DNA of 49,392 nt. It comes from a virus. The notes beneath the pieces were generated by a model, which was not told the DNA's origin, did not search any database, and saw only the letters and a program-made list of their open reading frames with translations. Numbering within the stretch: position 1 is the stretch's first letter; every line of letters begins with the position of its first letter. The stretch lies in the IMG/VR virus record IMGVR_UViG_3300025128_000067, positions 1-49,392 of that record; one strand, given 5' to 3'. Positions 1-49,392 of the stretch are shown here, in pieces. The position numbers and the translations under genes are program-made.

Positions 1-419
1 CGACCACACAGAACGACGAGAGGTTCCAGAAGGATGCCGAGGCTGGGCTACGTCAGGAATGGGGTGAGGACTACGACGCCAACCTGTCGTTCGCCAAACA
101 GGCCCTGTCGAAGTTCGAATTCGGCGAGGACCTGAAACAGACGGAGTTGTCGAATGGCATGTTACTCGGATCCAACCCGGACTTTCTCCGGGTTATGGCC
201 AACTACGGCCGCATGACTGGTGAAGGAGCATTACAATTGGGGCTGCGCGGCACGGAAGCCGGCACCAACTTGCAGAAGCAATACGACACGTTGACCGAGG
301 ATATGCATAACGCCATGGCTCTCGGCAACACAGAGAAGGCCAAGCGTCTTGATGCGGAACGTCGTGACATCGGTGAAAGCCTGTTTGGCACAGGGCCCGT
401 ACCAGGTCGCGCGGCGTGA
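1..419 (+). CDS. Scaffold protein, C-terminal part (truncated by window start)
   Basis: The reading frame is open from base 3 and ends at TGA 417-419, giving 138 visible residues without a start. The piece is charged and mostly helical, with the LRQEWGEDYDANL block that recurs in scaffold proteins of T7-like and BPP-1-like podoviruses. Scaffolds guide procapsid assembly and leave before DNA packaging. It lies before the capsid gene, where scaffolds usually sit. The matching N-terminal half is at the other end of the window (49039-49392), so the two are probably one gene. The first ATG inside the piece (147) is not a credible start because the conserved block lies upstream. The family call rests on a remembered motif and on context. 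Confidence 0.75.
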   Translation, partial: TTQNDERFQKDAEAGLRQEWGEDYDANLSFAKQALSKFEFGEDLKQTELSNGMLLGSNPDFLRVMANYGRMTGEGALQLGLRGTEAGTNLQKQYDTLTEDMHNAMALGNTEKAKRLDAERRDIGESLFGTGPVPGRAA

Positions 420-649
420 AGACACGGATTCACGTCAATCAGCACGTGATCAAACGCAACCGGAAGACCGGCGCGTGTGATCCTGTACTGACGTGTAAAA
501 CACACAAGTCGAACGACTACGCTCATGAGGTCGAGATCAAAGGACCTTCGCGCGTCGTCTACCGACCGGATAAACCATTAAGCTGCGGGGCGCATGTCTG
601 GATCGAAACAGAGGCCGATGTGGTTACACGATCGGATGTTGAAAGCTGA
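416..649 (+). CDS. Small conserved podovirus protein (KTRIHVNQH type), function unknown
   Basis: This 77-residue protein starts at a GTG that overlaps the scaffold stop (GTGA), a typical translational-coupling overlap. It begins with KTRIHVNQHVIKRN and contains GPSRVVYRPDKPLSCGA and VWIETEA. I recognise that pattern from many small phage proteins encoded between scaffold and capsid, but no function is known to me. It has no membrane segment and is basic near the N-terminus. Position suggests a minor role in head assembly or an unrelated accessory function. Confidence 0.8.
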   Translation: MKTRIHVNQHVIKRNRKTGACDPVLTCKTHKSNDYAHEVEIKGPSRVVYRPDKPLSCGAHVWIETEADVVTRSDVES

Positions 650-878
650 CGGTTTCGACGACGCCGTCGTCGGTATCGGACATCGATGTGGTCAAATCTC
701 GCTCCTCGTTTATGACGTGGAGAAGTGCGTCAACATTCTAATGACGCGTGACGGTATGACGTTGGACGAGGCGGAAGAGTTCTTCGAGTTCAATGTCGCC
801 GGCGGCTGGCATGGAGCGGGGACGCCGATCTGGCTGTATCCGAACGAACTGAAGAATATTAATCTGGAGGATTACTGA
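618..878 (+). CDS. Small conserved phage protein (KADGFDDAVVG type), function unknown
   Basis: About 86 residues. The core KADGFDDAVVGIGHRCGQ followed by LVYDVEKCVNILMTRDGM and EEFFEFNVAGGWHG matches a small protein that recurs in podovirus and siphovirus genomes. Start choice is uncertain: ATG 594, 618 and 639 are all in frame and none has an ideal ribosome site. 618 gives the N-terminus closest to what I recall for relatives. The gene overlaps the end of the preceding gene and its TGA overlaps the next ATG. No catalytic motif is visible. Confidence 0.75.
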   Translation: MWLHDRMLKADGFDDAVVGIGHRCGQISLLVYDVEKCVNILMTRDGMTLDEAEEFFEFNVAGGWHGAGTPIWLYPNELKNINLEDY

Positions 879-994
879 TGGCCGTATCAATTAAGAACGC
901 GTTCATCAAATCCTACGGGAAGAAAAAGAAGAAGAAGCCGGCGAGACCCGGTAAGACGAAGACGACGAAGCCAAACAGAAAAAAGACAACCTAG
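878..994 (+). CDS. Very small lysine-rich basic protein (38 aa)
   Basis: This 38-residue ORF starts at ATG 878, which overlaps the previous stop (TGATG). CTGGAGG lies about 8 bases upstream as a good ribosome site. The sequence begins MAVSIKNAFIKSYG and then is almost only K, P, R, T and G, with a run of six lysines. Such tiny basic proteins are frequent in podovirus head modules; binding to DNA or capsid is possible but unproven. A similar Lys/Ala-rich small gene lies before the terminase at 44583. A strong terminator follows directly. Confidence 0.65.
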   Translation: MAVSIKNAFIKSYGKKKKKKPARPGKTKTTKPNRKKTT

Positions 995-1012
995 AACATT
1001 TTCGCGCGCGGT

Positions 1013-1061
1013 GTGGCGGACGCTTCACTCCCTCCCTGGGCGTCCGCCACCCTTATTTTTT
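1013..1061 (+). terminator. Rho-independent terminator before the capsid gene
   Basis: Perfect 11-bp inverted repeat GTGGCGGACGC (1013-1023) and GCGTCCGCCAC (1040-1050), 16-base loop, followed by a T-rich tract to 1061. It separates the packaging/scaffold genes from the capsid gene and could lower read-through or protect a processed 3' end. Confidence 0.85.
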
Positions 1062-1205
1062 AGTTTCTTTTGAAACATGGGCTGAACCCGGTAACCGCCT
1101 CTGGCGCCCGAGTGAGGTCAACACAGTCGAAGAGGCGCTGATGCCTGGCATCGGTTAACCCGACCCGACCTGTCTCCCCGTAACCACTCGTTAAAGGAGA
1201 CACAT

Positions 1206-2096
1206 ATGTCGACGAGTATCACAGCCGCCTTTATAGGCGACTACAACAAAGACGTTCACCACGTCTTCCAACGCGAAGGCGGTATGCTCAAGCCTACCGT
1301 TTACGTGAAAGATGGTGTCGTCGGTTCCACGGCTTACTTCGAAAAGCTCGGCACCGGTGTCGCTACAACCAAGTCGAGGCATGGCGAAATAACGCCTATG
1401 AACGTCAGTCATGTACAGCCGTCGGTTTCCCTTTCTGACTTTTACGCCGGCGACTGGAGTGACCTACTAGACGAAGCCAAGACCAACATCGAAGTTCGGA
1501 TGAACTACGCGAAGTCCGGAGCTTACGCTCTCGGGCGCAAGTGCGATGACCAGATCATGACGGTCCTCGACAGCACGTCTCAAGGCACCATTTCATGGGG
1601 TGTTGGCACGTTCGCAGCCGTTCAGTCGAGCTTGTTGCAAATGGTCGAAGCTCTCGACGCCAACGGCGTTCCCAACGACGGTATGCGTTACGGCGTTCTC
1701 AGCCCACGCGCATATGCCCAAGCCATGACAGTCGATAGCTTTGCTTCGTCGGACTATGTCGGTGCCAACGGACTACCCTTCACTGAAGGCGCTCCAGGTC
1801 ACCGGAAGTTCAAGTCCTGGATGGGTGTTCTGTGGTGTATGCACTCGGCCAACCCGGGTGTTGGTACGTCGACCTCAAAGGTCTTCGTCTATCACAAGAA
1901 CGCTATCGGTTATGCAGTCGCCAAAGCTGCCGGCAACGTCGCCGGTAACGAAAGCGTCTCAGCCGATATCACGTGGCACGGTGATCGTGCGGCGTATTTC
2001 GTCAACCATATGATGTCGGGAGGTGCCGTCATGATCGACGACACCGGTGTGATCGAGGGCAACCTCAATGACACAACCGCCATCGCAACGTCGTAA
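1206..2096 (+). CDS. Major capsid protein
   Basis: This 296-residue protein starts at ATG 1206 behind the strong site AAAGGAGACACAT. Position (after scaffold, before tail tubular genes), length and sequence character fit the major capsid protein of a podovirus; the fold is expected to be HK97-like. Visible features include a helical segment near SDLLDEAKTNIEVRMNYA, a central LSPRAYAQAM stretch typical of capsid A-domains, and an alanine/glycine-rich C-terminal half ending near GGAVMIDDTGVIEG. It is preceded by about 140 bases of leader after a terminator and followed by a small gene and a second terminator, so it may be made at a different level from the rest of the late operon. The call is from context plus pattern, not a database match. 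Confidence 0.85.
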   Translation: MSTSITAAFIGDYNKDVHHVFQREGGMLKPTVYVKDGVVGSTAYFEKLGTGVATTKSRHGEITPMNVSHVQPSVSLSDFYAGDWSDLLDEAKTNIEVRMNYAKSGAYALGRKCDDQIMTVLDSTSQGTISWGVGTFAAVQSSLLQMVEALDANGVPNDGMRYGVLSPRAYAQAMTVDSFASSDYVGANGLPFTEGAPGHRKFKSWMGVLWCMHSANPGVGTSTSKVFVYHKNAIGYAVAKAAGNVAGNESVSADITWHGDRAAYFVNHMMSGGAVMIDDTGVIEGNLNDTTAIATS

Positions 2097-2110
2097 GGAG
2101 GGTTTGGAAC

Positions 2111-2374
2111 ATGGCTTTTAACTCCGCAAACCTCACCCAACTTGCTCACGGCAACGGCTTCGCCTTGTGGCACTACACGTCGGCTGATGCGATTGCCACT
2201 GTGAACAGCGCCGGTTACTACAACGACGCCGCGGACATGCTTTCTGTTCGCGACGTGATCATCGTTGTCGACTCAAACACGCCGACGACCCACTTCGTCA
2301 ACGTGTTGAGTAATACCGGTACGGTTGTCGATGTCAGCGACGGCACCGCCATCGTTGAGACTGACGGCGACTAA
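2111..2374 (+). CDS. Small protein following the capsid gene, possible head decoration
   Basis: 87 residues with start ATG 2111 behind AAGGAGGGTTTGGAAC. It lies 14 bases after the capsid stop and before a terminator, so the two genes form a unit. The sequence is acidic and beta-rich, with a DVIIVVDSNTPTTHFVNVLSNTGTVVDVSDG core. Small proteins in this position often decorate the capsid, but I do not recognise the family and the role is inferred from position only. Confidence 0.7.
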   Translation: MAFNSANLTQLAHGNGFALWHYTSADAIATVNSAGYYNDAADMLSVRDVIIVVDSNTPTTHFVNVLSNTGTVVDVSDGTAIVETDGD

Positions 2375-2421
2375 AACGTAGGCAGTAGGAGATGGCGAAC
2401 GCGTCTCCTGCTCTCGGTGGG

Positions 2422-2460
2422 TGGACGGCACAGGTTCGCTTGTGCCGTCCATTTCTTTTT
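2422..2460 (+). terminator. Rho-independent terminator after the capsid unit
   Basis: 11-bp perfect stem TGGACGGCACA (2422-2432) and TGTGCCGTCCA (2441-2451), 8-base loop, then TTTCTTTTT. It closes the capsid plus small-protein unit and lies just before the next ribosome site. Confidence 0.88.
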
Positions 2461-2480
2461 AACTTGTTTAAGGATTTATA

Positions 2481-2882
2481 ATGATCCGTTCACGGCTCGA
2501 AGACTTCGAATATATATCGCGGCTCAAGTTCGCGTCCACGCTCCGCTATATGACGTCTCATGAGGCAGAAGATATCCTCACGCCTGGGTACTTCAATAAC
2601 GCCGGTCAATTCGTTGAGGCGGCTGATGAGATTGATGTGGTCTGCCGACACGACGACGGCTCCTGGACAAAGGGGCGCCTTGAGGTCGTATCCAAGACGG
2701 CAACCGACGTCACTGTCAGACTGATCGACAAATGGCGACACGGTGTGGCACCGGCGGCGCGTAACATGAAGGTTCACTACGTTCCCGGATCCAAGTCCTG
2801 GATGGTTAAGGCGGATAACGAGGTTATCGCCAAGAACCTGACTAAGGCGGATGCGGAATCGCTGGTCAGTGAGGCCGCCTGA
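2481..2882 (+). CDS. Hypothetical protein between capsid and tail tubular genes
   Basis: 133 residues, ATG 2481 behind AAGGATTTATA. The stop overlaps the start of tail tubular protein A (TGATG). The sequence is mixed alpha/beta with no membrane segment; the middle (DEIDVVCRHDDGSWTKGRLEVVSK) looks like beta strands of a small barrel. I do not recognise the family. Its place, sandwiched between capsid and connector genes, suggests a structural or assembly function. Confidence 0.75.
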   Translation: MIRSRLEDFEYISRLKFASTLRYMTSHEAEDILTPGYFNNAGQFVEAADEIDVVCRHDDGSWTKGRLEVVSKTATDVTVRLIDKWRHGVAPAARNMKVHYVPGSKSWMVKADNEVIAKNLTKADAESLVSEAA

Positions 2883-3502
2883 TGGCAGCGTCTGAAGTCA
2901 GTATTTGCAACGCCGCTCTGCAACTCATCAAGAACACCAAATCGATCACGGCCCTGACGCAGGGCACCAAGGAAGCCAATGCGTGTGAAGTCGTGTTCGA
3001 TGAGCTTCGCGACACGATGTTGGAGTGTCACAACTGGAACTTCGCGACTAAGCGGGTTCAATTAGCGCGCCTGGCTGACGCACCGGCGTTCGAGTGGGAC
3101 TATCAATACCAACTGCCAGCGGACTATCTCCGCGTCGTCCGACTGTCGGAGAACTCCGACGCGCGCGACAACTGCCCGTACCGGATCGAAAACGGCAAGA
3201 TCTTGACCGATGCCAGTGAGATCTACTTACGCTATGTCGCGCGGGTCGAGGATCCGAACTTGATGCCGGCGACGTTTCGGACGGCGATGTCAAAACTTCT
3301 CGCTTCGCGCCTGGCTGTCGCGCTCGCTCAATCCGCGGCGTTGTCGAAAGAGATGTACACGCAATACACCGGCGAGGATCTACCGACAGCCAAGTCGGCC
3401 GACAGCATCCAGGACTATCCGGAGAACCTCCCTGAAAGCCCCTGGGTCACGACCCGGTACGGCGGATATGTCTATTACGAGCCCGGGGATCCGCCCAGTT
3501 GA
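2882..3502 (+). CDS. Tail tubular protein A (T7 gp11-like head-tail adaptor)
   Basis: 206 residues. The start AASEVSICNAALQLIKN, the HNWNFATKRVQLARL segment and YQLPADYLRVVRL are the hallmarks of the gp11-type adaptor: an N-terminal helical part, then a hydrophobic W-N-F-A patch, then LPADYLRV. These proteins form a ring below the portal and hold the nozzle. ATG 2882 overlaps the preceding stop, and its own stop overlaps the TTG start of the nozzle gene by four bases. Length is close to the family norm of about 200. Confidence 0.88.
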   Translation: MAASEVSICNAALQLIKNTKSITALTQGTKEANACEVVFDELRDTMLECHNWNFATKRVQLARLADAPAFEWDYQYQLPADYLRVVRLSENSDARDNCPYRIENGKILTDASEIYLRYVARVEDPNLMPATFRTAMSKLLASRLAVALAQSAALSKEMYTQYTGEDLPTAKSADSIQDYPENLPESPWVTTRYGGYVYYEPGDPPS

Positions 3503-6447
3503 CCGTCCAAACCAATCCGCTCCTCGAGGCTTTCAACGCCGGTGAGTTTTCGGGGAGGATGGCGGCACGGGTTCAGTTCGACAAGTATCAGAACGCTGGA
3601 TCCGAATACCAGAACGTCATACCTCTACCCCAAGGCGGTTATACGTCTCGTCCCGGTTTTCGCTATATAGGTAACGCTAAATCCAACAGCGTGCGCCCCT
3701 GGCTCCTGCCATTTATCTACTCGACCACCCAAGCCTATTGCCTGGAATTGGGAAACAACTGCCTTCGATTCTTCAAAGACCAGGCGCAAATCACCGCGCT
3801 CGACGTCACCTCGAGCATAACCAACGGCACCTTTGGTAGCGACATATCCAGTTGGACCGCACGAAACACCGGCTCCGGTGCGATCGCCCACGACGGCACC
3901 AATAACGATCTCAACCTGAACGCAGCCGGCAGCGGCAACGAAGCGCGTGCTTATCAATCCGTAGCAACGTCGAGCACCGGCACCGAACACGTGCTCGCGT
4001 TCGAGATCGTTGGTGACCCGGGCGACGAGATTACAGTGCGGATTGGATCGAGCGCCGGCGGATCTCAATACTATGCGGACGCCAAACGCTTGTGCGGCCG
4101 CCATACGATCGAGTTCACCCCAGACGCCAGTCCCTACTATGTCGAGTTCGAGAACGGGCAATCCAAAACAATATCAATCGACAACGTCTCGATCCTCGAC
4201 AATGAACCGGTCGAGCTTGTTACGCCATGGCCCGAGGCGATCCTCCCTGACATTTCTTATGCACAGAGCGCCGACGTGATCTACTTTGCCGCCGGCGGCT
4301 CCTACCTGGTTTATCGTCTCGAGCGATACGGACACTCGTCCTGGAGCCTGATCAAGGTTCTGTTCAGCGACGGTCCTTGGCTGACGGAAAACGACACCGG
4401 AACGACATTGACGCCAGGCGCGACCTCGGGCAACGGCGTGACCATAACCGCGTCAGCGACGACAGGCATCAACGATGACGCCGGGTTCAGAACCACCGAT
4501 GTTGGTCGACTGATCCGTATCAAAGACGCGTCGAACAAATGGCGTTGGATGCAGATTGTTGAATACACGTCAACGACGGCGGTCAAGGTCGACATTAAAA
4601 GCGACGCCTTGAGCTCTACCGCGGCGAGGGAGACCTGGCGTCTCGGAGAATGGAACGACACTGATGGATGGCCAGGCGTCGTCTCATTCATACAGCAACG
4701 ATTTGCGACCGCTCGAACGACCAAGCAACCGCAAAAATTCTGGCTATCCAAGTCGGCCGACATCCAGAACTTTGCCGACGCCGACAATGAAGGCACCGTC
4801 CTCGATGACAGTTCGATCAACTACAAATTTGCGTCGCGGGAAGTCAACACGATCCGCTGGATCGCCAGCCGCAAGAAACCGATCATCGGAACCCAGGGCG
4901 GCAACTGGACATTGAATTCAGACGGCGCTGTCCTGACACCAACCGACATATCGGCCGTGTTCGAGGTGTCTGGTGGATGTGCGCCTATCCCACCCCTCGA
5001 GATCCGGTCGCGTCTCGTCTTTGCCCAGGCTCAATCCCGTAAACTCGTCGAGTTCGCCGACGTCATCCAGGACAACGGCCTTCAAGGATACGACAGTTTT
5101 GACCTGACCATTTTGAATGAGCGGGTATTGAAAGACGGCCTGATTCAATTGGCCTACCAACAACAACCGGACAGCACGATCTGGGGGGTCCGCGGCGACG
5201 GTCAGATGCCGACGCTCACCTACCAGCCCGAACAGAACGTCATCGGTTGGGCCCGAAACACTGTTGGCGGATCGTTCCATGGCGGTGATGCGATCGTCGA
5301 AAGCGTAATCACCATCCCCGGTCAGGATGGGACCGGTCAATTTAAAGATAGTTCCGGTCGGCATGAGGTATGGGTCGCGGTCAAACGCGAAATCAACGGC
5401 TCAACCGTGCGCTACATCGAGTGCCTGGAGAAGGTATTCAATGGTGACGAAGACCTGCAAGAAGAGGCGTTCTATGTCGACAGCGGATTGACCTTAGACG
5501 CACCCGTGACGATTACCGCGGCAACCCGTGCCAAGCCGGTGCAAATAACCGCCGCGAATCACGCATTCAGCGATGGAGATCTGGTCCGGATTGTTCGGGT
5601 TAAGGGGATGACCGAACTTAATTCTAACACTTATAAGATCGCCGAGGTGACAACCAACACCTTCGAGCTCGGTGCCATCGATGGTGTCAGCGTATCAGCT
5701 ATTACCAAAGCCAACCCAGGTTCCGTCACCGCTCCAAATCACAATCTAGTGACAGGCAATGAGGTACATTTCCACGATATTGGTGGAATGACCCAGCTTA
5801 GCGGTAACGGCTATACGGTAACAAAGGTCGACGCCAACACGTTTACGATCGGCGTCGACACGTCATCTTACGGTACGTTTACGTCGGGCGGCCGCGTCTA
5901 CCTGGCGACCGACGGCAGCGCATACACGACATACAGCGCCGGCGGCGAGGTCCGGAAGAAAGTGACGTCGGTCAGTGGTCTGACACACCTGGAAGGTCAG
6001 CCGGTAAAGGTCTACGCCGATGGTGCCGTGCAGACCGATAAGACGGTGAGCTCCGGCGCCATAACGCTCGATAGCGCCGCTTCTATGGTGCATGTAGGTC
6101 TGAGCTATGAACGTCGGTGGAAGTCCCTGAAGCTCGCTTATGGCGGTCAGGGCGGCACGGCTGTCGGGCAGCCGAAAAACATTGCCGACGTCATCTTGAT
6201 CCTCCTCGAGGCGGCAGAAGGATCGGTCAGTGTCGCCACGGTTGACATCGATGGCGAAGGAGCCTTCACCGAACTCGATCTGCGATCGGCCGTTAATATT
6301 GACGACGCACCGGTGCCATTCTTTACCGGTGAGAAATCACTCGGCATCACTGCCGGCCATGACACCGATATACGTTTACTTGTGAAAGGTACATCACCGG
6401 TGCCGTTCACGGTAATCGGAATCTCGCCAGAGATGGAGGTGGCTTGA
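3499..6447 (+). CDS. Tail tubular protein B / nozzle (T7 gp12-like stabilization protein)
   Basis: 982 residues. Translation most likely starts at TTG 3499, which overlaps the previous stop (TTGA); the protein then begins TVQTNPLLEAFNAGEFSGRM, followed by a Q-N-GG-SRPGFRYIG segment as expected for this family. The rest is beta-rich. Two repeated modules near residues 670-790 (KANPGSVTAPNHNLVTGNEV and a similar earlier copy) look like small beta domains duplicated in tandem. The protein would form the distal tube through which DNA exits. It is longer than T7 gp12 (about 800), probably because of these inserts and a domain near residues 100-230. Confidence 0.88.
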   Translation: MTVQTNPLLEAFNAGEFSGRMAARVQFDKYQNAGSEYQNVIPLPQGGYTSRPGFRYIGNAKSNSVRPWLLPFIYSTTQAYCLELGNNCLRFFKDQAQITALDVTSSITNGTFGSDISSWTARNTGSGAIAHDGTNNDLNLNAAGSGNEARAYQSVATSSTGTEHVLAFEIVGDPGDEITVRIGSSAGGSQYYADAKRLCGRHTIEFTPDASPYYVEFENGQSKTISIDNVSILDNEPVELVTPWPEAILPDISYAQSADVIYFAAGGSYLVYRLERYGHSSWSLIKVLFSDGPWLTENDTGTTLTPGATSGNGVTITASATTGINDDAGFRTTDVGRLIRIKDASNKWRWMQIVEYTSTTAVKVDIKSDALSSTAARETWRLGEWNDTDGWPGVVSFIQQRFATARTTKQPQKFWLSKSADIQNFADADNEGTVLDDSSINYKFASREVNTIRWIASRKKPIIGTQGGNWTLNSDGAVLTPTDISAVFEVSGGCAPIPPLEIRSRLVFAQAQSRKLVEFADVIQDNGLQGYDSFDLTILNERVLKDGLIQLAYQQQPDSTIWGVRGDGQMPTLTYQPEQNVIGWARNTVGGSFHGGDAIVESVITIPGQDGTGQFKDSSGRHEVWVAVKREINGSTVRYIECLEKVFNGDEDLQEEAFYVDSGLTLDAPVTITAATRAKPVQITAANHAFSDGDLVRIVRVKGMTELNSNTYKIAEVTTNTFELGAIDGVSVSAITKANPGSVTAPNHNLVTGNEVHFHDIGGMTQLSGNGYTVTKVDANTFTIGVDTSSYGTFTSGGRVYLATDGSAYTTYSAGGEVRKKVTSVSGLTHLEGQPVKVYADGAVQTDKTVSSGAITLDSAASMVHVGLSYERRWKSLKLAYGGQGGTAVGQPKNIADVILILLEAAEGSVSVATVDIDGEGAFTELDLRSAVNIDDAPVPFFTGEKSLGITAGHDTDIRLLVKGTSPVPFTVIGISPEMEVA

Positions 6448-6860
6448 GCTTAACGATCGTGCCGTTCGAACGCGATCACCTCGATGCCGTCATGGATCTG
6501 GGTGACGCCGAACGGGAAAACCTTTTGATGTACGACCTGGTTGGTCGGACCTGCATGGACGGCGATACGCCGTTTCTCTGTATGGGCGTCATGCGGCGAT
6601 GGCCAGGCGTCGGTGAAGCCTGGACGGCTGCAAGATCGGATTTAACGCGCAAACAAGAGGCGTTTGTGTTGCGCCGGTTGCGGACCGGCCTTGAAGACTT
6701 CATGCGTGAAGAAAACCTGCACCGTGTGCAGTCAATCATTATCAGTACCGATCGAACGGCACTGCGGTTGACGGCGATCATGGGGCTCGAATTTGAGAGT
6801 AAAGCTGTCGCCTATGACAGCGATCGAAACGACTACTTTAGATTTGCAAAGGTAATGTGA
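6444..6860 (+). CDS. T7 gp13-like / GNAT-fold small protein
   Basis: 138 residues, TTG start at 6444 overlapping the nozzle stop by four bases. It sits exactly where T7 gene 13 sits, before the gp14/15/16 homologues. The C-terminal half (EENLHRVQSIIISTDRTALRLTAIMGLEFESKAVAY) has the look of the last part of a GNAT fold, but the acetyl-CoA loop is not clear. In T7, gp13 is needed for correct virion assembly but is not a major virion component. Whether this protein acetylates anything is unknown. A second, more typical GNAT gene is at 46394. Confidence 0.7.
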   Translation: MSLTIVPFERDHLDAVMDLGDAERENLLMYDLVGRTCMDGDTPFLCMGVMRRWPGVGEAWTAARSDLTRKQEAFVLRRLRTGLEDFMREENLHRVQSIIISTDRTALRLTAIMGLEFESKAVAYDSDRNDYFRFAKVM

Positions 6861-6861
6861 G

Positions 6862-7335
6862 ATGGCAGGAGTATCCACTGCACTGTCGGCGGCGGCAACT
6901 ACAGCCGCACCATTTATGGCCGCCGGCTCGTTCGCCATGTCGGCCGTTGGCGCCATTAACCAAGGCAAGATGGCCAATCAGCAAGCGAAGATGCAAGCCG
7001 AGATGTACGCGCGCCAGGCCGAACGCGAGCGCCAGATCGGCGAGCTCAACGCCGCTCGGAAACGCACATCGAACAAACGCATCGAGGGCACGCAGCGCGC
7101 TATCCTGGGTGCAGGCGGCGGCGATATGTCGGAAGGTTCGGCCTTACTTGCCCAGGAAGAGCTCGCCGGTGAGGGCGAGTTGAACGCGCGTCTGATCGAA
7201 AATAATGCCGCGGCAGAGGTCAGTTCTCTCCAGGCTCAACAGGTCCTGGAGCGCGCACGTGGGAAGAACGCACAGAAAGCCGGATATATCCGGGCAGGGA
7301 GCGCGCTGTTGAAGGGCGCCGCGAAGTTCGGCTGA
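6862..7335 (+). CDS. Internal virion protein, T7 gp14-like
   Basis: 157 residues, start ATG 6862 two bases after the previous stop. The N-terminus is an Ala/Gly-rich hydrophobic segment (residues about 5-35), then a long helical stretch rich in A, Q, E and R (NQQAKMQAEMYARQAERERQ). This is the profile of gp14-type proteins, which are ejected first and form a pore in the outer membrane. The stop overlaps the next ATG (TGATGG). Identification is from order and composition. Confidence 0.8.
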   Translation: MAGVSTALSAAATTAAPFMAAGSFAMSAVGAINQGKMANQQAKMQAEMYARQAERERQIGELNAARKRTSNKRIEGTQRAILGAGGGDMSEGSALLAQEELAGEGELNARLIENNAAAEVSSLQAQQVLERARGKNAQKAGYIRAGSALLKGAAKFG

Positions 7336-9296
7336 TGGCGGGCTCAAAGATCCCCACAGCGGCGGACCTGCCGCAGGTCGCCCCCCAGAGCCTACGCGGG
7401 GTGCGTGTCGGAGATATCTCCGGCGGCATGAATGAGGCCGTTCAAGAAGGTGGTCAGGCCGGCGGCGACTTGTTTCTCGGTATCCGCGACAAGGCCGAGG
7501 CGACCGAAGCCCAGGACCTGATCAACCAACTCCGCGACAAGCAACGGTTGTTGATGGATGGTGACGGATCCGAACAGAACCCCGGATATAGCAACCTGAC
7601 CGGAAAGACTGCCGTCGATGAGCGCAATAACTACGAGGTAAAATATCAGACTGACTACGACGACCTGTTTAATAAGGCTTCGAGCAGTCGGGTACAAGCG
7701 CAGATCATCAAACAGTTCGGCGCGCAGCGGAATACGTTCCTGACGAACGTATCGCGTCACCAGGGCGGTCAACGGATTAAGTATGAGGACCAGGTCCATA
7801 CCACGGCCTCGGATAATCTGACGGAGCTCGCGATCAGCGAGGCAACCTTCGACGAGGCAACGAAGGCCTGGGGCAATAAGAAGACGATCGCCGAGCAGCA
7901 CGCGGCAAACATTCAGCACTACAGAAAACGTACCGGTGACGCAAAAGTCGCGAAGGATATGGCCGATGAAGCTCGGTCGAAGACCCATGTCGAAGTTATC
8001 GACGATCTCTTGACCCGTGCTGGCGGCGGCGTGTCGGCCGAAAAATATTTCAACGCGCACGTCGGTGAAATCGACCAGAAGGTCAAGAACGAGCTTCGCA
8101 CCCGCATTGAAAACGGATCACGTCTAGACACGGCCCAGACATTTGCCGATGACACCATTAAAAAATTTGTGACTGCGAACCCGACAAAGTCGGAACGCGA
8201 GCTCATGAGCGACGTAAAATGGCAGCGGGACACGCACGCCGAGATAGGCAGAAAGTTTAGCGGCGAGACTGAAAAAGAAGTTCGCGCCGAATTCGACCGA
8301 CGCATTGCGCGGTTTACAAAACAAGAGAATAGCCTCGACGCCGAAGCTACCTATAAGGCAACCGAGTTTCTGGCAACCAACCGTGATAAAAGCCTGTTGG
8401 ATTTTCTGACGACCGCTGGAAATAAAGCAGAAGCCAAACGGATCATGTCTGACCCACGTTTGTTTGGGGCATTGGTGACCCTGTCAAGGAATATAGGGCG
8501 CGCACAGACAGCGGAAGAGTTTGCCTCTTCCAATAATAAACAGATCAAAGAAACGCACGAAAAGATGACCGGTGAAGAACTGCGCCAGATACCCGACGCA
8601 GCGTTCAACACCCTCAAGGAAGGACTAACCGAGACAGTCTGGAATAAATTGAACACGACGCGGAATACGGCGAAGCGCAAGTTTGAAAGCAAACAGAACC
8701 CCAACACCAGAGACGTCGATAAGGAAGCTGCGACCATTATGAAAGAGGTCGCGGCGCAAATACCCACGAGGTTTGATTTTAGTACGGTGAAGAAAGCCGG
8801 GGTAAAGAAACATCTACGCGTAAACGCGGCGGTCCTACGTCAGCGGGTTGAGGAATGGCTCGACCGGACCATCGAGGCCAGTAAAGGCCCTGACGGTAAA
8901 AAAGCGCCGACCTTTCCTGAAGATGACGAGATCAGACGCGAGGTCATGCGGCTGACGGCGAAGATCACCGCCGACCCTGTGAACACCGGTGAGATGTTTT
9001 TTCCGAAAACAGGGGAGGAATCGATTTCAGGGATGGTTATGCGGTTGGGTCCGTTTAAGGACAAAGCAGGTCGAAGGGTTACCAAGATGTCGCCGGCACA
9101 ATTGGCTGTCGCGCGCGTTCCATTCGCCAACATCCCTGAAGCTATGCTCGAGAGGATCAGGAATAACATCCGCCAGTCGCGGGACCCGTTTACCAAAACT
9201 CGGGTTGGCGACGAAGGGTTCATCGAGAATGTAGCCGGGGCCTTCGTCACAAAAAACGAACAGCGTTTGAAAAGACTTCTAGGCGTGACTGATTGA
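7335..9296 (+). CDS. Internal virion protein, T7 gp15-like
   Basis: 653 residues starting at ATG 7335, overlapping the gp14-like stop. The protein is strongly helical, charged and soluble, with many short coiled-coil-prone stretches and no membrane segment, the usual profile of gp15-type ejected proteins that build the periplasmic channel together with gp16. It lies directly before the giant gp16-position gene, overlapping it by one base (TGATG). No enzymatic motif is visible. Confidence 0.8.
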   Translation: MAGSKIPTAADLPQVAPQSLRGVRVGDISGGMNEAVQEGGQAGGDLFLGIRDKAEATEAQDLINQLRDKQRLLMDGDGSEQNPGYSNLTGKTAVDERNNYEVKYQTDYDDLFNKASSSRVQAQIIKQFGAQRNTFLTNVSRHQGGQRIKYEDQVHTTASDNLTELAISEATFDEATKAWGNKKTIAEQHAANIQHYRKRTGDAKVAKDMADEARSKTHVEVIDDLLTRAGGGVSAEKYFNAHVGEIDQKVKNELRTRIENGSRLDTAQTFADDTIKKFVTANPTKSERELMSDVKWQRDTHAEIGRKFSGETEKEVRAEFDRRIARFTKQENSLDAEATYKATEFLATNRDKSLLDFLTTAGNKAEAKRIMSDPRLFGALVTLSRNIGRAQTAEEFASSNNKQIKETHEKMTGEELRQIPDAAFNTLKEGLTETVWNKLNTTRNTAKRKFESKQNPNTRDVDKEAATIMKEVAAQIPTRFDFSTVKKAGVKKHLRVNAAVLRQRVEEWLDRTIEASKGPDGKKAPTFPEDDEIRREVMRLTAKITADPVNTGEMFFPKTGEESISGMVMRLGPFKDKAGRRVTKMSPAQLAVARVPFANIPEAMLERIRNNIRQSRDPFTKTRVGDEGFIENVAGAFVTKNEQRLKRLLGVTD

Positions 9297-12200
9297 TGGA
9301 TTTGATCGAGCAACTGCAACGCGAGCAGCAAAACCAAGACACCCCGGATCTGATCGAGGCGCTACAGCCCGAAGTGGGTCCGGCGGTCGACACCTCGCTC
9401 GGTGTCGTTCCTGATCAACGTGCCAAGGATCTCAACACATCTCGAAAGTCAGGTTTCAATGTTGAGGACCTGGAAGCCAACCGAGATGTCGTCGACCAGG
9501 AATATGAGCGCCAAGACCTCATTGACGAGCTTGAGCGAGCTCCTAAAAGCTCTCTATATTTTACGCAGAACCCGGAAGTCCTTCCCGCCGCCAAAGACGA
9601 CATCAACACGCTAACCAAGATCGAGGAACGCCTTAGTTTCTTTGGCGCTGCCGAACGCGGTATCGACCTTCTACAACAGAACTATTATGCAGCCGCCGAA
9701 GCGACCGGTGAGATGTTCGGGGCAAAAGATCTCATTGAGTTCGGACGTGAAGGGCGGATCTCAAACGAAGCGCAGATCAGCGCGCAACCGTCGCGTATGA
9801 AGGTCGAGGATATCAATAACCTCGATTCCGGTCTCCAGTGGCTAAAGGAGACGTTCGGCGAGCAAGGTGTAATGATGGCGCCGAGCATGGTCGGCGGCCT
9901 GGCTGGGGCAAAAACCGGCCTCGCACTAACCGCAGCGATCCCCGTACCTGGCGCGCGCATCGCCGGCGCATCGATCGGTGGTTTTCTCGGCGCGTTCATA
10001 CCAAACATCTTCCAAAGCGTCGGCGAGGTCCAGTCGGCCATCAAACAGAAAGATCCGGACGTCGTCAGGCCTGATGTAGCGTTTGGCGCCGGCAGTCTTG
10101 TCTCGCTCCTCGATAGCGCCGTCCCCGGCAAGGTTGGAACAAAGATCATTAAAGCATTCGGCATCGATCCGAAGGATGCCGCGGCTGACGCTGTTATTGA
10201 TCAACTCGGTAAGTCATTGACGCGTCGTATTGGCAGCGCCGTCAAGGGCGGCGGAAAGAGTTCCGGCATCGAGGGTGTCACCGAGGGGATCCAAGAGGCC
10301 CTCACCGAGCTCGCGGCGACTTATGCCGCAGGCCAAGACGTGAACGTCGAAGAACTTACGAGCGCCATACTCAATGGTTTTGCCGGCGGCTTGGTTATGG
10401 GTGGCGCCATTGGTAGTTCATCGACGGCCGTTAGCGACGCCTATAAGACCAAGCGCGCACGTGAATATCGCGACAACATGAACACGATCCTCGACCACAC
10501 TCGCGACAGCCTGTTGCACCAGCGGTCGCCAGAAGTCTTCCAGGAATTCTTTGAGGCTCTCGCCGGTGCGGACCTGACCGAGATCAACGTCGCCGCGCAG
10601 CCGATCGTCGCGTACCTCCAAGGTCAAAACGTCGATCCGGTCGAAACTCTCGAGGCGCTTGGCGTCGATATGAAGCAAGCGAACCGGGCATTTGAACAGG
10701 GCGGTGATATCACCATACCGGCCGCACGGTTCTTCGACGCCGTGAGTGACGGACCGCTGTTCGAGCTCCGCGACGGCTTCCTAATGAACGTCCGTGAGAA
10801 AGACGACGCACCGACCCTGGTTGAGGGTGAGGCTGATACGGCAGCTACCGAGGCACGCCTGGTTGCACAAGTCGACCAGGTCCGCCAAGACCTCGAGGGT
10901 ACGAAAGAGCTCGACCAGGTCGAGCAGGACGCCGAGCTCCTCCGCACGACCGTGACCGAGGAGATCGCGAAGACCGGACGATATACCCGAGCCGGCGCGC
11001 AGCGGATCGCTGCCCTCTATGAGAACTTCTTTATCACGCAAGCAACCGATCCCGGTATGGACAAGCCGCTTACACTTCAAGAAGTGTTCCCCGAGCTCCG
11101 GATGCGTTCAGTCGCCTATGCCGATCGCGATACGCCGATGGTGGAAGCCCTCGAGCAGTCCGCAGCCGAAACCGCGGCGGCGCCGGCGCGTATGGAGTTC
11201 ATGGATGACCAGTTCGGGACAATAATCTCGGCGATCGGCAGGAACCAAAACGAAGCGCATGTCGCGCGGATCGACATCGATACATTCCTCGATCTGACGA
11301 CGACGCCTGAAACCCGTGAGACGGTTGAGACGGAAGACCCCGCAGTCTCAAACATCGAACCCTTCGATGAAGTGCTGGCCATGTTTGACCCGGCGGAAAC
11401 AGAACGGGTCGATGAAAACGCCATTCCGTTCATCGCCATTGATGAGTACGGAAAGGTTATCGGGCATGAAGGTCGACATCGGGCGGTGTTGCTCAAGCGC
11501 GGCGGCGCGACGACGATGCCGATCGCGGTTCAGTATCCCGCCGGCGTCACCGAATTTGGTGAGCTCTCGGGCGAGCCGATGCCGACACAACTGACCGGAC
11601 AGTTCGACGCAACCATCGTCCGTAATATGCCGGAGACGGTTCTTGCGTCACCAGACAATATCGACGAGATGCGCGCCCTGGTCGGTGAGGGCAGCGACAC
11701 GCCGGCTGCCGCCAGGCAGAACGTCTATCACGTTACGTTTACAGATAATGTCGAGGAGATCGCGGAAGGCGGGCTGAAACAGCTACAGCCTAGCAACTAC
11801 GTTCGCGCTGATGGCGAGAGATATAACGCTGACGGCGGGGTCTTCGCGTTTGAGAACGCGGAAGACGCTGTCCGTTGGGCGCTGCGGATGGACTTTGATT
11901 ACCCTGACAGATCAATATCTATCGTAGAGGTCGATCGCGGCGACGTCTTTGAGATCGATCCATCCGAAGACCCGTCTTTGCAAACCGGCGCGGGCGCAGC
12001 CTTGCGAAGCATGGCGAACATCCCGGCAGATCGTATCGGAAAAATAACAGAGATATCGTCTCTTGAACGAGCCGAGCAACTGGGCATTACCTTAGACGAG
12101 TGGCTGGCGCAGACGGCTCAAGATATAAGCACGCCGGCTGCCGTTATCACCGCATTTCAGCCGCCGATATTTAAACCGTATCCATTTAAGGGCCTCGCTA

Positions 12201-15200
12201 AATCTCTAGTGGGTGCGGATAATCCAGACTTAGTAAGAACCTTAGTAGATGAGGATCAAGCGTTTGATACGCTTGCGTATGCCGCCGAAACAGACAACAT
12301 CACTCCCGGACAGATACGATCAGCGGTAAAGCAGGTTTACGATGCTACTCAGTCTTGGCTAGGAGATTTTCCCGACACTATAACAGTGTATAGGTATGGA
12401 GAGTTGCGCGGAGATGATCCGGTATCTTTTACACTTAACCCGAATTTTACGGGAGCATCATTACCCTGGATGGACCGAACCGGCTCAGAAAGACTTCAGG
12501 CTTATACAGTAAATAAAAAAGACATTTTAGCGGCTCCAAATGCTGTTCTTCGTCCTGGCTTGGGAACGGATACAGAATATGAGGTTGTAATTCCTGGTTC
12601 CCGTGTCCGTAAAGCCAGTGACACGCCAACTGACAAGCCTCGCATCCTTTTCCAGGACGGGCTCCCTGTCGTTCCGCCTGGCGTCGAGGCGGACGTCAAC
12701 AAGCATGGCGTCGCACCATACCTAAGAGAGCGTGTCGAGCCGGCCGCACCGTTGCCGCCGCGACCCTTGTTTACCCAGGAGACTAATAACAAGAACGCAC
12801 TCGGTCAGATCGCCAACCTGGATCCGGTGCTGGCCAACCATCCCGACGCGCACACGTCGCCAGAGAATTGGCTACAGATGATGGCCGAAGCCCTGGCCAA
12901 TGATGATGTACCGGCAGCACCGAACCAGTTTATCAAAGCGATCGCCAACAAGGGCGCCGGCGCCATCGCGTCCCTGAAGCGGCTGACACCTGGTCAGATC
13001 GCCGCGGCCGATCATGGTTTTAAGAACGCCGCACGGTTTCGAAAGTCCTATATCAATGGTGACATCGGCATCGAGCATACGACGAAACTGTTTCTCTGGT
13101 CGTTCCTGTCTCGCGGCGTGTCACCGTATGCCCAAGAAAGCATGTTCCTCGATATCTATAAGGGCATCGACAAGTTCATCGCCCAGGCCGCCAAACAGGA
13201 GCTAGACCTCGATGCCTATCTGGAATGGTCGTCACAACAGGCACCATTGGGCAGCGGTCAACCCGGCGCCGGCACCAGCCACAACCTGAACGCGTTCGGT
13301 CGTGATTTCCTCAGAAAGATGTCCCTCGATGTTGGTGACGGCACGGGTCGTTCGCGGTTGCAATATTTGCACGATATGATGACAGATCCGAAGTCGACCG
13401 GGAAACAGATCCGGCGCGCCTTCGCGACGTTCGGCCAAGGCGTCGGCATCGATAATAAAGTTCTGTCATTCACGCTCCTGGTCGCCGGCTTCGATGACGT
13501 GATGGTGATCGACCGGGTGCAGTTGCGCCAGATGTGGAATGACGGCCGGTTCACCGGCTACAACCTCTGGGATGGGGTCAAGGTGCCGTCCGGTGCGGAT
13601 CCGACAAAGAAGATTACAAAGACAGGTTCGGCGCTCGAGGGTATCCTCGCGGGCGCGCGCGGACTTTTAATCTACGAAGCCATCGAGCGCGGTATCCAAC
13701 AGAACGTCAAAGATATCTACACGGCGCTCGGCCGTCCGAAAGACGGTTCCGTCGGTCGGTATCACTGGGAGACCTGGATTGCTGACAGCGCCCAGGAAGC
13801 CAGCCACGGTACGCTCGATGCGGTCATCGCCGACGCGGTCGACAACCAGGCCGACGCCATCCATAAGACAACGTCTATGCAAGGCGAATATGGGACCTAT
13901 GCCTACGGCGCCAGGTACGGCGTCGCATCCACTGGCATTCCTTATTTTAACTATACCGCACCTGGCGGCCTCACCTATGTGTTCCGTGTCGAACAGTTTG
14001 TCGAGTTCCTGGAAGCGATGAAGAACCCTGACGCCGGCGTCATCCCGAGGACGGTTGGCCAGCGTCAGAAGACGAACAAGAAAGGCGAGCCGCAGTTGTT
14101 GAAAAGCGGCGAACCTGCTATGTTAGACGTGCCGTTTTCGGTATCGAAACGATACAAAACGCGGCGCGGAAAACTGGTTCTCGATGAGAAGAACCAACCG
14201 ATTGTATTGGAGGAGCTCAATGCCCCGTGGTGGTCAAGGCCAGAGGTCAACGAAGAAAACATCTCCGCGGTCGCCATCGCATTCGCGGAAGGGATCGCCG
14301 GCGATAGCCCGGGAACTGTTCGAGGGCCTGACGGCGACGCCGATCTTTCCGATCGACCTCCAGCCGCTGTCGGCGCTACCGGTTTCGCGCAGCCCGGCGA
14401 AGGGCCAACGGGCGTCGAGTTCTACCAAACGGTCCCGGAAGGCCAAGCAGACCTAAGAGACCGCGGCGAAGGCAAAGTCCGTTTCTTCAACCCCCTCGTT
14501 AAAATTACCCAGGATCTGAACCTGCCGGCCTGGAAGAATGATGGCGTCGCCAAGGGCAGCGACATCTGGACGGCGATCCAATCGAAAGCCAAGGACGTTC
14601 CTGCGAGCCAGATCAAGGAGGTGCTCAAATGGTCCGGGCTCGAGGAGATGCTGATCCTCTACCCGCAAGAACTCGATGCTGAACTTGAAGCCAGTATGGT
14701 CGACAGTGTCTACGTAGAACGGAGCGAAGACGAAGATGGGTGGTTCGTCGTCGCAGGGGAGGAAACGCTCTACTGGTTTAAAACGGAAAGCGAAGCGGAA
14801 GCTCGAGCAGAGCGTATCCGCGAAGAAATGATGGCGCCGCCCGAAGAGCTCATGTTTAGCCGCGCCGATATCGTCAAGTTCCTCGAGACCGACGGGTTCC
14901 CGTTAATCTCTGAAGTCGTTTCGCGCAGCACGCGATATACCGGTGATCTCGATGTGGAGCCCATGTCGGATTTTCAGGCTCAACAAGATATATCCACCTA
15001 CACCGAAATTCGAAGATTTATGGATGAAGAGCTCTATAACGAGCCTATGGCACAATATCGTGAGGTAGTCGATAAAGAGGCGCAGGAACGGATAGAACGG
15101 TTTAACTTTGTCGAGGAAGCTGACGGGTTCTACGGCCATCCGCAAAGCATCTTCGAGTTCGTCCACAACATTGAAATCCACAGGTTGGACACAACTGATA

Positions 15201-18200
15201 TTGATCGGATGATGAGGCAGGAGCTCGAGACGGATCGCGATTCCCGTATTAAAAACGCGATCGAGAAAGCACAAGTCGCATTGGAATACAGCGATCAATT
15301 CAACGCCAAGGGTGCCGAACTCTACGGGCAGCGAGAAGGCGCGGACTCAAGTATTGTTCAAGGTCAGAGGAAGTATAAGGGCTTTAATTTCGCCAACAGT
15401 ATGGAGGAGGTCTTCGATACCTTCAGGGAAGTCTACGAAGAGATCGGTCCGCCGCCGACCAAAAAGACCCAGACCCTGGACCTTTTTGATGAGAGGTTCG
15501 CCGATGATTGGATGGATAATCGAGAAGGCGCACGCGACAAAGGGCTGGAGCGCGAAGTTCGCGAGTATATGAGACGCGGCGAAAAGATGCTCCTCGATCG
15601 CCTCGGCGTCGACCCGGCAATCCGGACCGGCAACAAGGTTAAGGCCGGAGAGAACTTGGCCGAGGCTTTCGTCACCGCTCTGATCGACGGCACCAAAAAT
15701 GATATCACCAAGGAAATGGGGTCTATTGAGGTCTGGACGGAACAGGTCACCGACGATCGAATGCCTCGACGTATTATTCGGGTCGAGGCGGCCGAACGTA
15801 TGCCCTCTCGTTTTGTTGGGTATCTGCCGGTCGACACCAACGGTAATATTCTCGACGCCGCCGACAGCTACAACGAAGCACTCGTTCGTCTGTCGACTAG
15901 CGAAACGTCAGGGGCGACGGAGTGGGATAATTTTGTCATTGATATGGGAGACGGCAGAAAACCCAAGTCCTACCGGGAGTTCAAGCTGATCTACCCAGAT
16001 CTTCCCGGGCGCTATAAACATGAGCAACATCGGTTCAAGGAAGACAACATCATCGCGTTTGGGCGGGTGACGACCCGCGACCTGCGCGGCAAAAATACGT
16101 TAATGCTTGACGAGGGTCAGTCCGATATCGACACGGCCCAGAAGAAGTTCGGTTCGGTTAACGAACGGGTCCGGGAGTATAAAGAGGTACAACGCCTCGC
16201 CGCCGAAGTGCGCGATAAAATCATTGAACCGCTCGACCGGCTGCGTTCGTTGAGAGGGGACGCAGAAGACGTACTGGATACGTCGGTTACCGATGGCCAG
16301 AAACAAGCCATGGCAGCCTATTCGGATATCGTCGATATCCTCAGTGTGTTTGAGTTTAGGGATGGGGCCTCTAGATCTATCCAAATGAAAGGAGGTGTAT
16401 CCGGCGTCCAACTGGAACAGCACCTCCGGGATATCGTCCGCACTATGTATCTCGATTTAGAAGTCGGGGATAAAGTCCAACGGTTAACCGGTATCGAACC
16501 GAATTATCTCAGGTCGGAGATGTCTATAGATCTCTCGGAGTTCACCATCAACGAAGTCAGGTTCCCCGACGATACTGATCGCAAAGACGTCACACTTCAG
16601 ATAATGCAAGAAAAACCGCGGAAAGTAATCCAGAAGAAGATCAAAAAATTCCTGAAGAGGGCGCTGACCTTTCAACATATCCTCGATAACGTCACGGATC
16701 CCGACGTTGTCGGTGCTGTTCAGGACCTGGCCGCGGCCATCGGCCCAATCACCGAAAAGGGCCCCTACCTCAAGACGAACAAAGATCTCGATAGCTGGAT
16801 AATGGAGATCCCCGACGCACCCTTGATGGACGATGCGTGGACGATGCTTTTGATGAAACGCATGTTGGTCGAGGCAGTCGAGAAAGGTCACGATGCCATC
16901 GCCTGGTCGAGTTCCGGCGCCGTGTCGGGGCAATGGAGCCCAGGTTCACAAAAGATGTACGCAAACCTCTACGATCAGAAGTATCCAAGCGCGACGAAAA
17001 AACTGACGGGTGCCGAGCCGAAGCTCTACGAAATCGACGACGATATCGATTTTGAAAACGATGCGACAGCCGAAGAAGAGATGTTGCCGGTCGAACCCGG
17101 CAGGAAGCTCCCGAGTTTTCAGGAGCTCAAGCCCGTCTTTGAGCAATGGCTGGACGAAGCCTATGAGGATTACGATCGAATTTATGGCGAAGGCGCCGTT
17201 GAAAGTCTGCGGTTTGACGTTATAGATAATCTTGACTTTGACTTATACGACCGCGGTGTCGAGGACAGTTTATTACAGAGCGGCACCATTTACGATGGGC
17301 TAAGGCAACAGGTGCTCCCGCCCCTCCGGAACCGTCTCGAAGAGATGTTCGGTGTTCTGAACACCAAGGTGATGATGGCAAAGTCCGTCACATCGGTGAT
17401 CCGACTGGCCGATGACCCGGCGTTTGCCGACGTAACAAGTGAAGGTGTACGGCCGGCTGATCTCACCAGCGTGCTCGAGGGCGCGGATAACAGGAGATCC
17501 ACTCAGGTCACTAATGATATGAAGTGGGCGTACGCGTATCTATTTACTGCCGCGCTGACGGACGCGGTTGAGAAAAGTGATAATACGAAGCTCGATAAGA
17601 TCATGGAAGCGACGCTTGGCGAACGACTGTTCCGTCTGACCAACGACGGTGAGAGCGATTTCAAGCCCGAGCTTCCCATGCTGAAGCGCCTCGAGAGACT
17701 GCTCAATGAGGCGGCCGGCACCACCGGTATCAACGTAGAACCAGGGTTGAGACTCCTGAAACCGGGCGTGCCAATCGGCCCGGATATTATAGATCCAGAC
17801 GCGCCGCACGCGCTGCCGCAAATTACCATGATCGACCTGACCTATAGGCTTCCCGGCCGCCTGGCGTTTAACGAGACGGGTTCAATTCAGGGGCCGAACT
17901 TTAGTTCGTACCGTGTTGAAGAAATGGTCGAGAGGCTCGGCGGGTTTATCGACGGGCTGATCAAAGACAAGAAACAAGCGATCAACACTAAGCAGGGGTA
18001 CTGGTTCCTGCCGATCGACGAAGAGCTCGCTGAAACGATCCGAGACAACGGTTTCCCGTTGATGCAGGATCCGATCATACCCCGTGGCCGCGCAGTGCTC
18101 GGCGAGCAAGAGATTAAGGTCGAGATGTTCGAGAACGCGGACCTTTCGACGATGCTGCATGAAACCGGACACGTCTTCGTCAATCTCATGGAACGTGTGG

Positions 18201-21200
18201 CGTTACGCGCCGGCGCATCTGAACGGCAGAAAGATATTTATTCCTCGATGTTGGACTATGTCGGTGCCGGCAGTGCAGCGGACCTGGATCCGCGCATCAG
18301 CGGTGACGCCGCGGAGGAGAAACAAGAGAAGCTGGCGCGTGCCTTCGAGGCGTACCTTAGAGAAGGAAAGGCGCCGAGCAATCGGTTGCGCCAGGCGTTT
18401 GCCGTCTTCAAGGAATGGTTAAAGCAGGTCTATCAGTCGCTGACTGGGCTCGACGTCGAATTGACCGACGAGGTGCGGAGCGTCTTCGATAAGATGCTGG
18501 CCACCGACGCCGAGATCGATCAGATGCACGCAACGAACGGCATGGATACGACCGTCTCGGCGCCCGAGCTCTTCGCGCTTCTGTCGGCCGAGGAACGTGT
18601 GGCGTGGAACGATCTTGATGAAGAGGCCAAAGAGAACGCACGCCGCACGGCGTTGAACGAAGAGCAGCAAGCCCTCCAACAAGAGAGCGAGGAACAGTTC
18701 CAACAACGGCTTGAAGTCAACAAACAGATCGTCGAACGTCAGATGTACGAAAACCGCCCGGAATACCGGGCGTTTCATTTTCTGGTCAACGGCGAGTTCT
18801 TCGTTGGCGAGACGCCGGCAAGCCTGGCCGACCGTCGCATTAGTAAGGCGATGCTCCTCGAGATGGGCTACACGCAGGAGGATCTTAACGCGCTGCCGAA
18901 AGGCCGACGGCGGATCTATACAGACGACGCCGCCACGGCTACGGATCCGAGCCTGATGGCGACCGCCATGCGCTTCGATAGCGTCGAAGAGATGATGACG
19001 GCGCTGAAAAATATGACGCCGCCAGGTACGGCCATCGATCGCGACGCTTCAATGATGACCAGATCCGAGCTCGGTGATCCTCTGAACGATGGCAGCATCG
19101 AACGCCTGACGGAAGAGGCGTTGTATAACGAGAAACGTGCTGGCGCCATCCAACTGGAGTTCGACGCCCTGGCACGTCAAACGGGACAGCAACGCGTCGC
19201 ACGTGACACGATCAAGGCCATCGTCGATCGGATCTTTGACGAGAGCCCGGTCAGCGAGATCCTGAAGCCTATGCGCTATCAGTCGGCGGCGGTCCGGGCC
19301 GCACGCGAGACCGAGCGCGCTATCGCCAAGAAAGATTTCGTCGAGGCGTTCCGGCAGAAGCGGCTGCACATGCTCAACCATGAACTGTTCCGTCGCGCCT
19401 TGCAGGGCCGCACGGACGTTGAACGTATCACGCGGCGGCTACGCAACTACCAGCGGACCCGCATGGACAGCCGCAGCATTGATAAGAACTACATCGGTCA
19501 GGTTAAGAACCTCCTCGAATTCTACGAGTTCTCCGGGGTCTCCGTCGACCGCCTCGAGGAACAGACCGCCGCGGACGTGATGGCGTTTATCGAAAAACAG
19601 CGCGCCGCCGGCGAAGCCGTGATCATGCCCGGCAACCTGGTAGACTTCATTGGTGAAGACGCCAACGGTACGCCGCAGTTCAGCTTCAAGGTCAAGTCAT
19701 GGAAACAGATGACCATGACCGAGCTCGAGGCACTTAGGGATATGGCCGATAACCTGGTCAAGATGGGGCGGCAAAAATCGGCCGAGACCAAAGAGAGAAA
19801 GGCACGTCGCGGCATCGAGCTTGCCGACAATATTCGAAGCAAGGCGCGACCACGTAAGAATAAGGAGTCAACGCTTGCCGTTCCGATCGTCAAAGATCAA
19901 CGCAAGAAGGCCATGAAAGGCTTCTTCCCGGCTTCGCACCGGAAGCTCGAGAGCATGATGTTCGAGCTCGACGGGTTCGAGAACCTCGGGCCCATGTGGT
20001 CCGCTGTCTTCGACAAAATAACCGAGGCACAGAACACCAAGACGGTCCTGGTCGAGATGCTGTCGAAAGAATATTCAGACATCTTCGACGTCTACACGCC
20101 CAAAGAACGCTACCATATCCGACGCGAGGCCTCGAAGGTTGCAATCGAGGGGCTGGGCGGCAAGGGCCTGACCCGCGAGCAGCGGATGGCGATTGCGCTC
20201 AATTGGGGCAATGAGAGCTCGCAAGAAGCCCTCCTCGAAAGCGGCGACTTCGTCAAGCAGTATGGTGAGATGTGGAACGAAGAGACGATCCTGGAAGTCC
20301 TCGCGACCCTCGATAAACGCGACGTCCAGGTCATCAACCGGATCTGGAAGATGGTCAATCAATTCTGGGAGGATGTGAACCTGCCGGACGGCCGAACGAT
20401 CCCTGGCATATCGTCACTCGAGCGCGAAAGCACCGGCGTTGTTCCAGAGCGCGTCGAGGCGATACCTTTCATCGTCGGCGACAAAGCGTTCACCGGCGGG
20501 TATTACCCGCTCAAGTATAACCCATACAGTGATCAACGCGCGGCGCGCGAGAGCGAAGAGGATCTGCAAAACCGACTGAAGTCAGGCGGGTTCTCCCGCG
20601 CGCAGACCTCACATGGGTTCACCATCGCGCGGATCGGATCCGGCGGCCGGCCGGTCCAGTTGGACCTGGGTGTCATGCTGCGACATATGGACGAAGTCAG
20701 TCAGGACATCGCGTTCCGCACGGCCATCAACGAAGCCGCGGAGATCCTCGGAAACACTGATATCCAGGAAGCGATCGTCGGCACCATGGGCGAAGCCTAT
20801 CTGTCCGCCATGCAGGAAGTTCTGGTCAAGACGGCCAACGGCAACTTGGCCTCGTCAGATAGTTGGGCAGATCTTGGTGTCCTGAAGACGGCCAGGTTAA
20901 ACACGACCGTGGCTTTAATGGGCCTCAACCTGCGTTCAATATTAACGCAGCCGTTCGGTCTCACGCAGTCGATTGCCAGGCTTGGCATCCGCCGAACAAT
21001 TCAGGGGGTCGGCGAGTTCTGGCATAACCCGGCGAGCATAGGACGTCGTATTGCAGAAATCGACGCCAAGTCGACGTTTATGCGGGAACGCGCCAAGATG
21101 CTCACCCGTGAAGTCGACGACGTCGTCAACAAGCTGGACAGCCCCGGCTTCAATGACGAGGTCCGCAAGCTCGGGTTCTCGGCGATGATCTTGATGGACG

Positions 21201-21979
21201 TTGTCGCCGTCGCTTACCCGACTTGGATCGGCGCCTACAACAAGGCCATGGACGGTGACGTCGAGGGCGTGCGCCTGGGCGACGAGACCGCGGCCATCAA
21301 ATACGCCGACATGACGGTCAGGACGACGCAAGGTTCCGGTGGAGCCTCGAACCTCTCGATGGTGCAACAGTCATCCGAGCTCTCGAAACTCATGACCATG
21401 TTCTATTCGTATTTCAACACGACGTACAATTTGCAGACCGAAGCCTACCGCAAGATGCGCGCGCAAGGCATCTCGATCGGGTCCGTCGCTGAGTTCCTCG
21501 GGCAGACCTTAATGTTGCAGTTAATACCTGCGGTCCTCGGCGCATTGCTTCTCGATGCGCTGCCGAGCGATGAAGACCTCGAGGATGACCCCGAGGGCAC
21601 CTGGGCCATGTGGACCTTGATGGCGCTTATCAAATACGGCATTGGCCAGGTCGTCGGCTACCGCGATGTCGGTAACTCGATCACGTCAGGGTTCAACTTC
21701 CAACTGACGCCGGTCGAGGGGACCATTCAGAAGGGTATTAAGAGTGTCCGAGATTTGAAGGACATTCCGGAGTGGGTCGAGGAAGGTGAGATACCGGACA
21801 CATTCGTCAAGAACGCGCTCACCGTTTTTGGTATGGCGGCGGGCATCCCAGGCTCGATCCAGATGGTCAGAATGTATGACTACTATAAGAAGCTGCAAGA
21901 AGGGACCTTGAAGACCGACCCCGAAAGCACGTTCGAGGAGATCTACGGCGCCTTGATCCGAGGCGATAAGGTCTTTTAA
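9296..21979 (+). CDS. Giant polyvalent internal virion protein (gp16 position; zincin, ParB-like and ART-like modules)
   Basis: 4227 residues, more than three times T7 gp16. ATG 9296 overlaps the previous stop; an in-frame TTG sits just before. Visible from N to C: Gly/Ala-rich hydrophobic stretches (about 190-246 and 356-377); a ParB/Srx-like box GHEGRHR (723-729); a possible ART-fold module with NVYHVTF and GGL (about 809-925); an ADP-ribosyltransferase-like module with R1033, S1044 and E1094-x-E1096; a helical polyvalent-type region (about 1155-1660); a degenerate domain with DEGQSD (about 2226-2572); a zinc metallopeptidase motif HETGH (2955-2959) with downstream RAFEAYL; long helical domains; and a C-terminal domain with a hydrophobic segment near 4072-4092, as in other large polyvalent proteins. 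Such proteins are co-ejected with DNA and are thought to modify or protect against host factors. No lysozyme or RNA polymerase motif was seen. Domain activities are inferred. Confidence 0.85.
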   Translation: MDLIEQLQREQQNQDTPDLIEALQPEVGPAVDTSLGVVPDQRAKDLNTSRKSGFNVEDLEANRDVVDQEYERQDLIDELERAPKSSLYFTQNPEVLPAAKDDINTLTKIEERLSFFGAAERGIDLLQQNYYAAAEATGEMFGAKDLIEFGREGRISNEAQISAQPSRMKVEDINNLDSGLQWLKETFGEQGVMMAPSMVGGLAGAKTGLALTAAIPVPGARIAGASIGGFLGAFIPNIFQSVGEVQSAIKQKDPDVVRPDVAFGAGSLVSLLDSAVPGKVGTKIIKAFGIDPKDAAADAVIDQLGKSLTRRIGSAVKGGGKSSGIEGVTEGIQEALTELAATYAAGQDVNVEELTSAILNGFAGGLVMGGAIGSSSTAVSDAYKTKRAREYRDNMNTILDHTRDSLLHQRSPEVFQEFFEALAGADLTEINVAAQPIVAYLQGQNVDPVETLEALGVDMKQANRAFEQGGDITIPAARFFDAVSDGPLFELRDGFLMNVREKDDAPTLVEGEADTAATEARLVAQVDQVRQDLEGTKELDQVEQDAELLRTTVTEEIAKTGRYTRAGAQRIAALYENFFITQATDPGMDKPLTLQEVFPELRMRSVAYADRDTPMVEALEQSAAETAAAPARMEFMDDQFGTIISAIGRNQNEAHVARIDIDTFLDLTTTPETRETVETEDPAVSNIEPFDEVLAMFDPAETERVDENAIPFIAIDEYGKVIGHEGRHRAVLLKRGGATTMPIAVQYPAGVTEFGELSGEPMPTQLTGQFDATIVRNMPETVLASPDNIDEMRALVGEGSDTPAAARQNVYHVTFTDNVEEIAEGGLKQLQPSNYVRADGERYNADGGVFAFENAEDAVRWALRMDFDYPDRSISIVEVDRGDVFEIDPSEDPSLQTGAGAALRSMANIPADRIGKITEISSLERAEQLGITLDEWLAQTAQDISTPAAVITAFQPPIFKPYPFKGLAKSLVGADNPDLVRTLVDEDQAFDTLAYAAETDNITPGQIRSAVKQVYDATQSWLGDFPDTITVYRYGELRGDDPVSFTLNPNFTGASLPWMDRTGSERLQAYTVNKKDILAAPNAVLRPGLGTDTEYEVVIPGSRVRKASDTPTDKPRILFQDGLPVVPPGVEADVNKHGVAPYLRERVEPAAPLPPRPLFTQETNNKNALGQIANLDPVLANHPDAHTSPENWLQMMAEALANDDVPAAPNQFIKAIANKGAGAIASLKRLTPGQIAAADHGFKNAARFRKSYINGDIGIEHTTKLFLWSFLSRGVSPYAQESMFLDIYKGIDKFIAQAAKQELDLDAYLEWSSQQAPLGSGQPGAGTSHNLNAFGRDFLRKMSLDVGDGTGRSRLQYLHDMMTDPKSTGKQIRRAFATFGQGVGIDNKVLSFTLLVAGFDDVMVIDRVQLRQMWNDGRFTGYNLWDGVKVPSGADPTKKITKTGSALEGILAGARGLLIYEAIERGIQQNVKDIYTALGRPKDGSVGRYHWETWIADSAQEASHGTLDAVIADAVDNQADAIHKTTSMQGEYGTYAYGARYGVASTGIPYFNYTAPGGLTYVFRVEQFVEFLEAMKNPDAGVIPRTVGQRQKTNKKGEPQLLKSGEPAMLDVPFSVSKRYKTRRGKLVLDEKNQPIVLEELNAPWWSRPEVNEENISAVAIAFAEGIAGDSPGTVRGPDGDADLSDRPPAAVGATGFAQPGEGPTGVEFYQTVPEGQADLRDRGEGKVRFFNPLVKITQDLNLPAWKNDGVAKGSDIWTAIQSKAKDVPASQIKEVLKWSGLEEMLILYPQELDAELEASMVDSVYVERSEDEDGWFVVAGEETLYWFKTESEAEARAERIREEMMAPPEELMFSRADIVKFLETDGFPLISEVVSRSTRYTGDLDVEPMSDFQAQQDISTYTEIRRFMDEELYNEPMAQYREVVDKEAQERIERFNFVEEADGFYGHPQSIFEFVHNIEIHRLDTTDIDRMMRQELETDRDSRIKNAIEKAQVALEYSDQFNAKGAELYGQREGADSSIVQGQRKYKGFNFANSMEEVFDTFREVYEEIGPPPTKKTQTLDLFDERFADDWMDNREGARDKGLEREVREYMRRGEKMLLDRLGVDPAIRTGNKVKAGENLAEAFVTALIDGTKNDITKEMGSIEVWTEQVTDDRMPRRIIRVEAAERMPSRFVGYLPVDTNGNILDAADSYNEALVRLSTSETSGATEWDNFVIDMGDGRKPKSYREFKLIYPDLPGRYKHEQHRFKEDNIIAFGRVTTRDLRGKNTLMLDEGQSDIDTAQKKFGSVNERVREYKEVQRLAAEVRDKIIEPLDRLRSLRGDAEDVLDTSVTDGQKQAMAAYSDIVDILSVFEFRDGASRSIQMKGGVSGVQLEQHLRDIVRTMYLDLEVGDKVQRLTGIEPNYLRSEMSIDLSEFTINEVRFPDDTDRKDVTLQIMQEKPRKVIQKKIKKFLKRALTFQHILDNVTDPDVVGAVQDLAAAIGPITEKGPYLKTNKDLDSWIMEIPDAPLMDDAWTMLLMKRMLVEAVEKGHDAIAWSSSGAVSGQWSPGSQKMYANLYDQKYPSATKKLTGAEPKLYEIDDDIDFENDATAEEEMLPVEPGRKLPSFQELKPVFEQWLDEAYEDYDRIYGEGAVESLRFDVIDNLDFDLYDRGVEDSLLQSGTIYDGLRQQVLPPLRNRLEEMFGVLNTKVMMAKSVTSVIRLADDPAFADVTSEGVRPADLTSVLEGADNRRSTQVTNDMKWAYAYLFTAALTDAVEKSDNTKLDKIMEATLGERLFRLTNDGESDFKPELPMLKRLERLLNEAAGTTGINVEPGLRLLKPGVPIGPDIIDPDAPHALPQITMIDLTYRLPGRLAFNETGSIQGPNFSSYRVEEMVERLGGFIDGLIKDKKQAINTKQGYWFLPIDEELAETIRDNGFPLMQDPIIPRGRAVLGEQEIKVEMFENADLSTMLHETGHVFVNLMERVALRAGASERQKDIYSSMLDYVGAGSAADLDPRISGDAAEEKQEKLARAFEAYLREGKAPSNRLRQAFAVFKEWLKQVYQSLTGLDVELTDEVRSVFDKMLATDAEIDQMHATNGMDTTVSAPELFALLSAEERVAWNDLDEEAKENARRTALNEEQQALQQESEEQFQQRLEVNKQIVERQMYENRPEYRAFHFLVNGEFFVGETPASLADRRISKAMLLEMGYTQEDLNALPKGRRRIYTDDAATATDPSLMATAMRFDSVEEMMTALKNMTPPGTAIDRDASMMTRSELGDPLNDGSIERLTEEALYNEKRAGAIQLEFDALARQTGQQRVARDTIKAIVDRIFDESPVSEILKPMRYQSAAVRAARETERAIAKKDFVEAFRQKRLHMLNHELFRRALQGRTDVERITRRLRNYQRTRMDSRSIDKNYIGQVKNLLEFYEFSGVSVDRLEEQTAADVMAFIEKQRAAGEAVIMPGNLVDFIGEDANGTPQFSFKVKSWKQMTMTELEALRDMADNLVKMGRQKSAETKERKARRGIELADNIRSKARPRKNKESTLAVPIVKDQRKKAMKGFFPASHRKLESMMFELDGFENLGPMWSAVFDKITEAQNTKTVLVEMLSKEYSDIFDVYTPKERYHIRREASKVAIEGLGGKGLTREQRMAIALNWGNESSQEALLESGDFVKQYGEMWNEETILEVLATLDKRDVQVINRIWKMVNQFWEDVNLPDGRTIPGISSLERESTGVVPERVEAIPFIVGDKAFTGGYYPLKYNPYSDQRAARESEEDLQNRLKSGGFSRAQTSHGFTIARIGSGGRPVQLDLGVMLRHMDEVSQDIAFRTAINEAAEILGNTDIQEAIVGTMGEAYLSAMQEVLVKTANGNLASSDSWADLGVLKTARLNTTVALMGLNLRSILTQPFGLTQSIARLGIRRTIQGVGEFWHNPASIGRRIAEIDAKSTFMRERAKMLTREVDDVVNKLDSPGFNDEVRKLGFSAMILMDVVAVAYPTWIGAYNKAMDGDVEGVRLGDETAAIKYADMTVRTTQGSGGASNLSMVQQSSELSKLMTMFYSYFNTTYNLQTEAYRKMRAQGISIGSVAEFLGQTLMLQLIPAVLGALLLDALPSDEDLEDDPEGTWAMWTLMALIKYGIGQVVGYRDVGNSITSGFNFQLTPVEGTIQKGIKSVRDLKDIPEWVEEGEIPDTFVKNALTVFGMAAGIPGSIQMVRMYDYYKKLQEGTLKTDPESTFEEIYGALIRGDKVF

Positions 21980-22004
21980 CCCCATCATCTAGATTGAACT
22001 GAAA

Positions 22005-22032
22005 CTCACAATACTATATGTTGTGTTAATGT
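22005..22032 (+). promoter_or_regulatory. Inverted-repeat element before the tail fibre gene
   Basis: The half-sites CACAA (22007-22011) and TTGTG (22021-22025) flank 9 bases, followed by TTAATGT. The 15 bases at 22018-22032 match 44446-44460 upstream of the packaging operon at 14 positions. A TTGAAC-17-TATGTT promoter-like pair overlaps. A shared late regulatory element is likely, but its factor is unknown. Confidence 0.45.
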
Positions 22033-22046
22033 AGAGGAATTATGCC

Positions 22047-23795
22047 ATGACGGTCAGTTCTGAGACCAATAAAGTCACCTTTGCGGGTGACGGGGCCACG
22101 ACGTCGTATTCGACGTCGTTTTCTTTTGCGTCCAACGATGAAGTCACAGTGACGCATGTCAACGCCGCGAAGACCCGCACAGAGTGGACAGCCGGATCCC
22201 AGTATAACATTACGGGCGCAGGAACCGGAAACGCTGGAACTGTGACCGTCGTCACATCACCAAGTGATTATACGGTAGCTTCAGGTGAGACGTTGGTGAT
22301 CCAACTCAAACCGGACTTCACCCAGCCGACCGACTTACCCCGCGGCGGAACGATATCGCCGGCTGATACGTTGGAGCCGATGCACGACAGTCGCGTGCGC
22401 CAGATGCTTCGTCTCAAGGACGAATTAGACCGTTCAATGAAGGTCCCCATCGAGGAGACAAGCGGACCGGCATTACCCCTGGTAGCGGATCGCGCATCGA
22501 AGGTCCTGGCGTTCGATAGTTCCGGTGATGTTGAGATGGCGTCGGCGGTTGCTCTACCGACGTCTCTGACGGCACTCAATTACATTCGCGCCAACAGCGG
22601 CGCCACAGATTATGAGATGCGGACACCGACCGAAGTGCGGACCGACATCTCGGCGCAGCCGCTTGACGCAACCCTGACCGCACTCGCCGCCTATAACACA
22701 AACGGCGTCTTGACCCAGACGTCGGCTGACACGTTTACCGGCCGCACGATCACCGGTACGTCGAACGCCATCACCGTCGCCAACGGAAACGGCGTCTCGG
22801 GCAACCCGACATTGTCGCTCCCGACCGACGTCAATATGACGAACCTGACGTTGTCAGGTAATCTGACGGTCAACGGTACGACAATCACAAACGACGCAAC
22901 CAATACTGAGATCAAGGATCCGCTGATCGAGATCAACAGCGGCGCCGGATCCAACGCCAACGATCTCGGCATGATCATGGAGCGTGGATCCACCGGTGAT
23001 AATATATTCGTCGGTTGGGATGAGAGCGCCGATGAGTTCGTCGCCGCGACGACGACAGCGACCGGGACTTCGACAGGCAACCTGACGATCGCTGGATATG
23101 CCAACGCGCAGTTCGCCAACGTGTCGATGGCTCAGTTGACGGCAACGTCTGGCACCCTGGCCGGCATTACCTCGTTCGGCATGAGTGCCGGTGCAACGAT
23201 CACCGCCGGCGTCCTCGACGAGGACACAATGTCGTCGAACAGTGCCGTGGCGTTAGCCACGCAACAATCGATCAAAGCCTACGTTGACAGCAATGCCCCC
23301 GAGAACGGGGTCAAGTTTACGTTCGAGACGGCGACAGCCGACAGTGACCAGGGAGCCGGAAAGGTTTGGCTCAATCATGCGACGGCGTCATCGGCGACGG
23401 TGCTCTACGTCGATGATGTTGAAGCCGGCGGCGTAAGCGTCAATGCCTGGGTCGACACCTGGGACGACATCTCAAACGCGGTCGCCAAGGGTTATGTCTA
23501 TATAGCGTCATACGGTTCGACCAACGCGCTTCTGGTCTACAAGGTGACCGGCAGCGTGACCAGTGCGACGACATACTCGAAGGTCGCCGTGACACACGTG
23601 CTTACGGTTGGGACGATTTCGGACGGCGACAGCGTCGGTTTGACGTTCGTACCTTCGGGCGGGGATGGCGCGGGCAGTGGCGATCTTTTGGCTTCGAACA
23701 ATCTATCGGATGTCGCAAACGCGGCCACGTCACTCGCAAACCTTGGCGGCACAACTGAATCAAATGCGGTTGCTCTGGCGATCGCGCTCGGCTGA
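22047..23795 (+). CDS. Tail fibre protein with T7-type N-terminal attachment domain
   Basis: 582 residues. ATG 22047 follows AGAGGAATT. The first 150 residues follow the T7 gp17 attachment pattern: [24 protein letters not shown], a DEVTVTHV strand, an [11 protein letters not shown] strand and then a helix with [10 protein letters not shown]. The rest is low-complexity, Thr/Asn/Ala-rich beta structure typical of trimeric fibres. The C-terminal end has the [20 protein letters not shown] repeat often found in phage fibres. It would join to the tail and carry receptor specificity, probably together with the next two products. Confidence 0.85.
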
Positions 23796-23826
23796 TTAGG
23801 GGGAAGCATCCCGAAAGGAGCAAGAT

Positions 23827-24177
23827 ATGGCAAACACATTCAAAGTAGCGACAAGGGCGTCTGTAGACCATAGCAGCGCTGACACGATATACACGGTGCC
23901 GTCGAGTACAACTACGGTAATCCTGGGCATGACGATCTGCAATCGTCACAGCGCGGCAACCGACATTGATGTCAAGCTGGTTAGCGATACGGCTGGTGGC
24001 AACCCCAACACAAACGCTGATGTGTTTCTGTTGAAAGACACGAGCATTCCCGCCGGTACAACGCTTGAGGTGTTCGCTGGTCAAAAGATCGTCTTGCAGA
24101 CAACCGATAGCATTACTGCCCAGGCGGCAGCTAATGATTATATCGATATCTCACTGTCGTTCATGGAGATCACCTGA
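23827..24177 (+). CDS. Small fibre-associated virion protein, function unknown
   Basis: 116 residues behind GAAAGGAGCAAGAT, 31 bases after the fibre gene. The sequence is beta-rich (TIYTVPSSTTTVILGMTICN, GTTLEVFAGQKIVLQTTD), a pattern I know from small structural proteins next to fibre genes in marine and environmental phages. It might cap or chaperone the fibre. No enzymatic motif. Confidence 0.7.
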   Translation: MANTFKVATRASVDHSSADTIYTVPSSTTTVILGMTICNRHSAATDIDVKLVSDTAGGNPNTNADVFLLKDTSIPAGTTLEVFAGQKIVLQTTDSITAQAAANDYIDISLSFMEIT

Positions 24178-24178
24178 C

Positions 24179-25201
24179 ATGCCATTTTTAGGATCACAAC
24201 AGAGAATGGTCGGGGGAGTGATTGGCGCGGCAGACATTGGCGCTGATGCGATCACCACAGCAAAAATTCTTGATGCGGCCGTGACATCTGCCAAAACATC
24301 TGGCTTGCCTGCCGACAAAGATATTAGAGCTTTGGCGCTTGAGGTTAGCGATGTCAAAGGTGCTGCCTTAAATTTCGCTAATGGTGCGGCTGACCCGTTC
24401 GACTCAGATACCTTAGCGACCAAAACAAACGCAACCTATTCAGCGAGTGATGATTATTATCACAACCCTGATGCCGAAGACATCGTATCGGACGACAGTA
24501 CGACATGGGGTTCAATGGCACATGCTTATTCCACTGGGACAACAGGCCTAAATCCCGAATCTATTGATTTAGCTGCCAGTACTAGTAACTGGTGGTTCGC
24601 TATCGACTTTGGCTCTGGCAACGCGCAAGACATTATCAAGGGATTTTGGGAAACAGGATCAACTGGCTACGCTGGATCACGGGTTGGAGCTTGGGCGTAC
24701 TCAGATGACAATTCTAGCTGGACTCATGCCGCGACGTTTAACTTCACTCAAAGCAGCGCATCAACGGACTACGAGCAATCATGGTCGAGTGCTGGCTCCC
24801 ACCGCTATTGGCGTCTTGAAATGGATTCTTGGTCAGGATCAGCCGTCATTGCGATTGTTAAAATGCGGCTAACTCGACAACTGACGACAGACAACATGAC
24901 GCTAATTAGCAATGCTTTGACCGCATCGTCAGCGCCAAGCACTGGATTCATTACGGTACAGGCCGACCCGGTCGATTCGGTGAGTGCAAATACCGACATC
25001 AAGGCTTTCATCTCGCGCAATTCGGGAAGTAATTACAGCGAAGTGACGCTCGTTGCCGGTGCGACAAATAGCAATTTCATTAATTATGAAGGCTCCGTTG
25101 ACATTAGCAGCCAGCCTTCTGGCACCAGCATGAAATACAAAGTGACTACGCATAACACTAAAGAAATTCGAGTGTCAGGCGTGGTCTTGCGTTGGGCGTA
25201 A
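24179..25201 (+). CDS. Putative receptor-binding protein with discoidin-like domain
   Basis: 340 residues from ATG 24179, one base after the previous stop; longer in-frame starts upstream lie inside the preceding gene and are unlikely. The N-terminus (GAADIGADAITTAKILDAAVTSAKT) resembles fibre connector repeats. Residues about 130-240 read like a discoidin / F5-8 type C (CBM32-like) domain: WFAIDFGSGN, a V-x-A-x-SDDNSSWT strand, then HRYWRLEMDSW and a final IVKMRL strand. Such domains bind sugars. A 120-base sample of the gene is about 46% GC, lower than the rest, as is common for exchangeable host-recognition modules. Domain call is by eye. Confidence 0.7.
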   Translation: MPFLGSQQRMVGGVIGAADIGADAITTAKILDAAVTSAKTSGLPADKDIRALALEVSDVKGAALNFANGAADPFDSDTLATKTNATYSASDDYYHNPDAEDIVSDDSTTWGSMAHAYSTGTTGLNPESIDLAASTSNWWFAIDFGSGNAQDIIKGFWETGSTGYAGSRVGAWAYSDDNSSWTHAATFNFTQSSASTDYEQSWSSAGSHRYWRLEMDSWSGSAVIAIVKMRLTRQLTTDNMTLISNALTASSAPSTGFITVQADPVDSVSANTDIKAFISRNSGSNYSEVTLVAGATNSNFINYEGSVDISSQPSGTSMKYKVTTHNTKEIRVSGVVLRWA

Positions 25202-25225
25202 AAGGAAGGTCGAGAGCGCGTTAGA

Positions 25226-25333
25226 ATGTGGGGGCGAATTTTTTTCGAGTGGGTGCCGTTTCTTACCCCAACACGGCCGAAGGTCGGTTGGCTGCGGAGA
25301 TGGCTAGGTATTGGAGATACCGAGCATGGCTGA
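25226..25333 (+). CDS. Very small aromatic/basic peptide at the start of the lysis cassette
   Basis: 35 residues (MWGRIFFEWVPFLTPTRPK then WLRRWLG), ATG 25226. AAGGAAGG lies about 15 bases upstream, which is far for a ribosome site, so expression is uncertain. It is rich in Trp and Phe with basic residues and could be a membrane-active peptide. The stop overlaps an 11-codon ORF that leads to the next gene. I do not recognise a family. Confidence 0.4.
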   Translation: MWGRIFFEWVPFLTPTRPKVGWLRRWLGIGDTEHG

Positions 25334-25363
25334 CAGAGAGGTTAAAAAATCGATCCTCTGACC

Positions 25364-25900
25364 GTGGCAGCGAGCATCGCCGGGGTGAAGGCTGCATTAG
25401 GCGCCGCGACTGATATAAAGGACATAGGCGGGGCTCTCTCGAAACTGTGGTCTGCCGAGTCCGCGCACGCTCGAAATAAAAAGACTAAGGCACCGCAAGC
25501 GCAAGGCGGTCCGCGGAACAAGAACCACCAAATCATCCACGACCGTTTCGGTGAAAAGGATGAGGCCTACGCAGATGACACGTCGTTTTCGAATGTCGCA
25601 ACAGACGTGCTCGAGGAGCGCCGCCTGGCTGACGCCAGGGTCGCGTTGGCTCGAGAGATCGATGCCAAGTTTGGCAAGGATACCTTCAAGGCTATCGAAG
25701 AAGAGCAGCGCCGTCGCGTGAAAGAGAAAGCCGAACAAGCTCGCAAGGCTAAAGAACTAGCACGCGAGAAGAAGGAGCACCTCGATCAACTGATAAAGAA
25801 GATCCTGGTCGAGGGAGGGAAAGCACTCATCGTCGTAGCTGTATTATGCGGCCTTATCGCGTTCTTGATGTACGCGGCAAAAACTGGCGGTAGCTCATAA
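25364..25900 (+). CDS. C-terminally anchored coiled-coil membrane protein in the lysis cassette
   Basis: 178 residues from GTG 25364. The N-terminal part is polar with a Lys/Gln-rich segment, residues about 85-148 form a strong charged helix (RRRVKEKAEQARKAKELAREK), and residues about 154-172 are a clear transmembrane helix near the C-terminus. The stop overlaps the start of the next gene (TAATGG). Topology suggests a tail-anchored inner-membrane protein. Function unknown; adjacency to holin and lysozyme suggests lysis or lysis timing. Confidence 0.65.
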   Translation: MAASIAGVKAALGAATDIKDIGGALSKLWSAESAHARNKKTKAPQAQGGPRNKNHQIIHDRFGEKDEAYADDTSFSNVATDVLEERRLADARVALAREIDAKFGKDTFKAIEEEQRRRVKEKAEQARKAKELAREKKEHLDQLIKKILVEGGKALIVVAVLCGLIAFLMYAAKTGGSS

Positions 25901-26262
25901 TGGACGGCGGCCTCAACCTCGGGCCGCGCGAGCTCCTGACGCTCGGCACAGTCGTCAGCGGCTTGGCCGTCACCTGGGGGATGGTGCGTCAACAATTGAA
26001 AGCCGCCGAAGAAAAGTTTTCTTCGATGACCAAAGAGCTCCATGAGATCCAGACCAGGCTCGATCAGATCGATGGCCTGACCGGCCGGCATGAGGACAAA
26101 CTGAAGCAGCACGCGATCATTAGTTCGGTATCATCGCTCGACAAGCGATCACGCTTTGAGGCTGACGTCTCGGCCCGGGTTAAGAACTTGGAGAAGTTAG
26201 CCGACTCAAATCTCAAGCTCCACAATGGTGAGCACAAGGCCACGGCAGTGAAGGAAAAGTGA
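25900..26262 (+). CDS. N-terminal TM plus coiled-coil protein (i-spanin-like topology)
   Basis: 120 residues. A hydrophobic helix at about 11-28 (LLTLGTVVSGLAVTWGMV) is followed by a long helical, heptad-rich segment (KAAEEKFSSMTKELHEIQTRLDQ). This topology is that of inner-membrane spanin subunits, though I do not recognise the family. A lipoprotein gene two genes downstream could be the partner. Start ATG 25900 overlaps the preceding stop; the stop overlaps the next start. Spanin role is inference. Confidence 0.65.
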   Translation: MDGGLNLGPRELLTLGTVVSGLAVTWGMVRQQLKAAEEKFSSMTKELHEIQTRLDQIDGLTGRHEDKLKQHAIISSVSSLDKRSRFEADVSARVKNLEKLADSNLKLHNGEHKATAVKEK

Positions 26263-26426
26263 TGGAAGCAAAGGACATCGCAACCGTAACGCCTGGCGGC
26301 GCCGCCATCGCCGCATCATGGCTTGATTTGATCGAGACAACCCTCAGTATCACGCTTCTTGCGGTCAGTATCGCGTTCGTCATCTACAGATGGTTTCGAA
26401 TCTCGCGAGATAAAGGTGCAACGTGA
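26262..26426 (+). CDS. Single-TM small membrane protein (54 aa), holin-like candidate
   Basis: ATG 26262 overlaps the previous stop and the product has 54 residues. A single hydrophobic helix spans about 27-45 (TTLSITLLAVSIAFVIYRW) and is followed by a short basic tail RISRDKG. Size and topology are those of small holin-like or antiholin-like proteins. The stop region overlaps the GTG of the lipoprotein gene. A better holin candidate is at 27234, so this may regulate it. Confidence 0.65.
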   Translation: MEAKDIATVTPGGAAIAASWLDLIETTLSITLLAVSIAFVIYRWFRISRDKGAT

Positions 26427-26818
26427 AACGTCTCGCTGTCGCGTTGGCCGCTTGTCTGGTCGTGATGGGGTGCCAGACGACGGAGCCGGCAGCCGAACCA
26501 CCCGACCCATGTCTTCATACGGCCAACGATATACGTAACACGTTGGACGATCGCTTCCCAGACGTCACCGAGATAAGGGTCTCCGATCGCGAAGATGTTG
26601 ACGCCTTCCTCAAAAGGTTCAATTCGCAGGAGCCGAGGACCTACTTAGAGGCCAGTGAAATATATGTGTTTCACTCGAAGAAGGCCAACCGCCGCCAAGC
26701 CATCGACACATCTATCCTGACGCTCGTCGACGACCGCGGCTGCGTCGGGAATAGCGGGGAGGTCAAAACTCGAGACCTTCTCAACTGGCTGTCTCAAGGT
26801 CCCCTGGTCAAAACGTAA
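26423..26818 (+). CDS. Secreted lipoprotein in the lysis cassette
   Basis: 131 residues, GTG 26423 overlapping the previous stop (GTGA). It begins MKRLAVALAACLVVMGCQTT: a basic start, hydrophobic core and lipobox VMGC with the acylated Cys at residue 17. The mature part is a small soluble alpha/beta domain with Cys30 and Cys110 that could form a disulphide. It may be the outer-membrane subunit of a spanin pair with 25900-26262, although it is larger than typical o-spanins; superinfection exclusion by a lipoprotein is an alternative. Confidence 0.7.
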   Translation: MKRLAVALAACLVVMGCQTTEPAAEPPDPCLHTANDIRNTLDDRFPDVTEIRVSDREDVDAFLKRFNSQEPRTYLEASEIYVFHSKKANRRQAIDTSILTLVDDRGCVGNSGEVKTRDLLNWLSQGPLVKT

Positions 26819-26827
26819 TTGGAGATT

Positions 26828-27232
26828 ATGACAGGCCGGCAGGGCGAACACCTAGTCTCGGCTTTTCTTTTCGAGATTGGATGGCAGTCCAACATTGTCG
26901 ACGCGATGGGCTACGACATCATCGCGACACAAGGATCTAGGGTTCTCCGCGTCCAGGTTAAGAGCTCATCAAGACCGGTCGCGGAACGGGGTAAGCTCGC
27001 CCGAAAATATGTCTTCACTGTCGGAGTCGGCGGCAAGAAGTCGATCGATGACCTCGAGAATTACTACGACATGCTGGCGCTCTGCGGGTTGGCGGATCGC
27101 GGCATAAAATTTTTCCCGGCGCCAGAGGTCAATGCGAAGACCATACGGATCCGGCCGGAAGCGTTCGGCCTCGATGACACCCTCGCCCGGCATAGCTGGG
27201 AGAGGGCGGTTAAAATATTAGAGGAGAAGTGA
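26828..27232 (+). CDS. PD-(D/E)XK nuclease-like protein
   Basis: 134 residues from ATG 26828 behind TTGGAGATT; an upstream TTG at 26819 is less likely. The N-terminus GRQGEHLVSAFLFEIGW, then GYDII and VLRVQVKSSS gives the restriction-endonuclease-fold pattern E7...D30...Q43-x-K45 (D-x12-Q-x-K). Relatives include Holliday-junction resolvase-like and other small PD-(D/E)XK proteins. Lying between lipoprotein and holin genes, it looks like an accessory gene inserted into the lysis operon, possibly for DNA processing, host DNA attack or defence. Nuclease activity is inferred from the motif only. Confidence 0.7.
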   Translation: MTGRQGEHLVSAFLFEIGWQSNIVDAMGYDIIATQGSRVLRVQVKSSSRPVAERGKLARKYVFTVGVGGKKSIDDLENYYDMLALCGLADRGIKFFPAPEVNAKTIRIRPEAFGLDDTLARHSWERAVKILEEK

Positions 27233-27233
27233 A

Positions 27234-27692
27234 GTGCTATCTTTGATATCTGGTGCGGTCGGCCTGGCGGGATCCGTCGTGCCATCCTTGGTCAAGCTTT
27301 GGACGCAGAAAAGCGACCAGGCCCATGAACTAAAAATGATTGAAGCCCAGGCGAAGGCCCAAGCTGCCGTCGGCGCGGCCAGGCTCGAGGAGACCCAGCT
27401 AACCGTCGAAGCCGATCAGATGAAGGCGATATACAGACACGACGCTGCTATGGCAAAGAAGGCGGCGCCCTGGACATCGACGCTGTCGGCCAGTGTGCGA
27501 CCGATGGTGACATACATCGTCACGTTTACCTGGGTCGGGATCGAGATCGCGGCGGCGATCGCCATCTACAATTCCGGCGCCAACGTCGTCGACGCAATCG
27601 ACGCGGCGTTTAGTGAAGAGTTGAGCAGTCTCCTGTCTCTGATCATCGCTTACTGGTTCGGGAATAGGTCGCTGGAAAAGATCTCTAAATGA
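27234..27692 (+). CDS. Holin, 3TM gene-transfer-agent type
   Basis: 152 residues from GTG 27234, one base after the nuclease-like gene. The start LSLISGAVGLAGSVVPSLVKLW, a long helix rich in A, Q, E and K, the ASVRPMVTYIV segment and a final hydrophobic helix before FGNRSLEK match what I know of the holin-of-3TMs family associated with gene-transfer-agent release in alphaproteobacteria. It would form holes in the inner membrane to let the lysozyme out. Its stop overlaps the lysozyme ATG by four bases, a classic holin-endolysin pair. Confidence 0.85.
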   Translation: MLSLISGAVGLAGSVVPSLVKLWTQKSDQAHELKMIEAQAKAQAAVGAARLEETQLTVEADQMKAIYRHDAAMAKKAAPWTSTLSASVRPMVTYIVTFTWVGIEIAAAIAIYNSGANVVDAIDAAFSEELSSLLSLIIAYWFGNRSLEKISK

Positions 27693-28150
27693 CGGAGGGC
27701 ATTAATGATGCAGGTCTCGAAATTGTTCGACACTTCGAAGGTTGTCGGCTGGAACCTTATGTGTGCAGCGGCGGCCATGCCACTATTGGTTTTGGTGCTA
27801 TCTACGCGGCTGATGGTCAGCGTGTCACAATGTTGCATCCCGCGATTACCGAGGAGTGCGCTGAAGAACTACTGCGGCGAGATGTTAACATCTCTTACCG
27901 GGCGGTCGAGCGGCTCACCCAGCCATACACCGAAGATCTAACGCGTAATCAGAAGTCGGCGCTGGCCAGTCTCGTATTCAATATCGGATCCGGGAACTTC
28001 CGGGCGAGCGCCGTCAGATCCAACATTATAAGAGGAGAGATTGAAAATGCAGGACGGCAGATCTGGCAGTGGAGGAGGGCAGGAGGGCGCATCATGCGGG
28101 GCCTCGTTCGAAGGCGCGCGGAAGAGACAGACCTCTACTTCGCGGTGTGA
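27689..28150 (+). CDS. Endolysin, T4-type lysozyme (GH24)
   Basis: 153 residues. The catalytic arrangement E17-x8-C26-x5-T32 (EGCRLEPYVCSGGHATIG) is the GH24 E-x8-[D/C]-x5-T triad with Cys in the middle place, as in several lambdoid lysozymes. ALASLVFNIGSGNF and the C-terminal RIMRGLVRRRAEE are further family signatures. It cleaves the MurNAc-GlcNAc bond of peptidoglycan. No signal or SAR helix is present, so export depends on the upstream holin. Length is normal for the family. Confidence 0.92.
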   Translation: MTEGINDAGLEIVRHFEGCRLEPYVCSGGHATIGFGAIYAADGQRVTMLHPAITEECAEELLRRDVNISYRAVERLTQPYTEDLTRNQKSALASLVFNIGSGNFRASAVRSNIIRGEIENAGRQIWQWRRAGGRIMRGLVRRRAEETDLYFAV

Positions 28151-28256
28151 TAAATGCGGAAGCCTCGAGCCGCCGATCTTCGTCCATGGTCATTATCAAT
28201 GTCAGAACTGCCGGTGCATTACCGATGGTGATTGCTGCCAGGGCGCGCCGCTCTAA
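28047..28256 (+). CDS. Small zinc-ribbon protein overlapping the lysozyme gene out of frame
   Basis: 69 residues from ATG 28047, with AGAGGAGAG 6-10 bases upstream as a strong ribosome site. The first half overlaps the lysozyme gene by 104 bases in another frame. The C-terminal half has CDKCG...PPIFVHGHYQCQNC...DGDCCQG: two CxxC pairs forming a zinc ribbon, plus a VHGHYQC box I recall from small phage and alphaproteobacterial proteins. The conserved half lies mostly outside the overlap, so the true start could be later. Role unknown; nucleic-acid binding is possible. Confidence 0.65.
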   Translation: MQDGRSGSGGGQEGASCGASFEGARKRQTSTSRCDKCGSLEPPIFVHGHYQCQNCRCITDGDCCQGAPL

Positions 28257-28443
28257 AAGGGTAGACACTTCTCAATTCAACTTATTGTTCACTATATCGA
28301 AAAAGGGTAGACACTTTTAGCTCTAAGTCATTGATATTGTTGAATTGTGGCAATACCGTAGGGGTCGCCACTCCTCTTTTAAGTCATTGATTTTGTTGGT
28401 GAAATAGAAGGGTAGACACTTTGGGTCCAAAAGGGTAGACACT
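28255..28443. repeat. Repeat array beside integrase, candidate attP
   Basis: Four direct copies of AAGGGTAGACACT (extended copies AAAAGGGTAGACACTT at 28255-28270 and 28301-28316; further copies within 28408-28421 and 28429-28443) flank two direct copies of TAAGTCATTGATWTTGTTG (28324-28342 and 28380-28398). Between the latter lies a GTGGC...GCCAC segment. The region holds no gene, is AT-rich and adjoins the integrase stop. The layout R-R-S-core-S-R-R is that expected of an attachment site with arm-type integrase or Xis sites around a core. The exact crossover site cannot be read from one sequence. Confidence 0.6.
28347..28380 (+). terminator. Possible hairpin terminator inside the att region
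   Basis: GTGGC (28347-28351) pairs with GCCAC (28367-28371), and ACC (28355-28357) with GGT (28363-28365), followed by TCCTCTTTT. It could end lysis-cassette transcription before it opposes integrase, or be part of the att core. The stem is interrupted and short. Confidence 0.3.
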
Positions 28444-28449
28444 CTTGTT

Positions 28450-29511
28450 CTATTTCTGGTCCTCATTCTGGTCTTCCAGGCGCTGCCTGACACCTTCAGC
28501 GAGCCTCTCTTTTCTGACCTTTGCGACGTAAGTTTCGACGTCCTGCATGTTCTGATGGTTCGAGATCGACATGATTTCCTGGGTCGTGCAGAGCATTGGC
28601 GGCTCGGCCAGGTAGCATAGCATCGCCTTCCTCAACCCGTGCATCGAGCAGTGCGGCAACCCAGCCTGGTCACACCATTTCCGAACCGCATTGCCCAGAC
28701 CGTTGACCGTGTAAGGTTTGCCGTGAGACGTTACCAGGAACGTCAACAACCCCTCCGTATCTGTCTGATCGATGACATTGCGTAGCTGCCGAAGCAGAGG
28801 CACCTTATGCTGGACGTCCCCCTTGGTCTGGCGGAAATCAATCCAGTTCCCATCCTTGGTAATATGCTGTCGACCGATCTGACAAACATCGCTGATCCGT
28901 AGGCTGGTCATTAGTGCGAGCTCGAGAGCAAGGCGCGCGTTCGTTCCGATCGGGTGCTTGTCCTGGTACTGGTGGATCTCATCGATCGTCCAGGTGTGAT
29001 GACCATCCTTATTATTGCTGGCGAGCTTCTTCACGTCGCGCAGCGGGTTCGTCTCGACAACCTCGAGCCCGATGATCACGGTATAGACCTGGTTCAAGAA
29101 CTTCCGCAGATTGTTCCAGGCGTGCGGCGTATCGACCATATCGTCGCGCACTTTCCGAAAATGCTTCCCTTTCCAGGAACGCACGGCGCTGGCGCCGACC
29201 TTCCCATCGTTTCTTTCGACCCATCGCTCGAGCACGTTCTGTCGCGCGATTTGCGTCTTTGATCCAAGCTGTTTGAATTCGGCACTCTTGAGGTATTGTT
29301 TTACAGCCCACGCCCAACTATGCGTCGGGATCTGCGCGGCTGGCTTGCTGACGATCTCCTTGCCGCACGCCGCGTGATAATCCTCCCAGAACTCGGGGGA
29401 TCCTAATGGGCCTCGCAGCGGTATCTTCACGGCGCCGCGGCGGAAATAAATATATTCTTTTCCGTGTCGGTTTCGGTATGCCTTAACGTATTTCACTTTA
29501 ACGCTCACCAT
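28450..29511 (-). CDS. int: Tyrosine-recombinase integrase
   Basis: 353 residues counted from ATG 29511; a longer start at 29547 is possible but lies inside the upstream gene. The catalytic set is complete: R205 (TSLRISDV), H291-x-x-R294 (MHGLRK), H319 (ISNHQN) and Y328 (VETYVAKV). An N-terminal arm-binding part (YRNRHGKEYIYFRR) and a core-binding helical domain precede it. It would integrate the phage at attP/attB and, with Xis, excise it. The gene is the last of the leftward operon and abuts the repeat array that probably is attP. Confidence 0.93.
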   Translation of the reverse strand: MVSVKVKYVKAYRNRHGKEYIYFRRGAVKIPLRGPLGSPEFWEDYHAACGKEIVSKPAAQIPTHSWAWAVKQYLKSAEFKQLGSKTQIARQNVLERWVERNDGKVGASAVRSWKGKHFRKVRDDMVDTPHAWNNLRKFLNQVYTVIIGLEVVETNPLRDVKKLASNNKDGHHTWTIDEIHQYQDKHPIGTNARLALELALMTSLRISDVCQIGRQHITKDGNWIDFRQTKGDVQHKVPLLRQLRNVIDQTDTEGLLTFLVTSHGKPYTVNGLGNAVRKWCDQAGLPHCSMHGLRKAMLCYLAEPPMLCTTQEIMSISNHQNMQDVETYVAKVRKERLAEGVRQRLEDQNEDQK

Positions 29512-29737
29512 CGAGGAACGCCAATTCGTCCCTGATGGTCTCTCCATCCCGAGGCAACGCCTCGAGGCATTCCTGCACTTCCGTCACCAGCCATACGCAC
29601 TTAACGGTTCTTCCGTTATCTCCCTCGATCAGCCGGCGAGGCGCCGGCATCGTCCCGGATTCCACCATTGCCATAAATTTGGGAATCGAGCAAGACACAG
29701 CCTCGGCTGCCTCGCGGCGGCTAAGACTGAGCTTCAT
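29498..29737 (-). CDS. AlpA/Xis-like DNA-binding protein
   Basis: 79 residues from ATG 29737, whose ATGA overlaps the previous ORF stop; longer in-frame starts (29761, 29800) are less consistent with the overlapping gene chain. LSRREAAEAVSCSIPKFMAMVESGTMPAPRRL is a MerR/AlpA-type winged helix-turn-helix pattern, followed by a CVWLVTEVQECLEAL helix. It overlaps the integrase start by 14 bases. Position and fold indicate an excisionase or a regulator of int. Confidence 0.72.
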   Translation of the reverse strand: MKLSLSRREAAEAVSCSIPKFMAMVESGTMPAPRRLIEGDNGRTVKCVWLVTEVQECLEALPRDGETIRDELAFLDGER

Positions 29738-29856
29738 CGTCTGCCCCACATCTTGCGCCATAGGAACACGTGGAACTGACACGTTACACGTGACAGCCAA
29801 CGTATCGGTGCCGAGCGCCAGAAGGGGCGCTCCTCGTTGATCAGGTTATCCATCAT
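29734..29856 (-). CDS. Micro-ORF, 40 aa, basic and Trp-rich
   Basis: ATG 29856 (or 29853) to TGA 29734. The product (MMDNLINEERPFWRSAPIRW...KMWGRR) is basic and rich in Trp and Phe. Its start overlaps the preceding stop and its own stop overlaps the Xis-like ATG (ATGA). CCAGG lies upstream. Unrecognised; supported by the overlap chain only. Confidence 0.45.
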   Translation of the reverse strand: MMDNLINEERPFWRSAPIRWLSRVTCQFHVFLWRKMWGRR

Positions 29857-29951
29857 TGTAACCTGGCTGCATCAACACGCACGTTGGTGATGACCTGAAC
29901 CGGCCGGCGGCGCACTCGGAACCCGAGCCATCTTAAAATTATCCGCACCAT
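29853..29951 (-). CDS. Micro-ORF, 32 aa, amphipathic and Arg-rich
   Basis: ATG 29951 behind GAGGATATC, overlapping the end of the 25-residue ORF; the stop overlaps the next ATG. The product starts MVRIILRWLGFRVRRRPVQV: hydrophobic then strongly basic, as in membrane-associated peptides. No family recognised. Confidence 0.45.
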   Translation of the reverse strand: MVRIILRWLGFRVRRRPVQVITNVRVDAARLQ

Positions 29952-30016
29952 GATATCCTCGTTGCAATGAGAACGCCGACGAGAACGCCGGCGCCCAGGA
30001 TCAGGATCTCGTTCAT
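29939..30016 (-). CDS. Micro-ORF, 25 aa, single transmembrane peptide
   Basis: ATG 30016 with GGGGTG 7 bases upstream, start overlapping the preceding stop (ATGA). The peptide MNEILILGAGVLVGVLIATR is almost entirely one hydrophobic helix followed by a positive charge, so it should insert in the inner membrane. Unrecognised. Confidence 0.45.
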   Translation of the reverse strand: MNEILILGAGVLVGVLIATRISWCG

Positions 30017-30135
30017 CTGACGACACCCCATTGTTTCAGGAAACGCCGACAGAGCTCGACGTAGGATGAAGGGAACGCGGTAGCTCTCGCTACCACGTTC
30101 CACGCTTCACGGAAGTGTTCCGATGAGGGTCTCAT
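30013..30135 (-). CDS. Micro-ORF, 40 aa
   Basis: ATG 30135 overlaps the previous stop (ATGA), with GGGAG 8 bases upstream. Product begins MRPSSEHFREAWNVVARATA and ends FLKQWGVVR; it looks like two short helices. It is a soluble small protein of unknown role in the leftward operon. Confidence 0.5.
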   Translation of the reverse strand: MRPSSEHFREAWNVVARATAFPSSYVELCRRFLKQWGVVR

Positions 30136-30257
30136 TCCAGATGCTCCCGGGCCTTGGCCTCATCGAGCTCGGAGAGCTCGGCGAGACGCACGACGGCCTG
30201 GTCCTGGGTCAGGATCCCCTCGGATACCTTTTCACGCAGGATCTCGATGACGGTCAT
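30132..30257 (-). CDS. Micro-ORF, 41 aa, acidic helical
   Basis: ATG 30257 lies one base after the DUF932 gene stop, with AGAGG about 8 bases upstream. The product MTVIEILREKVSEGILTQDQ then VVRLAELSELDEAKAREHLE reads as a helical hairpin. Stop overlaps the next ATG. Unrecognised, possibly an inhibitor-type small protein. Confidence 0.55.
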   Translation of the reverse strand: MTVIEILREKVSEGILTQDQAVVRLAELSELDEAKAREHLE

Positions 30258-30258
30258 G

Positions 30259-31179
30259 TCACGCTGCCTCTTGGTGAAGGGACTTGAAGACATCCGACCG
30301 GACCCATCTTTGAACCTCGACCTCGCGCGCTGCCAGCGTCGAAGCCACGTTGTCGTTACCCGTGTTTCGGATCTTGAATTGATCCTTGTTGTGTGAGGAG
30401 TAGTAGGTCAGCGCACTCAAGACCGCGTAGGCGTTCCTGCCGCGGTCGACCATCTCGGTCTCAACGCGATCGATAAGCCCTTTGGCTCGCGCCTCTGAGA
30501 TCCCGGGCAGCTTGTGGATGACAGCCTTGGCCTGTTCAAAACTGACCGAGGTGTCGGCGAGAAGCTGAAGGTGATCCATCTTCACGTCGAAGCGTTCGAG
30601 CCCATCCTCTATCCAATCCAGGAAGATCTCCACGGTTGCGTTCTTCGTATGACGCTTCGCGAATGCGTCGGTATTTCGAAGTGACACCTGGCCGTTGAGA
30701 CAACTCAGATCGAGGGTGCCGGTCGAGAGCGCCGTGGCTGTCTGGCCATCGAAGCCTGTCCGGATCCGGAACTCGGCGCCGACGGTCGTGCCAACCTGAA
30801 TACCGGCATCTCTGTAATTGATCTTCCGCGTCGCGTCGCCGATCGTGTAGCGTCGCTCGACAAAGGCGCCGTTGCCGGCCATCCGATCGGTGACCTTGAC
30901 GTTCTGTAAAGCCTTCTCACCAAGCACGTCCCGCATTGCACGTTCCGCGCCATTGGTAAGATCGCGCATCTGGACGATCTTAAAGGTCTTCGAGGTAACA
31001 CCCAGGAAACGAGCCTCGCCGTCACGGTAGGCGTAGTTCCCGACGATGCCGCTGGCCGGGAGCTCCTGGCCGCGTCTGCCTTTCCCGCACATGGGTCGGG
31101 CAACAACCTCTGCCAGGATCGGGGAGCTCTGATGCTCCTCGAAGACCGGCAGGTTGCGTTCGAAATTAATGACGTTCAT
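30259..31179 (-). CDS. DUF932-family phage/plasmid protein
   Basis: 306 residues, ATG 31179 behind GAAGGGACTAAC. The N-terminal region (YRDGEARFLGVTSKTFKIVQMRDL) and the middle (SLRNTDAFAKRHTKN) follow the DUF932 pattern seen in many phages and mobile elements. The family is soluble and widely distributed but has no firmly established biochemical role known to me. It heads a sub-operon that continues through five micro-ORFs to Xis-like and Int. A hairpin and terminator-like element precede it. Confidence 0.75.
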   Translation of the reverse strand: MNVINFERNLPVFEEHQSSPILAEVVARPMCGKGRRGQELPASGIVGNYAYRDGEARFLGVTSKTFKIVQMRDLTNGAERAMRDVLGEKALQNVKVTDRMAGNGAFVERRYTIGDATRKINYRDAGIQVGTTVGAEFRIRTGFDGQTATALSTGTLDLSCLNGQVSLRNTDAFAKRHTKNATVEIFLDWIEDGLERFDVKMDHLQLLADTSVSFEQAKAVIHKLPGISEARAKGLIDRVETEMVDRGRNAYAVLSALTYYSSHNKDQFKIRNTGNDNVASTLAAREVEVQRWVRSDVFKSLHQEAA

Positions 31180-31218
31180 GTTAGTCCCTTCTCTGTAATT
31201 GGGGCAGATGCCCCGGTT

Positions 31219-31255
31219 GCAAAAAGAGGGCGTCGGAGTGTCCGCTCCGGCGTCC
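31219..31255 (-). terminator. Terminator-like hairpin between the leftward operon halves
   Basis: On the minus strand an 11-bp stem with two mismatches (arms 31245-31255 and 31228-31238) is followed by TCTTTTT. A second palindrome, GGGGCAGATGCCCC, lies at 31201-31214. It directly follows the stop of the 61-residue gene and may attenuate expression of DUF932 to Int. Confidence 0.5.
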
Positions 31256-31441
31256 TCACCGATCGAATGTCTTGCCGCTCTTGTTTGGCCGAGACGGAAG
31301 CTTATGTTTTTGTCCCTTGGCTTTGGACTGCGCTGCGCGTCTGGCTTTGCGTGACGGAGGGCTTATCAGTTCACGGATGTTGTCTGGCCAGGAAGCTTCA
31401 TTGCCGGCCGTCTTCCACCTTGCGGCGCGTCGCACTCTCAT
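31256..31441 (-). CDS. Small basic protein (61 aa)
   Basis: ATG 31441 overlaps the preceding stop (ATGA). The product begins MRVRRAARWKTAGNEASWPD and is rich in Arg, Lys and Ser towards the C-terminus (RAAQSKAKGQKHKLPSRPNK), suggesting nucleic-acid binding. A longer frame to 31516 exists but overlaps the neighbour deeply. Unrecognised. Confidence 0.6.
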   Translation of the reverse strand: MRVRRAARWKTAGNEASWPDNIRELISPPSRKARRAAQSKAKGQKHKLPSRPNKSGKTFDR

Positions 31442-31950
31442 TGTCCGCGCTCCACAATCCGATAGCCGGCGTCGAAAGCGGCGTTGGCGAAGTTGATGGC
31501 GCACCCTTGTTTGCAAAAGGCTGCACCGCGGCCGCCGTAGGGTAGGGGCCTGTAGCTCTCACCGTCCCACGTAATGACCTTGTGGATCTCCTTGTGGGTC
31601 GCGAACTCGAGCCTGAACTTTTGGTTATTATATCTGTAGTCGTCGGCTTGTTCACATAGCACCAGGTCGTCGGGGTCAATGTCCCCGAAGATCTCCGCGA
31701 TCCGATCGTTCATCGCCCGGTGCAGGTCGTCATCATCAGACCAACCGGGGAGATGGGCGTGCCATTCGACCCTGATGATTTGATGGTTGGTCAGGCCGGC
31801 GCAGTACTCCCGGAGGTTGGTCGACTTTTCGACGCGCGTGTTGAACCCCTCCGGAAACTCCCTGCCTTCGCGCCAGCCAATCGTCTCGGTGTGCCTGGCG
31901 GCACCCTTGCCGCAATACGCGCACGTCTGACGGTGATCGAGAATAGTCAT
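31438..31950 (-). CDS. Hypothetical protein with N-terminal CxxC
   Basis: 170 residues, ATG 31950 overlapping the previous stop. Near the N-terminus CAYCGKGAARH could be half of a zinc site; a second Cys pair (FCKQGC) near the C-terminus could complete it. The middle is acidic, HLPGWSDDDDLHRAM. No family recognised. It belongs to the leftward early operon, where phages often carry host-takeover or counter-defence genes. Confidence 0.7.
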   Translation of the reverse strand: MTILDHRQTCAYCGKGAARHTETIGWREGREFPEGFNTRVEKSTNLREYCAGLTNHQIIRVEWHAHLPGWSDDDDLHRAMNDRIAEIFGDIDPDDLVLCEQADDYRYNNQKFRLEFATHKEIHKVITWDGESYRPLPYGGRGAAFCKQGCAINFANAAFDAGYRIVERGQ

Positions 31951-32345
31951 CCTAAATCACCCCCCTGATACCCAGGCTGGCCCTCCAGTACCCAATCGAA
32001 CAAGTCTGTGGAGCGGTAGCGCATGACGCCGTGCTCCTCACGCCTCTCCAATAGTCCATCATTCACGGCGAAATTCAGCGCGGCATCGCGAACCTTTTTT
32101 GGAATGTTGATTGCCTCGCGTGCGATCAGAGCATCGCTTGCCGGGACTCCCGAATAGGTTCGGGATGCACATCCAATGACACGTGCCCACATGGAAAGCC
32201 GTATAAACTCATCCAGCGAGGCAATGACCGGGTCCCCGTCCCCAGGCTGCCATCGTGTGTGGCCGCTGGGATCCATTCTGTAATGAATCCAACTGACCAG
32301 ATTCGTATAGCAAGAGGCCAGTTGTACATCTCTATGCGTTTTCAT
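31947..32345 (-). CDS. Hypothetical protein, possible winged-helix fold
   Basis: 132 residues, ATG 32345 behind AAAGGATGAACA. The C-terminal half (IPKKVRDAALNFAVNDGLLERREEHGVMRYRSTDL) reads like a winged helix: helix, recognition helix, then a beta wing. The N-terminal half is not recognised. A duplicated 64-bp element ends 18 bases upstream of the start. Regulatory function is possible. Confidence 0.7.
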   Translation of the reverse strand: MKTHRDVQLASCYTNLVSWIHYRMDPSGHTRWQPGDGDPVIASLDEFIRLSMWARVIGCASRTYSGVPASDALIAREAINIPKKVRDAALNFAVNDGLLERREEHGVMRYRSTDLFDWVLEGQPGYQGGDLG

Positions 32346-32362
32346 TGTTCATCCTTTCTTTG

Positions 32363-32426
32363 TCTACTAACGCCTCGAGCCCGGCGAGTGGGTCCGGGCT
32401 CTCGGCGATACGTCGCAATGTGGGCA
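32363..32426 (-). repeat. 64-bp duplicated hairpin element, copy 1
   Basis: This 64-bp sequence recurs at 32650-32713 with three differences. It contains an 8-bp perfect stem, GAGCCCGG and CCGGGCTC, around a 9-base loop. Each copy lies directly upstream of a minus-strand gene. On the minus strand it can encode LRRIAESPDPLAGLEALV. Confidence 0.8.
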
Positions 32427-32429
32427 AGG

Positions 32430-32627
32430 TCAGTCGTCGTCGCCGATTAAGGCTTTGCGCGACTCGAGGAGCGCCTTGGATGTCCGGTCGTGTTGTTCGA
32501 CAAGAACCGACATAATCGAACTCCTGTGCGCGGTGTCGACTATCCGAAGTGAATCGATTACCCGTAGGATGTTACCCACCTCGCTGTTCAAGTTAATCCA
32601 CGCCTCGACCCGATCTTTCATATGCAT
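32430..32627 (-). CDS. Small hypothetical helical protein (65 aa)
   Basis: Start ATG 32627 is chosen because GGAGACAACAG gives a ribosome site; the longer frame to 32705 runs through the repeated 64-bp element and is less likely. The product MHMKDRVEAWINLNSEVGN... is helical throughout with a C-terminal LLESRKALIGDDD. Unrecognised. Confidence 0.65.
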   Translation of the reverse strand: MHMKDRVEAWINLNSEVGNILRVIDSLRIVDTAHRSSIMSVLVEQHDRTSKALLESRKALIGDDD

Positions 32628-32649
32628 CTGTTGTCTCCAATTTTGTGTT

Positions 32650-32713
32650 TCTACTAACGCCTCGAACCCGGCGAGTAGGTCCGGGCTCTCGGCGATACGT
32701 CGCAATGTGGGTA
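32650..32713 (-). repeat. 64-bp duplicated hairpin element, copy 2
   Basis: Second copy of the element at 32363-32426. One of its three differences lies in the stem (GAACCCGG against CCGGGCTC), leaving one mismatched pair. It sits between the stop of the 69-residue gene and the start of the 65-residue gene. Its high identity implies either recent duplication or selection as an RNA or DNA signal. Confidence 0.8.
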
Positions 32714-32717
32714 GAGG

Positions 32718-32927
32718 CTAGGCGCCGTTACCTTTCAGGCGGTCACCGTGTGCCGCACGGGCTGCCTCGAGGCCGTGGATCACTTCCTTCTTTTCGCGTG
32801 CTGGCGGCATCGCGAACTTGACGTGGACGTAACCCGCCTGGAATGAAGAGATATCGAAGTCGATCGGGGACGTTTTGAGGAAGTCCATGATCTGCTCAAG
32901 CTGATCGATCCGTGAGTTGGTGCTCAT
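32718..32927 (-). CDS. Small hypothetical protein (69 aa)
   Basis: ATG 32927 behind AAGGAGAACTGAAC. The product begins MSTNSRIDQLEQIMDFLKTS, with a helix, then FDISSFQAGYVHVKFAMPPA as beta strands and a C-terminal helix. Soluble; no motif recognised. Second gene of the leftward operon. Confidence 0.7.
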   Translation of the reverse strand: MSTNSRIDQLEQIMDFLKTSPIDFDISSFQAGYVHVKFAMPPAREKKEVIHGLEAARAAHGDRLKGNGA

Positions 32928-32939
32928 GTTCAGTTCTCC

Positions 32940-33260
32940 TTAGTTGTCTTTGTTCAGGTAATTGACTTCGTCGGCCGACTGCATATGCCGCGGCTTATTC
33001 AAGACCATCTCGATGTCCTGCTTTGGCATGGCCGTCAGAACTTTGTCGGTCCAACCCATCGAGCGCAGGATCCAACGGTCACCGTCGGAGATCCGCGGTG
33101 CCTTGGTCTTACGCTTGGGCTTGGACTTGGCTTTCGATTTCTTGGGCATGATCCACTTGCGCTTGGGCTCACGCGTCAGCGCAGCGGAAGGCGTCGGGTC
33201 CCGGCGCAGGAAGTCCGGGATCTCGAGCAGGTCGTCGACTGATTTGGTGTTTGTTGTCAT
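32940..33260 (-). CDS. First gene of leftward operon, Lys-rich hypothetical protein
   Basis: 106 residues, ATG 33260 behind GGGAGAAACGA. A short acidic start (DDLLEIPDFLRRDP) is followed by a very basic stretch (MPKKSKAKSKPKRKTK) and then a helical C-terminus (DGDRWILRSMGW). The basic linker suggests nucleic-acid binding. As the first gene behind the operators at 33288-33339 it occupies the place of lambda N or other first-expressed functions; an antitermination role is conceivable but there is no sequence proof. Confidence 0.7.
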   Translation of the reverse strand: MTTNTKSVDDLLEIPDFLRRDPTPSAALTREPKRKWIMPKKSKAKSKPKRKTKAPRISDGDRWILRSMGWTDKVLTAMPKQDIEMVLNKPRHMQSADEVNYLNKDN

Positions 33261-33287
33261 TCGTTTCTCCCTTAATAAATTTATGTC

Positions 33288-33302
33288 GTACCAAGATGGT
33301 AC
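33288..33302. promoter_or_regulatory. Left operator O1 (GTACCA-AGA-TGGTAC)
   Basis: 15-bp palindrome with 6-bp arms and a 3-base centre. It overlaps the candidate -10 (TACCAT) of a leftward promoter with -35 TTGTTT at 33319-33324 and a 17-base spacer. Same consensus as three other sites in the window. Confidence 0.75.
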
Positions 33303-33324
33303 GCCATAAGGCGGGAGAAAACAA

Positions 33325-33339
33325 GCACCAATTTGGTGC
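33325..33339. promoter_or_regulatory. Left operator O2 (GCACCA-ATT-TGGTGC)
   Basis: Perfect 15-bp palindrome abutting the upstream side of the leftward -35 candidate. Together with O1 it brackets that promoter, a layout suited to cooperative repressor binding. Confidence 0.75.
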
Positions 33340-33354
33340 GTCTAAATTAGAAGG

Positions 33355-33630
33355 TTAGTCTTTTCCGGTGAGGAGCCAGTTCAGGCTGCGCTTTGTGACC
33401 AGGCTGATCTGGATCAGAACTTCATAGGAAGGCAGGACGCCTTCCTTATCTTCACGTTCATATTTCCGGTATCGAGGTTTCTCGATGCCAAGCGCCATGG
33501 CGAACTCGGACGCCGTCTCGAAGCCGGCGTCGGTCCGTGCCTTGACGAGGCGAGCTTTGAACGCGCTGCGATACTTATCCGTCGCCACGTTCTCGACCCA
33601 CTCGTCGTGTATTACTGCTTCTGCGATCAT
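33355..33630 (-). CDS. XRE-family repressor (CI-like)
   Basis: 91 residues. FKARLVKARTDAGFETASEFAMALGIEKPRYRKYER is an XRE helix-turn-helix: the scaffold helix, turn and recognition helix are visible at about residues 24-58. There is no C-terminal LexA-like peptidase, so induction would not be by RecA-mediated self-cleavage of this protein. The ATG (33630) has no clear ribosome site; a canonical -10 TATACT (33638-33643) ends 7 bases before it, hinting at a leaderless message, though no -35 is evident. It lies between operator pairs, as CI does in lambda. Confidence 0.8.
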   Translation of the reverse strand: MIAEAVIHDEWVENVATDKYRSAFKARLVKARTDAGFETASEFAMALGIEKPRYRKYEREDKEGVLPSYEVLIQISLVTKRSLNWLLTGKD

Positions 33631-33675
33631 GCATCAGAGTATACCCCGCTCTCGAAAGGTTCGCGATTACCTGAA

Positions 33676-34359
33676 TTAAGCAGACGCGGTGTCCTTTAGA
33701 GGTACAACATTTTCACGTTTGAGTAGTCGGTCTACGGCCGGCTTGCCAACTTTTGATGTTGCAGAAACGCCTTGGACCTCGACAGATGCCGAGCCCGGAA
33801 ACCGCGATGGATCAAAATACTGACCAAAACCCGAAGAAATAAGAGCCTCGACGTCCTTTTGACTGATCGCGTCAGGCACGCCGTCTTGCCATAAACACGC
33901 CTCAGTTGTCATATCTTCGAGAGAGTCGACGCGTCGCATCAGATAGAACGCCGATGCCGAGAGAACGAACGATTTGACGACAGGCTCGTTCAGTACAGCC
34001 AGAATGCGCTGGCGACACATTGCAAGATACGCGTCGGTCGGTTGTAAGTTTTCGTCAAGAACTCCTATAGCTTTAAAGTCACGTATTATATCGTTCGCGT
34101 TCGACCGCGACTTGATATCTAGCTGCCGACACATCTCGCTAATGTTAGCCGGGATCTTGTCTGTCGAACATGCCCAAAGATATTGAATCACAGGCCGCGC
34201 CATCTTGTACTTCATGTTGATATTGTCAAAGGCCACCGCAAACGGGTTGACTGAGCCCCTGCTATAGGCGGCGCGCATAATGGCAAACCGCGCGTTGAGC
34301 TTAGGCCAAACATCGACAACCAGGTCTAAGAGGCCTTCACTAATAAAACGGTTCGGCAT
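33676..34359 (-). CDS. Lysogeny-operon protein of unknown function, HTH-like
   Basis: 227 residues, ATG 34359 behind AAAGGGAGAAGAAA. It is transcribed from the promoter facing the Cro-like gene and precedes the repressor gene, so it should be made in the lysogen. The middle part (ANISEMCRQLDIKSRSNANDIIRDFKAIGVLDENLQ) has helix-turn-helix and winged-helix character. It has no membrane segment. It could be a second regulator, a partition or maintenance factor, or a prophage-encoded exclusion protein. I do not recognise the family. Confidence 0.75.
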   Translation of the reverse strand: MPNRFISEGLLDLVVDVWPKLNARFAIMRAAYSRGSVNPFAVAFDNINMKYKMARPVIQYLWACSTDKIPANISEMCRQLDIKSRSNANDIIRDFKAIGVLDENLQPTDAYLAMCRQRILAVLNEPVVKSFVLSASAFYLMRRVDSLEDMTTEACLWQDGVPDAISQKDVEALISSGFGQYFDPSRFPGSASVEVQGVSATSKVGKPAVDRLLKRENVVPLKDTASA

Positions 34360-34401
34360 TTTCTTCTCCCTTTGTGTAATGTGTCCTCTCTAAGGACAAT
34401 C

Positions 34402-34430
34402 GATGTACCATTTTGGATCTTCTTAATCAA
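34402..34430 (-). promoter_or_regulatory. Candidate maintenance promoter for the lysogeny operon
   Basis: Minus-strand -35 TTGATT (34425-34430), 17-base spacer, -10 TACATC (34402-34407). It lies upstream of the 227-residue gene and repressor. The -35, spacing and operator placement mirror the facing rightward promoter. Confidence 0.5.
34405..34419. promoter_or_regulatory. Right operator O3 (GTACCA-TTT-TGGATC, imperfect)
   Basis: One consensus arm and one arm with two differences, inside the candidate leftward maintenance promoter. A weaker site at this place would fit autorepression only at high repressor level. Confidence 0.6.
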
Positions 34431-34458
34431 ATATTAATTTTTCGCCGTCAGAAAATGT

Positions 34459-34487
34459 TTGATTACATCGCACCAATTTGGTACTTT
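34459..34487 (+). promoter_or_regulatory. Rightward early promoter (PR-like)
   Basis: -35 TTGATT (34459-34464), 17-base spacer, -10 TACTTT (34482-34487). The Cro-like ATG begins at 34495, 7 bases after the -10, so the transcript probably starts at or next to the ATG. Operator O4 lies inside the promoter. Confidence 0.6.
34470..34484. promoter_or_regulatory. Right operator O4 (GCACCA-ATT-TGGTAC)
   Basis: 15-bp palindrome with near-perfect arms, positioned over the spacer and -10 of the rightward promoter so that repressor binding would block transcription of the replication operon. Confidence 0.75.
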
Positions 34488-34494
34488 CAGGGTT

Positions 34495-34683
34495 ATGCAA
34501 ATTCACTCCGACCTCATTGATCAGCTTGGCGGGACGCGTCGCGTCGCGAACTTCTTACACGTGCCAACTCAGTACGTCTCGAAGTGGCGCCGCCGCGGCA
34601 TCCCCTGGCGGCATCGCTGGAAAGTGTCGACTCTCGCGCACACGGCCGGCGTGCGGCTGCCCAAGGAATTCATGGAATGCTGA
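34495..34683 (+). CDS. Cro-like helix-turn-helix protein
   Basis: 62 residues from ATG 34495; an in-frame TTG at 34459 is inside the promoter and is rejected. IDQLGGTRRVANFLHVPTQYVSKWRRRGIP is a helix-turn-helix like those of Cro and YdaS-type proteins, with the recognition helix around TQYVSKWRRRG. Divergent from the repressor operon and first gene of the rightward operon, it occupies the position of lambda Cro. Stop overlaps the RuvC-like start. Confidence 0.8.
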   Translation: MQIHSDLIDQLGGTRRVANFLHVPTQYVSKWRRRGIPWRHRWKVSTLAHTAGVRLPKEFMEC

Positions 34684-35147
34684 AGATCGTCGGTATTGAC
34701 CCCGGGCTCGATGGCGCGCTGGCTTTGGTCGGCGACGGGTTCCTCGATGTCCAGGACATGCCGACGGCCGGCACTTCTAAGCGCCGAATCGTCGCGGCAC
34801 CGATCCTCGGAGCCATGCTGCGTGATTGGATGCCGTCCTATGCCGCAGTCGAGCACGTCCACGCGATGCCCAAGCAAGGTGTCTCGAGCTCGTTTAAATT
34901 CGGTCGATCGCTTGGCGTCATCGAGGGCGCACTCGGTGCGCTCGAGGTCCCCATTCGATATGTGTCACCGGCACATTGGAAACGGTACTTCAAATTGTCA
35001 TCCGATAAAGAGATGTCCCGGCTGAAGGCTATCGAGACATGGCCACGGATCTCCGATCAGCTTTCACGTAAGAAAGATCACGGCCGCGCCGAGGCGTTGC
35101 TGATTGCTCAATACCATTTGGAGACGGACTGGCGTGTCAAACACTGA
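34677..35147 (+). CDS. RuvC-like Holliday junction resolvase
   Basis: 156 residues from ATG 34677. The RNase H-like nuclease signature is clear: first strand LKIVGIDPGLDGALAL with D8, second acidic residue E59 in YAAVEHVHA, and the final DHGRAEALLIA with D134 and E139. The family cuts four-way DNA junctions; phage versions resolve recombination intermediates and branched DNA before packaging. Length is close to bacterial RuvC (about 170). It overlaps the Cro-like gene by 7 bases. Confidence 0.85.
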   Translation: MLKIVGIDPGLDGALALVGDGFLDVQDMPTAGTSKRRIVAAPILGAMLRDWMPSYAAVEHVHAMPKQGVSSSFKFGRSLGVIEGALGALEVPIRYVSPAHWKRYFKLSSDKEMSRLKAIETWPRISDQLSRKKDHGRAEALLIAQYHLETDWRVKH

Positions 35148-35313
35148 AGAACCCTTTGAAGAGACAGTCACGACTGTCCGATACGTCGTCTATGACGACA
35201 TCGATCGCTACGTCGATGACGGTTGGCGGATCAAATCTCTGCAATGCCATCACTCGGCCCACGCTGTGCTCGCTGTAAAGAAAGGCACTCACGATGACCC
35301 TCCAGGCGCTTAA
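35134..35313 (+). CDS. Small acidic hypothetical protein (59 aa)
   Basis: GTG 35134 is favoured by GGAG about 10 bases upstream; a TTG at 35104 would overlap the RuvC-like gene more. The product has a TTVRYVVYDDIDRYVDDGW segment and HHSAHAVLAVKK, a short alpha/beta pattern. Its end overlaps the next gene by 20 bases. Unrecognised. Confidence 0.6.
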   Translation: MSNTEEPFEETVTTVRYVVYDDIDRYVDDGWRIKSLQCHHSAHAVLAVKKGTHDDPPGA

Positions 35314-35701
35314 AGAAACAGAAGGCAAGCTCCGCTACTCGCTGCTCGTTGATGAGTTCGTCGACGAGATGGTGCGGGTGCGCGAGTTCGGCGCCGACAA
35401 GTATGACGACTGGGACTGGATGCGCGGCCGGCCGTGGACTGATTATTCCGACGCCGCACGTCGTCACCTGCGCGCCTGGTTGGACGGCGAGACGACGGCC
35501 GACGACAGTGGCCTTCACCACCTGGCGCACGCTGCCGTCGGGATGATGTTTCTTTTCTGGTTCGAAGCGCGCGACCGCGGCATCGATGACCGGCCAGGAC
35601 CGATGGCCAGGTTCCATGAACAACTCGAGCTCAATCTTTCGACTGTCCACAACGTGGAAGTGACCGACCAACAACTGACATTTGACTTTATAGATAAGTA
35701 A
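35294..35701 (+). CDS. dATP/dGTP pyrophosphohydrolase-like protein (DUF5664, MazG-like)
   Basis: 135 residues. The helical motif set LRYSLLVDEFVDEMVRVREFGADKYDDWDW, then DAARRHLRAWLDGETTADDSGLHHLAHA, follows the phage DUF5664 pattern of all-alpha NTP pyrophosphohydrolases with paired acidic metal ligands (E, D) and a following His-rich helix. These enzymes split (d)NTPs to monophosphates and may tune nucleotide pools or degrade signalling or modified nucleotides. It sits in the replication operon, in keeping with nucleotide metabolism. Confidence 0.8.
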   Translation: MTLQALKETEGKLRYSLLVDEFVDEMVRVREFGADKYDDWDWMRGRPWTDYSDAARRHLRAWLDGETTADDSGLHHLAHAAVGMMFLFWFEARDRGIDDRPGPMARFHEQLELNLSTVHNVEVTDQQLTFDFIDK

Positions 35702-35710
35702 GGATCAACG

Positions 35711-37108
35711 ATGAACGTCGAACTCATGCCGCACCAGGTCGATGGTGCCGGCTTCCTCTCCGACCGCGAAGCAGGACTTCTCTATTGGGATGCCGGCGCC
35801 GGCAAGACCTACGCCGCGGTGCGCGGCTGCGACCTGGCGTATGAGAAGAACGTCGCCGAGAAGATTGTGCCGGGTCAGATCCTGGCGCTGACGCCGGCTG
35901 TCAACCGCCGCAACCTGGCCAACGAATTCACCAAGTCCCAGGCGCGCGATCGCGAGATCGCCGTCATCGAGAAAGGCACCGACACGTTCGATCATGCCGA
36001 CGTAATTATAAGTAGTTATGACCTGGCGGCGAAGCGTGCTGTCTGGGAACGTCTGATGGCGCTGACCTTCGACGTCCTGATCCTGGACGAACTCCAGTAT
36101 CTGAAGACGCCGACGTCGGCTCGAGCTCGGGCCGTGTTTGGCGGCAATGGTTACGGCCGCGACGGTCTCTTTGGTCGCGCGTTTCAAACCTGGGCGCTAT
36201 CGGGTACGCCGGCACCGAACAACATCACCGAGCTCTTCCCCTGGATCCGGGCGACGCGCCCCGACCTCCTGGCAGGGCTGCGGCCCGGTGGACGTGTCAC
36301 GTTGGACGATTTCAAGAGGGCGTTCTGCAAATGCGTCGACACGCCCTACGGTCTCAAGATCGTCGGCAACCGTGACGCCGAGGTGCGGCAACTGTGGGCT
36401 CGGCTGCGCGGCGACGTCTCGCGCATCCACAAGCATGACGTCATCGAGGACCTTCCACCTGTCACGTTCCACGACTATGAGGTGATGGGTGATAAGACCG
36501 CATCGAAGGTTCGCAAGCTCGAGGCCGAGTACCGCGAACAGATCGAGATGCTGCTTCGCGACGTCAGCGGCACCGGCGTCTATGATGAACACATCACGAC
36601 CATGCGCCGTGTCACCGAGATGGCCAAGGTCGGCGACTGCATCGAGATCGTAAAGGCCGAGCTCGCCGACGGTGCCATGCAGAAGGTCGTCATCTTCGCC
36701 AACTATAAGGACACGATTACGTCGCTACGTGAGGCGTTGCATGAGTTCAACCCGGTCGTGATCCGTGGCGACGTGACGCCGCTCCGTCGCCAACAAGCCA
36801 TCGAGGCCTTCCATGGTGACGACGACGTCCGCGTGTTCATCGGCCAGATCGTCGCGGCCGGCACGGCCATCACTCTCCATGCCGATGGCAAATGCTCGGA
36901 CGTGATCTTTGTCTCGGCCGACTGGGTGCCGGCCAACAATGCCCAGGCCGTGGCCCGGGTTCATCGCAAAGGCCAACACAACAATGTCCATGCCCGGTTC
37001 CTGCACCTGGCCAATAGCCTCGACGAACAGGTTTCGCGAACGCTCATGCACAAAACATTCACGCTGAACAAAGCACTCGACGAGAGGAAGACGCACCATG
37101 CCAGCTAA
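35711..37108 (+). CDS. SNF2/DEAD-like superfamily 2 helicase
   Basis: 465 residues. Helicase motifs appear in order: Q-like MPHQVDGAGFL, Walker A GAGKT (29-33), Walker B DELQ (126-129, replacing DEAH), motif III SGTPAPNN (about 164-171), and motif VI QAVARVHRKGQ near the C-terminus. Length and motif spacing match the small SNF2-like helicases in siphovirus and podovirus replication modules. It probably remodels forks or displaces proteins. ATG 35711 follows AAGGATCAACG. The end overlaps the next start. Confidence 0.9.
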   Translation: MNVELMPHQVDGAGFLSDREAGLLYWDAGAGKTYAAVRGCDLAYEKNVAEKIVPGQILALTPAVNRRNLANEFTKSQARDREIAVIEKGTDTFDHADVIISSYDLAAKRAVWERLMALTFDVLILDELQYLKTPTSARARAVFGGNGYGRDGLFGRAFQTWALSGTPAPNNITELFPWIRATRPDLLAGLRPGGRVTLDDFKRAFCKCVDTPYGLKIVGNRDAEVRQLWARLRGDVSRIHKHDVIEDLPPVTFHDYEVMGDKTASKVRKLEAEYREQIEMLLRDVSGTGVYDEHITTMRRVTEMAKVGDCIEIVKAELADGAMQKVVIFANYKDTITSLREALHEFNPVVIRGDVTPLRRQQAIEAFHGDDDVRVFIGQIVAAGTAITLHADGKCSDVIFVSADWVPANNAQAVARVHRKGQHNNVHARFLHLANSLDEQVSRTLMHKTFTLNKALDERKTHHAS

Positions 37109-38252
37109 ACACTCAAGCCTGATCGGCGGCTCCACAGCGAAACGCCGGATGAACTGCATTGGTTCGTATCAACTCGAGCTCGCCGCACCGGCGCAGCCCT
37201 CGAGCCCTTACGCCGAGGATGGCACACGCAAGCACGACGCCATGGAGCTCGTCCTCGATAAGGGCATGAGCGAGATCGAATGTCTCGATCACATCGAGGG
37301 TCTCACGGTGGACGATATTCAAGAAGCCATCGAGCCGGCGCTCGAGCTCCTCAATGACCTGATGCGTGAGTATAACGTCACGGACTACGACTACGTTTGT
37401 GAGGCTGAGGTCAAGTTCCAGGGTATGGACGCGTTCGGCACGGTCGACCTGATCGTCTGGTCGGAGAAGTTTGTCTTTGTCATCGACTGGAAGTTCGGCC
37501 GCGGCATCGTCGTCGACGTCGGCCGGGAGAATATGCAACTTAAATTCTACGCCGCCGCGGCGACCCAGACGCCCGAGTTCAAGAAGCTGTTCACGCCGGA
37601 ACGTGAGATCGTGATCGCGATTATTCAGCCGCCGGTCGATCAGCCGCTGACCCACGGCATCGTCAGCCATGACGAGCTCGAGGCGTTCACCGTCGAGATG
37701 AAGGCGGCCATCGGTAAGGCGATCGCCGGCGACATGGAGACGACACCCGGGCCCTGGTGCAAGTTCTGCCGGGCCGAGGCGACGTGTCCGTCGAAGACCG
37801 ACATGGTTACCGCACTGATCAACCGAGGTCCGATCGATCCCGAGATCCCGTCGAACGAGCTCGGCGCGCTTTTGGATATGGCGCACCAGGTCGAAGACTG
37901 GTCGCGTGCCGTCTTTAAGATGGCGTTCGACGAGCTCGAGAAGGGGCGCGACGTCGACGGCTACAAGCTGGTCGACAAGCGTGGCACCCGGCGCTGGTCG
38001 GGTAATGAGGTGGAGAACGTGCTCACCGATCTGCTCGGTGATCAGGCGTTCGAAAAGAAATTGGTTTCTCCGGCGAAAGCCGAGAAAGCGTTGAAGCTGG
38101 CCGGCTCTACGGCCGACATCTCAACGCACATTGTCTCGATGAGTTCGGGACGCACACTGGCGGCCGCGGCGGATCCTCGTCCGGCTGTCGTTATCAAACC
38201 CCGCGGCGCAATGAACTTGCCGCAAGACAACGAAGGAACGACAATAAAATGA
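37098..38252 (+). CDS. DUF2800 RecB/Cas4-like PD-(D/E)XK nuclease
   Basis: 384 residues. Early GSTAKRRMNCIGS and RKHDAMELVLD, then the nuclease core FGTVDLIVW...FVIDWKFGRG (D, then D-x-K), and C-terminal WCKFCRAEATCP; the last, with the N-terminal Cys, resembles an iron-sulphur cluster set as in Cas4/AddB-type nucleases. The family accompanies the SNF2 helicase and DNA polymerase in many phages and probably processes DNA ends for recombination-linked replication. Start ATG 37098 overlaps the helicase gene; its stop overlaps the next ATG. Confidence 0.87.
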   Translation: MPAKHSSLIGGSTAKRRMNCIGSYQLELAAPAQPSSPYAEDGTRKHDAMELVLDKGMSEIECLDHIEGLTVDDIQEAIEPALELLNDLMREYNVTDYDYVCEAEVKFQGMDAFGTVDLIVWSEKFVFVIDWKFGRGIVVDVGRENMQLKFYAAAATQTPEFKKLFTPEREIVIAIIQPPVDQPLTHGIVSHDELEAFTVEMKAAIGKAIAGDMETTPGPWCKFCRAEATCPSKTDMVTALINRGPIDPEIPSNELGALLDMAHQVEDWSRAVFKMAFDELEKGRDVDGYKLVDKRGTRRWSGNEVENVLTDLLGDQAFEKKLVSPAKAEKALKLAGSTADISTHIVSMSSGRTLAAAADPRPAVVIKPRGAMNLPQDNEGTTIK

Positions 38253-38980
38253 ATCAGATAACAACATTTCACTCGGACACCATGTCTGTCGACGACCTCA
38301 ACAAGTCCATGGCTGAAAGCCGCTCTGCGGCCCCGGCTGCCGAACACGGCGGCGATACGCTGTTGAAAATGCAATGGGACAGCGGCGTCTGGAACTACGG
38401 CCAGGAGAACATCGAGGTCGAACCGGACTCGCTCTGGGTCATCAACCCTTACATGCTCCAGTCCGGTTGGGTCTGGTGGGCCGACCCGAAGGTCGCCGGC
38501 GGACCTAAGAAGATGGATGAGATCATGGGGCTCTTCCGTAATCCGCCCCACAAGCCAGCACACCGCTATGACGAGATGGGCGGCGACTGGAAAGAGCAGA
38601 TCGGCATCCCGATGATCTGCCTGACCGGCGAAGATGCCGGGCTCGAGGTGCTCTACAGGAACAACTCAAACGGCGCGAAGAAAGCCTATGAGCAGTTGTT
38701 CAATGATGTCCAGGGGCGCCCGGATAACTACTATGAGTATCCGATCGTCGAGCTCCTACACCGGAGCTATAAGCACAACTCGTTCAAGCGCACGATCTTC
38801 GAGCCGGTGTTCAAGGTCGTCGACTGGTCGAACAAGGACCGCGAGCTCTTGAGCGAGAGTAAGTACGCTCCCGCCATCGCGGCGAGTGAAGCACCGGAGG
38901 TGGATCCAGTGGCAACCGAGCCCACCCCCGAGCCTCAAGCTGAAGCACCCCGTCGTCGCCGGCGCCGTAGCGTCAAGTAA
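38249..38980 (+). CDS. Putative DNA-binding replication protein (SSB-like position)
   Basis: 243 residues. The N-terminal 40 residues are flexible, the middle (residues about 45-200) is a mixed domain rich in aromatic residues (WNYGQENIEVEPDSLWVINPY, SGWVWWADPKVAGG), and the tail is acidic/proline-rich ending in RRRRRRSVK. In related replication modules this position is held by single-strand binding or annealing proteins. I do not recognise the fold with certainty; a role in binding ssDNA is inferred from gene order and aromatic content. A hairpin follows it. Confidence 0.65.
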   Translation: MNQITTFHSDTMSVDDLNKSMAESRSAAPAAEHGGDTLLKMQWDSGVWNYGQENIEVEPDSLWVINPYMLQSGWVWWADPKVAGGPKKMDEIMGLFRNPPHKPAHRYDEMGGDWKEQIGIPMICLTGEDAGLEVLYRNNSNGAKKAYEQLFNDVQGRPDNYYEYPIVELLHRSYKHNSFKRTIFEPVFKVVDWSNKDRELLSESKYAPAIAASEAPEVDPVATEPTPEPQAEAPRRRRRRSVK

Positions 38981-38990
38981 CGAAAGGGAT

Positions 38991-39013
38991 GGGGGTGTCG
39001 TAAAGGCACCCCC
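38991..39013 (+). promoter_or_regulatory. GC hairpin before the DNA polymerase gene
   Basis: GGGGGTG (38991-38997) pairs perfectly with CACCCCC (39007-39013) around a 9-base loop. No T-tract follows. It occupies the place where the ribosome site of the polymerase (TTG 39023) should be and may act as a translational or transcriptional attenuator. Confidence 0.55.
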
Positions 39014-39022
39014 TCGCTTCCA

Positions 39023-39478
39023 TTGATTTTACACATTGATTACGAAACCCGGTCTGCCGTCAACCTCTTCACTGAAGGGGCGTATCGCTATGCCATGTCA
39101 GACACGACCTCGATCATCTGTTGCGGCTGGGCGTTCGACGATGACGACATCAAGATCTGGATCCCGGGCGAGCCCATGGATTGGGACATGGCGAGCTTCC
39201 TCCAGGGTGCTGGCGGTCCAAGGTCGGTCCACGCCCATAACGCTCAATTCGAGCGCCTCATTACGGATTTTGTTTTAGGTCCCATGTTGGGTTGGCCGTC
39301 CTCGGCCCCGATGGAGACCTGGTACTGCACGGCCGCCCAGGCGCGCGCCCGGGGTCTCCCTGGTGCGCTCGAGGACCTCGGCACATGCCTTAACCTCAAC
39401 GTCAAGAAGGATCGCCGCGGTAAGGAACTGATCAAGCTTCTCTGCATCCCACGGAAAGGTGTGCCCAGTGATGCCTGA
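39023..39478 (+). CDS. DNA polymerase A, N-terminal exonuclease part (first reading frame)
   Basis: 151 residues, TTG start at 39023; no ATG lies before the first motif and no clear ribosome site is seen. It contains ExoI (LHIDYETRSA, D and E) and ExoII (HNAQFERL, D/N and E region) of the 3'-5' proofreading domain, then LNVKKDRRGKELIKLLCIPRKG. ExoIII is missing here and is found in the next frame. The frame ends at TGA 39476-39478, overlapping the second ORF. The two ORFs together are the length of one family A phage polymerase, so they are either a split gene, a +1 frameshift product or a mutation. Confidence 0.85.
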   Translation: MILHIDYETRSAVNLFTEGAYRYAMSDTTSIICCGWAFDDDDIKIWIPGEPMDWDMASFLQGAGGPRSVHAHNAQFERLITDFVLGPMLGWPSSAPMETWYCTAAQARARGLPGALEDLGTCLNLNVKKDRRGKELIKLLCIPRKGVPSDA

Positions 39479-41096
39479 CTTTTGCATGGACGAGGATCTC
39501 CTCCGGGAGATGTATGCCTACTGCCGACGCGACGTCGAGGTTGAACGCCTGGCGGCCAAGGCATCGCAGCCGCTGACCGATGCCGAATTCGCTTCGTTCG
39601 TTGCGGCCGAGAAGATCAACGACGCGGGTCTCCATGTCGACGTCAAGTTCGCCGACGCCGCCGGCAACTACGCCGAACAGGAAGTGGCACAGATCAGCGA
39701 TGAACTGTCACGTTTGACGGATGGTGAGGTGACGTCGCCGCGCCAGTACCAACGCCTGAAAGATTTGCTCCTGCCTTATGCGGATCAGGACGACCGGATC
39801 CAGGACGCAATGACGGTGACGAAGAAGGATCGGCGCACGGGAGAAGAGACGTCGAAGACGGCGCTCGATCGTGACGCGCGGCGGAAGCTCCTCGAGCTCG
39901 TCGAGGCCGACCCCGATATCCTGCCTGACGATGTCGTCGAGGTGATCAACCTGATCGACGAAGCCGGGCGTTCGAGCGTCCATAAGTTCAATGCCATGGT
40001 ATCGCGGTCCGGTGACGCCGGCCGTGTCCAGGGCGCTTATATGTTTTCTGGCGCCGGTCAGACCGGGCGGTTCAGTTCCGTCGGTCTCCAGGTCCACAAT
40101 TTTCCGCGCCGCTGCGCCCAGGATCCCGACCAGGTGCGCGACGACGTCATCAAGGGCAGGGGTCTCGACAATGTCATGGACACATTGGCCTCGATGCTAC
40201 GTCCCTCGATCGTGGCGCCAGACGGCTACACGTTTGTCTGTGGCGACTGGTCGGCCATCGAGGCCAGGATCCTGCCATGGTTGACGGATAGTCATGGCGG
40301 CCGGGAAGTGCTCGACGTCTTCAACACCAATGACGCCGACCCGGATCTGCCGGACATATATAAAGTGGAGTACGGCAAGGCGTATGGAAAGCCGGCCGCC
40401 GACGTCACAAAGAGCGAACGCGCGATCGGCAAGGTCCTTGTTCTGGCGCTCGGATACCAGGGCGGCTATCGAGCGTTCCAGGCGATGGCGCGCGCCTACC
40501 AGGTCTCGATGCCGGATGAAGAAGCTGAAGGGCTGAAAGAGATTTGGCGTGCCAACAACGCCTGGGCCGTCGAGTTCTGGTATGACCTGCAAAACGCGGC
40601 CATGGATGCGGTGCGCTATCCCGGATCCGAGCAGCGCGTTGGACGTCTCACGTATTACAAGCCGGCGACCGACCCCAGCACGCCGCTCTATTGTTTCCTG
40701 CCCAGTGGCCGGCCGCTGGCTTATCCGTTCGCGCGCATCGATGTCGACGAGGATCACCCGAACCGTCCTGATGTGCTCTCAGCCATCAAGGCGACGTGGA
40801 AACCCAAACGCGGCGAGAGTGAATGGCCGCGGATCAATCTCTATGGCGGTCTCCTGGCTGAGAACGCGACCCAGGGTGTCGGCGCGTGCATCCTGCGCGC
40901 TGCCATGGCCGACCTGGTTGAGCGCGACTGGCCGGTCGTCGGCCATACCCACGACGAGCTCCTCCTCGAGGTCGAGGACAGCGAGGTCGACGAGGCAACT
41001 GAAGAACTGCGTTTGGCAATGACGGACCTACCGACCTGGACAGACGGACTGCCGATGGCGGTCGAGATCTGGTCCGGTCGCAGGTATCGCAAATGA
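39471..41096 (+). CDS. DNA polymerase A, ExoIII plus polymerase domain (second reading frame)
   Basis: 541 residues from ATG 39471 (GTG 39459 also possible; AAAGG precedes). It begins with the missing ExoIII motif, REMYAYCRRDVEVERLAAK. Polymerase motifs follow: A, CGDWSAIEARILPWL with D259; B, in KVLVLALGYQGGY; C, GHTHDELLLEVED with D495. The product replicates the phage genome. It is in frame +1 relative to the preceding ORF. GCC UGA C at the junction resembles a +1 shift site of the release-factor-2 kind, but the spacing of the upstream SD-like AAAGG is longer. Its stop overlaps the next ATG. Confidence 0.9.
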   Translation: MPDFCMDEDLLREMYAYCRRDVEVERLAAKASQPLTDAEFASFVAAEKINDAGLHVDVKFADAAGNYAEQEVAQISDELSRLTDGEVTSPRQYQRLKDLLLPYADQDDRIQDAMTVTKKDRRTGEETSKTALDRDARRKLLELVEADPDILPDDVVEVINLIDEAGRSSVHKFNAMVSRSGDAGRVQGAYMFSGAGQTGRFSSVGLQVHNFPRRCAQDPDQVRDDVIKGRGLDNVMDTLASMLRPSIVAPDGYTFVCGDWSAIEARILPWLTDSHGGREVLDVFNTNDADPDLPDIYKVEYGKAYGKPAADVTKSERAIGKVLVLALGYQGGYRAFQAMARAYQVSMPDEEAEGLKEIWRANNAWAVEFWYDLQNAAMDAVRYPGSEQRVGRLTYYKPATDPSTPLYCFLPSGRPLAYPFARIDVDEDHPNRPDVLSAIKATWKPKRGESEWPRINLYGGLLAENATQGVGACILRAAMADLVERDWPVVGHTHDELLLEVEDSEVDEATEELRLAMTDLPTWTDGLPMAVEIWSGRRYRK

Positions 41097-41284
41097 GTGC
41101 GTGGGATCGCTGGCTCGAGATGCGTGATGGAGAGATCTGGGAGGTCAAGGAGCCGGACGGTTGGTCATTTGTTTCGGCGGCTAAGAACGGAACGCTGACG
41201 CGATTCGAACGTAAGCTCGACGGAGATAACCCTGATGACGCGAGGAAGATATATGAGTTCTGGAGCGAACGTGATGACGCCTGA
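41093..41284 (+). CDS. Small hypothetical protein between polymerase and primase (63 aa)
   Basis: ATG 41093 overlaps the polymerase stop (ATGA). The product MSAWDRWLEMRDGEIWEVKE is acidic, rich in Trp, with a helix-strand pattern and a C-terminal DDARKIYEFWSER helix. Unrecognised; likely co-translated with the replication enzymes. Confidence 0.65.
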   Translation: MSAWDRWLEMRDGEIWEVKEPDGWSFVSAAKNGTLTRFERKLDGDNPDDARKIYEFWSERDDA

Positions 41285-43535
41285 TAAGTTTCTCGAGTTT
41301 GTGTTCGGCGACTTGGATGACGATGAGACGATTTGCGTCGCCAAGGGATCGCCCAAGGCGAATGGCGACACGGTGTTCTGGAATGTGGCGCCGGACCATG
41401 AGGTGTTTACAGGTTGGAAGCGGCGCCCGGAACGAATGCGCCAGGCCTGGTACTTTTGCGTCAGCGCCACACGTGGCACGTTAAACCAAAAGGGCAATGC
41501 CCTGCGCCGCCGCCGCGAGGATCTGACGCGCTATCATTGCCTGGTCCTCGATGATATCGGCACCAAGGCGGAAGCGCCGCCGGTGGATCCAGCCTGGAAG
41601 CTCGAGAGCTCGGCCGGCAACTATCAATGGGGATATTTGCTCGAGCCCGGTGACAAGTTCGGATCCTACGAGGCATTGATCGAGTGGACGCATGAGCAGG
41701 GTTGGGGTGATGGCGGTGCCGGCGGATCTTATCGACTGATGCGGATCCCGGGCAGCGCCAATCTCAAGGAGGGCAGGGACCGTTTCATCTCACGTGTCGA
41801 GGTCGTCGACGATACCGTCTGGCAACTGGCCGACCTGGCGCGCGAGCTTGGCGTATCAAGTGAGCAGTGGAGCTCGATGGCGTCGCGAACGATCGACCGC
41901 GCTAAGATGAACGGTACACGTGTGACGAAGATCGCCAACGTCATCGATGATCCGGTGTTGACCTGGCTGACCGAGAACAATCACGTGATCTCGGACAGCG
42001 GTCAGGAGTTCGTCGAGGTCGCGTGCCCTTGGGGCGATCAGCACACGACAGGCTCGAACGTCGCATCCTATTCGCCTCTCGGCCGCGGCAGTGGATCCCA
42101 CGCGGAGCGCCGCGGCTTTAATTGTTTTCATGAGCACTGCCGCGAGCGAGGCTTCCGCGAATATAATGACTGGGTTGTCGAACAGGGCGGGCCCTGGGCC
42201 GCCGGCGTCGACCCGCTGCCGTTCTTGCAACAGCAATATGTATATGTCGAGAACGGATGTAAGTGGGCCGACATGAACCAACGCCCGCAAGGCGGGTGGT
42301 GGATCCTCGAGGACCGCGAGTTCGGCGGCCGGCATAAGCGTAAGGTCGATGCACCCGGTCACGATCGGCCGGTCCAGGTATCGACAGCGATGCTCGAGAG
42401 CGACGACACGCGTCGCGCCGCACGTATCACGTACTGGCCAGGCCGTAACGATACTTTCGATATGGACGTACAGAACCATATTAATGCCTACATCGAGGCG
42501 ACCTGGCCGGAGACGTCGGAGGAGCCGACGGTGTTCCTCGACCATATCGATTACCTTCTGCCGAACGATATCGAATACGATCTGTTTCTCGACTGGCTGG
42601 CCTGGAAGGTTCAGAACCCGGGCCGGCGATCCTACGCCATGCTGATGATCGCCGAGGACGCGTTCGGTACGGGGCGAAGCTGGCTCGGTAAGGCCCTGGC
42701 GGCAGCCCTCAAGGGGCACGTCAATCATGCCACGTTCAAGCAATTGATCGGCAAGGGGACCAGCGGTGAGAACACCTATAATGACTGGGCGGCTGAATGT
42801 CAGTTTCTAATCATCAACGAAGCCAAGGACGTGACCAGGGAGGACTTCTTCGACAGCTACGAGACGTTTAAGGACAGGATCTCGAACGATCCGTCGACGT
42901 TCTGGCGGAACACAAAGTACGGTGCAGCGCGAAACGATTTTATGTGGTTCAACGCTTTGATCTTCTCGAACCATGGCGACGCCCTGGTCATTCCGGAAGA
43001 GGATCGACGCGTTTGCGTTCTGACGAACCCGACACAAATGGAGAAGAACGATTACTACGAACGACTACACCGCAGCCTCGAAGCCGACGAACCACAAAAG
43101 ATATTTTGGTATTTAAAAACGCGAGACGTATCGAAGTTTGACCATGTATATCCACCGATGACGCCAGGTAAGATGTCGATGATTGAGACGACATCATCAC
43201 CGATCGAACGCATTACAGATTACGTCAAAGAAACAACCGAGCACGACCTCGTTACACGTGACACGTTGGCGCATGAGATCCGACGTGCCGCTGCCGATCT
43301 CAGCCTGTCGGATCTCTACCGCGGATCTGATCTCGACAAGGCAGTTCGGAACATCTGGCCGAAGCTCCACAACCTCAGACCAGGCACAAAGAACGGCGCA
43401 CGCTACTCGATAAATAATAAACAGACCGAGGTCAGAGCGGTCAGAAATAGGGAACACTGGTTAGCGATAGACGCCGCACGTGACACTAAGACGATCACAA
43501 AACAGTTCGACACCCGACAACGGACCCCGATTTAG
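41274..43535 (+). CDS. Primase-helicase (AEP/RepB-like N-terminus, SF3 helicase C-terminus)
   Basis: 753 residues from ATG 41274 (GGAG 9 bases upstream); ATG 41253 and 41235 are also possible. The N-terminal domain has CLVLDDIGTK with D93 and D94, followed by SSAGNYQWGYLLE, as in RepB-like archaeo-eukaryotic primases of phages. The C-terminal domain is a DUF5906-type SF3 helicase: Walker A variant FGTGRSWLG (Arg468 where Lys is usual), Walker B FLIINEAKD, sensor IFSNHGD and arginine finger EEDRRV. It would unwind and prime at the origin. The TAG stop lies inside the first of a series of TAGGGA repeats. Confidence 0.87.
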   Translation: MTPDKFLEFVFGDLDDDETICVAKGSPKANGDTVFWNVAPDHEVFTGWKRRPERMRQAWYFCVSATRGTLNQKGNALRRRREDLTRYHCLVLDDIGTKAEAPPVDPAWKLESSAGNYQWGYLLEPGDKFGSYEALIEWTHEQGWGDGGAGGSYRLMRIPGSANLKEGRDRFISRVEVVDDTVWQLADLARELGVSSEQWSSMASRTIDRAKMNGTRVTKIANVIDDPVLTWLTENNHVISDSGQEFVEVACPWGDQHTTGSNVASYSPLGRGSGSHAERRGFNCFHEHCRERGFREYNDWVVEQGGPWAAGVDPLPFLQQQYVYVENGCKWADMNQRPQGGWWILEDREFGGRHKRKVDAPGHDRPVQVSTAMLESDDTRRAARITYWPGRNDTFDMDVQNHINAYIEATWPETSEEPTVFLDHIDYLLPNDIEYDLFLDWLAWKVQNPGRRSYAMLMIAEDAFGTGRSWLGKALAAALKGHVNHATFKQLIGKGTSGENTYNDWAAECQFLIINEAKDVTREDFFDSYETFKDRISNDPSTFWRNTKYGAARNDFMWFNALIFSNHGDALVIPEEDRRVCVLTNPTQMEKNDYYERLHRSLEADEPQKIFWYLKTRDVSKFDHVYPPMTPGKMSMIETTSSPIERITDYVKETTEHDLVTRDTLAHEIRRAAADLSLSDLYRGSDLDKAVRNIWPKLHNLRPGTKNGARYSINNKQTEVRAVRNREHWLAIDAARDTKTITKQFDTRQRTPI

Positions 43536-43745
43536 GGAAAACACCCCGAATTTAGGGACAATTAGGGAAAGCTAGGGAAAGATTTCCCTAGTTCCCTAGT
43601 TGTTTAGTTTCAACGACTTGGTCGAATTTTTGAGGTCAATTAGGGAATTAGGGAAACCTCCCTTAGAGCAGATAAATTAGTAGTGATGGTGGTCAGACTA
43701 ATTTGAGACTCCATGGGAAATTGTCACTAGTTCCCTAATTCCCTA
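43533..43745. repeat. TAGGGA iteron array, candidate replication origin
   Basis: Six forward TAGGGA (43533, 43553, 43563, 43573, 43641, 43649) and four reverse TCCCTA (43585, 43593, 43732, 43740) lie in 213 AT-rich bases with no gene. CTAGGGAAAgaTTTCCCTAG (43572-43591) is a perfect palindrome, and the 16-bp TTAGGGAATTAGGGAA at 43640-43655 is repeated inverted at 43731-43746. It directly follows the primase-helicase gene. This is the structure of an initiator-bound origin. Confidence 0.65.
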
Positions 43746-43759
43746 ACTGGAGATTGGGA

Positions 43760-44197
43760 ATGTCAGAAATTGTCATCGAGGAGACGATCCGCGCCGGCGA
43801 GTATCGCCAGCGTCGATTGTCACTGACTGAAAAATGGGTTCGCGATGGTGTCATCGAACCCAACATGCATACGGCTGCGCTCCGGTTCGCGAGCGATTTT
43901 CACACGGCGCAACTCTCCGGCTACTACGCAACGTCGGACGTGCATCACAAGGTGGATAGCTCACCGCAGCACGCCGATTACCTGGTTCGGAAAAGTATCC
44001 AAGCTCGAGGCGCTGTTGCCGCGGCGATGACGGCTGTCGGCAAACAAGCCGGCTCGGTGCTTTGGGATGTCATCGGTGTCGACATGAGCTTACGCGAACA
44101 CATCAACCGCGGCGATGGACGTACCACGTTGAACGATGCACGTGGTCGGCTGATCGTCGCACTGGAACATCTAGCGAGGTATTACGGTTATGGATGA
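43760..44197 (+). CDS. DUF6456-like protein
   Basis: 145 residues from ATG 43760 behind CTGGAGATTGGGA. RLSLTEKWVRDGVIEPNMHTAALRFASDFHTAQLSG, then ARGAVAAAMTAVGKQAGSVLWDVIGVDMSL and a final RLIVALEHLARYYG follow the DUF6456 pattern that I know from alphaproteobacterial genomes and phages. The family is helical and probably binds DNA. As it lies between the presumed origin and the late region it could be an activator of late transcription or replication. Function unproven. Confidence 0.65.
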   Translation: MSEIVIEETIRAGEYRQRRLSLTEKWVRDGVIEPNMHTAALRFASDFHTAQLSGYYATSDVHHKVDSSPQHADYLVRKSIQARGAVAAAMTAVGKQAGSVLWDVIGVDMSLREHINRGDGRTTLNDARGRLIVALEHLARYYGYG

Positions 44198-44378
44198 GAA
44201 GAAGCACTGCAACATTGATGACGATGGCCGGCGCCGCGGTCTTGAAAGTCTGAACCGAATGAAAACCCTCACACCTGATCGCGGACCTGGTAACGTCCGC
44301 GGTAACCAGATGTTCGCGGAATTGATCGGCAAGCGCCGGTTCGATGAGCCGGGGATGGAGGTGACGTTTAAAAAATAA
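44190..44378 (+). CDS. Small hypothetical protein (62 aa) before the late control region
   Basis: ATG 44190 overlaps the previous gene. The product MDEKKHCNIDDDGRRRGLES is charged with a C-terminal RFDEPGMEVTFKK. No motif is recognised. It ends immediately before a group of GCCAGT repeats and the late promoter-like region, a position held by Q antiterminators in lambdoid phages, although it is much smaller than known Q proteins. Confidence 0.6.
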   Translation: MDEKKHCNIDDDGRRRGLESLNRMKTLTPDRGPGNVRGNQMFAELIGKRRFDEPGMEVTFKK

Positions 44379-44426
44379 ACTGGCAGAGAAATGATTTTTG
44401 CCAGTTTGCCAGTTTAACCTGCCAAT
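44379..44426 (+). repeat. GCCAGT repeat cluster upstream of late control region
   Basis: Tandem TTGCCAGT at 44398-44405 and 44406-44413, a degenerate CTGCCAAT at 44419-44426, and an inverted ACTGGCA at 44379-44385. They lie before the promoter-like elements at 44438-44498 and look like binding sites for a regulator. Confidence 0.55.
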
Positions 44427-44437
44427 TTATGACCTGG

Positions 44438-44460
44438 CTCACAACATGTTGTGTTTATGT
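44438..44460 (+). promoter_or_regulatory. Palindromic late element CACAACATGTTGTG
   Basis: CACAACATGTTGTG (44440-44453) is a perfect 14-bp palindrome. With TTTATGT it forms a 15-base match (14 identical) to the element before the tail fibre gene at 22018-22032. The palindrome suggests a dimeric regulator. Confidence 0.5.
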
Positions 44461-44469
44461 TCGACATCG

Positions 44470-44498
44470 TTGACGTGAAACACAAGATGCAGTAGTTT
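44470..44498 (+). promoter_or_regulatory. Candidate sigma-70-like late promoter
   Basis: -35 TTGACG (44470-44475), 17-base spacer, -10 TAGTTT (44493-44498). The -10 is weak. Predicted transcription would reach a strong terminator only a few tens of bases downstream. Confidence 0.4.
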
Positions 44499-44517
44499 TG
44501 GTTAGTCTATCACACTT

Positions 44518-44554
44518 ACGCCCTGCCCATTCCGCGGCAGGGCGTTTGATTTTT
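44518..44554 (+). terminator. Strong terminator directly upstream of the late operon
   Basis: Perfect 10-bp stem ACGCCCTGCC (44518-44527) and GGCAGGGCGT (44536-44545), 8-base loop, then TTGATTTTT. It would stop early read-through and transcripts from the adjacent promoter unless overridden. Confidence 0.9.
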
Positions 44555-44582
44555 AATCATCATTTTTCAAGACGAGGTGGTC

Positions 44583-44729
44583 ATGCCCCAAGTTAAAACG
44601 GCTGGTGGTAAGATGAGGTCTTACCCTTACACGAAGGCTGGTAAGAAGGCAGCCACGGCAGCGAAAAAGAAGAAGTCTAGTCGCATGTCGGCCGCGACCA
44701 AGCGCCGTCGGGCTACGGCCAAGGCGTAA
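44583..44729 (+). CDS. Small Lys/Ala-rich basic protein (48 aa)
   Basis: ATG 44583 with GACGAGGTGGTC upstream. The product MPQVKTAGGKMRSYPYTKAG continues as Lys/Ala repeats and ends TKRRRATAKA. Tiny basic proteins with a YPYTKAGKKAA-type segment are known to me from phage head and packaging regions. It may bind DNA during packaging. It is the first gene behind the strong terminator and resembles the 38-residue protein at 878. Confidence 0.7.
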   Translation: MPQVKTAGGKMRSYPYTKAGKKAATAAKKKKSSRMSAATKRRRATAKA

Positions 44730-44770
44730 TGGTCGAACTTACGCTGTTGCTTCTGCTTCTGGTCTGATCA

Positions 44771-45082
44771 ATGGCCGAGAAGGAGAAGAAACAACACGGC
44801 GGACGTCGACCTGGCGCCGGCCGTAAACGTGGATCGAATTCACGTGCGACACGTGATCAGAAGGTCACCCTGTCAGATCTTGCCAGGTCGCACGCGACGA
44901 CAGCCATCGAGACATTGGTCATACTAGCCACACAAGCCGACAGCGACAGCGCCAAGATCTCGGCGTGTAAGGAACTACTCGATCGAGGGTATGGTCGGGC
45001 ACCGCAAGCCGTCGAGCATGAAGGAGACTTGACGTTTAACATCATCTCGGCCGTGCCGCGGCCCGAGGCCGATGCCAACTGA
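44771..45082 (+). CDS. Small terminase subunit-like protein
   Basis: 103 residues. The basic GGRRPGAGRKRGSNSRATRD start followed by a helical segment and ACKELLDRGYGRAPQ is typical of phage proteins encoded directly before the large terminase and often annotated as small terminase or terminase-associated DNA-binding proteins. It would recognise phage DNA and hand it to TerL. Overlaps TerL by 11 bases. Confidence 0.75.
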   Translation: MAEKEKKQHGGRRPGAGRKRGSNSRATRDQKVTLSDLARSHATTAIETLVILATQADSDSAKISACKELLDRGYGRAPQAVEHEGDLTFNIISAVPRPEADAN

Positions 45083-46394
45083 TCTGATCTTCGACTACCA
45101 GCCTCGAGCGCCTTTCGTTTCTTTCCACATGCGGAAGGAGAAACGCGCCTGTCTGGTATGTCACCGCCGGGCCGGTAAGACCGTCGCGCTTGTTGCTGAC
45201 CTGGTCGATCACGCATTGCGATGCACCGAGCCGCAAGGACGGTTTCAGTTCATCGCACCGTTGTTTCGCCAGGCGAAGGACATAGCCTGGACGTATGCGA
45301 AACAACAGACCGCGTTCCTCGGTTCGCATCGAAAGATCAACGAGAGTGAACTGTGGGTCGAGGTGCCATCGGCCGCGGGGACGCCGGCGAGGATCCGGCT
45401 CTACGGAGCGGATGCTCCCGATACGCTTCGCGGGATCTACAGCGACGGGATGGCGATCGACGAAATGAAGGACGTCCACCCGGCGTTGATGCAGGAAGTC
45501 GTCCTGCCGGCACTGGCCGATCGAGATGGGTTCCTGACGGTGAGTGGAACGCCAGGCGGATACGACGAATTCTACAACCTCTATCAACGATCGTTGAGAG
45601 AGGCGGATTGGTTCTCACTGATGCTCAAGGCATCCGAAAGTGGGATCCTCGATGAGGATACGTTGCAGGATCTGGCGGCCGAGATGCCGCCGCCCAAATA
45701 TGCACAGGAGCTCGAGTGCGACTTCGCCGCCGCGGCCGAGGCGCAGTTCATCCCGACAGAGATTGTCGAGGAAGCCATTGCCCGACGTGAGGCGCCCGAC
45801 GGTAACATGCCGGCCGTCCTCGGTGTCGACGTGGCAAGGTTCGGTGACGACCAGAGCGTGATCTTGACGCGCCGCGGCCGCACGATCGAAGACGTCAAAC
45901 GATATGCGAAGAACGACCTGGTGTTCCTATCGAACGAGATCATGAGGTGGGCTGACAACGTCAAGCCGCAGATGATCTACGTTGATGGCGCCGGCGTTGG
46001 TGGTGGTGTCGTCGACTACATTACGACGGCCGGCTACCCGGTTCGAGATGTTCAGGTCGGTCGCAAGGCTGATGACCCGATCCGCTGGGCCAACAAGCGG
46101 GTCGAGCTCTGGGGCGACATGCGCGACTGGTTGAAGAACGCACAGTTCCGAATCCCGGACGAAGAGGTCGCCGTCTTGAAGAGTGACCTCCTCGGGCCCG
46201 GGTATAAGTACACGGTGTCTGGACAGTGTGCGCTGGAGAAGAAGGAAGATTTGAAGAAGCGCGGCATCGCATCACCTGACGTCGCCGACGCATTGGCGCT
46301 GACGTTCTTCGAACGCCTGGCGCCGGCCGGCATTGTCAAGGTCGCCATGCGCGCACCGAAGCCGGCAGCGGACTATGACGGACTGCGGTATTGA
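45072..46394 (+). CDS. Large terminase subunit
   Basis: 440 residues. ATPase: Walker A CHRRAGKT (30-37), Walker B GMAIDEM with D130-E131, coupling motif SGTPGG (about 158-163). Nuclease: GVDVARFGDD with D253 and later acidic residues (MIYVDGAGVGGGVVDY, and PDVADALALTF at the end). It pumps DNA into the procapsid and cuts concatemers. Length is in the normal range. The stop overlaps the next ATG (TGATG). Confidence 0.93.
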   Translation: MPTDLIFDYQPRAPFVSFHMRKEKRACLVCHRRAGKTVALVADLVDHALRCTEPQGRFQFIAPLFRQAKDIAWTYAKQQTAFLGSHRKINESELWVEVPSAAGTPARIRLYGADAPDTLRGIYSDGMAIDEMKDVHPALMQEVVLPALADRDGFLTVSGTPGGYDEFYNLYQRSLREADWFSLMLKASESGILDEDTLQDLAAEMPPPKYAQELECDFAAAAEAQFIPTEIVEEAIARREAPDGNMPAVLGVDVARFGDDQSVILTRRGRTIEDVKRYAKNDLVFLSNEIMRWADNVKPQMIYVDGAGVGGGVVDYITTAGYPVRDVQVGRKADDPIRWANKRVELWGDMRDWLKNAQFRIPDEEVAVLKSDLLGPGYKYTVSGQCALEKKEDLKKRGIASPDVADALALTFFERLAPAGIVKVAMRAPKPAADYDGLRY

Positions 46395-46855
46395 TGCACG
46401 TCGATATCCGTGAGGCGACTGAGTTCGACCTGGTGATGATGCTCGATGCGATTGAAGGCATCATCGACGAGACGCGATACGAACTGACGTTCAACCGTGA
46501 GCACGCCCGAGACCATCTCAGGTATTACGTGTCCGGTACGCCAGGATGGATCGCGCTGCTTGCAGAGACGGAGAGCGAGGTTGTTGGTGGAGTGTTGATG
46601 GCCGAGAGCCTCGAGTTCCACGACATGCCGTTGCTGTACGTCACCAAGTTCTGGGTCTTGCCGTCTGGTCGGAGGACCCGAGCAGCGCGATCGCTACTCG
46701 AAGCTGTCGTCGACTACGCGAGAGAAAAGAACTGCACGCATATATTCGCGACGGCGACCGCCGGCCTCGATGAGCGTGAACAGAGACTGTTCGTCAACCT
46801 GCTTACCAAATCCGGATTCCGGGATACCGGTCCGGTCATGATGAAGGAGATCTGA
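46394..46855 (+). CDS. GNAT-family acetyltransferase-like protein
   Basis: 153 residues from ATG 46394, overlapping the TerL stop. MHVDIREATEFDLVMMLDAI start, VVGGVLMAESLEF strand, YVTKFWVLPSGRRTRAARSLLEAVVDYA (acetyl-CoA loop and helix) and CTHIFATATAG, then KSGFRDTGPVMMKE. This is the GNAT order of motifs. GNAT genes between terminase and portal occur in several podoviruses; their target is unknown. Confidence 0.82.
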   Translation: MHVDIREATEFDLVMMLDAIEGIIDETRYELTFNREHARDHLRYYVSGTPGWIALLAETESEVVGGVLMAESLEFHDMPLLYVTKFWVLPSGRRTRAARSLLEAVVDYAREKNCTHIFATATAGLDEREQRLFVNLLTKSGFRDTGPVMMKEI

Positions 46856-47049
46856 TGGGAAAGTTTACCCCGAAGCCGCCGCCAATGCCGCCCGCGCCGC
46901 CGCCCGTTCCAACACCTGAAGACCCTGAAGTGAAGGCGAAGAAGGCAGCCACAAAGAAGGCCGCACGCAATCGCATGGGGTTTGGTCAGACGGACCTTAC
47001 TCAAAGTATGGGTGATACGGCCGACACGACCCGGAAAACGCTTGGATGA
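46855..47049 (+). CDS. Small proline-rich protein before portal (64 aa)
   Basis: ATG 46855 overlaps the GNAT stop. The N-terminus is very proline-rich (MGKFTPKPPPMPPAPPPVPT), the middle Lys/Ala-rich and the C-terminus polar (FGQTDLTQSMGDTADT). Such proteins precede the portal gene in related podoviruses and may be virion components. Its stop overlaps the portal start (ATGATG). Confidence 0.72.
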   Translation: MGKFTPKPPPMPPAPPPVPTPEDPEVKAKKAATKKAARNRMGFGQTDLTQSMGDTADTTRKTLG

Positions 47050-48719
47050 TGTACCTCAAGCCGGTCGAGATCATCGAGCGCCTCTACGCCAAGAAGAACC
47101 AACGCAATAGCCTCAACCAAATGTGGGAGGAACTGGCCGAGGTTCTGGCGCCGGAGCGTATCGGGTTCACGACACAGAACCGCGGCAATCGTCGTTCGGA
47201 TAAGATCTATGACACGGCACCGATTACGGCCAAGCGATCCTTGGTCAACTCGATCGGTGCCATGTTACGACCAAAGTCCAGTGCGCCGGGTAAGTGGTTC
47301 GATATCGTTCCCGAGGATGAAGAGCTCCTCGAGAAACAAGCGGTCAAGGATTGGGTCGACTTTGCCGAGGAACGTCTTTGGCGTGCGTTATACAATCCCA
47401 AAGCGTCGTTCATCCAGACGACCGGCGAGCTTGATGATGACCTGGTGACGTTTGGAACGTCGGCCGGGTTCATCGGCATACGTGACGACCAGAGCGGTCT
47501 CAAGTTCAAGTCCTTCCACTTGAAGGATGTATACATCGGCGTCGATGCCGACAACCTACCGACCGAGGCGTATGTGTGTGAGCACCTCACGGCACGTCAG
47601 GCGGTTGAGAAGTTCGGTGAAGACAACGTCGGCGTAAAGACCCGCGAGGCGTTGAGGGAGAAGAACAACCAGGACAAGGACAAGCTGTTCGAGTTCATTT
47701 GGCTAACGATGCCGCGCTACGATCGAGATCCGAGAATTCGCGACAATCTCAACATGCCGTTCATGTCCGTCGTCATCGATGTCGAGAGCGAGCATCAGGT
47801 CCTCGAGGAAGGCTTCGAAGAATTTCCGTTCATATTCCCACGCTGGGACACCCGCAGCGGTGAGGTCTACGGACGAGGACCCGGCGTCCTCGCTTTGCCC
47901 TCGGTGCTTACGTTGAACCAGATGGGTAAGACAATGCTCCGGGCCTTGCACCGGGCCGTCGATCCGCCCTGGTTGTTGCCATCCGATAGCATGGTCAACG
48001 CGCCACAGATGCGGCCAGGCGGTGTCAGCTACTATGATGCCAAGGCGATCCGTAACCTTGGCATGTCGAAGCCGTTTCAACAGATGACCTCAGACGCCCA
48101 AGTGCCATGGGGTCTGAACGCGCAATCAGCGGAACGCGAGCAGATCATGTCCGTGTTCTTCAAGAACATCCTGAACCTGCCCCTCGACGGTCCTCAGATG
48201 ACGGCGACGGAAGTGATACAGCGACGTGAATCCTTCGTCCGCGAGATCGGCAGCGTGTTTGGGGCGTTGGAGAGCTCGTACACAGGACCAATGGTCGAGC
48301 GGTGTTTCGGGATCATGATGCGCCGCGGCGCGTTCGGTGACGTCAGTACAATCCCCGAGGAGCTACAAGGTTCGGAGATCACATTCCGTTTTGCGAGCCC
48401 CGTCGAGAAAGCCAAGCGGCAGATCGAAGAGGGTACGGTTGGCCAGGCGATCGACAAGATCCTGGCCGTTGGTCAAGTAAAGCCCGAGGTCATGAACCGC
48501 ATCAACTGGGATGAGTACGGACGGTTCATCGCAAAGAGCAACGACTTCCCATCGTCCTTGCTCCTCGATGACGCTCAAGTCGAAAACATCGCTGCCGCCC
48601 AGGCGCAAGCCGCTGAAGAAGAAATGGCGATGCAGGGTGCCGAACGTATGGCGGGTGCCGCCAAGAGTATGGGCGGGGCGCCCGAACAACTGGTCGAAGG
48701 TCTGATGCCGCAAGGCTAG
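47046..48719 (+). CDS. Portal (head-tail connector) protein
   Basis: 557 residues. ERLYAKKNQRNSLNQMWEELAEVLAPER at the start, then APITAKRSLVNSIGAMLRPKS, FGTSAGFIGIRDD and GEVYGRGPGVLALPSVLTLNQMGK are portal hallmarks of T7 gp8-type connectors. The C-terminal part has the long ATEVIQRRESFVREIGSVFGAL helix and an Ala/Met-rich tail. It forms the dodecameric ring for packaging and tail attachment. Position after terminase and length support the call. Confidence 0.9.
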   Translation: MMYLKPVEIIERLYAKKNQRNSLNQMWEELAEVLAPERIGFTTQNRGNRRSDKIYDTAPITAKRSLVNSIGAMLRPKSSAPGKWFDIVPEDEELLEKQAVKDWVDFAEERLWRALYNPKASFIQTTGELDDDLVTFGTSAGFIGIRDDQSGLKFKSFHLKDVYIGVDADNLPTEAYVCEHLTARQAVEKFGEDNVGVKTREALREKNNQDKDKLFEFIWLTMPRYDRDPRIRDNLNMPFMSVVIDVESEHQVLEEGFEEFPFIFPRWDTRSGEVYGRGPGVLALPSVLTLNQMGKTMLRALHRAVDPPWLLPSDSMVNAPQMRPGGVSYYDAKAIRNLGMSKPFQQMTSDAQVPWGLNAQSAEREQIMSVFFKNILNLPLDGPQMTATEVIQRRESFVREIGSVFGALESSYTGPMVERCFGIMMRRGAFGDVSTIPEELQGSEITFRFASPVEKAKRQIEEGTVGQAIDKILAVGQVKPEVMNRINWDEYGRFIAKSNDFPSSLLLDDAQVENIAAAQAQAAEEEMAMQGAERMAGAAKSMGGAPEQLVEGLMPQG

Positions 48720-48734
48720 GAGATACGATAGATC

Positions 48735-49025
48735 GTGAAGAAGGTTACTTTAGAGCCCGACCTCGAGGCCTTCACCTCGGGGCTGATCGGCTCGGTTGTT
48801 GGACGTGAATACACCAACGTCGATGTCGCCCGAGATTTTCGTTATCTGATGATGACGGATCCGGCGCTCGGCAAACGTGTTCTGTTTATGCTTTTGACCT
48901 GGTGCGGCGAGTTCGACGACCCGCCGGAAGGCAATGAAGATCTGCAACGATGGGCCGGCAAGCGTGAGGTTGCAGCGCGTATCAAGGCAGCGATGTACGC
49001 TGACCTGTCGAGCCCTATAGATTGA
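48735..49025 (+). CDS. Bbp19-like small protein
   Basis: 96 residues from GTG 48735 behind TAGGAGATACGATAGATC. VDVARDFRYLMMTDPALGKRVLFMLLTW, then EDLQRWAGKREVAARIKAAMYAD fits the Bbp19-type small protein named after Bordetella phage BPP-1, encoded between portal and scaffold. Helical and soluble; role unknown. Confidence 0.7.
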   Translation: MKKVTLEPDLEAFTSGLIGSVVGREYTNVDVARDFRYLMMTDPALGKRVLFMLLTWCGEFDDPPEGNEDLQRWAGKREVAARIKAAMYADLSSPID

Positions 49026-49038
49026 GAGGTAACGACTA

Positions 49039-49392
49039 ATGGCAGAGGAAACGATCGACGGCGCTGAAGCCTCGGAAGAGGGGACGGCTAACCCGGAGAC
49101 GGAAGCTCCTGAAGCTGAAGCTGAGACAGGTGAGGCAACCTGGCGCAGCGCAATCGAAGACGACAAGGTCCGCAAGTTAGCGGATCGGTTCAATACGCCG
49201 GCGGATATGGCCAAGGCCTACGCCGAGCTCAACACGGAGTTCTCGCAGCGCGTCAAAGTGCCAGGTGAGGACGCGAACGACGAGGACCTTGCCAAGTTCC
49301 GGAAGCTCATGGGCGTACCGGAAAGCGTCGACAACTACACATTGTCGAGACCCGACCACATCGACGAGGGTACGTTCGAGTCCGAAGAGTTC
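49039..49392 (+). CDS. Scaffold protein, N-terminal part (truncated by window end)
   Basis: 118 residues from ATG 49039 behind GAGAGG. An acidic, low-complexity start (AEETIDGAEASEEGTANPE, then TEAPEAEAETGEA) precedes WRSAIEDDKVRKLADRFNTPADMAKAYAELN and KFRKLMGVPESVDNYTL. That is the standard order of podovirus scaffold N-termini. The gene is open at the window end; the C-terminal part is at 1-419 in a frame that implies missing bases in between. Confidence 0.85.
   Translation, partial: MAEETIDGAEASEEGTANPETEAPEAEAETGEATWRSAIEDDKVRKLADRFNTPADMAKAYAELNTEFSQRVKVPGEDANDEDLAKFRKLMGVPESVDNYTLSRPDHIDEGTFESEEF

Follow-up and report, generated by a model that had tools for sequence, protein, structure and literature searches.

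Gene organisation around the giant open reading frame

The window, by which we mean the whole stretch of 49,392 nucleotides that was analysed (IMG/VR virus record IMGVR_UViG_3300025128_000067), belongs to a BPP-1/Rauchvirus-like podovirus. Its gene order is that of BPP-1 from bbp17 to bbp9, and the main features of this order are also found in phages AF, HU1, CP2, and Carin1. The giant gene considered here closes the cluster of internal virion genes, as it does in BPP-1, AF, Carin1, and HU1. The surrounding genes are as follows:

1206-2096, major head protein
2882-6447, tail proteins
6862..7335, plus strand, upstream internal virion protein (phrog_418, E 8.7e-25)
7335..9296, plus strand, upstream gene of 653 aa in the position of BPP-1 bbp11
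9296..21979, plus strand, giant open reading frame of 4227 aa (ATG at 9296, stop at 21977-21979, no internal stop)
22047..23795, plus strand, downstream tail/fibre gene (phrog_1640, phrog_13893 and others)
27689-28150, Phage_lysozyme gene, separate from the giant frame
28450-29547, minus strand, tyrosine integrase gene (PF00589)

The presence of the integrase gene suggests that the phage is temperate.

The preliminary description of this DNA reported one uninterrupted protein of 4227 residues at the position of T7 gp16. The frame is indeed open over its entire length, and the two motifs named there lie where they had been placed (HETGH at residues 2955-2959 and GHEGRHR at residues 723-729). 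Its start codon overlaps the stop codon of the preceding gene (TTGATG context), which suggests translational coupling. Over residues 1-3927 the frame is also kept in another IMG/VR contig (L003), which differs at 26 nucleotides, 18 of these changes being synonymous. This agreement makes a chance frame or a misassembly very unlikely, and an assembly artefact was accordingly rejected as the source of the frame. The comparison with gp16 holds for the gene position but does not extend to the protein family, since the giant frame gave neither a sequence match to T7 gp16 nor an N-terminal transglycosylase, and no Pfam transglycosylase domain was detected in the upstream 653-aa gene either.

Some other genes of the window may be mentioned here. 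One of them encodes a protein with the dATP/dGTP diphosphohydrolase N-terminal domain (PF18909; 35294-35701, plus strand), and another, between the terminase and portal genes, a GNAT acetyltransferase (46391-46855, plus strand). A DUF6456 protein is encoded at 43754-44197 (plus strand); this family is presumably typical of alphaproteobacteria, which hints at the host group.

Fixed arms and a variable middle in the Bbp10 family

The giant protein is a Bbp10-type polyvalent protein, in which two conserved arms enclose a long middle part. The following features were located:

9296..11119, plus strand, N-arm common to Bbp10-type relatives (residues 1-608)
9392..9649, plus strand, LPD22 domain (residues 33-118; Pfam PF18834)
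11240..11695, plus strand, possible ParB-like module (residues ~649-800; GHEGRHR box at 11462-11482)
11717..12085, plus strand, doubtful KptA/ART-fold stretch (residues ~808-930)
12176..12607, plus strand, putative R-S-E ADP-ribosyltransferase-like cassette (residues 961-1104; R1033, S1044-F-T1046, E1094-Y-E1096)
12644..14080, plus strand, probable OGG2/HhH-GPD-like module (residues 1117-1595; Lys1388 at 13457-13459, Asp1406 at 13511-13513)
15533..17275, plus strand, module E (residues ~2080-2660; LF.EEVQSDW ... MKR ... G..IAW)
18071..21979, plus strand, C-arm, the shared backbone (residues 2926-4227; phrog_9880)
18083..18541, plus strand, zincin-like metallopeptidase domain (residues 2930-3082; HETGH at 18158-18172)

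The N-arm matches phrog_6958, a "virion structural protein", over residues 63-389 (E 6.6e-32). It includes LPD22 (E 7.9e-8; 32.9 bits, above the cut-off of 28.6), a domain present also in BPP-1, Jess A, AF, CP2, ctEw122, and DC33. The C-arm with its zincin matches phrog_9880 over residues 2914-4218 (E 1.3e-260). When the C-terminal half was searched by tblastn, 41 phage records were retrieved, most of them 23-31% identical over ~1270 aa (best E 2e-143), including BPP-1 Bbp10, Caulobacter phage Jess A, Carin1, and AF, and a scan with the C-arm alignment gave at least 500 viral stretches and 196 stretches in bacterial and archaeal genomes. One hydrophobic segment lies in the N-arm (residues 215-242) and two in the C-arm (residues 3958-3981 and 4061-4092). 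Of 91 relatives, 82 have hydrophobic 21-mers in the C-arm and 51 in the N-arm, but only three have them in the cargo.

The contrast between arms and middle is clearest when the protein is cut into slices of 150 residues: as many as 42 relatives are matched by slices within 1-600 and as many as 170 by those from ~2850 onward, whereas slices from 600-2850 find between zero and four. In the 103 genes with a recognisable zincin, the two arms are separated by a median of 326 aa, against 2317 aa in the window. We therefore speak of this 2317-residue middle, which by sequence has almost nothing common to the family, as a cargo bay. Complete relatives have a median length of 2249 aa (n = 141), and the window protein is the longest of them, followed by L047 (4200 aa), L055 (4075 aa), and Nsp-JY18 (4012 aa), a ranking that holds within these 141 best-scoring matches and is no census.

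In the 85 cargo regions of relatives that were scanned, the domains found were ART-PolyVal (15), MuF_C (10), LPD3 (10), and the PBECR nucleases PBECR5 (8) and PBECR3 (7), along with GNAT, GGDEF, RelA_SpoT, RadC, and ddrB-ParB. It follows that the same slot is filled in different phages by different, mostly conflict-related domains. The Pfam scan detected none of the relatives' cargo domains (ART-PolyVal, MuF_C, LPD3, PBECR, GNAT, etc.) in the cargo of the window, and none of its modules reaches a Pfam cut-off. Structure prediction, which had been proposed as a check of the domains, gave a divided answer: in the AlphaFold models the zincin region is confidently folded, but the cargo is modelled poorly (mean pLDDT 43.5 for residues 610-1740, making a fold search with this model uninformative). 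The alignments behind these models were shallower than possible. Foldseek returned no match at E <= 0.001 for either model, and double-stranded-RNA-binding domains among the weak matches of model 2 were not accepted as evidence. A linker of LFQ type between modules was considered as a cleavage site; the enrichment of [LFIM][FY]Q in the cargo is about twofold, but we dropped the idea since the pattern is enriched in both arms too, probably in part owing to a conserved N-arm motif.

Two observations concern individual relatives. Pseudomonas phage AF (L012, residue 807) and Xanthomonas phage CP2 (L015, residue 926) have an extra HExxH in the cargo besides the backbone zincin. Limnohabitans phage DC33 (PQ492659.1) is assigned to Inoviridae in its record, yet has a podovirus-type giant ejection gene, so that its taxonomy is probably erroneous.

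The zincin domain

Residues H2955, E2956, and H2959 are invariant in alignments of 12 and of 32 members, so the HExxH here is no chance motif. Also invariant are E3011 and E3018, which are candidates for the third ligand. Residues 2930-3082 are mostly modelled with pLDDT >90; HETGH lies in one helix and the two glutamates in the next (helices 1051-1071 and 1105-1124 in the model numbering), which is the HExxH-plus-glutamate arrangement of zincins. The domain fits what Iyer et al. (PMC5512222) describe as MPTase, and residues 700-1000 of Bbp10 have already served as a seed for the CLCA_X family of zincins (PMC3650047).

The zincin had been listed in the preliminary description as one effector-like module among several. 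The domain itself is well supported, but its rank changes: it lies within the C-arm and is nearly universal in relatives, hence it is not cargo but part of the conserved backbone of the known Bbp10 family, and as such it is most likely an enzyme of chain processing. We suppose that it probably cuts the chain as a putative autoprotease. Precedents differ (PMC5512222): P1 DdrB undergoes processing ahead of packaging, but N4 vRNAP enters the particle uncut; in view of the latter, cleavage by the zincin of the window is not assured.

Cargo modules of the giant protein

The R-S-E cassette (residues 961-1104) is a probable ADP-ribosyltransferase. Its residues R1033, S1044, T1046, E1094, and E1096 are invariant in four sequences (window, L004, L182, and L183) and lie in or adjoin three predicted strands (pLDDT about 50-75). 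The same pattern occurs in T4 Alt, whereas the polyvalent ARTs described by Iyer et al. (PMC5512222) are of H-Y-D type. Thus, the early reading of an ADP-ribosyltransferase is supported with a correction, the pattern being R-S-E and the family other than ART-PolyVal (PF18760), which has no profile match in the window. The cassette gave no Pfam, PHROGs, or credible PDB profile match to a known ART, and we do not file it as a proven member. An alignment of L190 to residues 1016-1104 was spurious on inspection.

The cassette has 59-82% amino acid identity to unrelated phages. At the nucleotide level it is 84% identical to L182 and L004 over ~435 bp, and the limits of this similarity are those of the module; the phages concerned have a different protein backbone. 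At 0.46, its GC content is the lowest in the gene, whose mean is 0.565 (for GC3, 0.36 and 0.67, respectively). A recent in-frame transfer is the best reading of these two properties, which makes the cassette a new and clear case of apparently recent exchange between unrelated phage backbones. In L183 the cassette lies within a 2427-aa protein with no Bbp10 C-arm.

The same domain occurs in other settings. In L004 (6968-8407) and also in L005-L008, a stand-alone protein of 479 aa begins with the R-S-E ART and continues with a ParB-like SEGNHR box; its gene lies between those for terminase and portal in an unrelated type of phage. The L182 protein (2-2971) has two ARTs, first the R-S-E one and then one of ART-PolyVal type (PF18760).

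The adjacent module (residues 1117-1595) had been overlooked earlier, together with the layout of fixed arms and variable middle. It recurs with ~48-57% identity in two groups of proteins: L024, L185, and L186 have the Bbp10 C-arm (for L024 and L185, ~29% identical to that of the window), whereas no C-arm was detected in L187-L190. When a six-sequence profile was run against 177,635 PDB sequences up to E 10, only 3fhf (0.011) and 3knt (0.037) were retrieved. Both are N-glycosylase/DNA lyases, which we take to be OGG2 (8-oxoguanine DNA glycosylase/AP lyase). Their segment GIGYK...IIDR aligns with GIDNK...VIDR of the window, and both catalytic residues coincide. K1388 and D1406 are invariant and 18 apart, the spacing of the Lys and Asp in the HhH-GPD core of OGG2; the catalytic Lys and Asp of EndoIII are likewise 18 apart. 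The core alone aligns with OGG2, and in contrast to the latter, the module of the window is embedded in a giant phage protein.

A different explanation is that the module is not glycosylase-like and that these matches are a local chance resemblance around one helix-turn-helix. It agrees with the silence of PF00730 and NF002305 in the window, where the cut-off of the HhH-GPD family is not reached, with the poor model, and with the low HHalign probability, which results from the shallow alignment of six similar sequences. We consider this a real possibility, somewhat short of an even chance, as it has to account for the fact that the only PDB profile matches are two OGG2 entries aligned at both catalytic residues, and that OGG2 and EndoIII-like alignments pick the same place in the module with HHalign. 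The score of 28.8 obtained there was reached in none of 150 column shuffles (mean 15.4, maximum 24.7), and lower values were given by the reversed alignment (17.3) and by three unrelated alignments (10-16). An HhH-GPD/OGG2-like fold is the reading that we moderately favour for residues 1117-1595; a predicted glycosylase activity is less certain than the fold. A phmmer match of the module to Awp14 (E 0.003) was absent with the profile and was judged to be due to chance. No cellular homologue was found in 385 genomes of one class and six others, a search that, lacking a positive control, shows little. The words "glycosylase" and "helix-hairpin-helix" are absent from Iyer et al. (2017; PMC5512222), and the one paper retrieved by a literature search joining "polyvalent proteins" with "DNA glycosylase" was a jumbo-phage review, which mentions T4 endonuclease V separately.

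Some relatives have further stretches in this region. Between the glycosylase-like module and the zincin, L024 (1-7878) has a P-loop stretch (VHIVLGPPASGKSS...) resembling a zeta-toxin kinase. In the cargo slot of the DC33 giant protein (L019, ~1056-1090), IGPKIGNGFF...TMDRWLIRTWGR looks like a second helix-hairpin-helix/Lys...Asp pattern of a different kind, and a similar stretch is found in ctEw122.

The remaining modules are less distinct. The preliminary description called the GHEGRHR box ParB-like. There is no profile match in the window to ddrB-like ParB (PF18763) or ParB_N (PF02195), but residues 649-745 are 27% identical to residues 1237-1331 of L055 (E 3e-4), a segment whose only Pfam match is ParB_N at E 0.005, below the cut-off; this weakly suggests that residues ~649-800 are ParB-like. 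The KptA-like stretch at residues ~808-930 is doubtful, with no homologue found and PTS_2-RNA as its sole match, below threshold (E 0.17).

Module E is recurrent and was recognised in 13 relatives by the pattern NI.AH.R...R...GK..LF.EEVQSDW...PF...W..L.MKR.L..A...GYD.IAWTTG. The copy in the window is degenerate (LDEGQSDI against LEEVQSDW in relatives), and its core segments have a pLDDT of 85-95. Our best guess is that it represents a putative effector.

Taken as a whole, the early view of a polyvalent, multi-module protein was right: zincin, R-S-E ART-like, OGG2-like, and ParB-like modules can be distinguished with differing confidence.

Comparison with known systems

The nearest known proteins are Bbp10 of Bordetella phage BPP-1 (2052 aa) and its counterparts in Caulobacter phage Jess A, Pseudomonas phages AF and HU1, Cobetia phage Carin1, and Xanthomonas phage CP2. 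They share with the window protein the gene position, the LPD22 N-terminus (where scanned), and the zincin with the C-arm of ~1270 aa, the core identity being 23-31%. They differ in having about half to two thirds of its length and other cargo (PBECR1, ART-PolyVal, LPD23, and others). Nostoc phage Nsp-JY18 (XAI95354) and the IMG/VR loci L047 and L055 have the same C-arm, a similar giant size, and module E in all three, and L055 additionally shares the ParB-like segment; the R-S-E cassette and the OGG2-like module were not found in them.

With the phage-type polyvalent proteins (Iyer et al. 2017, PMC5512222) the window protein shares many domains per chain with disparate predicted activities, the MPTase, the ART and ParB themes, and the late-gene context. 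The N4 virion RNA polymerase, an ejected protein of ~3500 aa with a HExxH C1 domain (PMC12633501), is similar as an ejected giant (presumed for the window) with an N-terminal membrane-interacting part and a HExxH domain toward the C-terminus; it differs in its payload, an RNA polymerase, and no sequence homology with the window was seen. Phage P1 DdrB (PMC5512222) resembles the window set by combining a ParB-like domain and a C-terminal zincin in one packaged, processed protein, but it belongs to another phage type, and the window has no ddrB-ParB Pfam match.

Proposed function and alternative explanations

Sequence comparison directly reveals the layout, the family, the conservation of motifs, and the exchange of cassettes between phages. 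On this basis we consider it likely that the giant gene encodes a Bbp10-type polyvalent ejection protein with delivery arms, a chain-cutting zincin, and in-frame swappable cargo. The packaging, ejection, cleavage, and enzymatic activities that we infer would proceed as follows. The protein would be packaged with other internal virion proteins, as suggested by the gene position and by the related N-terminal region annotated as a particle protein in phage TL (gp48). It would then be ejected with the DNA, and its hydrophobic N- and C-arms may contact or cross the host envelope; this step is suggested by the arms and by the N4 precedent (PMC12633501). Within the head or after entry, the zincin would cut the chain and free the payload, which would act ahead of phage gene expression: host proteins would be ADP-ribosylated, DNA nicked or bound, and bases that are damaged or modified excised. 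The cargo bay would accept in-frame swapped cassettes, in this case the ParB-like module, the R-S-E ART, the OGG2/HhH-GPD-like module, and module E.

It may be supposed instead that the protein is mainly structural, an ejection conduit whose middle is fast-evolving filler or scaffold with enzyme-like domains that are no longer active. The silence of Pfam on the window cargo, the degenerate module E, and the low-confidence predictions over much of the cargo are in line with this. Nevertheless, filler would hardly keep its motif residues exactly, as the ART R-S-E and the glycosylase-like Lys/Asp spacing are kept, nor is it suggested by the predominance of synonymous differences from the near-identical contig or by the known effector domains that relatives carry intact at this place; we regard this explanation as unlikely. 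Still less probable, in our opinion, is a protein made late in the infected cell that remains unpackaged and acts on the host from within (e.g., in lysis timing or superinfection control). Such a role would agree with the names "lysis protein" or "lysin" in some records (PMC9239159), and we found no published virion proteomics locating proteins of the Bbp10-type family in particles; the mass spectrometry reported for BPP-1 concerns the two major capsid proteins. However, the gene sits among head, tail, and internal virion genes, its N-terminal region corresponds to the particle protein of phage TL and to phrog_6958, and it has no lysin domain, while a separate Phage_lysozyme gene is present. 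A packaged ejection protein remains our preferred interpretation.

The records MK942064.1, PP438410.1, and NC_005357.1 give family members the names "lysis protein", "lysin", or "crystallin beta/gamma motif-containing protein". No domain supporting a lysin or crystallin annotation was found in the members scanned, and the Bbp10-type gene is probably misnamed by these widespread GenBank labels.

Significance

The polyvalent concept (Iyer et al. 2017), the Bbp10 family, and its zincin are already known, so the novelty suggested in the preliminary description is confined to the cargo: the set of modules appears to be new, and the probable glycosylase module appears to be a likely new type of payload. 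We tentatively propose, as an idea that is less probable than the ejection role itself, that the phage ejects a polyprotein-borne OGG2-like glycosylase/AP lyase, and that the Bbp10 backbone is a general chassis whose slot is filled by in-frame exchange with unrelated phages. If this is true, oxidised or modified bases in the incoming phage, host, or rival DNA would be processed before any phage gene is expressed, and with the probable glycosylase the known ejected activities would be extended to base-excision chemistry.

More generally, the Bbp10 family may represent a natural delivery chassis with constant arms, a processing protease, and a payload slot accepting from almost nothing up to >2300 residues. 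The delivery of enzymes by podoviruses before gene expression and the exchange of payloads between unrelated phages would then become testable.

Follow-up and report, generated by a model that had tools for sequence, protein, structure and literature searches.

Within the viral DNA analyzed here, a complete IMG/VR record of 49,392 bases that we call the window, positions 43533–43746 very probably form the replication origin of a temperate podovirus, with the layout of PICI/SaPI origins, a minimal part at 43640–43746, and the primase-helicase encoded upstream as its proposed initiator. The original prediction had tied an origin to this SF3 primase-helicase, and that reading remains the best one because the same layout, composed of other words, recurs behind related primase genes and because our scan detects the known origin of EcCICFT073. 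As the window virus is a phage, this would place a PICI/SaPI-type origin in a podovirus.

A TAGGGA iteron array overlaps the end of the primase-helicase gene

Listing the units over the whole window returned ten TAGGGA/TCCCTA units in 43533–43745, the number originally claimed, on the + strand at 43533, 43553, 43563, 43573, 43641, and 43649 and on the − strand at 43585, 43593, 43732, and 43740. Outside the array, the hexamer occurs only four times in the 49-kb window, so the clustering stays specific to the array, a point on which equal density elsewhere would have told against the prediction. No other 6-mer of the window clusters as densely as TAGGGA (10 per 213 bp, versus 6 for the next unrelated word); its whole-window total is unremarkable at 14 versus 10.6 expected, and the clustering is what stands out. 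Also correctly predicted were the stop codon of the primase-helicase within the first unit, where the TAG at 43533–43535 supplies the first bases, and the AT-richness of the segment (58.5% versus 43% for the window). The 16-base double units at 43640–43655 and 43731–43746, described earlier as inverted, are exact reverse complements lying 75 bases apart. The "perfect 20-base palindrome" proved imperfect: 43572–43591, CTAGGGAAAGATTTCCCTAG, consists of two 9-bp arms around a 2-nt center, and its central bases differ from the reverse complement. The core origin lies 105–211 bp beyond the primase-helicase stop, and an Rfam search of 43000–45000 gave no match. The features of the region are as follows.

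39459–41096: PolA-type polymerase
41235–43535, + strand: primase-helicase gene
43448–43453, + strand: lone TAGGGA unit within the primase-helicase gene, 85 bp upstream of the array
43533–43598: auxiliary iteron array, with + units at 43533 (over the stop codon), 43553, 43563, and 43573 and − units at 43585 and 43593
43640–43655, + strand: direct iteron pair TTAGGGAATTAGGGAA with an 8-bp period, flanking the core origin on the left
43656–43730: core, 75 bp, 59% AT, proposed site of melting and priming
43674–43704: small dyad inside the core, AAATTAGT / ACTAATTT, whose arms pair in the predicted fold
43731–43746, − strand: inverted iteron pair TTCCCTAATTCCCTAA, flanking the core origin on the right
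43760–44197, + strand: DUF6456 protein gene (Pfam DUF6456, E 4.1e-9), first gene past the array
44771–45082: terS
45072–46394: terL

The array has the replication genes on one side and the packaging genes on the other. The record further encodes a podovirus-type portal (head-to-tail connecting protein), a tyrosine integrase, a DUF2800/PD-(D/E)XK nuclease-like protein, and an SNF2-type helicase. Because terminase, portal, integrase, and DNA polymerase are all encoded, the window virus most likely is no satellite but a temperate podovirus. PICIs are small satellites without structural and lytic genes; the window is a 49-kb phage with terminase, portal, and integrase. A search of the phage collection for DUF6456 found no relative.

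Further repeats were observed in the window. Four same-orientation copies of GGGTAGACAC at 28255–28442, just beyond the 3′ end of the tyrosine integrase gene (28450–29547, − strand), are possibly integrase arm sites near attP. A second repeat set, AAACTGGCA / TGCCAGTTTGCCAG (CTGGCA/TGCCAG), lies at 44376–44430 with an 8-bp period. It is deleted in the relative L004 and therefore dispensable, and was set aside as a part of the origin. At 44518–44545, between a 62-aa ORF and terS, lies a terminator-like hairpin, ACGCCCTGCC...GGCAGGGCGT, with a T-rich tail behind it.

The array is retained in close relatives

One contig with 99.9% identity to the window carries an identical array. In L004 (~93% identity), all ten units are kept, one unit of the auxiliary array is displaced by 2 bp, the direct pair (43640–43655) is unchanged, the core dyad is identical, and an extra third tandem unit is present at the right inverted pair. 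Differences between L004 and the window amount to 5.8% in the intergenic stretch and 6.6–6.7% in the adjoining coding sequence; since the divergence of the intergenic stretch about equals that of its coding neighbors, this sequence comparison suggests that the non-coding array stretch is under constraint. Scanning the collection for TTAGGGAATTAGGGAA identified 17 contigs, two of which were near-identical relatives; the four best other clusters resembled chance, repeat-rich, or tRNA sequence and were discarded.

The layout recurs with other words behind related primase genes

Using primase alignments as queries, we retrieved relatives at 40–48% identity and many more at 25–32%. Several of these relatives carry an iteron word of their own 3′ of the primase stop, arranged as a direct pair, a core of ~70–100 bp, and an inverted pair. 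The words are listed below.

Window: TAGGGAA, written TTAGGGAA
L032/L118: TAGAGGA, 46% identity
L117: GTGGGGA, 48% identity
L046: AGGTAAC
Coliphage vB_EcoM-606R2 (L028): AGGTGAC
Nostoc phage Nsp-JY18 (L131): CCCGGGT
Serratia phage Scapp (L132): AAAAGTG
Caulobacter phage Jess A (L129): GTAAC set, weaker

Despite the differing words, core length stays at ~70–90 bp in the window and seven relatives, and the window core, at 59% AT, is below most of them. In L111, the GGGGTAAA units look right by eye and do not pass the strict scan. The primase-helicase of L046 is split into two ORFs (304 + 504 aa; L046:4992–7629) upstream of its AGGTAAC array. L117 has a DUF6456 gene (E 1.6e-8) past its array, reproducing the gene order of the window, and DUF6456 was not detected in the L032, L046, L028, or L111 loci. 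Because DUF6456 went undetected in most relatives, the partner that the arrays share is the primase-helicase.

To define the layout, the strict scan required two similar 7-mers 7–12 bp apart, a core of 50–100 bp, and two inverted copies 7–12 bp apart. Such a layout was found within 410 bp of the stop in 9 of 34 primase genes (7 of 32 when the window and its near twin are excluded) and behind none of 262 other long-ORF stops in the same loci. The limits were set post hoc, with the first arrays already known, and the loci include near duplicates; these counts and those of the whole-locus scan below are therefore strong yet do not amount to an independent test. A simpler count of clustered 7-mers agreed (10/33 versus 7/134). 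The other 25 of the 34 primase relatives showed no layout within 410 bp, some having one at 1.5–3.7 kb and others none. When whole loci were scanned with the window left out, 23 layouts were recovered in 983 kb of primase loci, compared with 0 in shuffled sequence, and 22 of the 23 lay 3′ of the primase. Eight began no more than 230 bp past the stop; the rest were 1.5–3.7 kb away and belonged mainly to a family at 25–28% identity with 9-bp spacing. The arrays of this more distant phage family, among them L106:10648–10853, L100:8306–8442, and L087:6175–6386, show the same layout with 9-bp spacing 1.5–3.7 kb behind the primase and are likely origins too. In the podovirus isolate ctNMl277 (L005), CTACCAA occurs seven times (9815–10017) and GTTTACA ten times (10317–10577), ~3.5–4.2 kb behind the primase.

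The upstream primase-helicase is the candidate initiator

The primase-helicase has 766 aa and comprises a primase-type N-terminal part, an SF3 helicase (DUF5906), and a C-terminal winged-helix-like domain at ~656–735, with a CxnHxC motif at residues 264–302. Pfam DUF5906 matches the window protein at E 1.5e-5, slightly under the gathering score, and exceeds that score in the relatives L032, L111, L117, L046, and L028. Searched against the PDB, the family profile matched 6k9c/6k9e (NrS-1 phage helicase) at E 9e-32 and 7pds (VapE-like helicase) at E 5e-8. Judged by DUF5906 and the homology to 6k9c and 7pds, the protein appears to be of the self-loading SF3/D5-type or related Rep helicase class that serves as initiator in PICI/SaPI-type systems. 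Its Walker A motif reads GTGRS (residues 478–482), in which arginine replaces the lysine normally found there, as in several relatives, and strong ATPase activity is therefore not assured. An AlphaFold2 model (mean pLDDT 76.7, pTM 0.50) predicts a C-terminus ordered helix-helix-helix-strand-strand, with short strands and a wing at pLDDT <50; the modeled order resembles a winged helix, at low confidence in the wing. With hhalign, the C-terminal domain gave a weak match among the other primases to L028 only.

Resemblance to characterized origins

The array shares with the origins of EcCICFT073 and SaPIbov1 its position directly 3′ of a Rep helicase gene and the arrangement of two short-iteron sets around an AT-rich stretch (PMC6092414, PMC7581432). 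In the window, the position is immediate, the first unit overlapping the stop, and the flanks are exact inverted pairs around the 75-bp core, with a modest AT bias (59% versus 43%). The rep-ori segment of EcCICFT073 sustains a plasmid in E. coli (PMC6092414), and both SaPI Rep and Cch2 use a C-terminal domain to bind the iterons that lie downstream of the respective gene (PMC7581432). As a positive control, the EcCICFT073 locus, which was picked by position and gene content, passed the scan, with 11 GGTAGA words behind the primase gene and a 92-bp core. Unlike these origins, the window has a different word, an 8-bp period, and six additional upstream units, and unlike PICIs and SaPIs, the element is a phage that encodes terminase, portal, integrase, and a DNA polymerase of its own. 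Although PICI-like in the way it would work, the array belongs to an element that is no PICI. The earlier statement that no named family fits holds only for the exact word, since the kind matches PICI/SaPI-type origins.

Bordetella phages BIP-1 and BPP-1 share with the window the order primase gene, origin region, small gene, terS, and terL. Their putative origin was described as a stem-loop, and no origin iterons were reported (Berkner et al. 2014, PMC4234260). BPP-1 passes our scan with a TTGCCTCG direct pair, a ~70-bp core, and an inverted pair; unlike in the window, these pairs sit ~465 bp past the primase stop.

The Sulfolobus plasmid pRN1 likewise encodes a primase-SF3-winged-helix protein with an essential region just downstream, in which two arms flank an AT-rich loop. 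The 21-bp arms of this essential stem-loop each carry TGTCCA twice at 9-bp spacing, and those of pHEN7 have a similar tandem 9-bp-spaced word; pRN2 gave no match in the scan, and its arms carry GGAC twice at 9 bp. Unlike the window element, pRN1 is an archaeal plasmid, and its origin has been described as a stem-loop rather than as iterons. The pRN1 origin arm (L140:5087–5101) and the L100 array (L100:8426–8440) have a 15-mer in common, TGTCCATAGTGTCCA.

Phage P4 differs from the window in that ori and crr are two separated sites and its primase is of the TOPRIM type. Its likeness to the window lies in a primase-helicase whose C-terminal winged-helix domain binds origin repeats, as cited in PMC4234260.

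Alternative explanations for the array

We considered it unlikely that the array is an origin recognized as a stem-loop (cruciform), as proposed for pRN1 and BIP-1, instead of by its word. The predicted fold of the array strand does outperform shuffled sequence by a wide margin (z −5.2); its outer pairs make up a stem of ~16 bp, and pRN1 requires its stem-loop (PMC4234260). A plain hairpin, however, would have no need of the additional tandem units outside the stem, and the arms of the relatives consist of repeated words, as do those of pRN1 and pHEN7 with their tandem 9-bp-spaced words.

We give rather little credence to the idea that the array is an operator, at which the DUF6456 protein or some other regulator of the phage would bind TAGGGA to control the DUF6456-terminase operon. 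That operon begins 14 bp past the last unit, the last pair sits just upstream of the DUF6456 ribosome-binding site, and L117 retains a DUF6456 gene behind its array. Against this, arrays of the same kind stand behind the primase in the four loci without detected DUF6456, a search of 43300–44900 for sigma-70-like promoters found none, and the equivalent in EcCICFT073 is an origin (PMC6092414). That the array is a packaging (pac) site or a binding site for the terminase small subunit is very improbable: terS does begin 1 kb downstream, with terL next, but coliphage L028 has lysis genes between the array and terS, which is 2.7 kb farther on, EcCICFT073 shows the layout without an annotated terminase beside it, and the arrays track the primase rather than terS. 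Several results count against the origin reading itself. GC skew, which the original prediction had named as a check, shows no turn at the array over the window; 25 of the 34 primase relatives lack the layout within 410 bp; the window core is less AT-rich than most; the Walker A motif carries arginine; and the wing of the C-terminal domain is modeled at low confidence.

Proposed initiation mechanism and implications

If the array is the origin, the primase-helicase would use its C-terminal winged-helix-like domain to bind the TTAGGGAA iterons. The minimal origin at 43640–43746 would comprise two tandem iterons, the 75-bp core, and two inverted tandem iterons; two opposed helicase rings would assemble on the iteron pairs on either side of the core and melt it, the primase domain would make the first primers, and the PolA-type polymerase of the phage would extend them. 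The six extra upstream units may raise initiator occupancy.

Given that the same layout is found behind related genes in phages, in a phage satellite, and perhaps in an archaeal plasmid, one origin design may be widely shared. We tentatively suggest, at somewhat less than even chances, that the primase-SF3-winged-helix proteins of bacterial phages, PICIs, and archaeal pRN plasmids all use a single origin design, located 3′ of their gene and made up of a tandem iteron pair, a 60–100 bp core, and an inverted tandem pair, that the word changes with the initiator, and that the pRN1 stem-loop is an iteron origin with TGTCCA as the ORF904 motif. Less certain is the broader connection to pRN1 and BPP-1; the pRN part of it draws on few sequences. 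A layout reported as exclusive to PICIs would now extend to phages and would supply a sequence rule for locating the still unmapped origins of tailed phages such as BPP-1. Each initiator would thereby gain a candidate binding word, including TGTCCA for pRN1 ORF904, whose motif was not yet identified according to PMC4234260.
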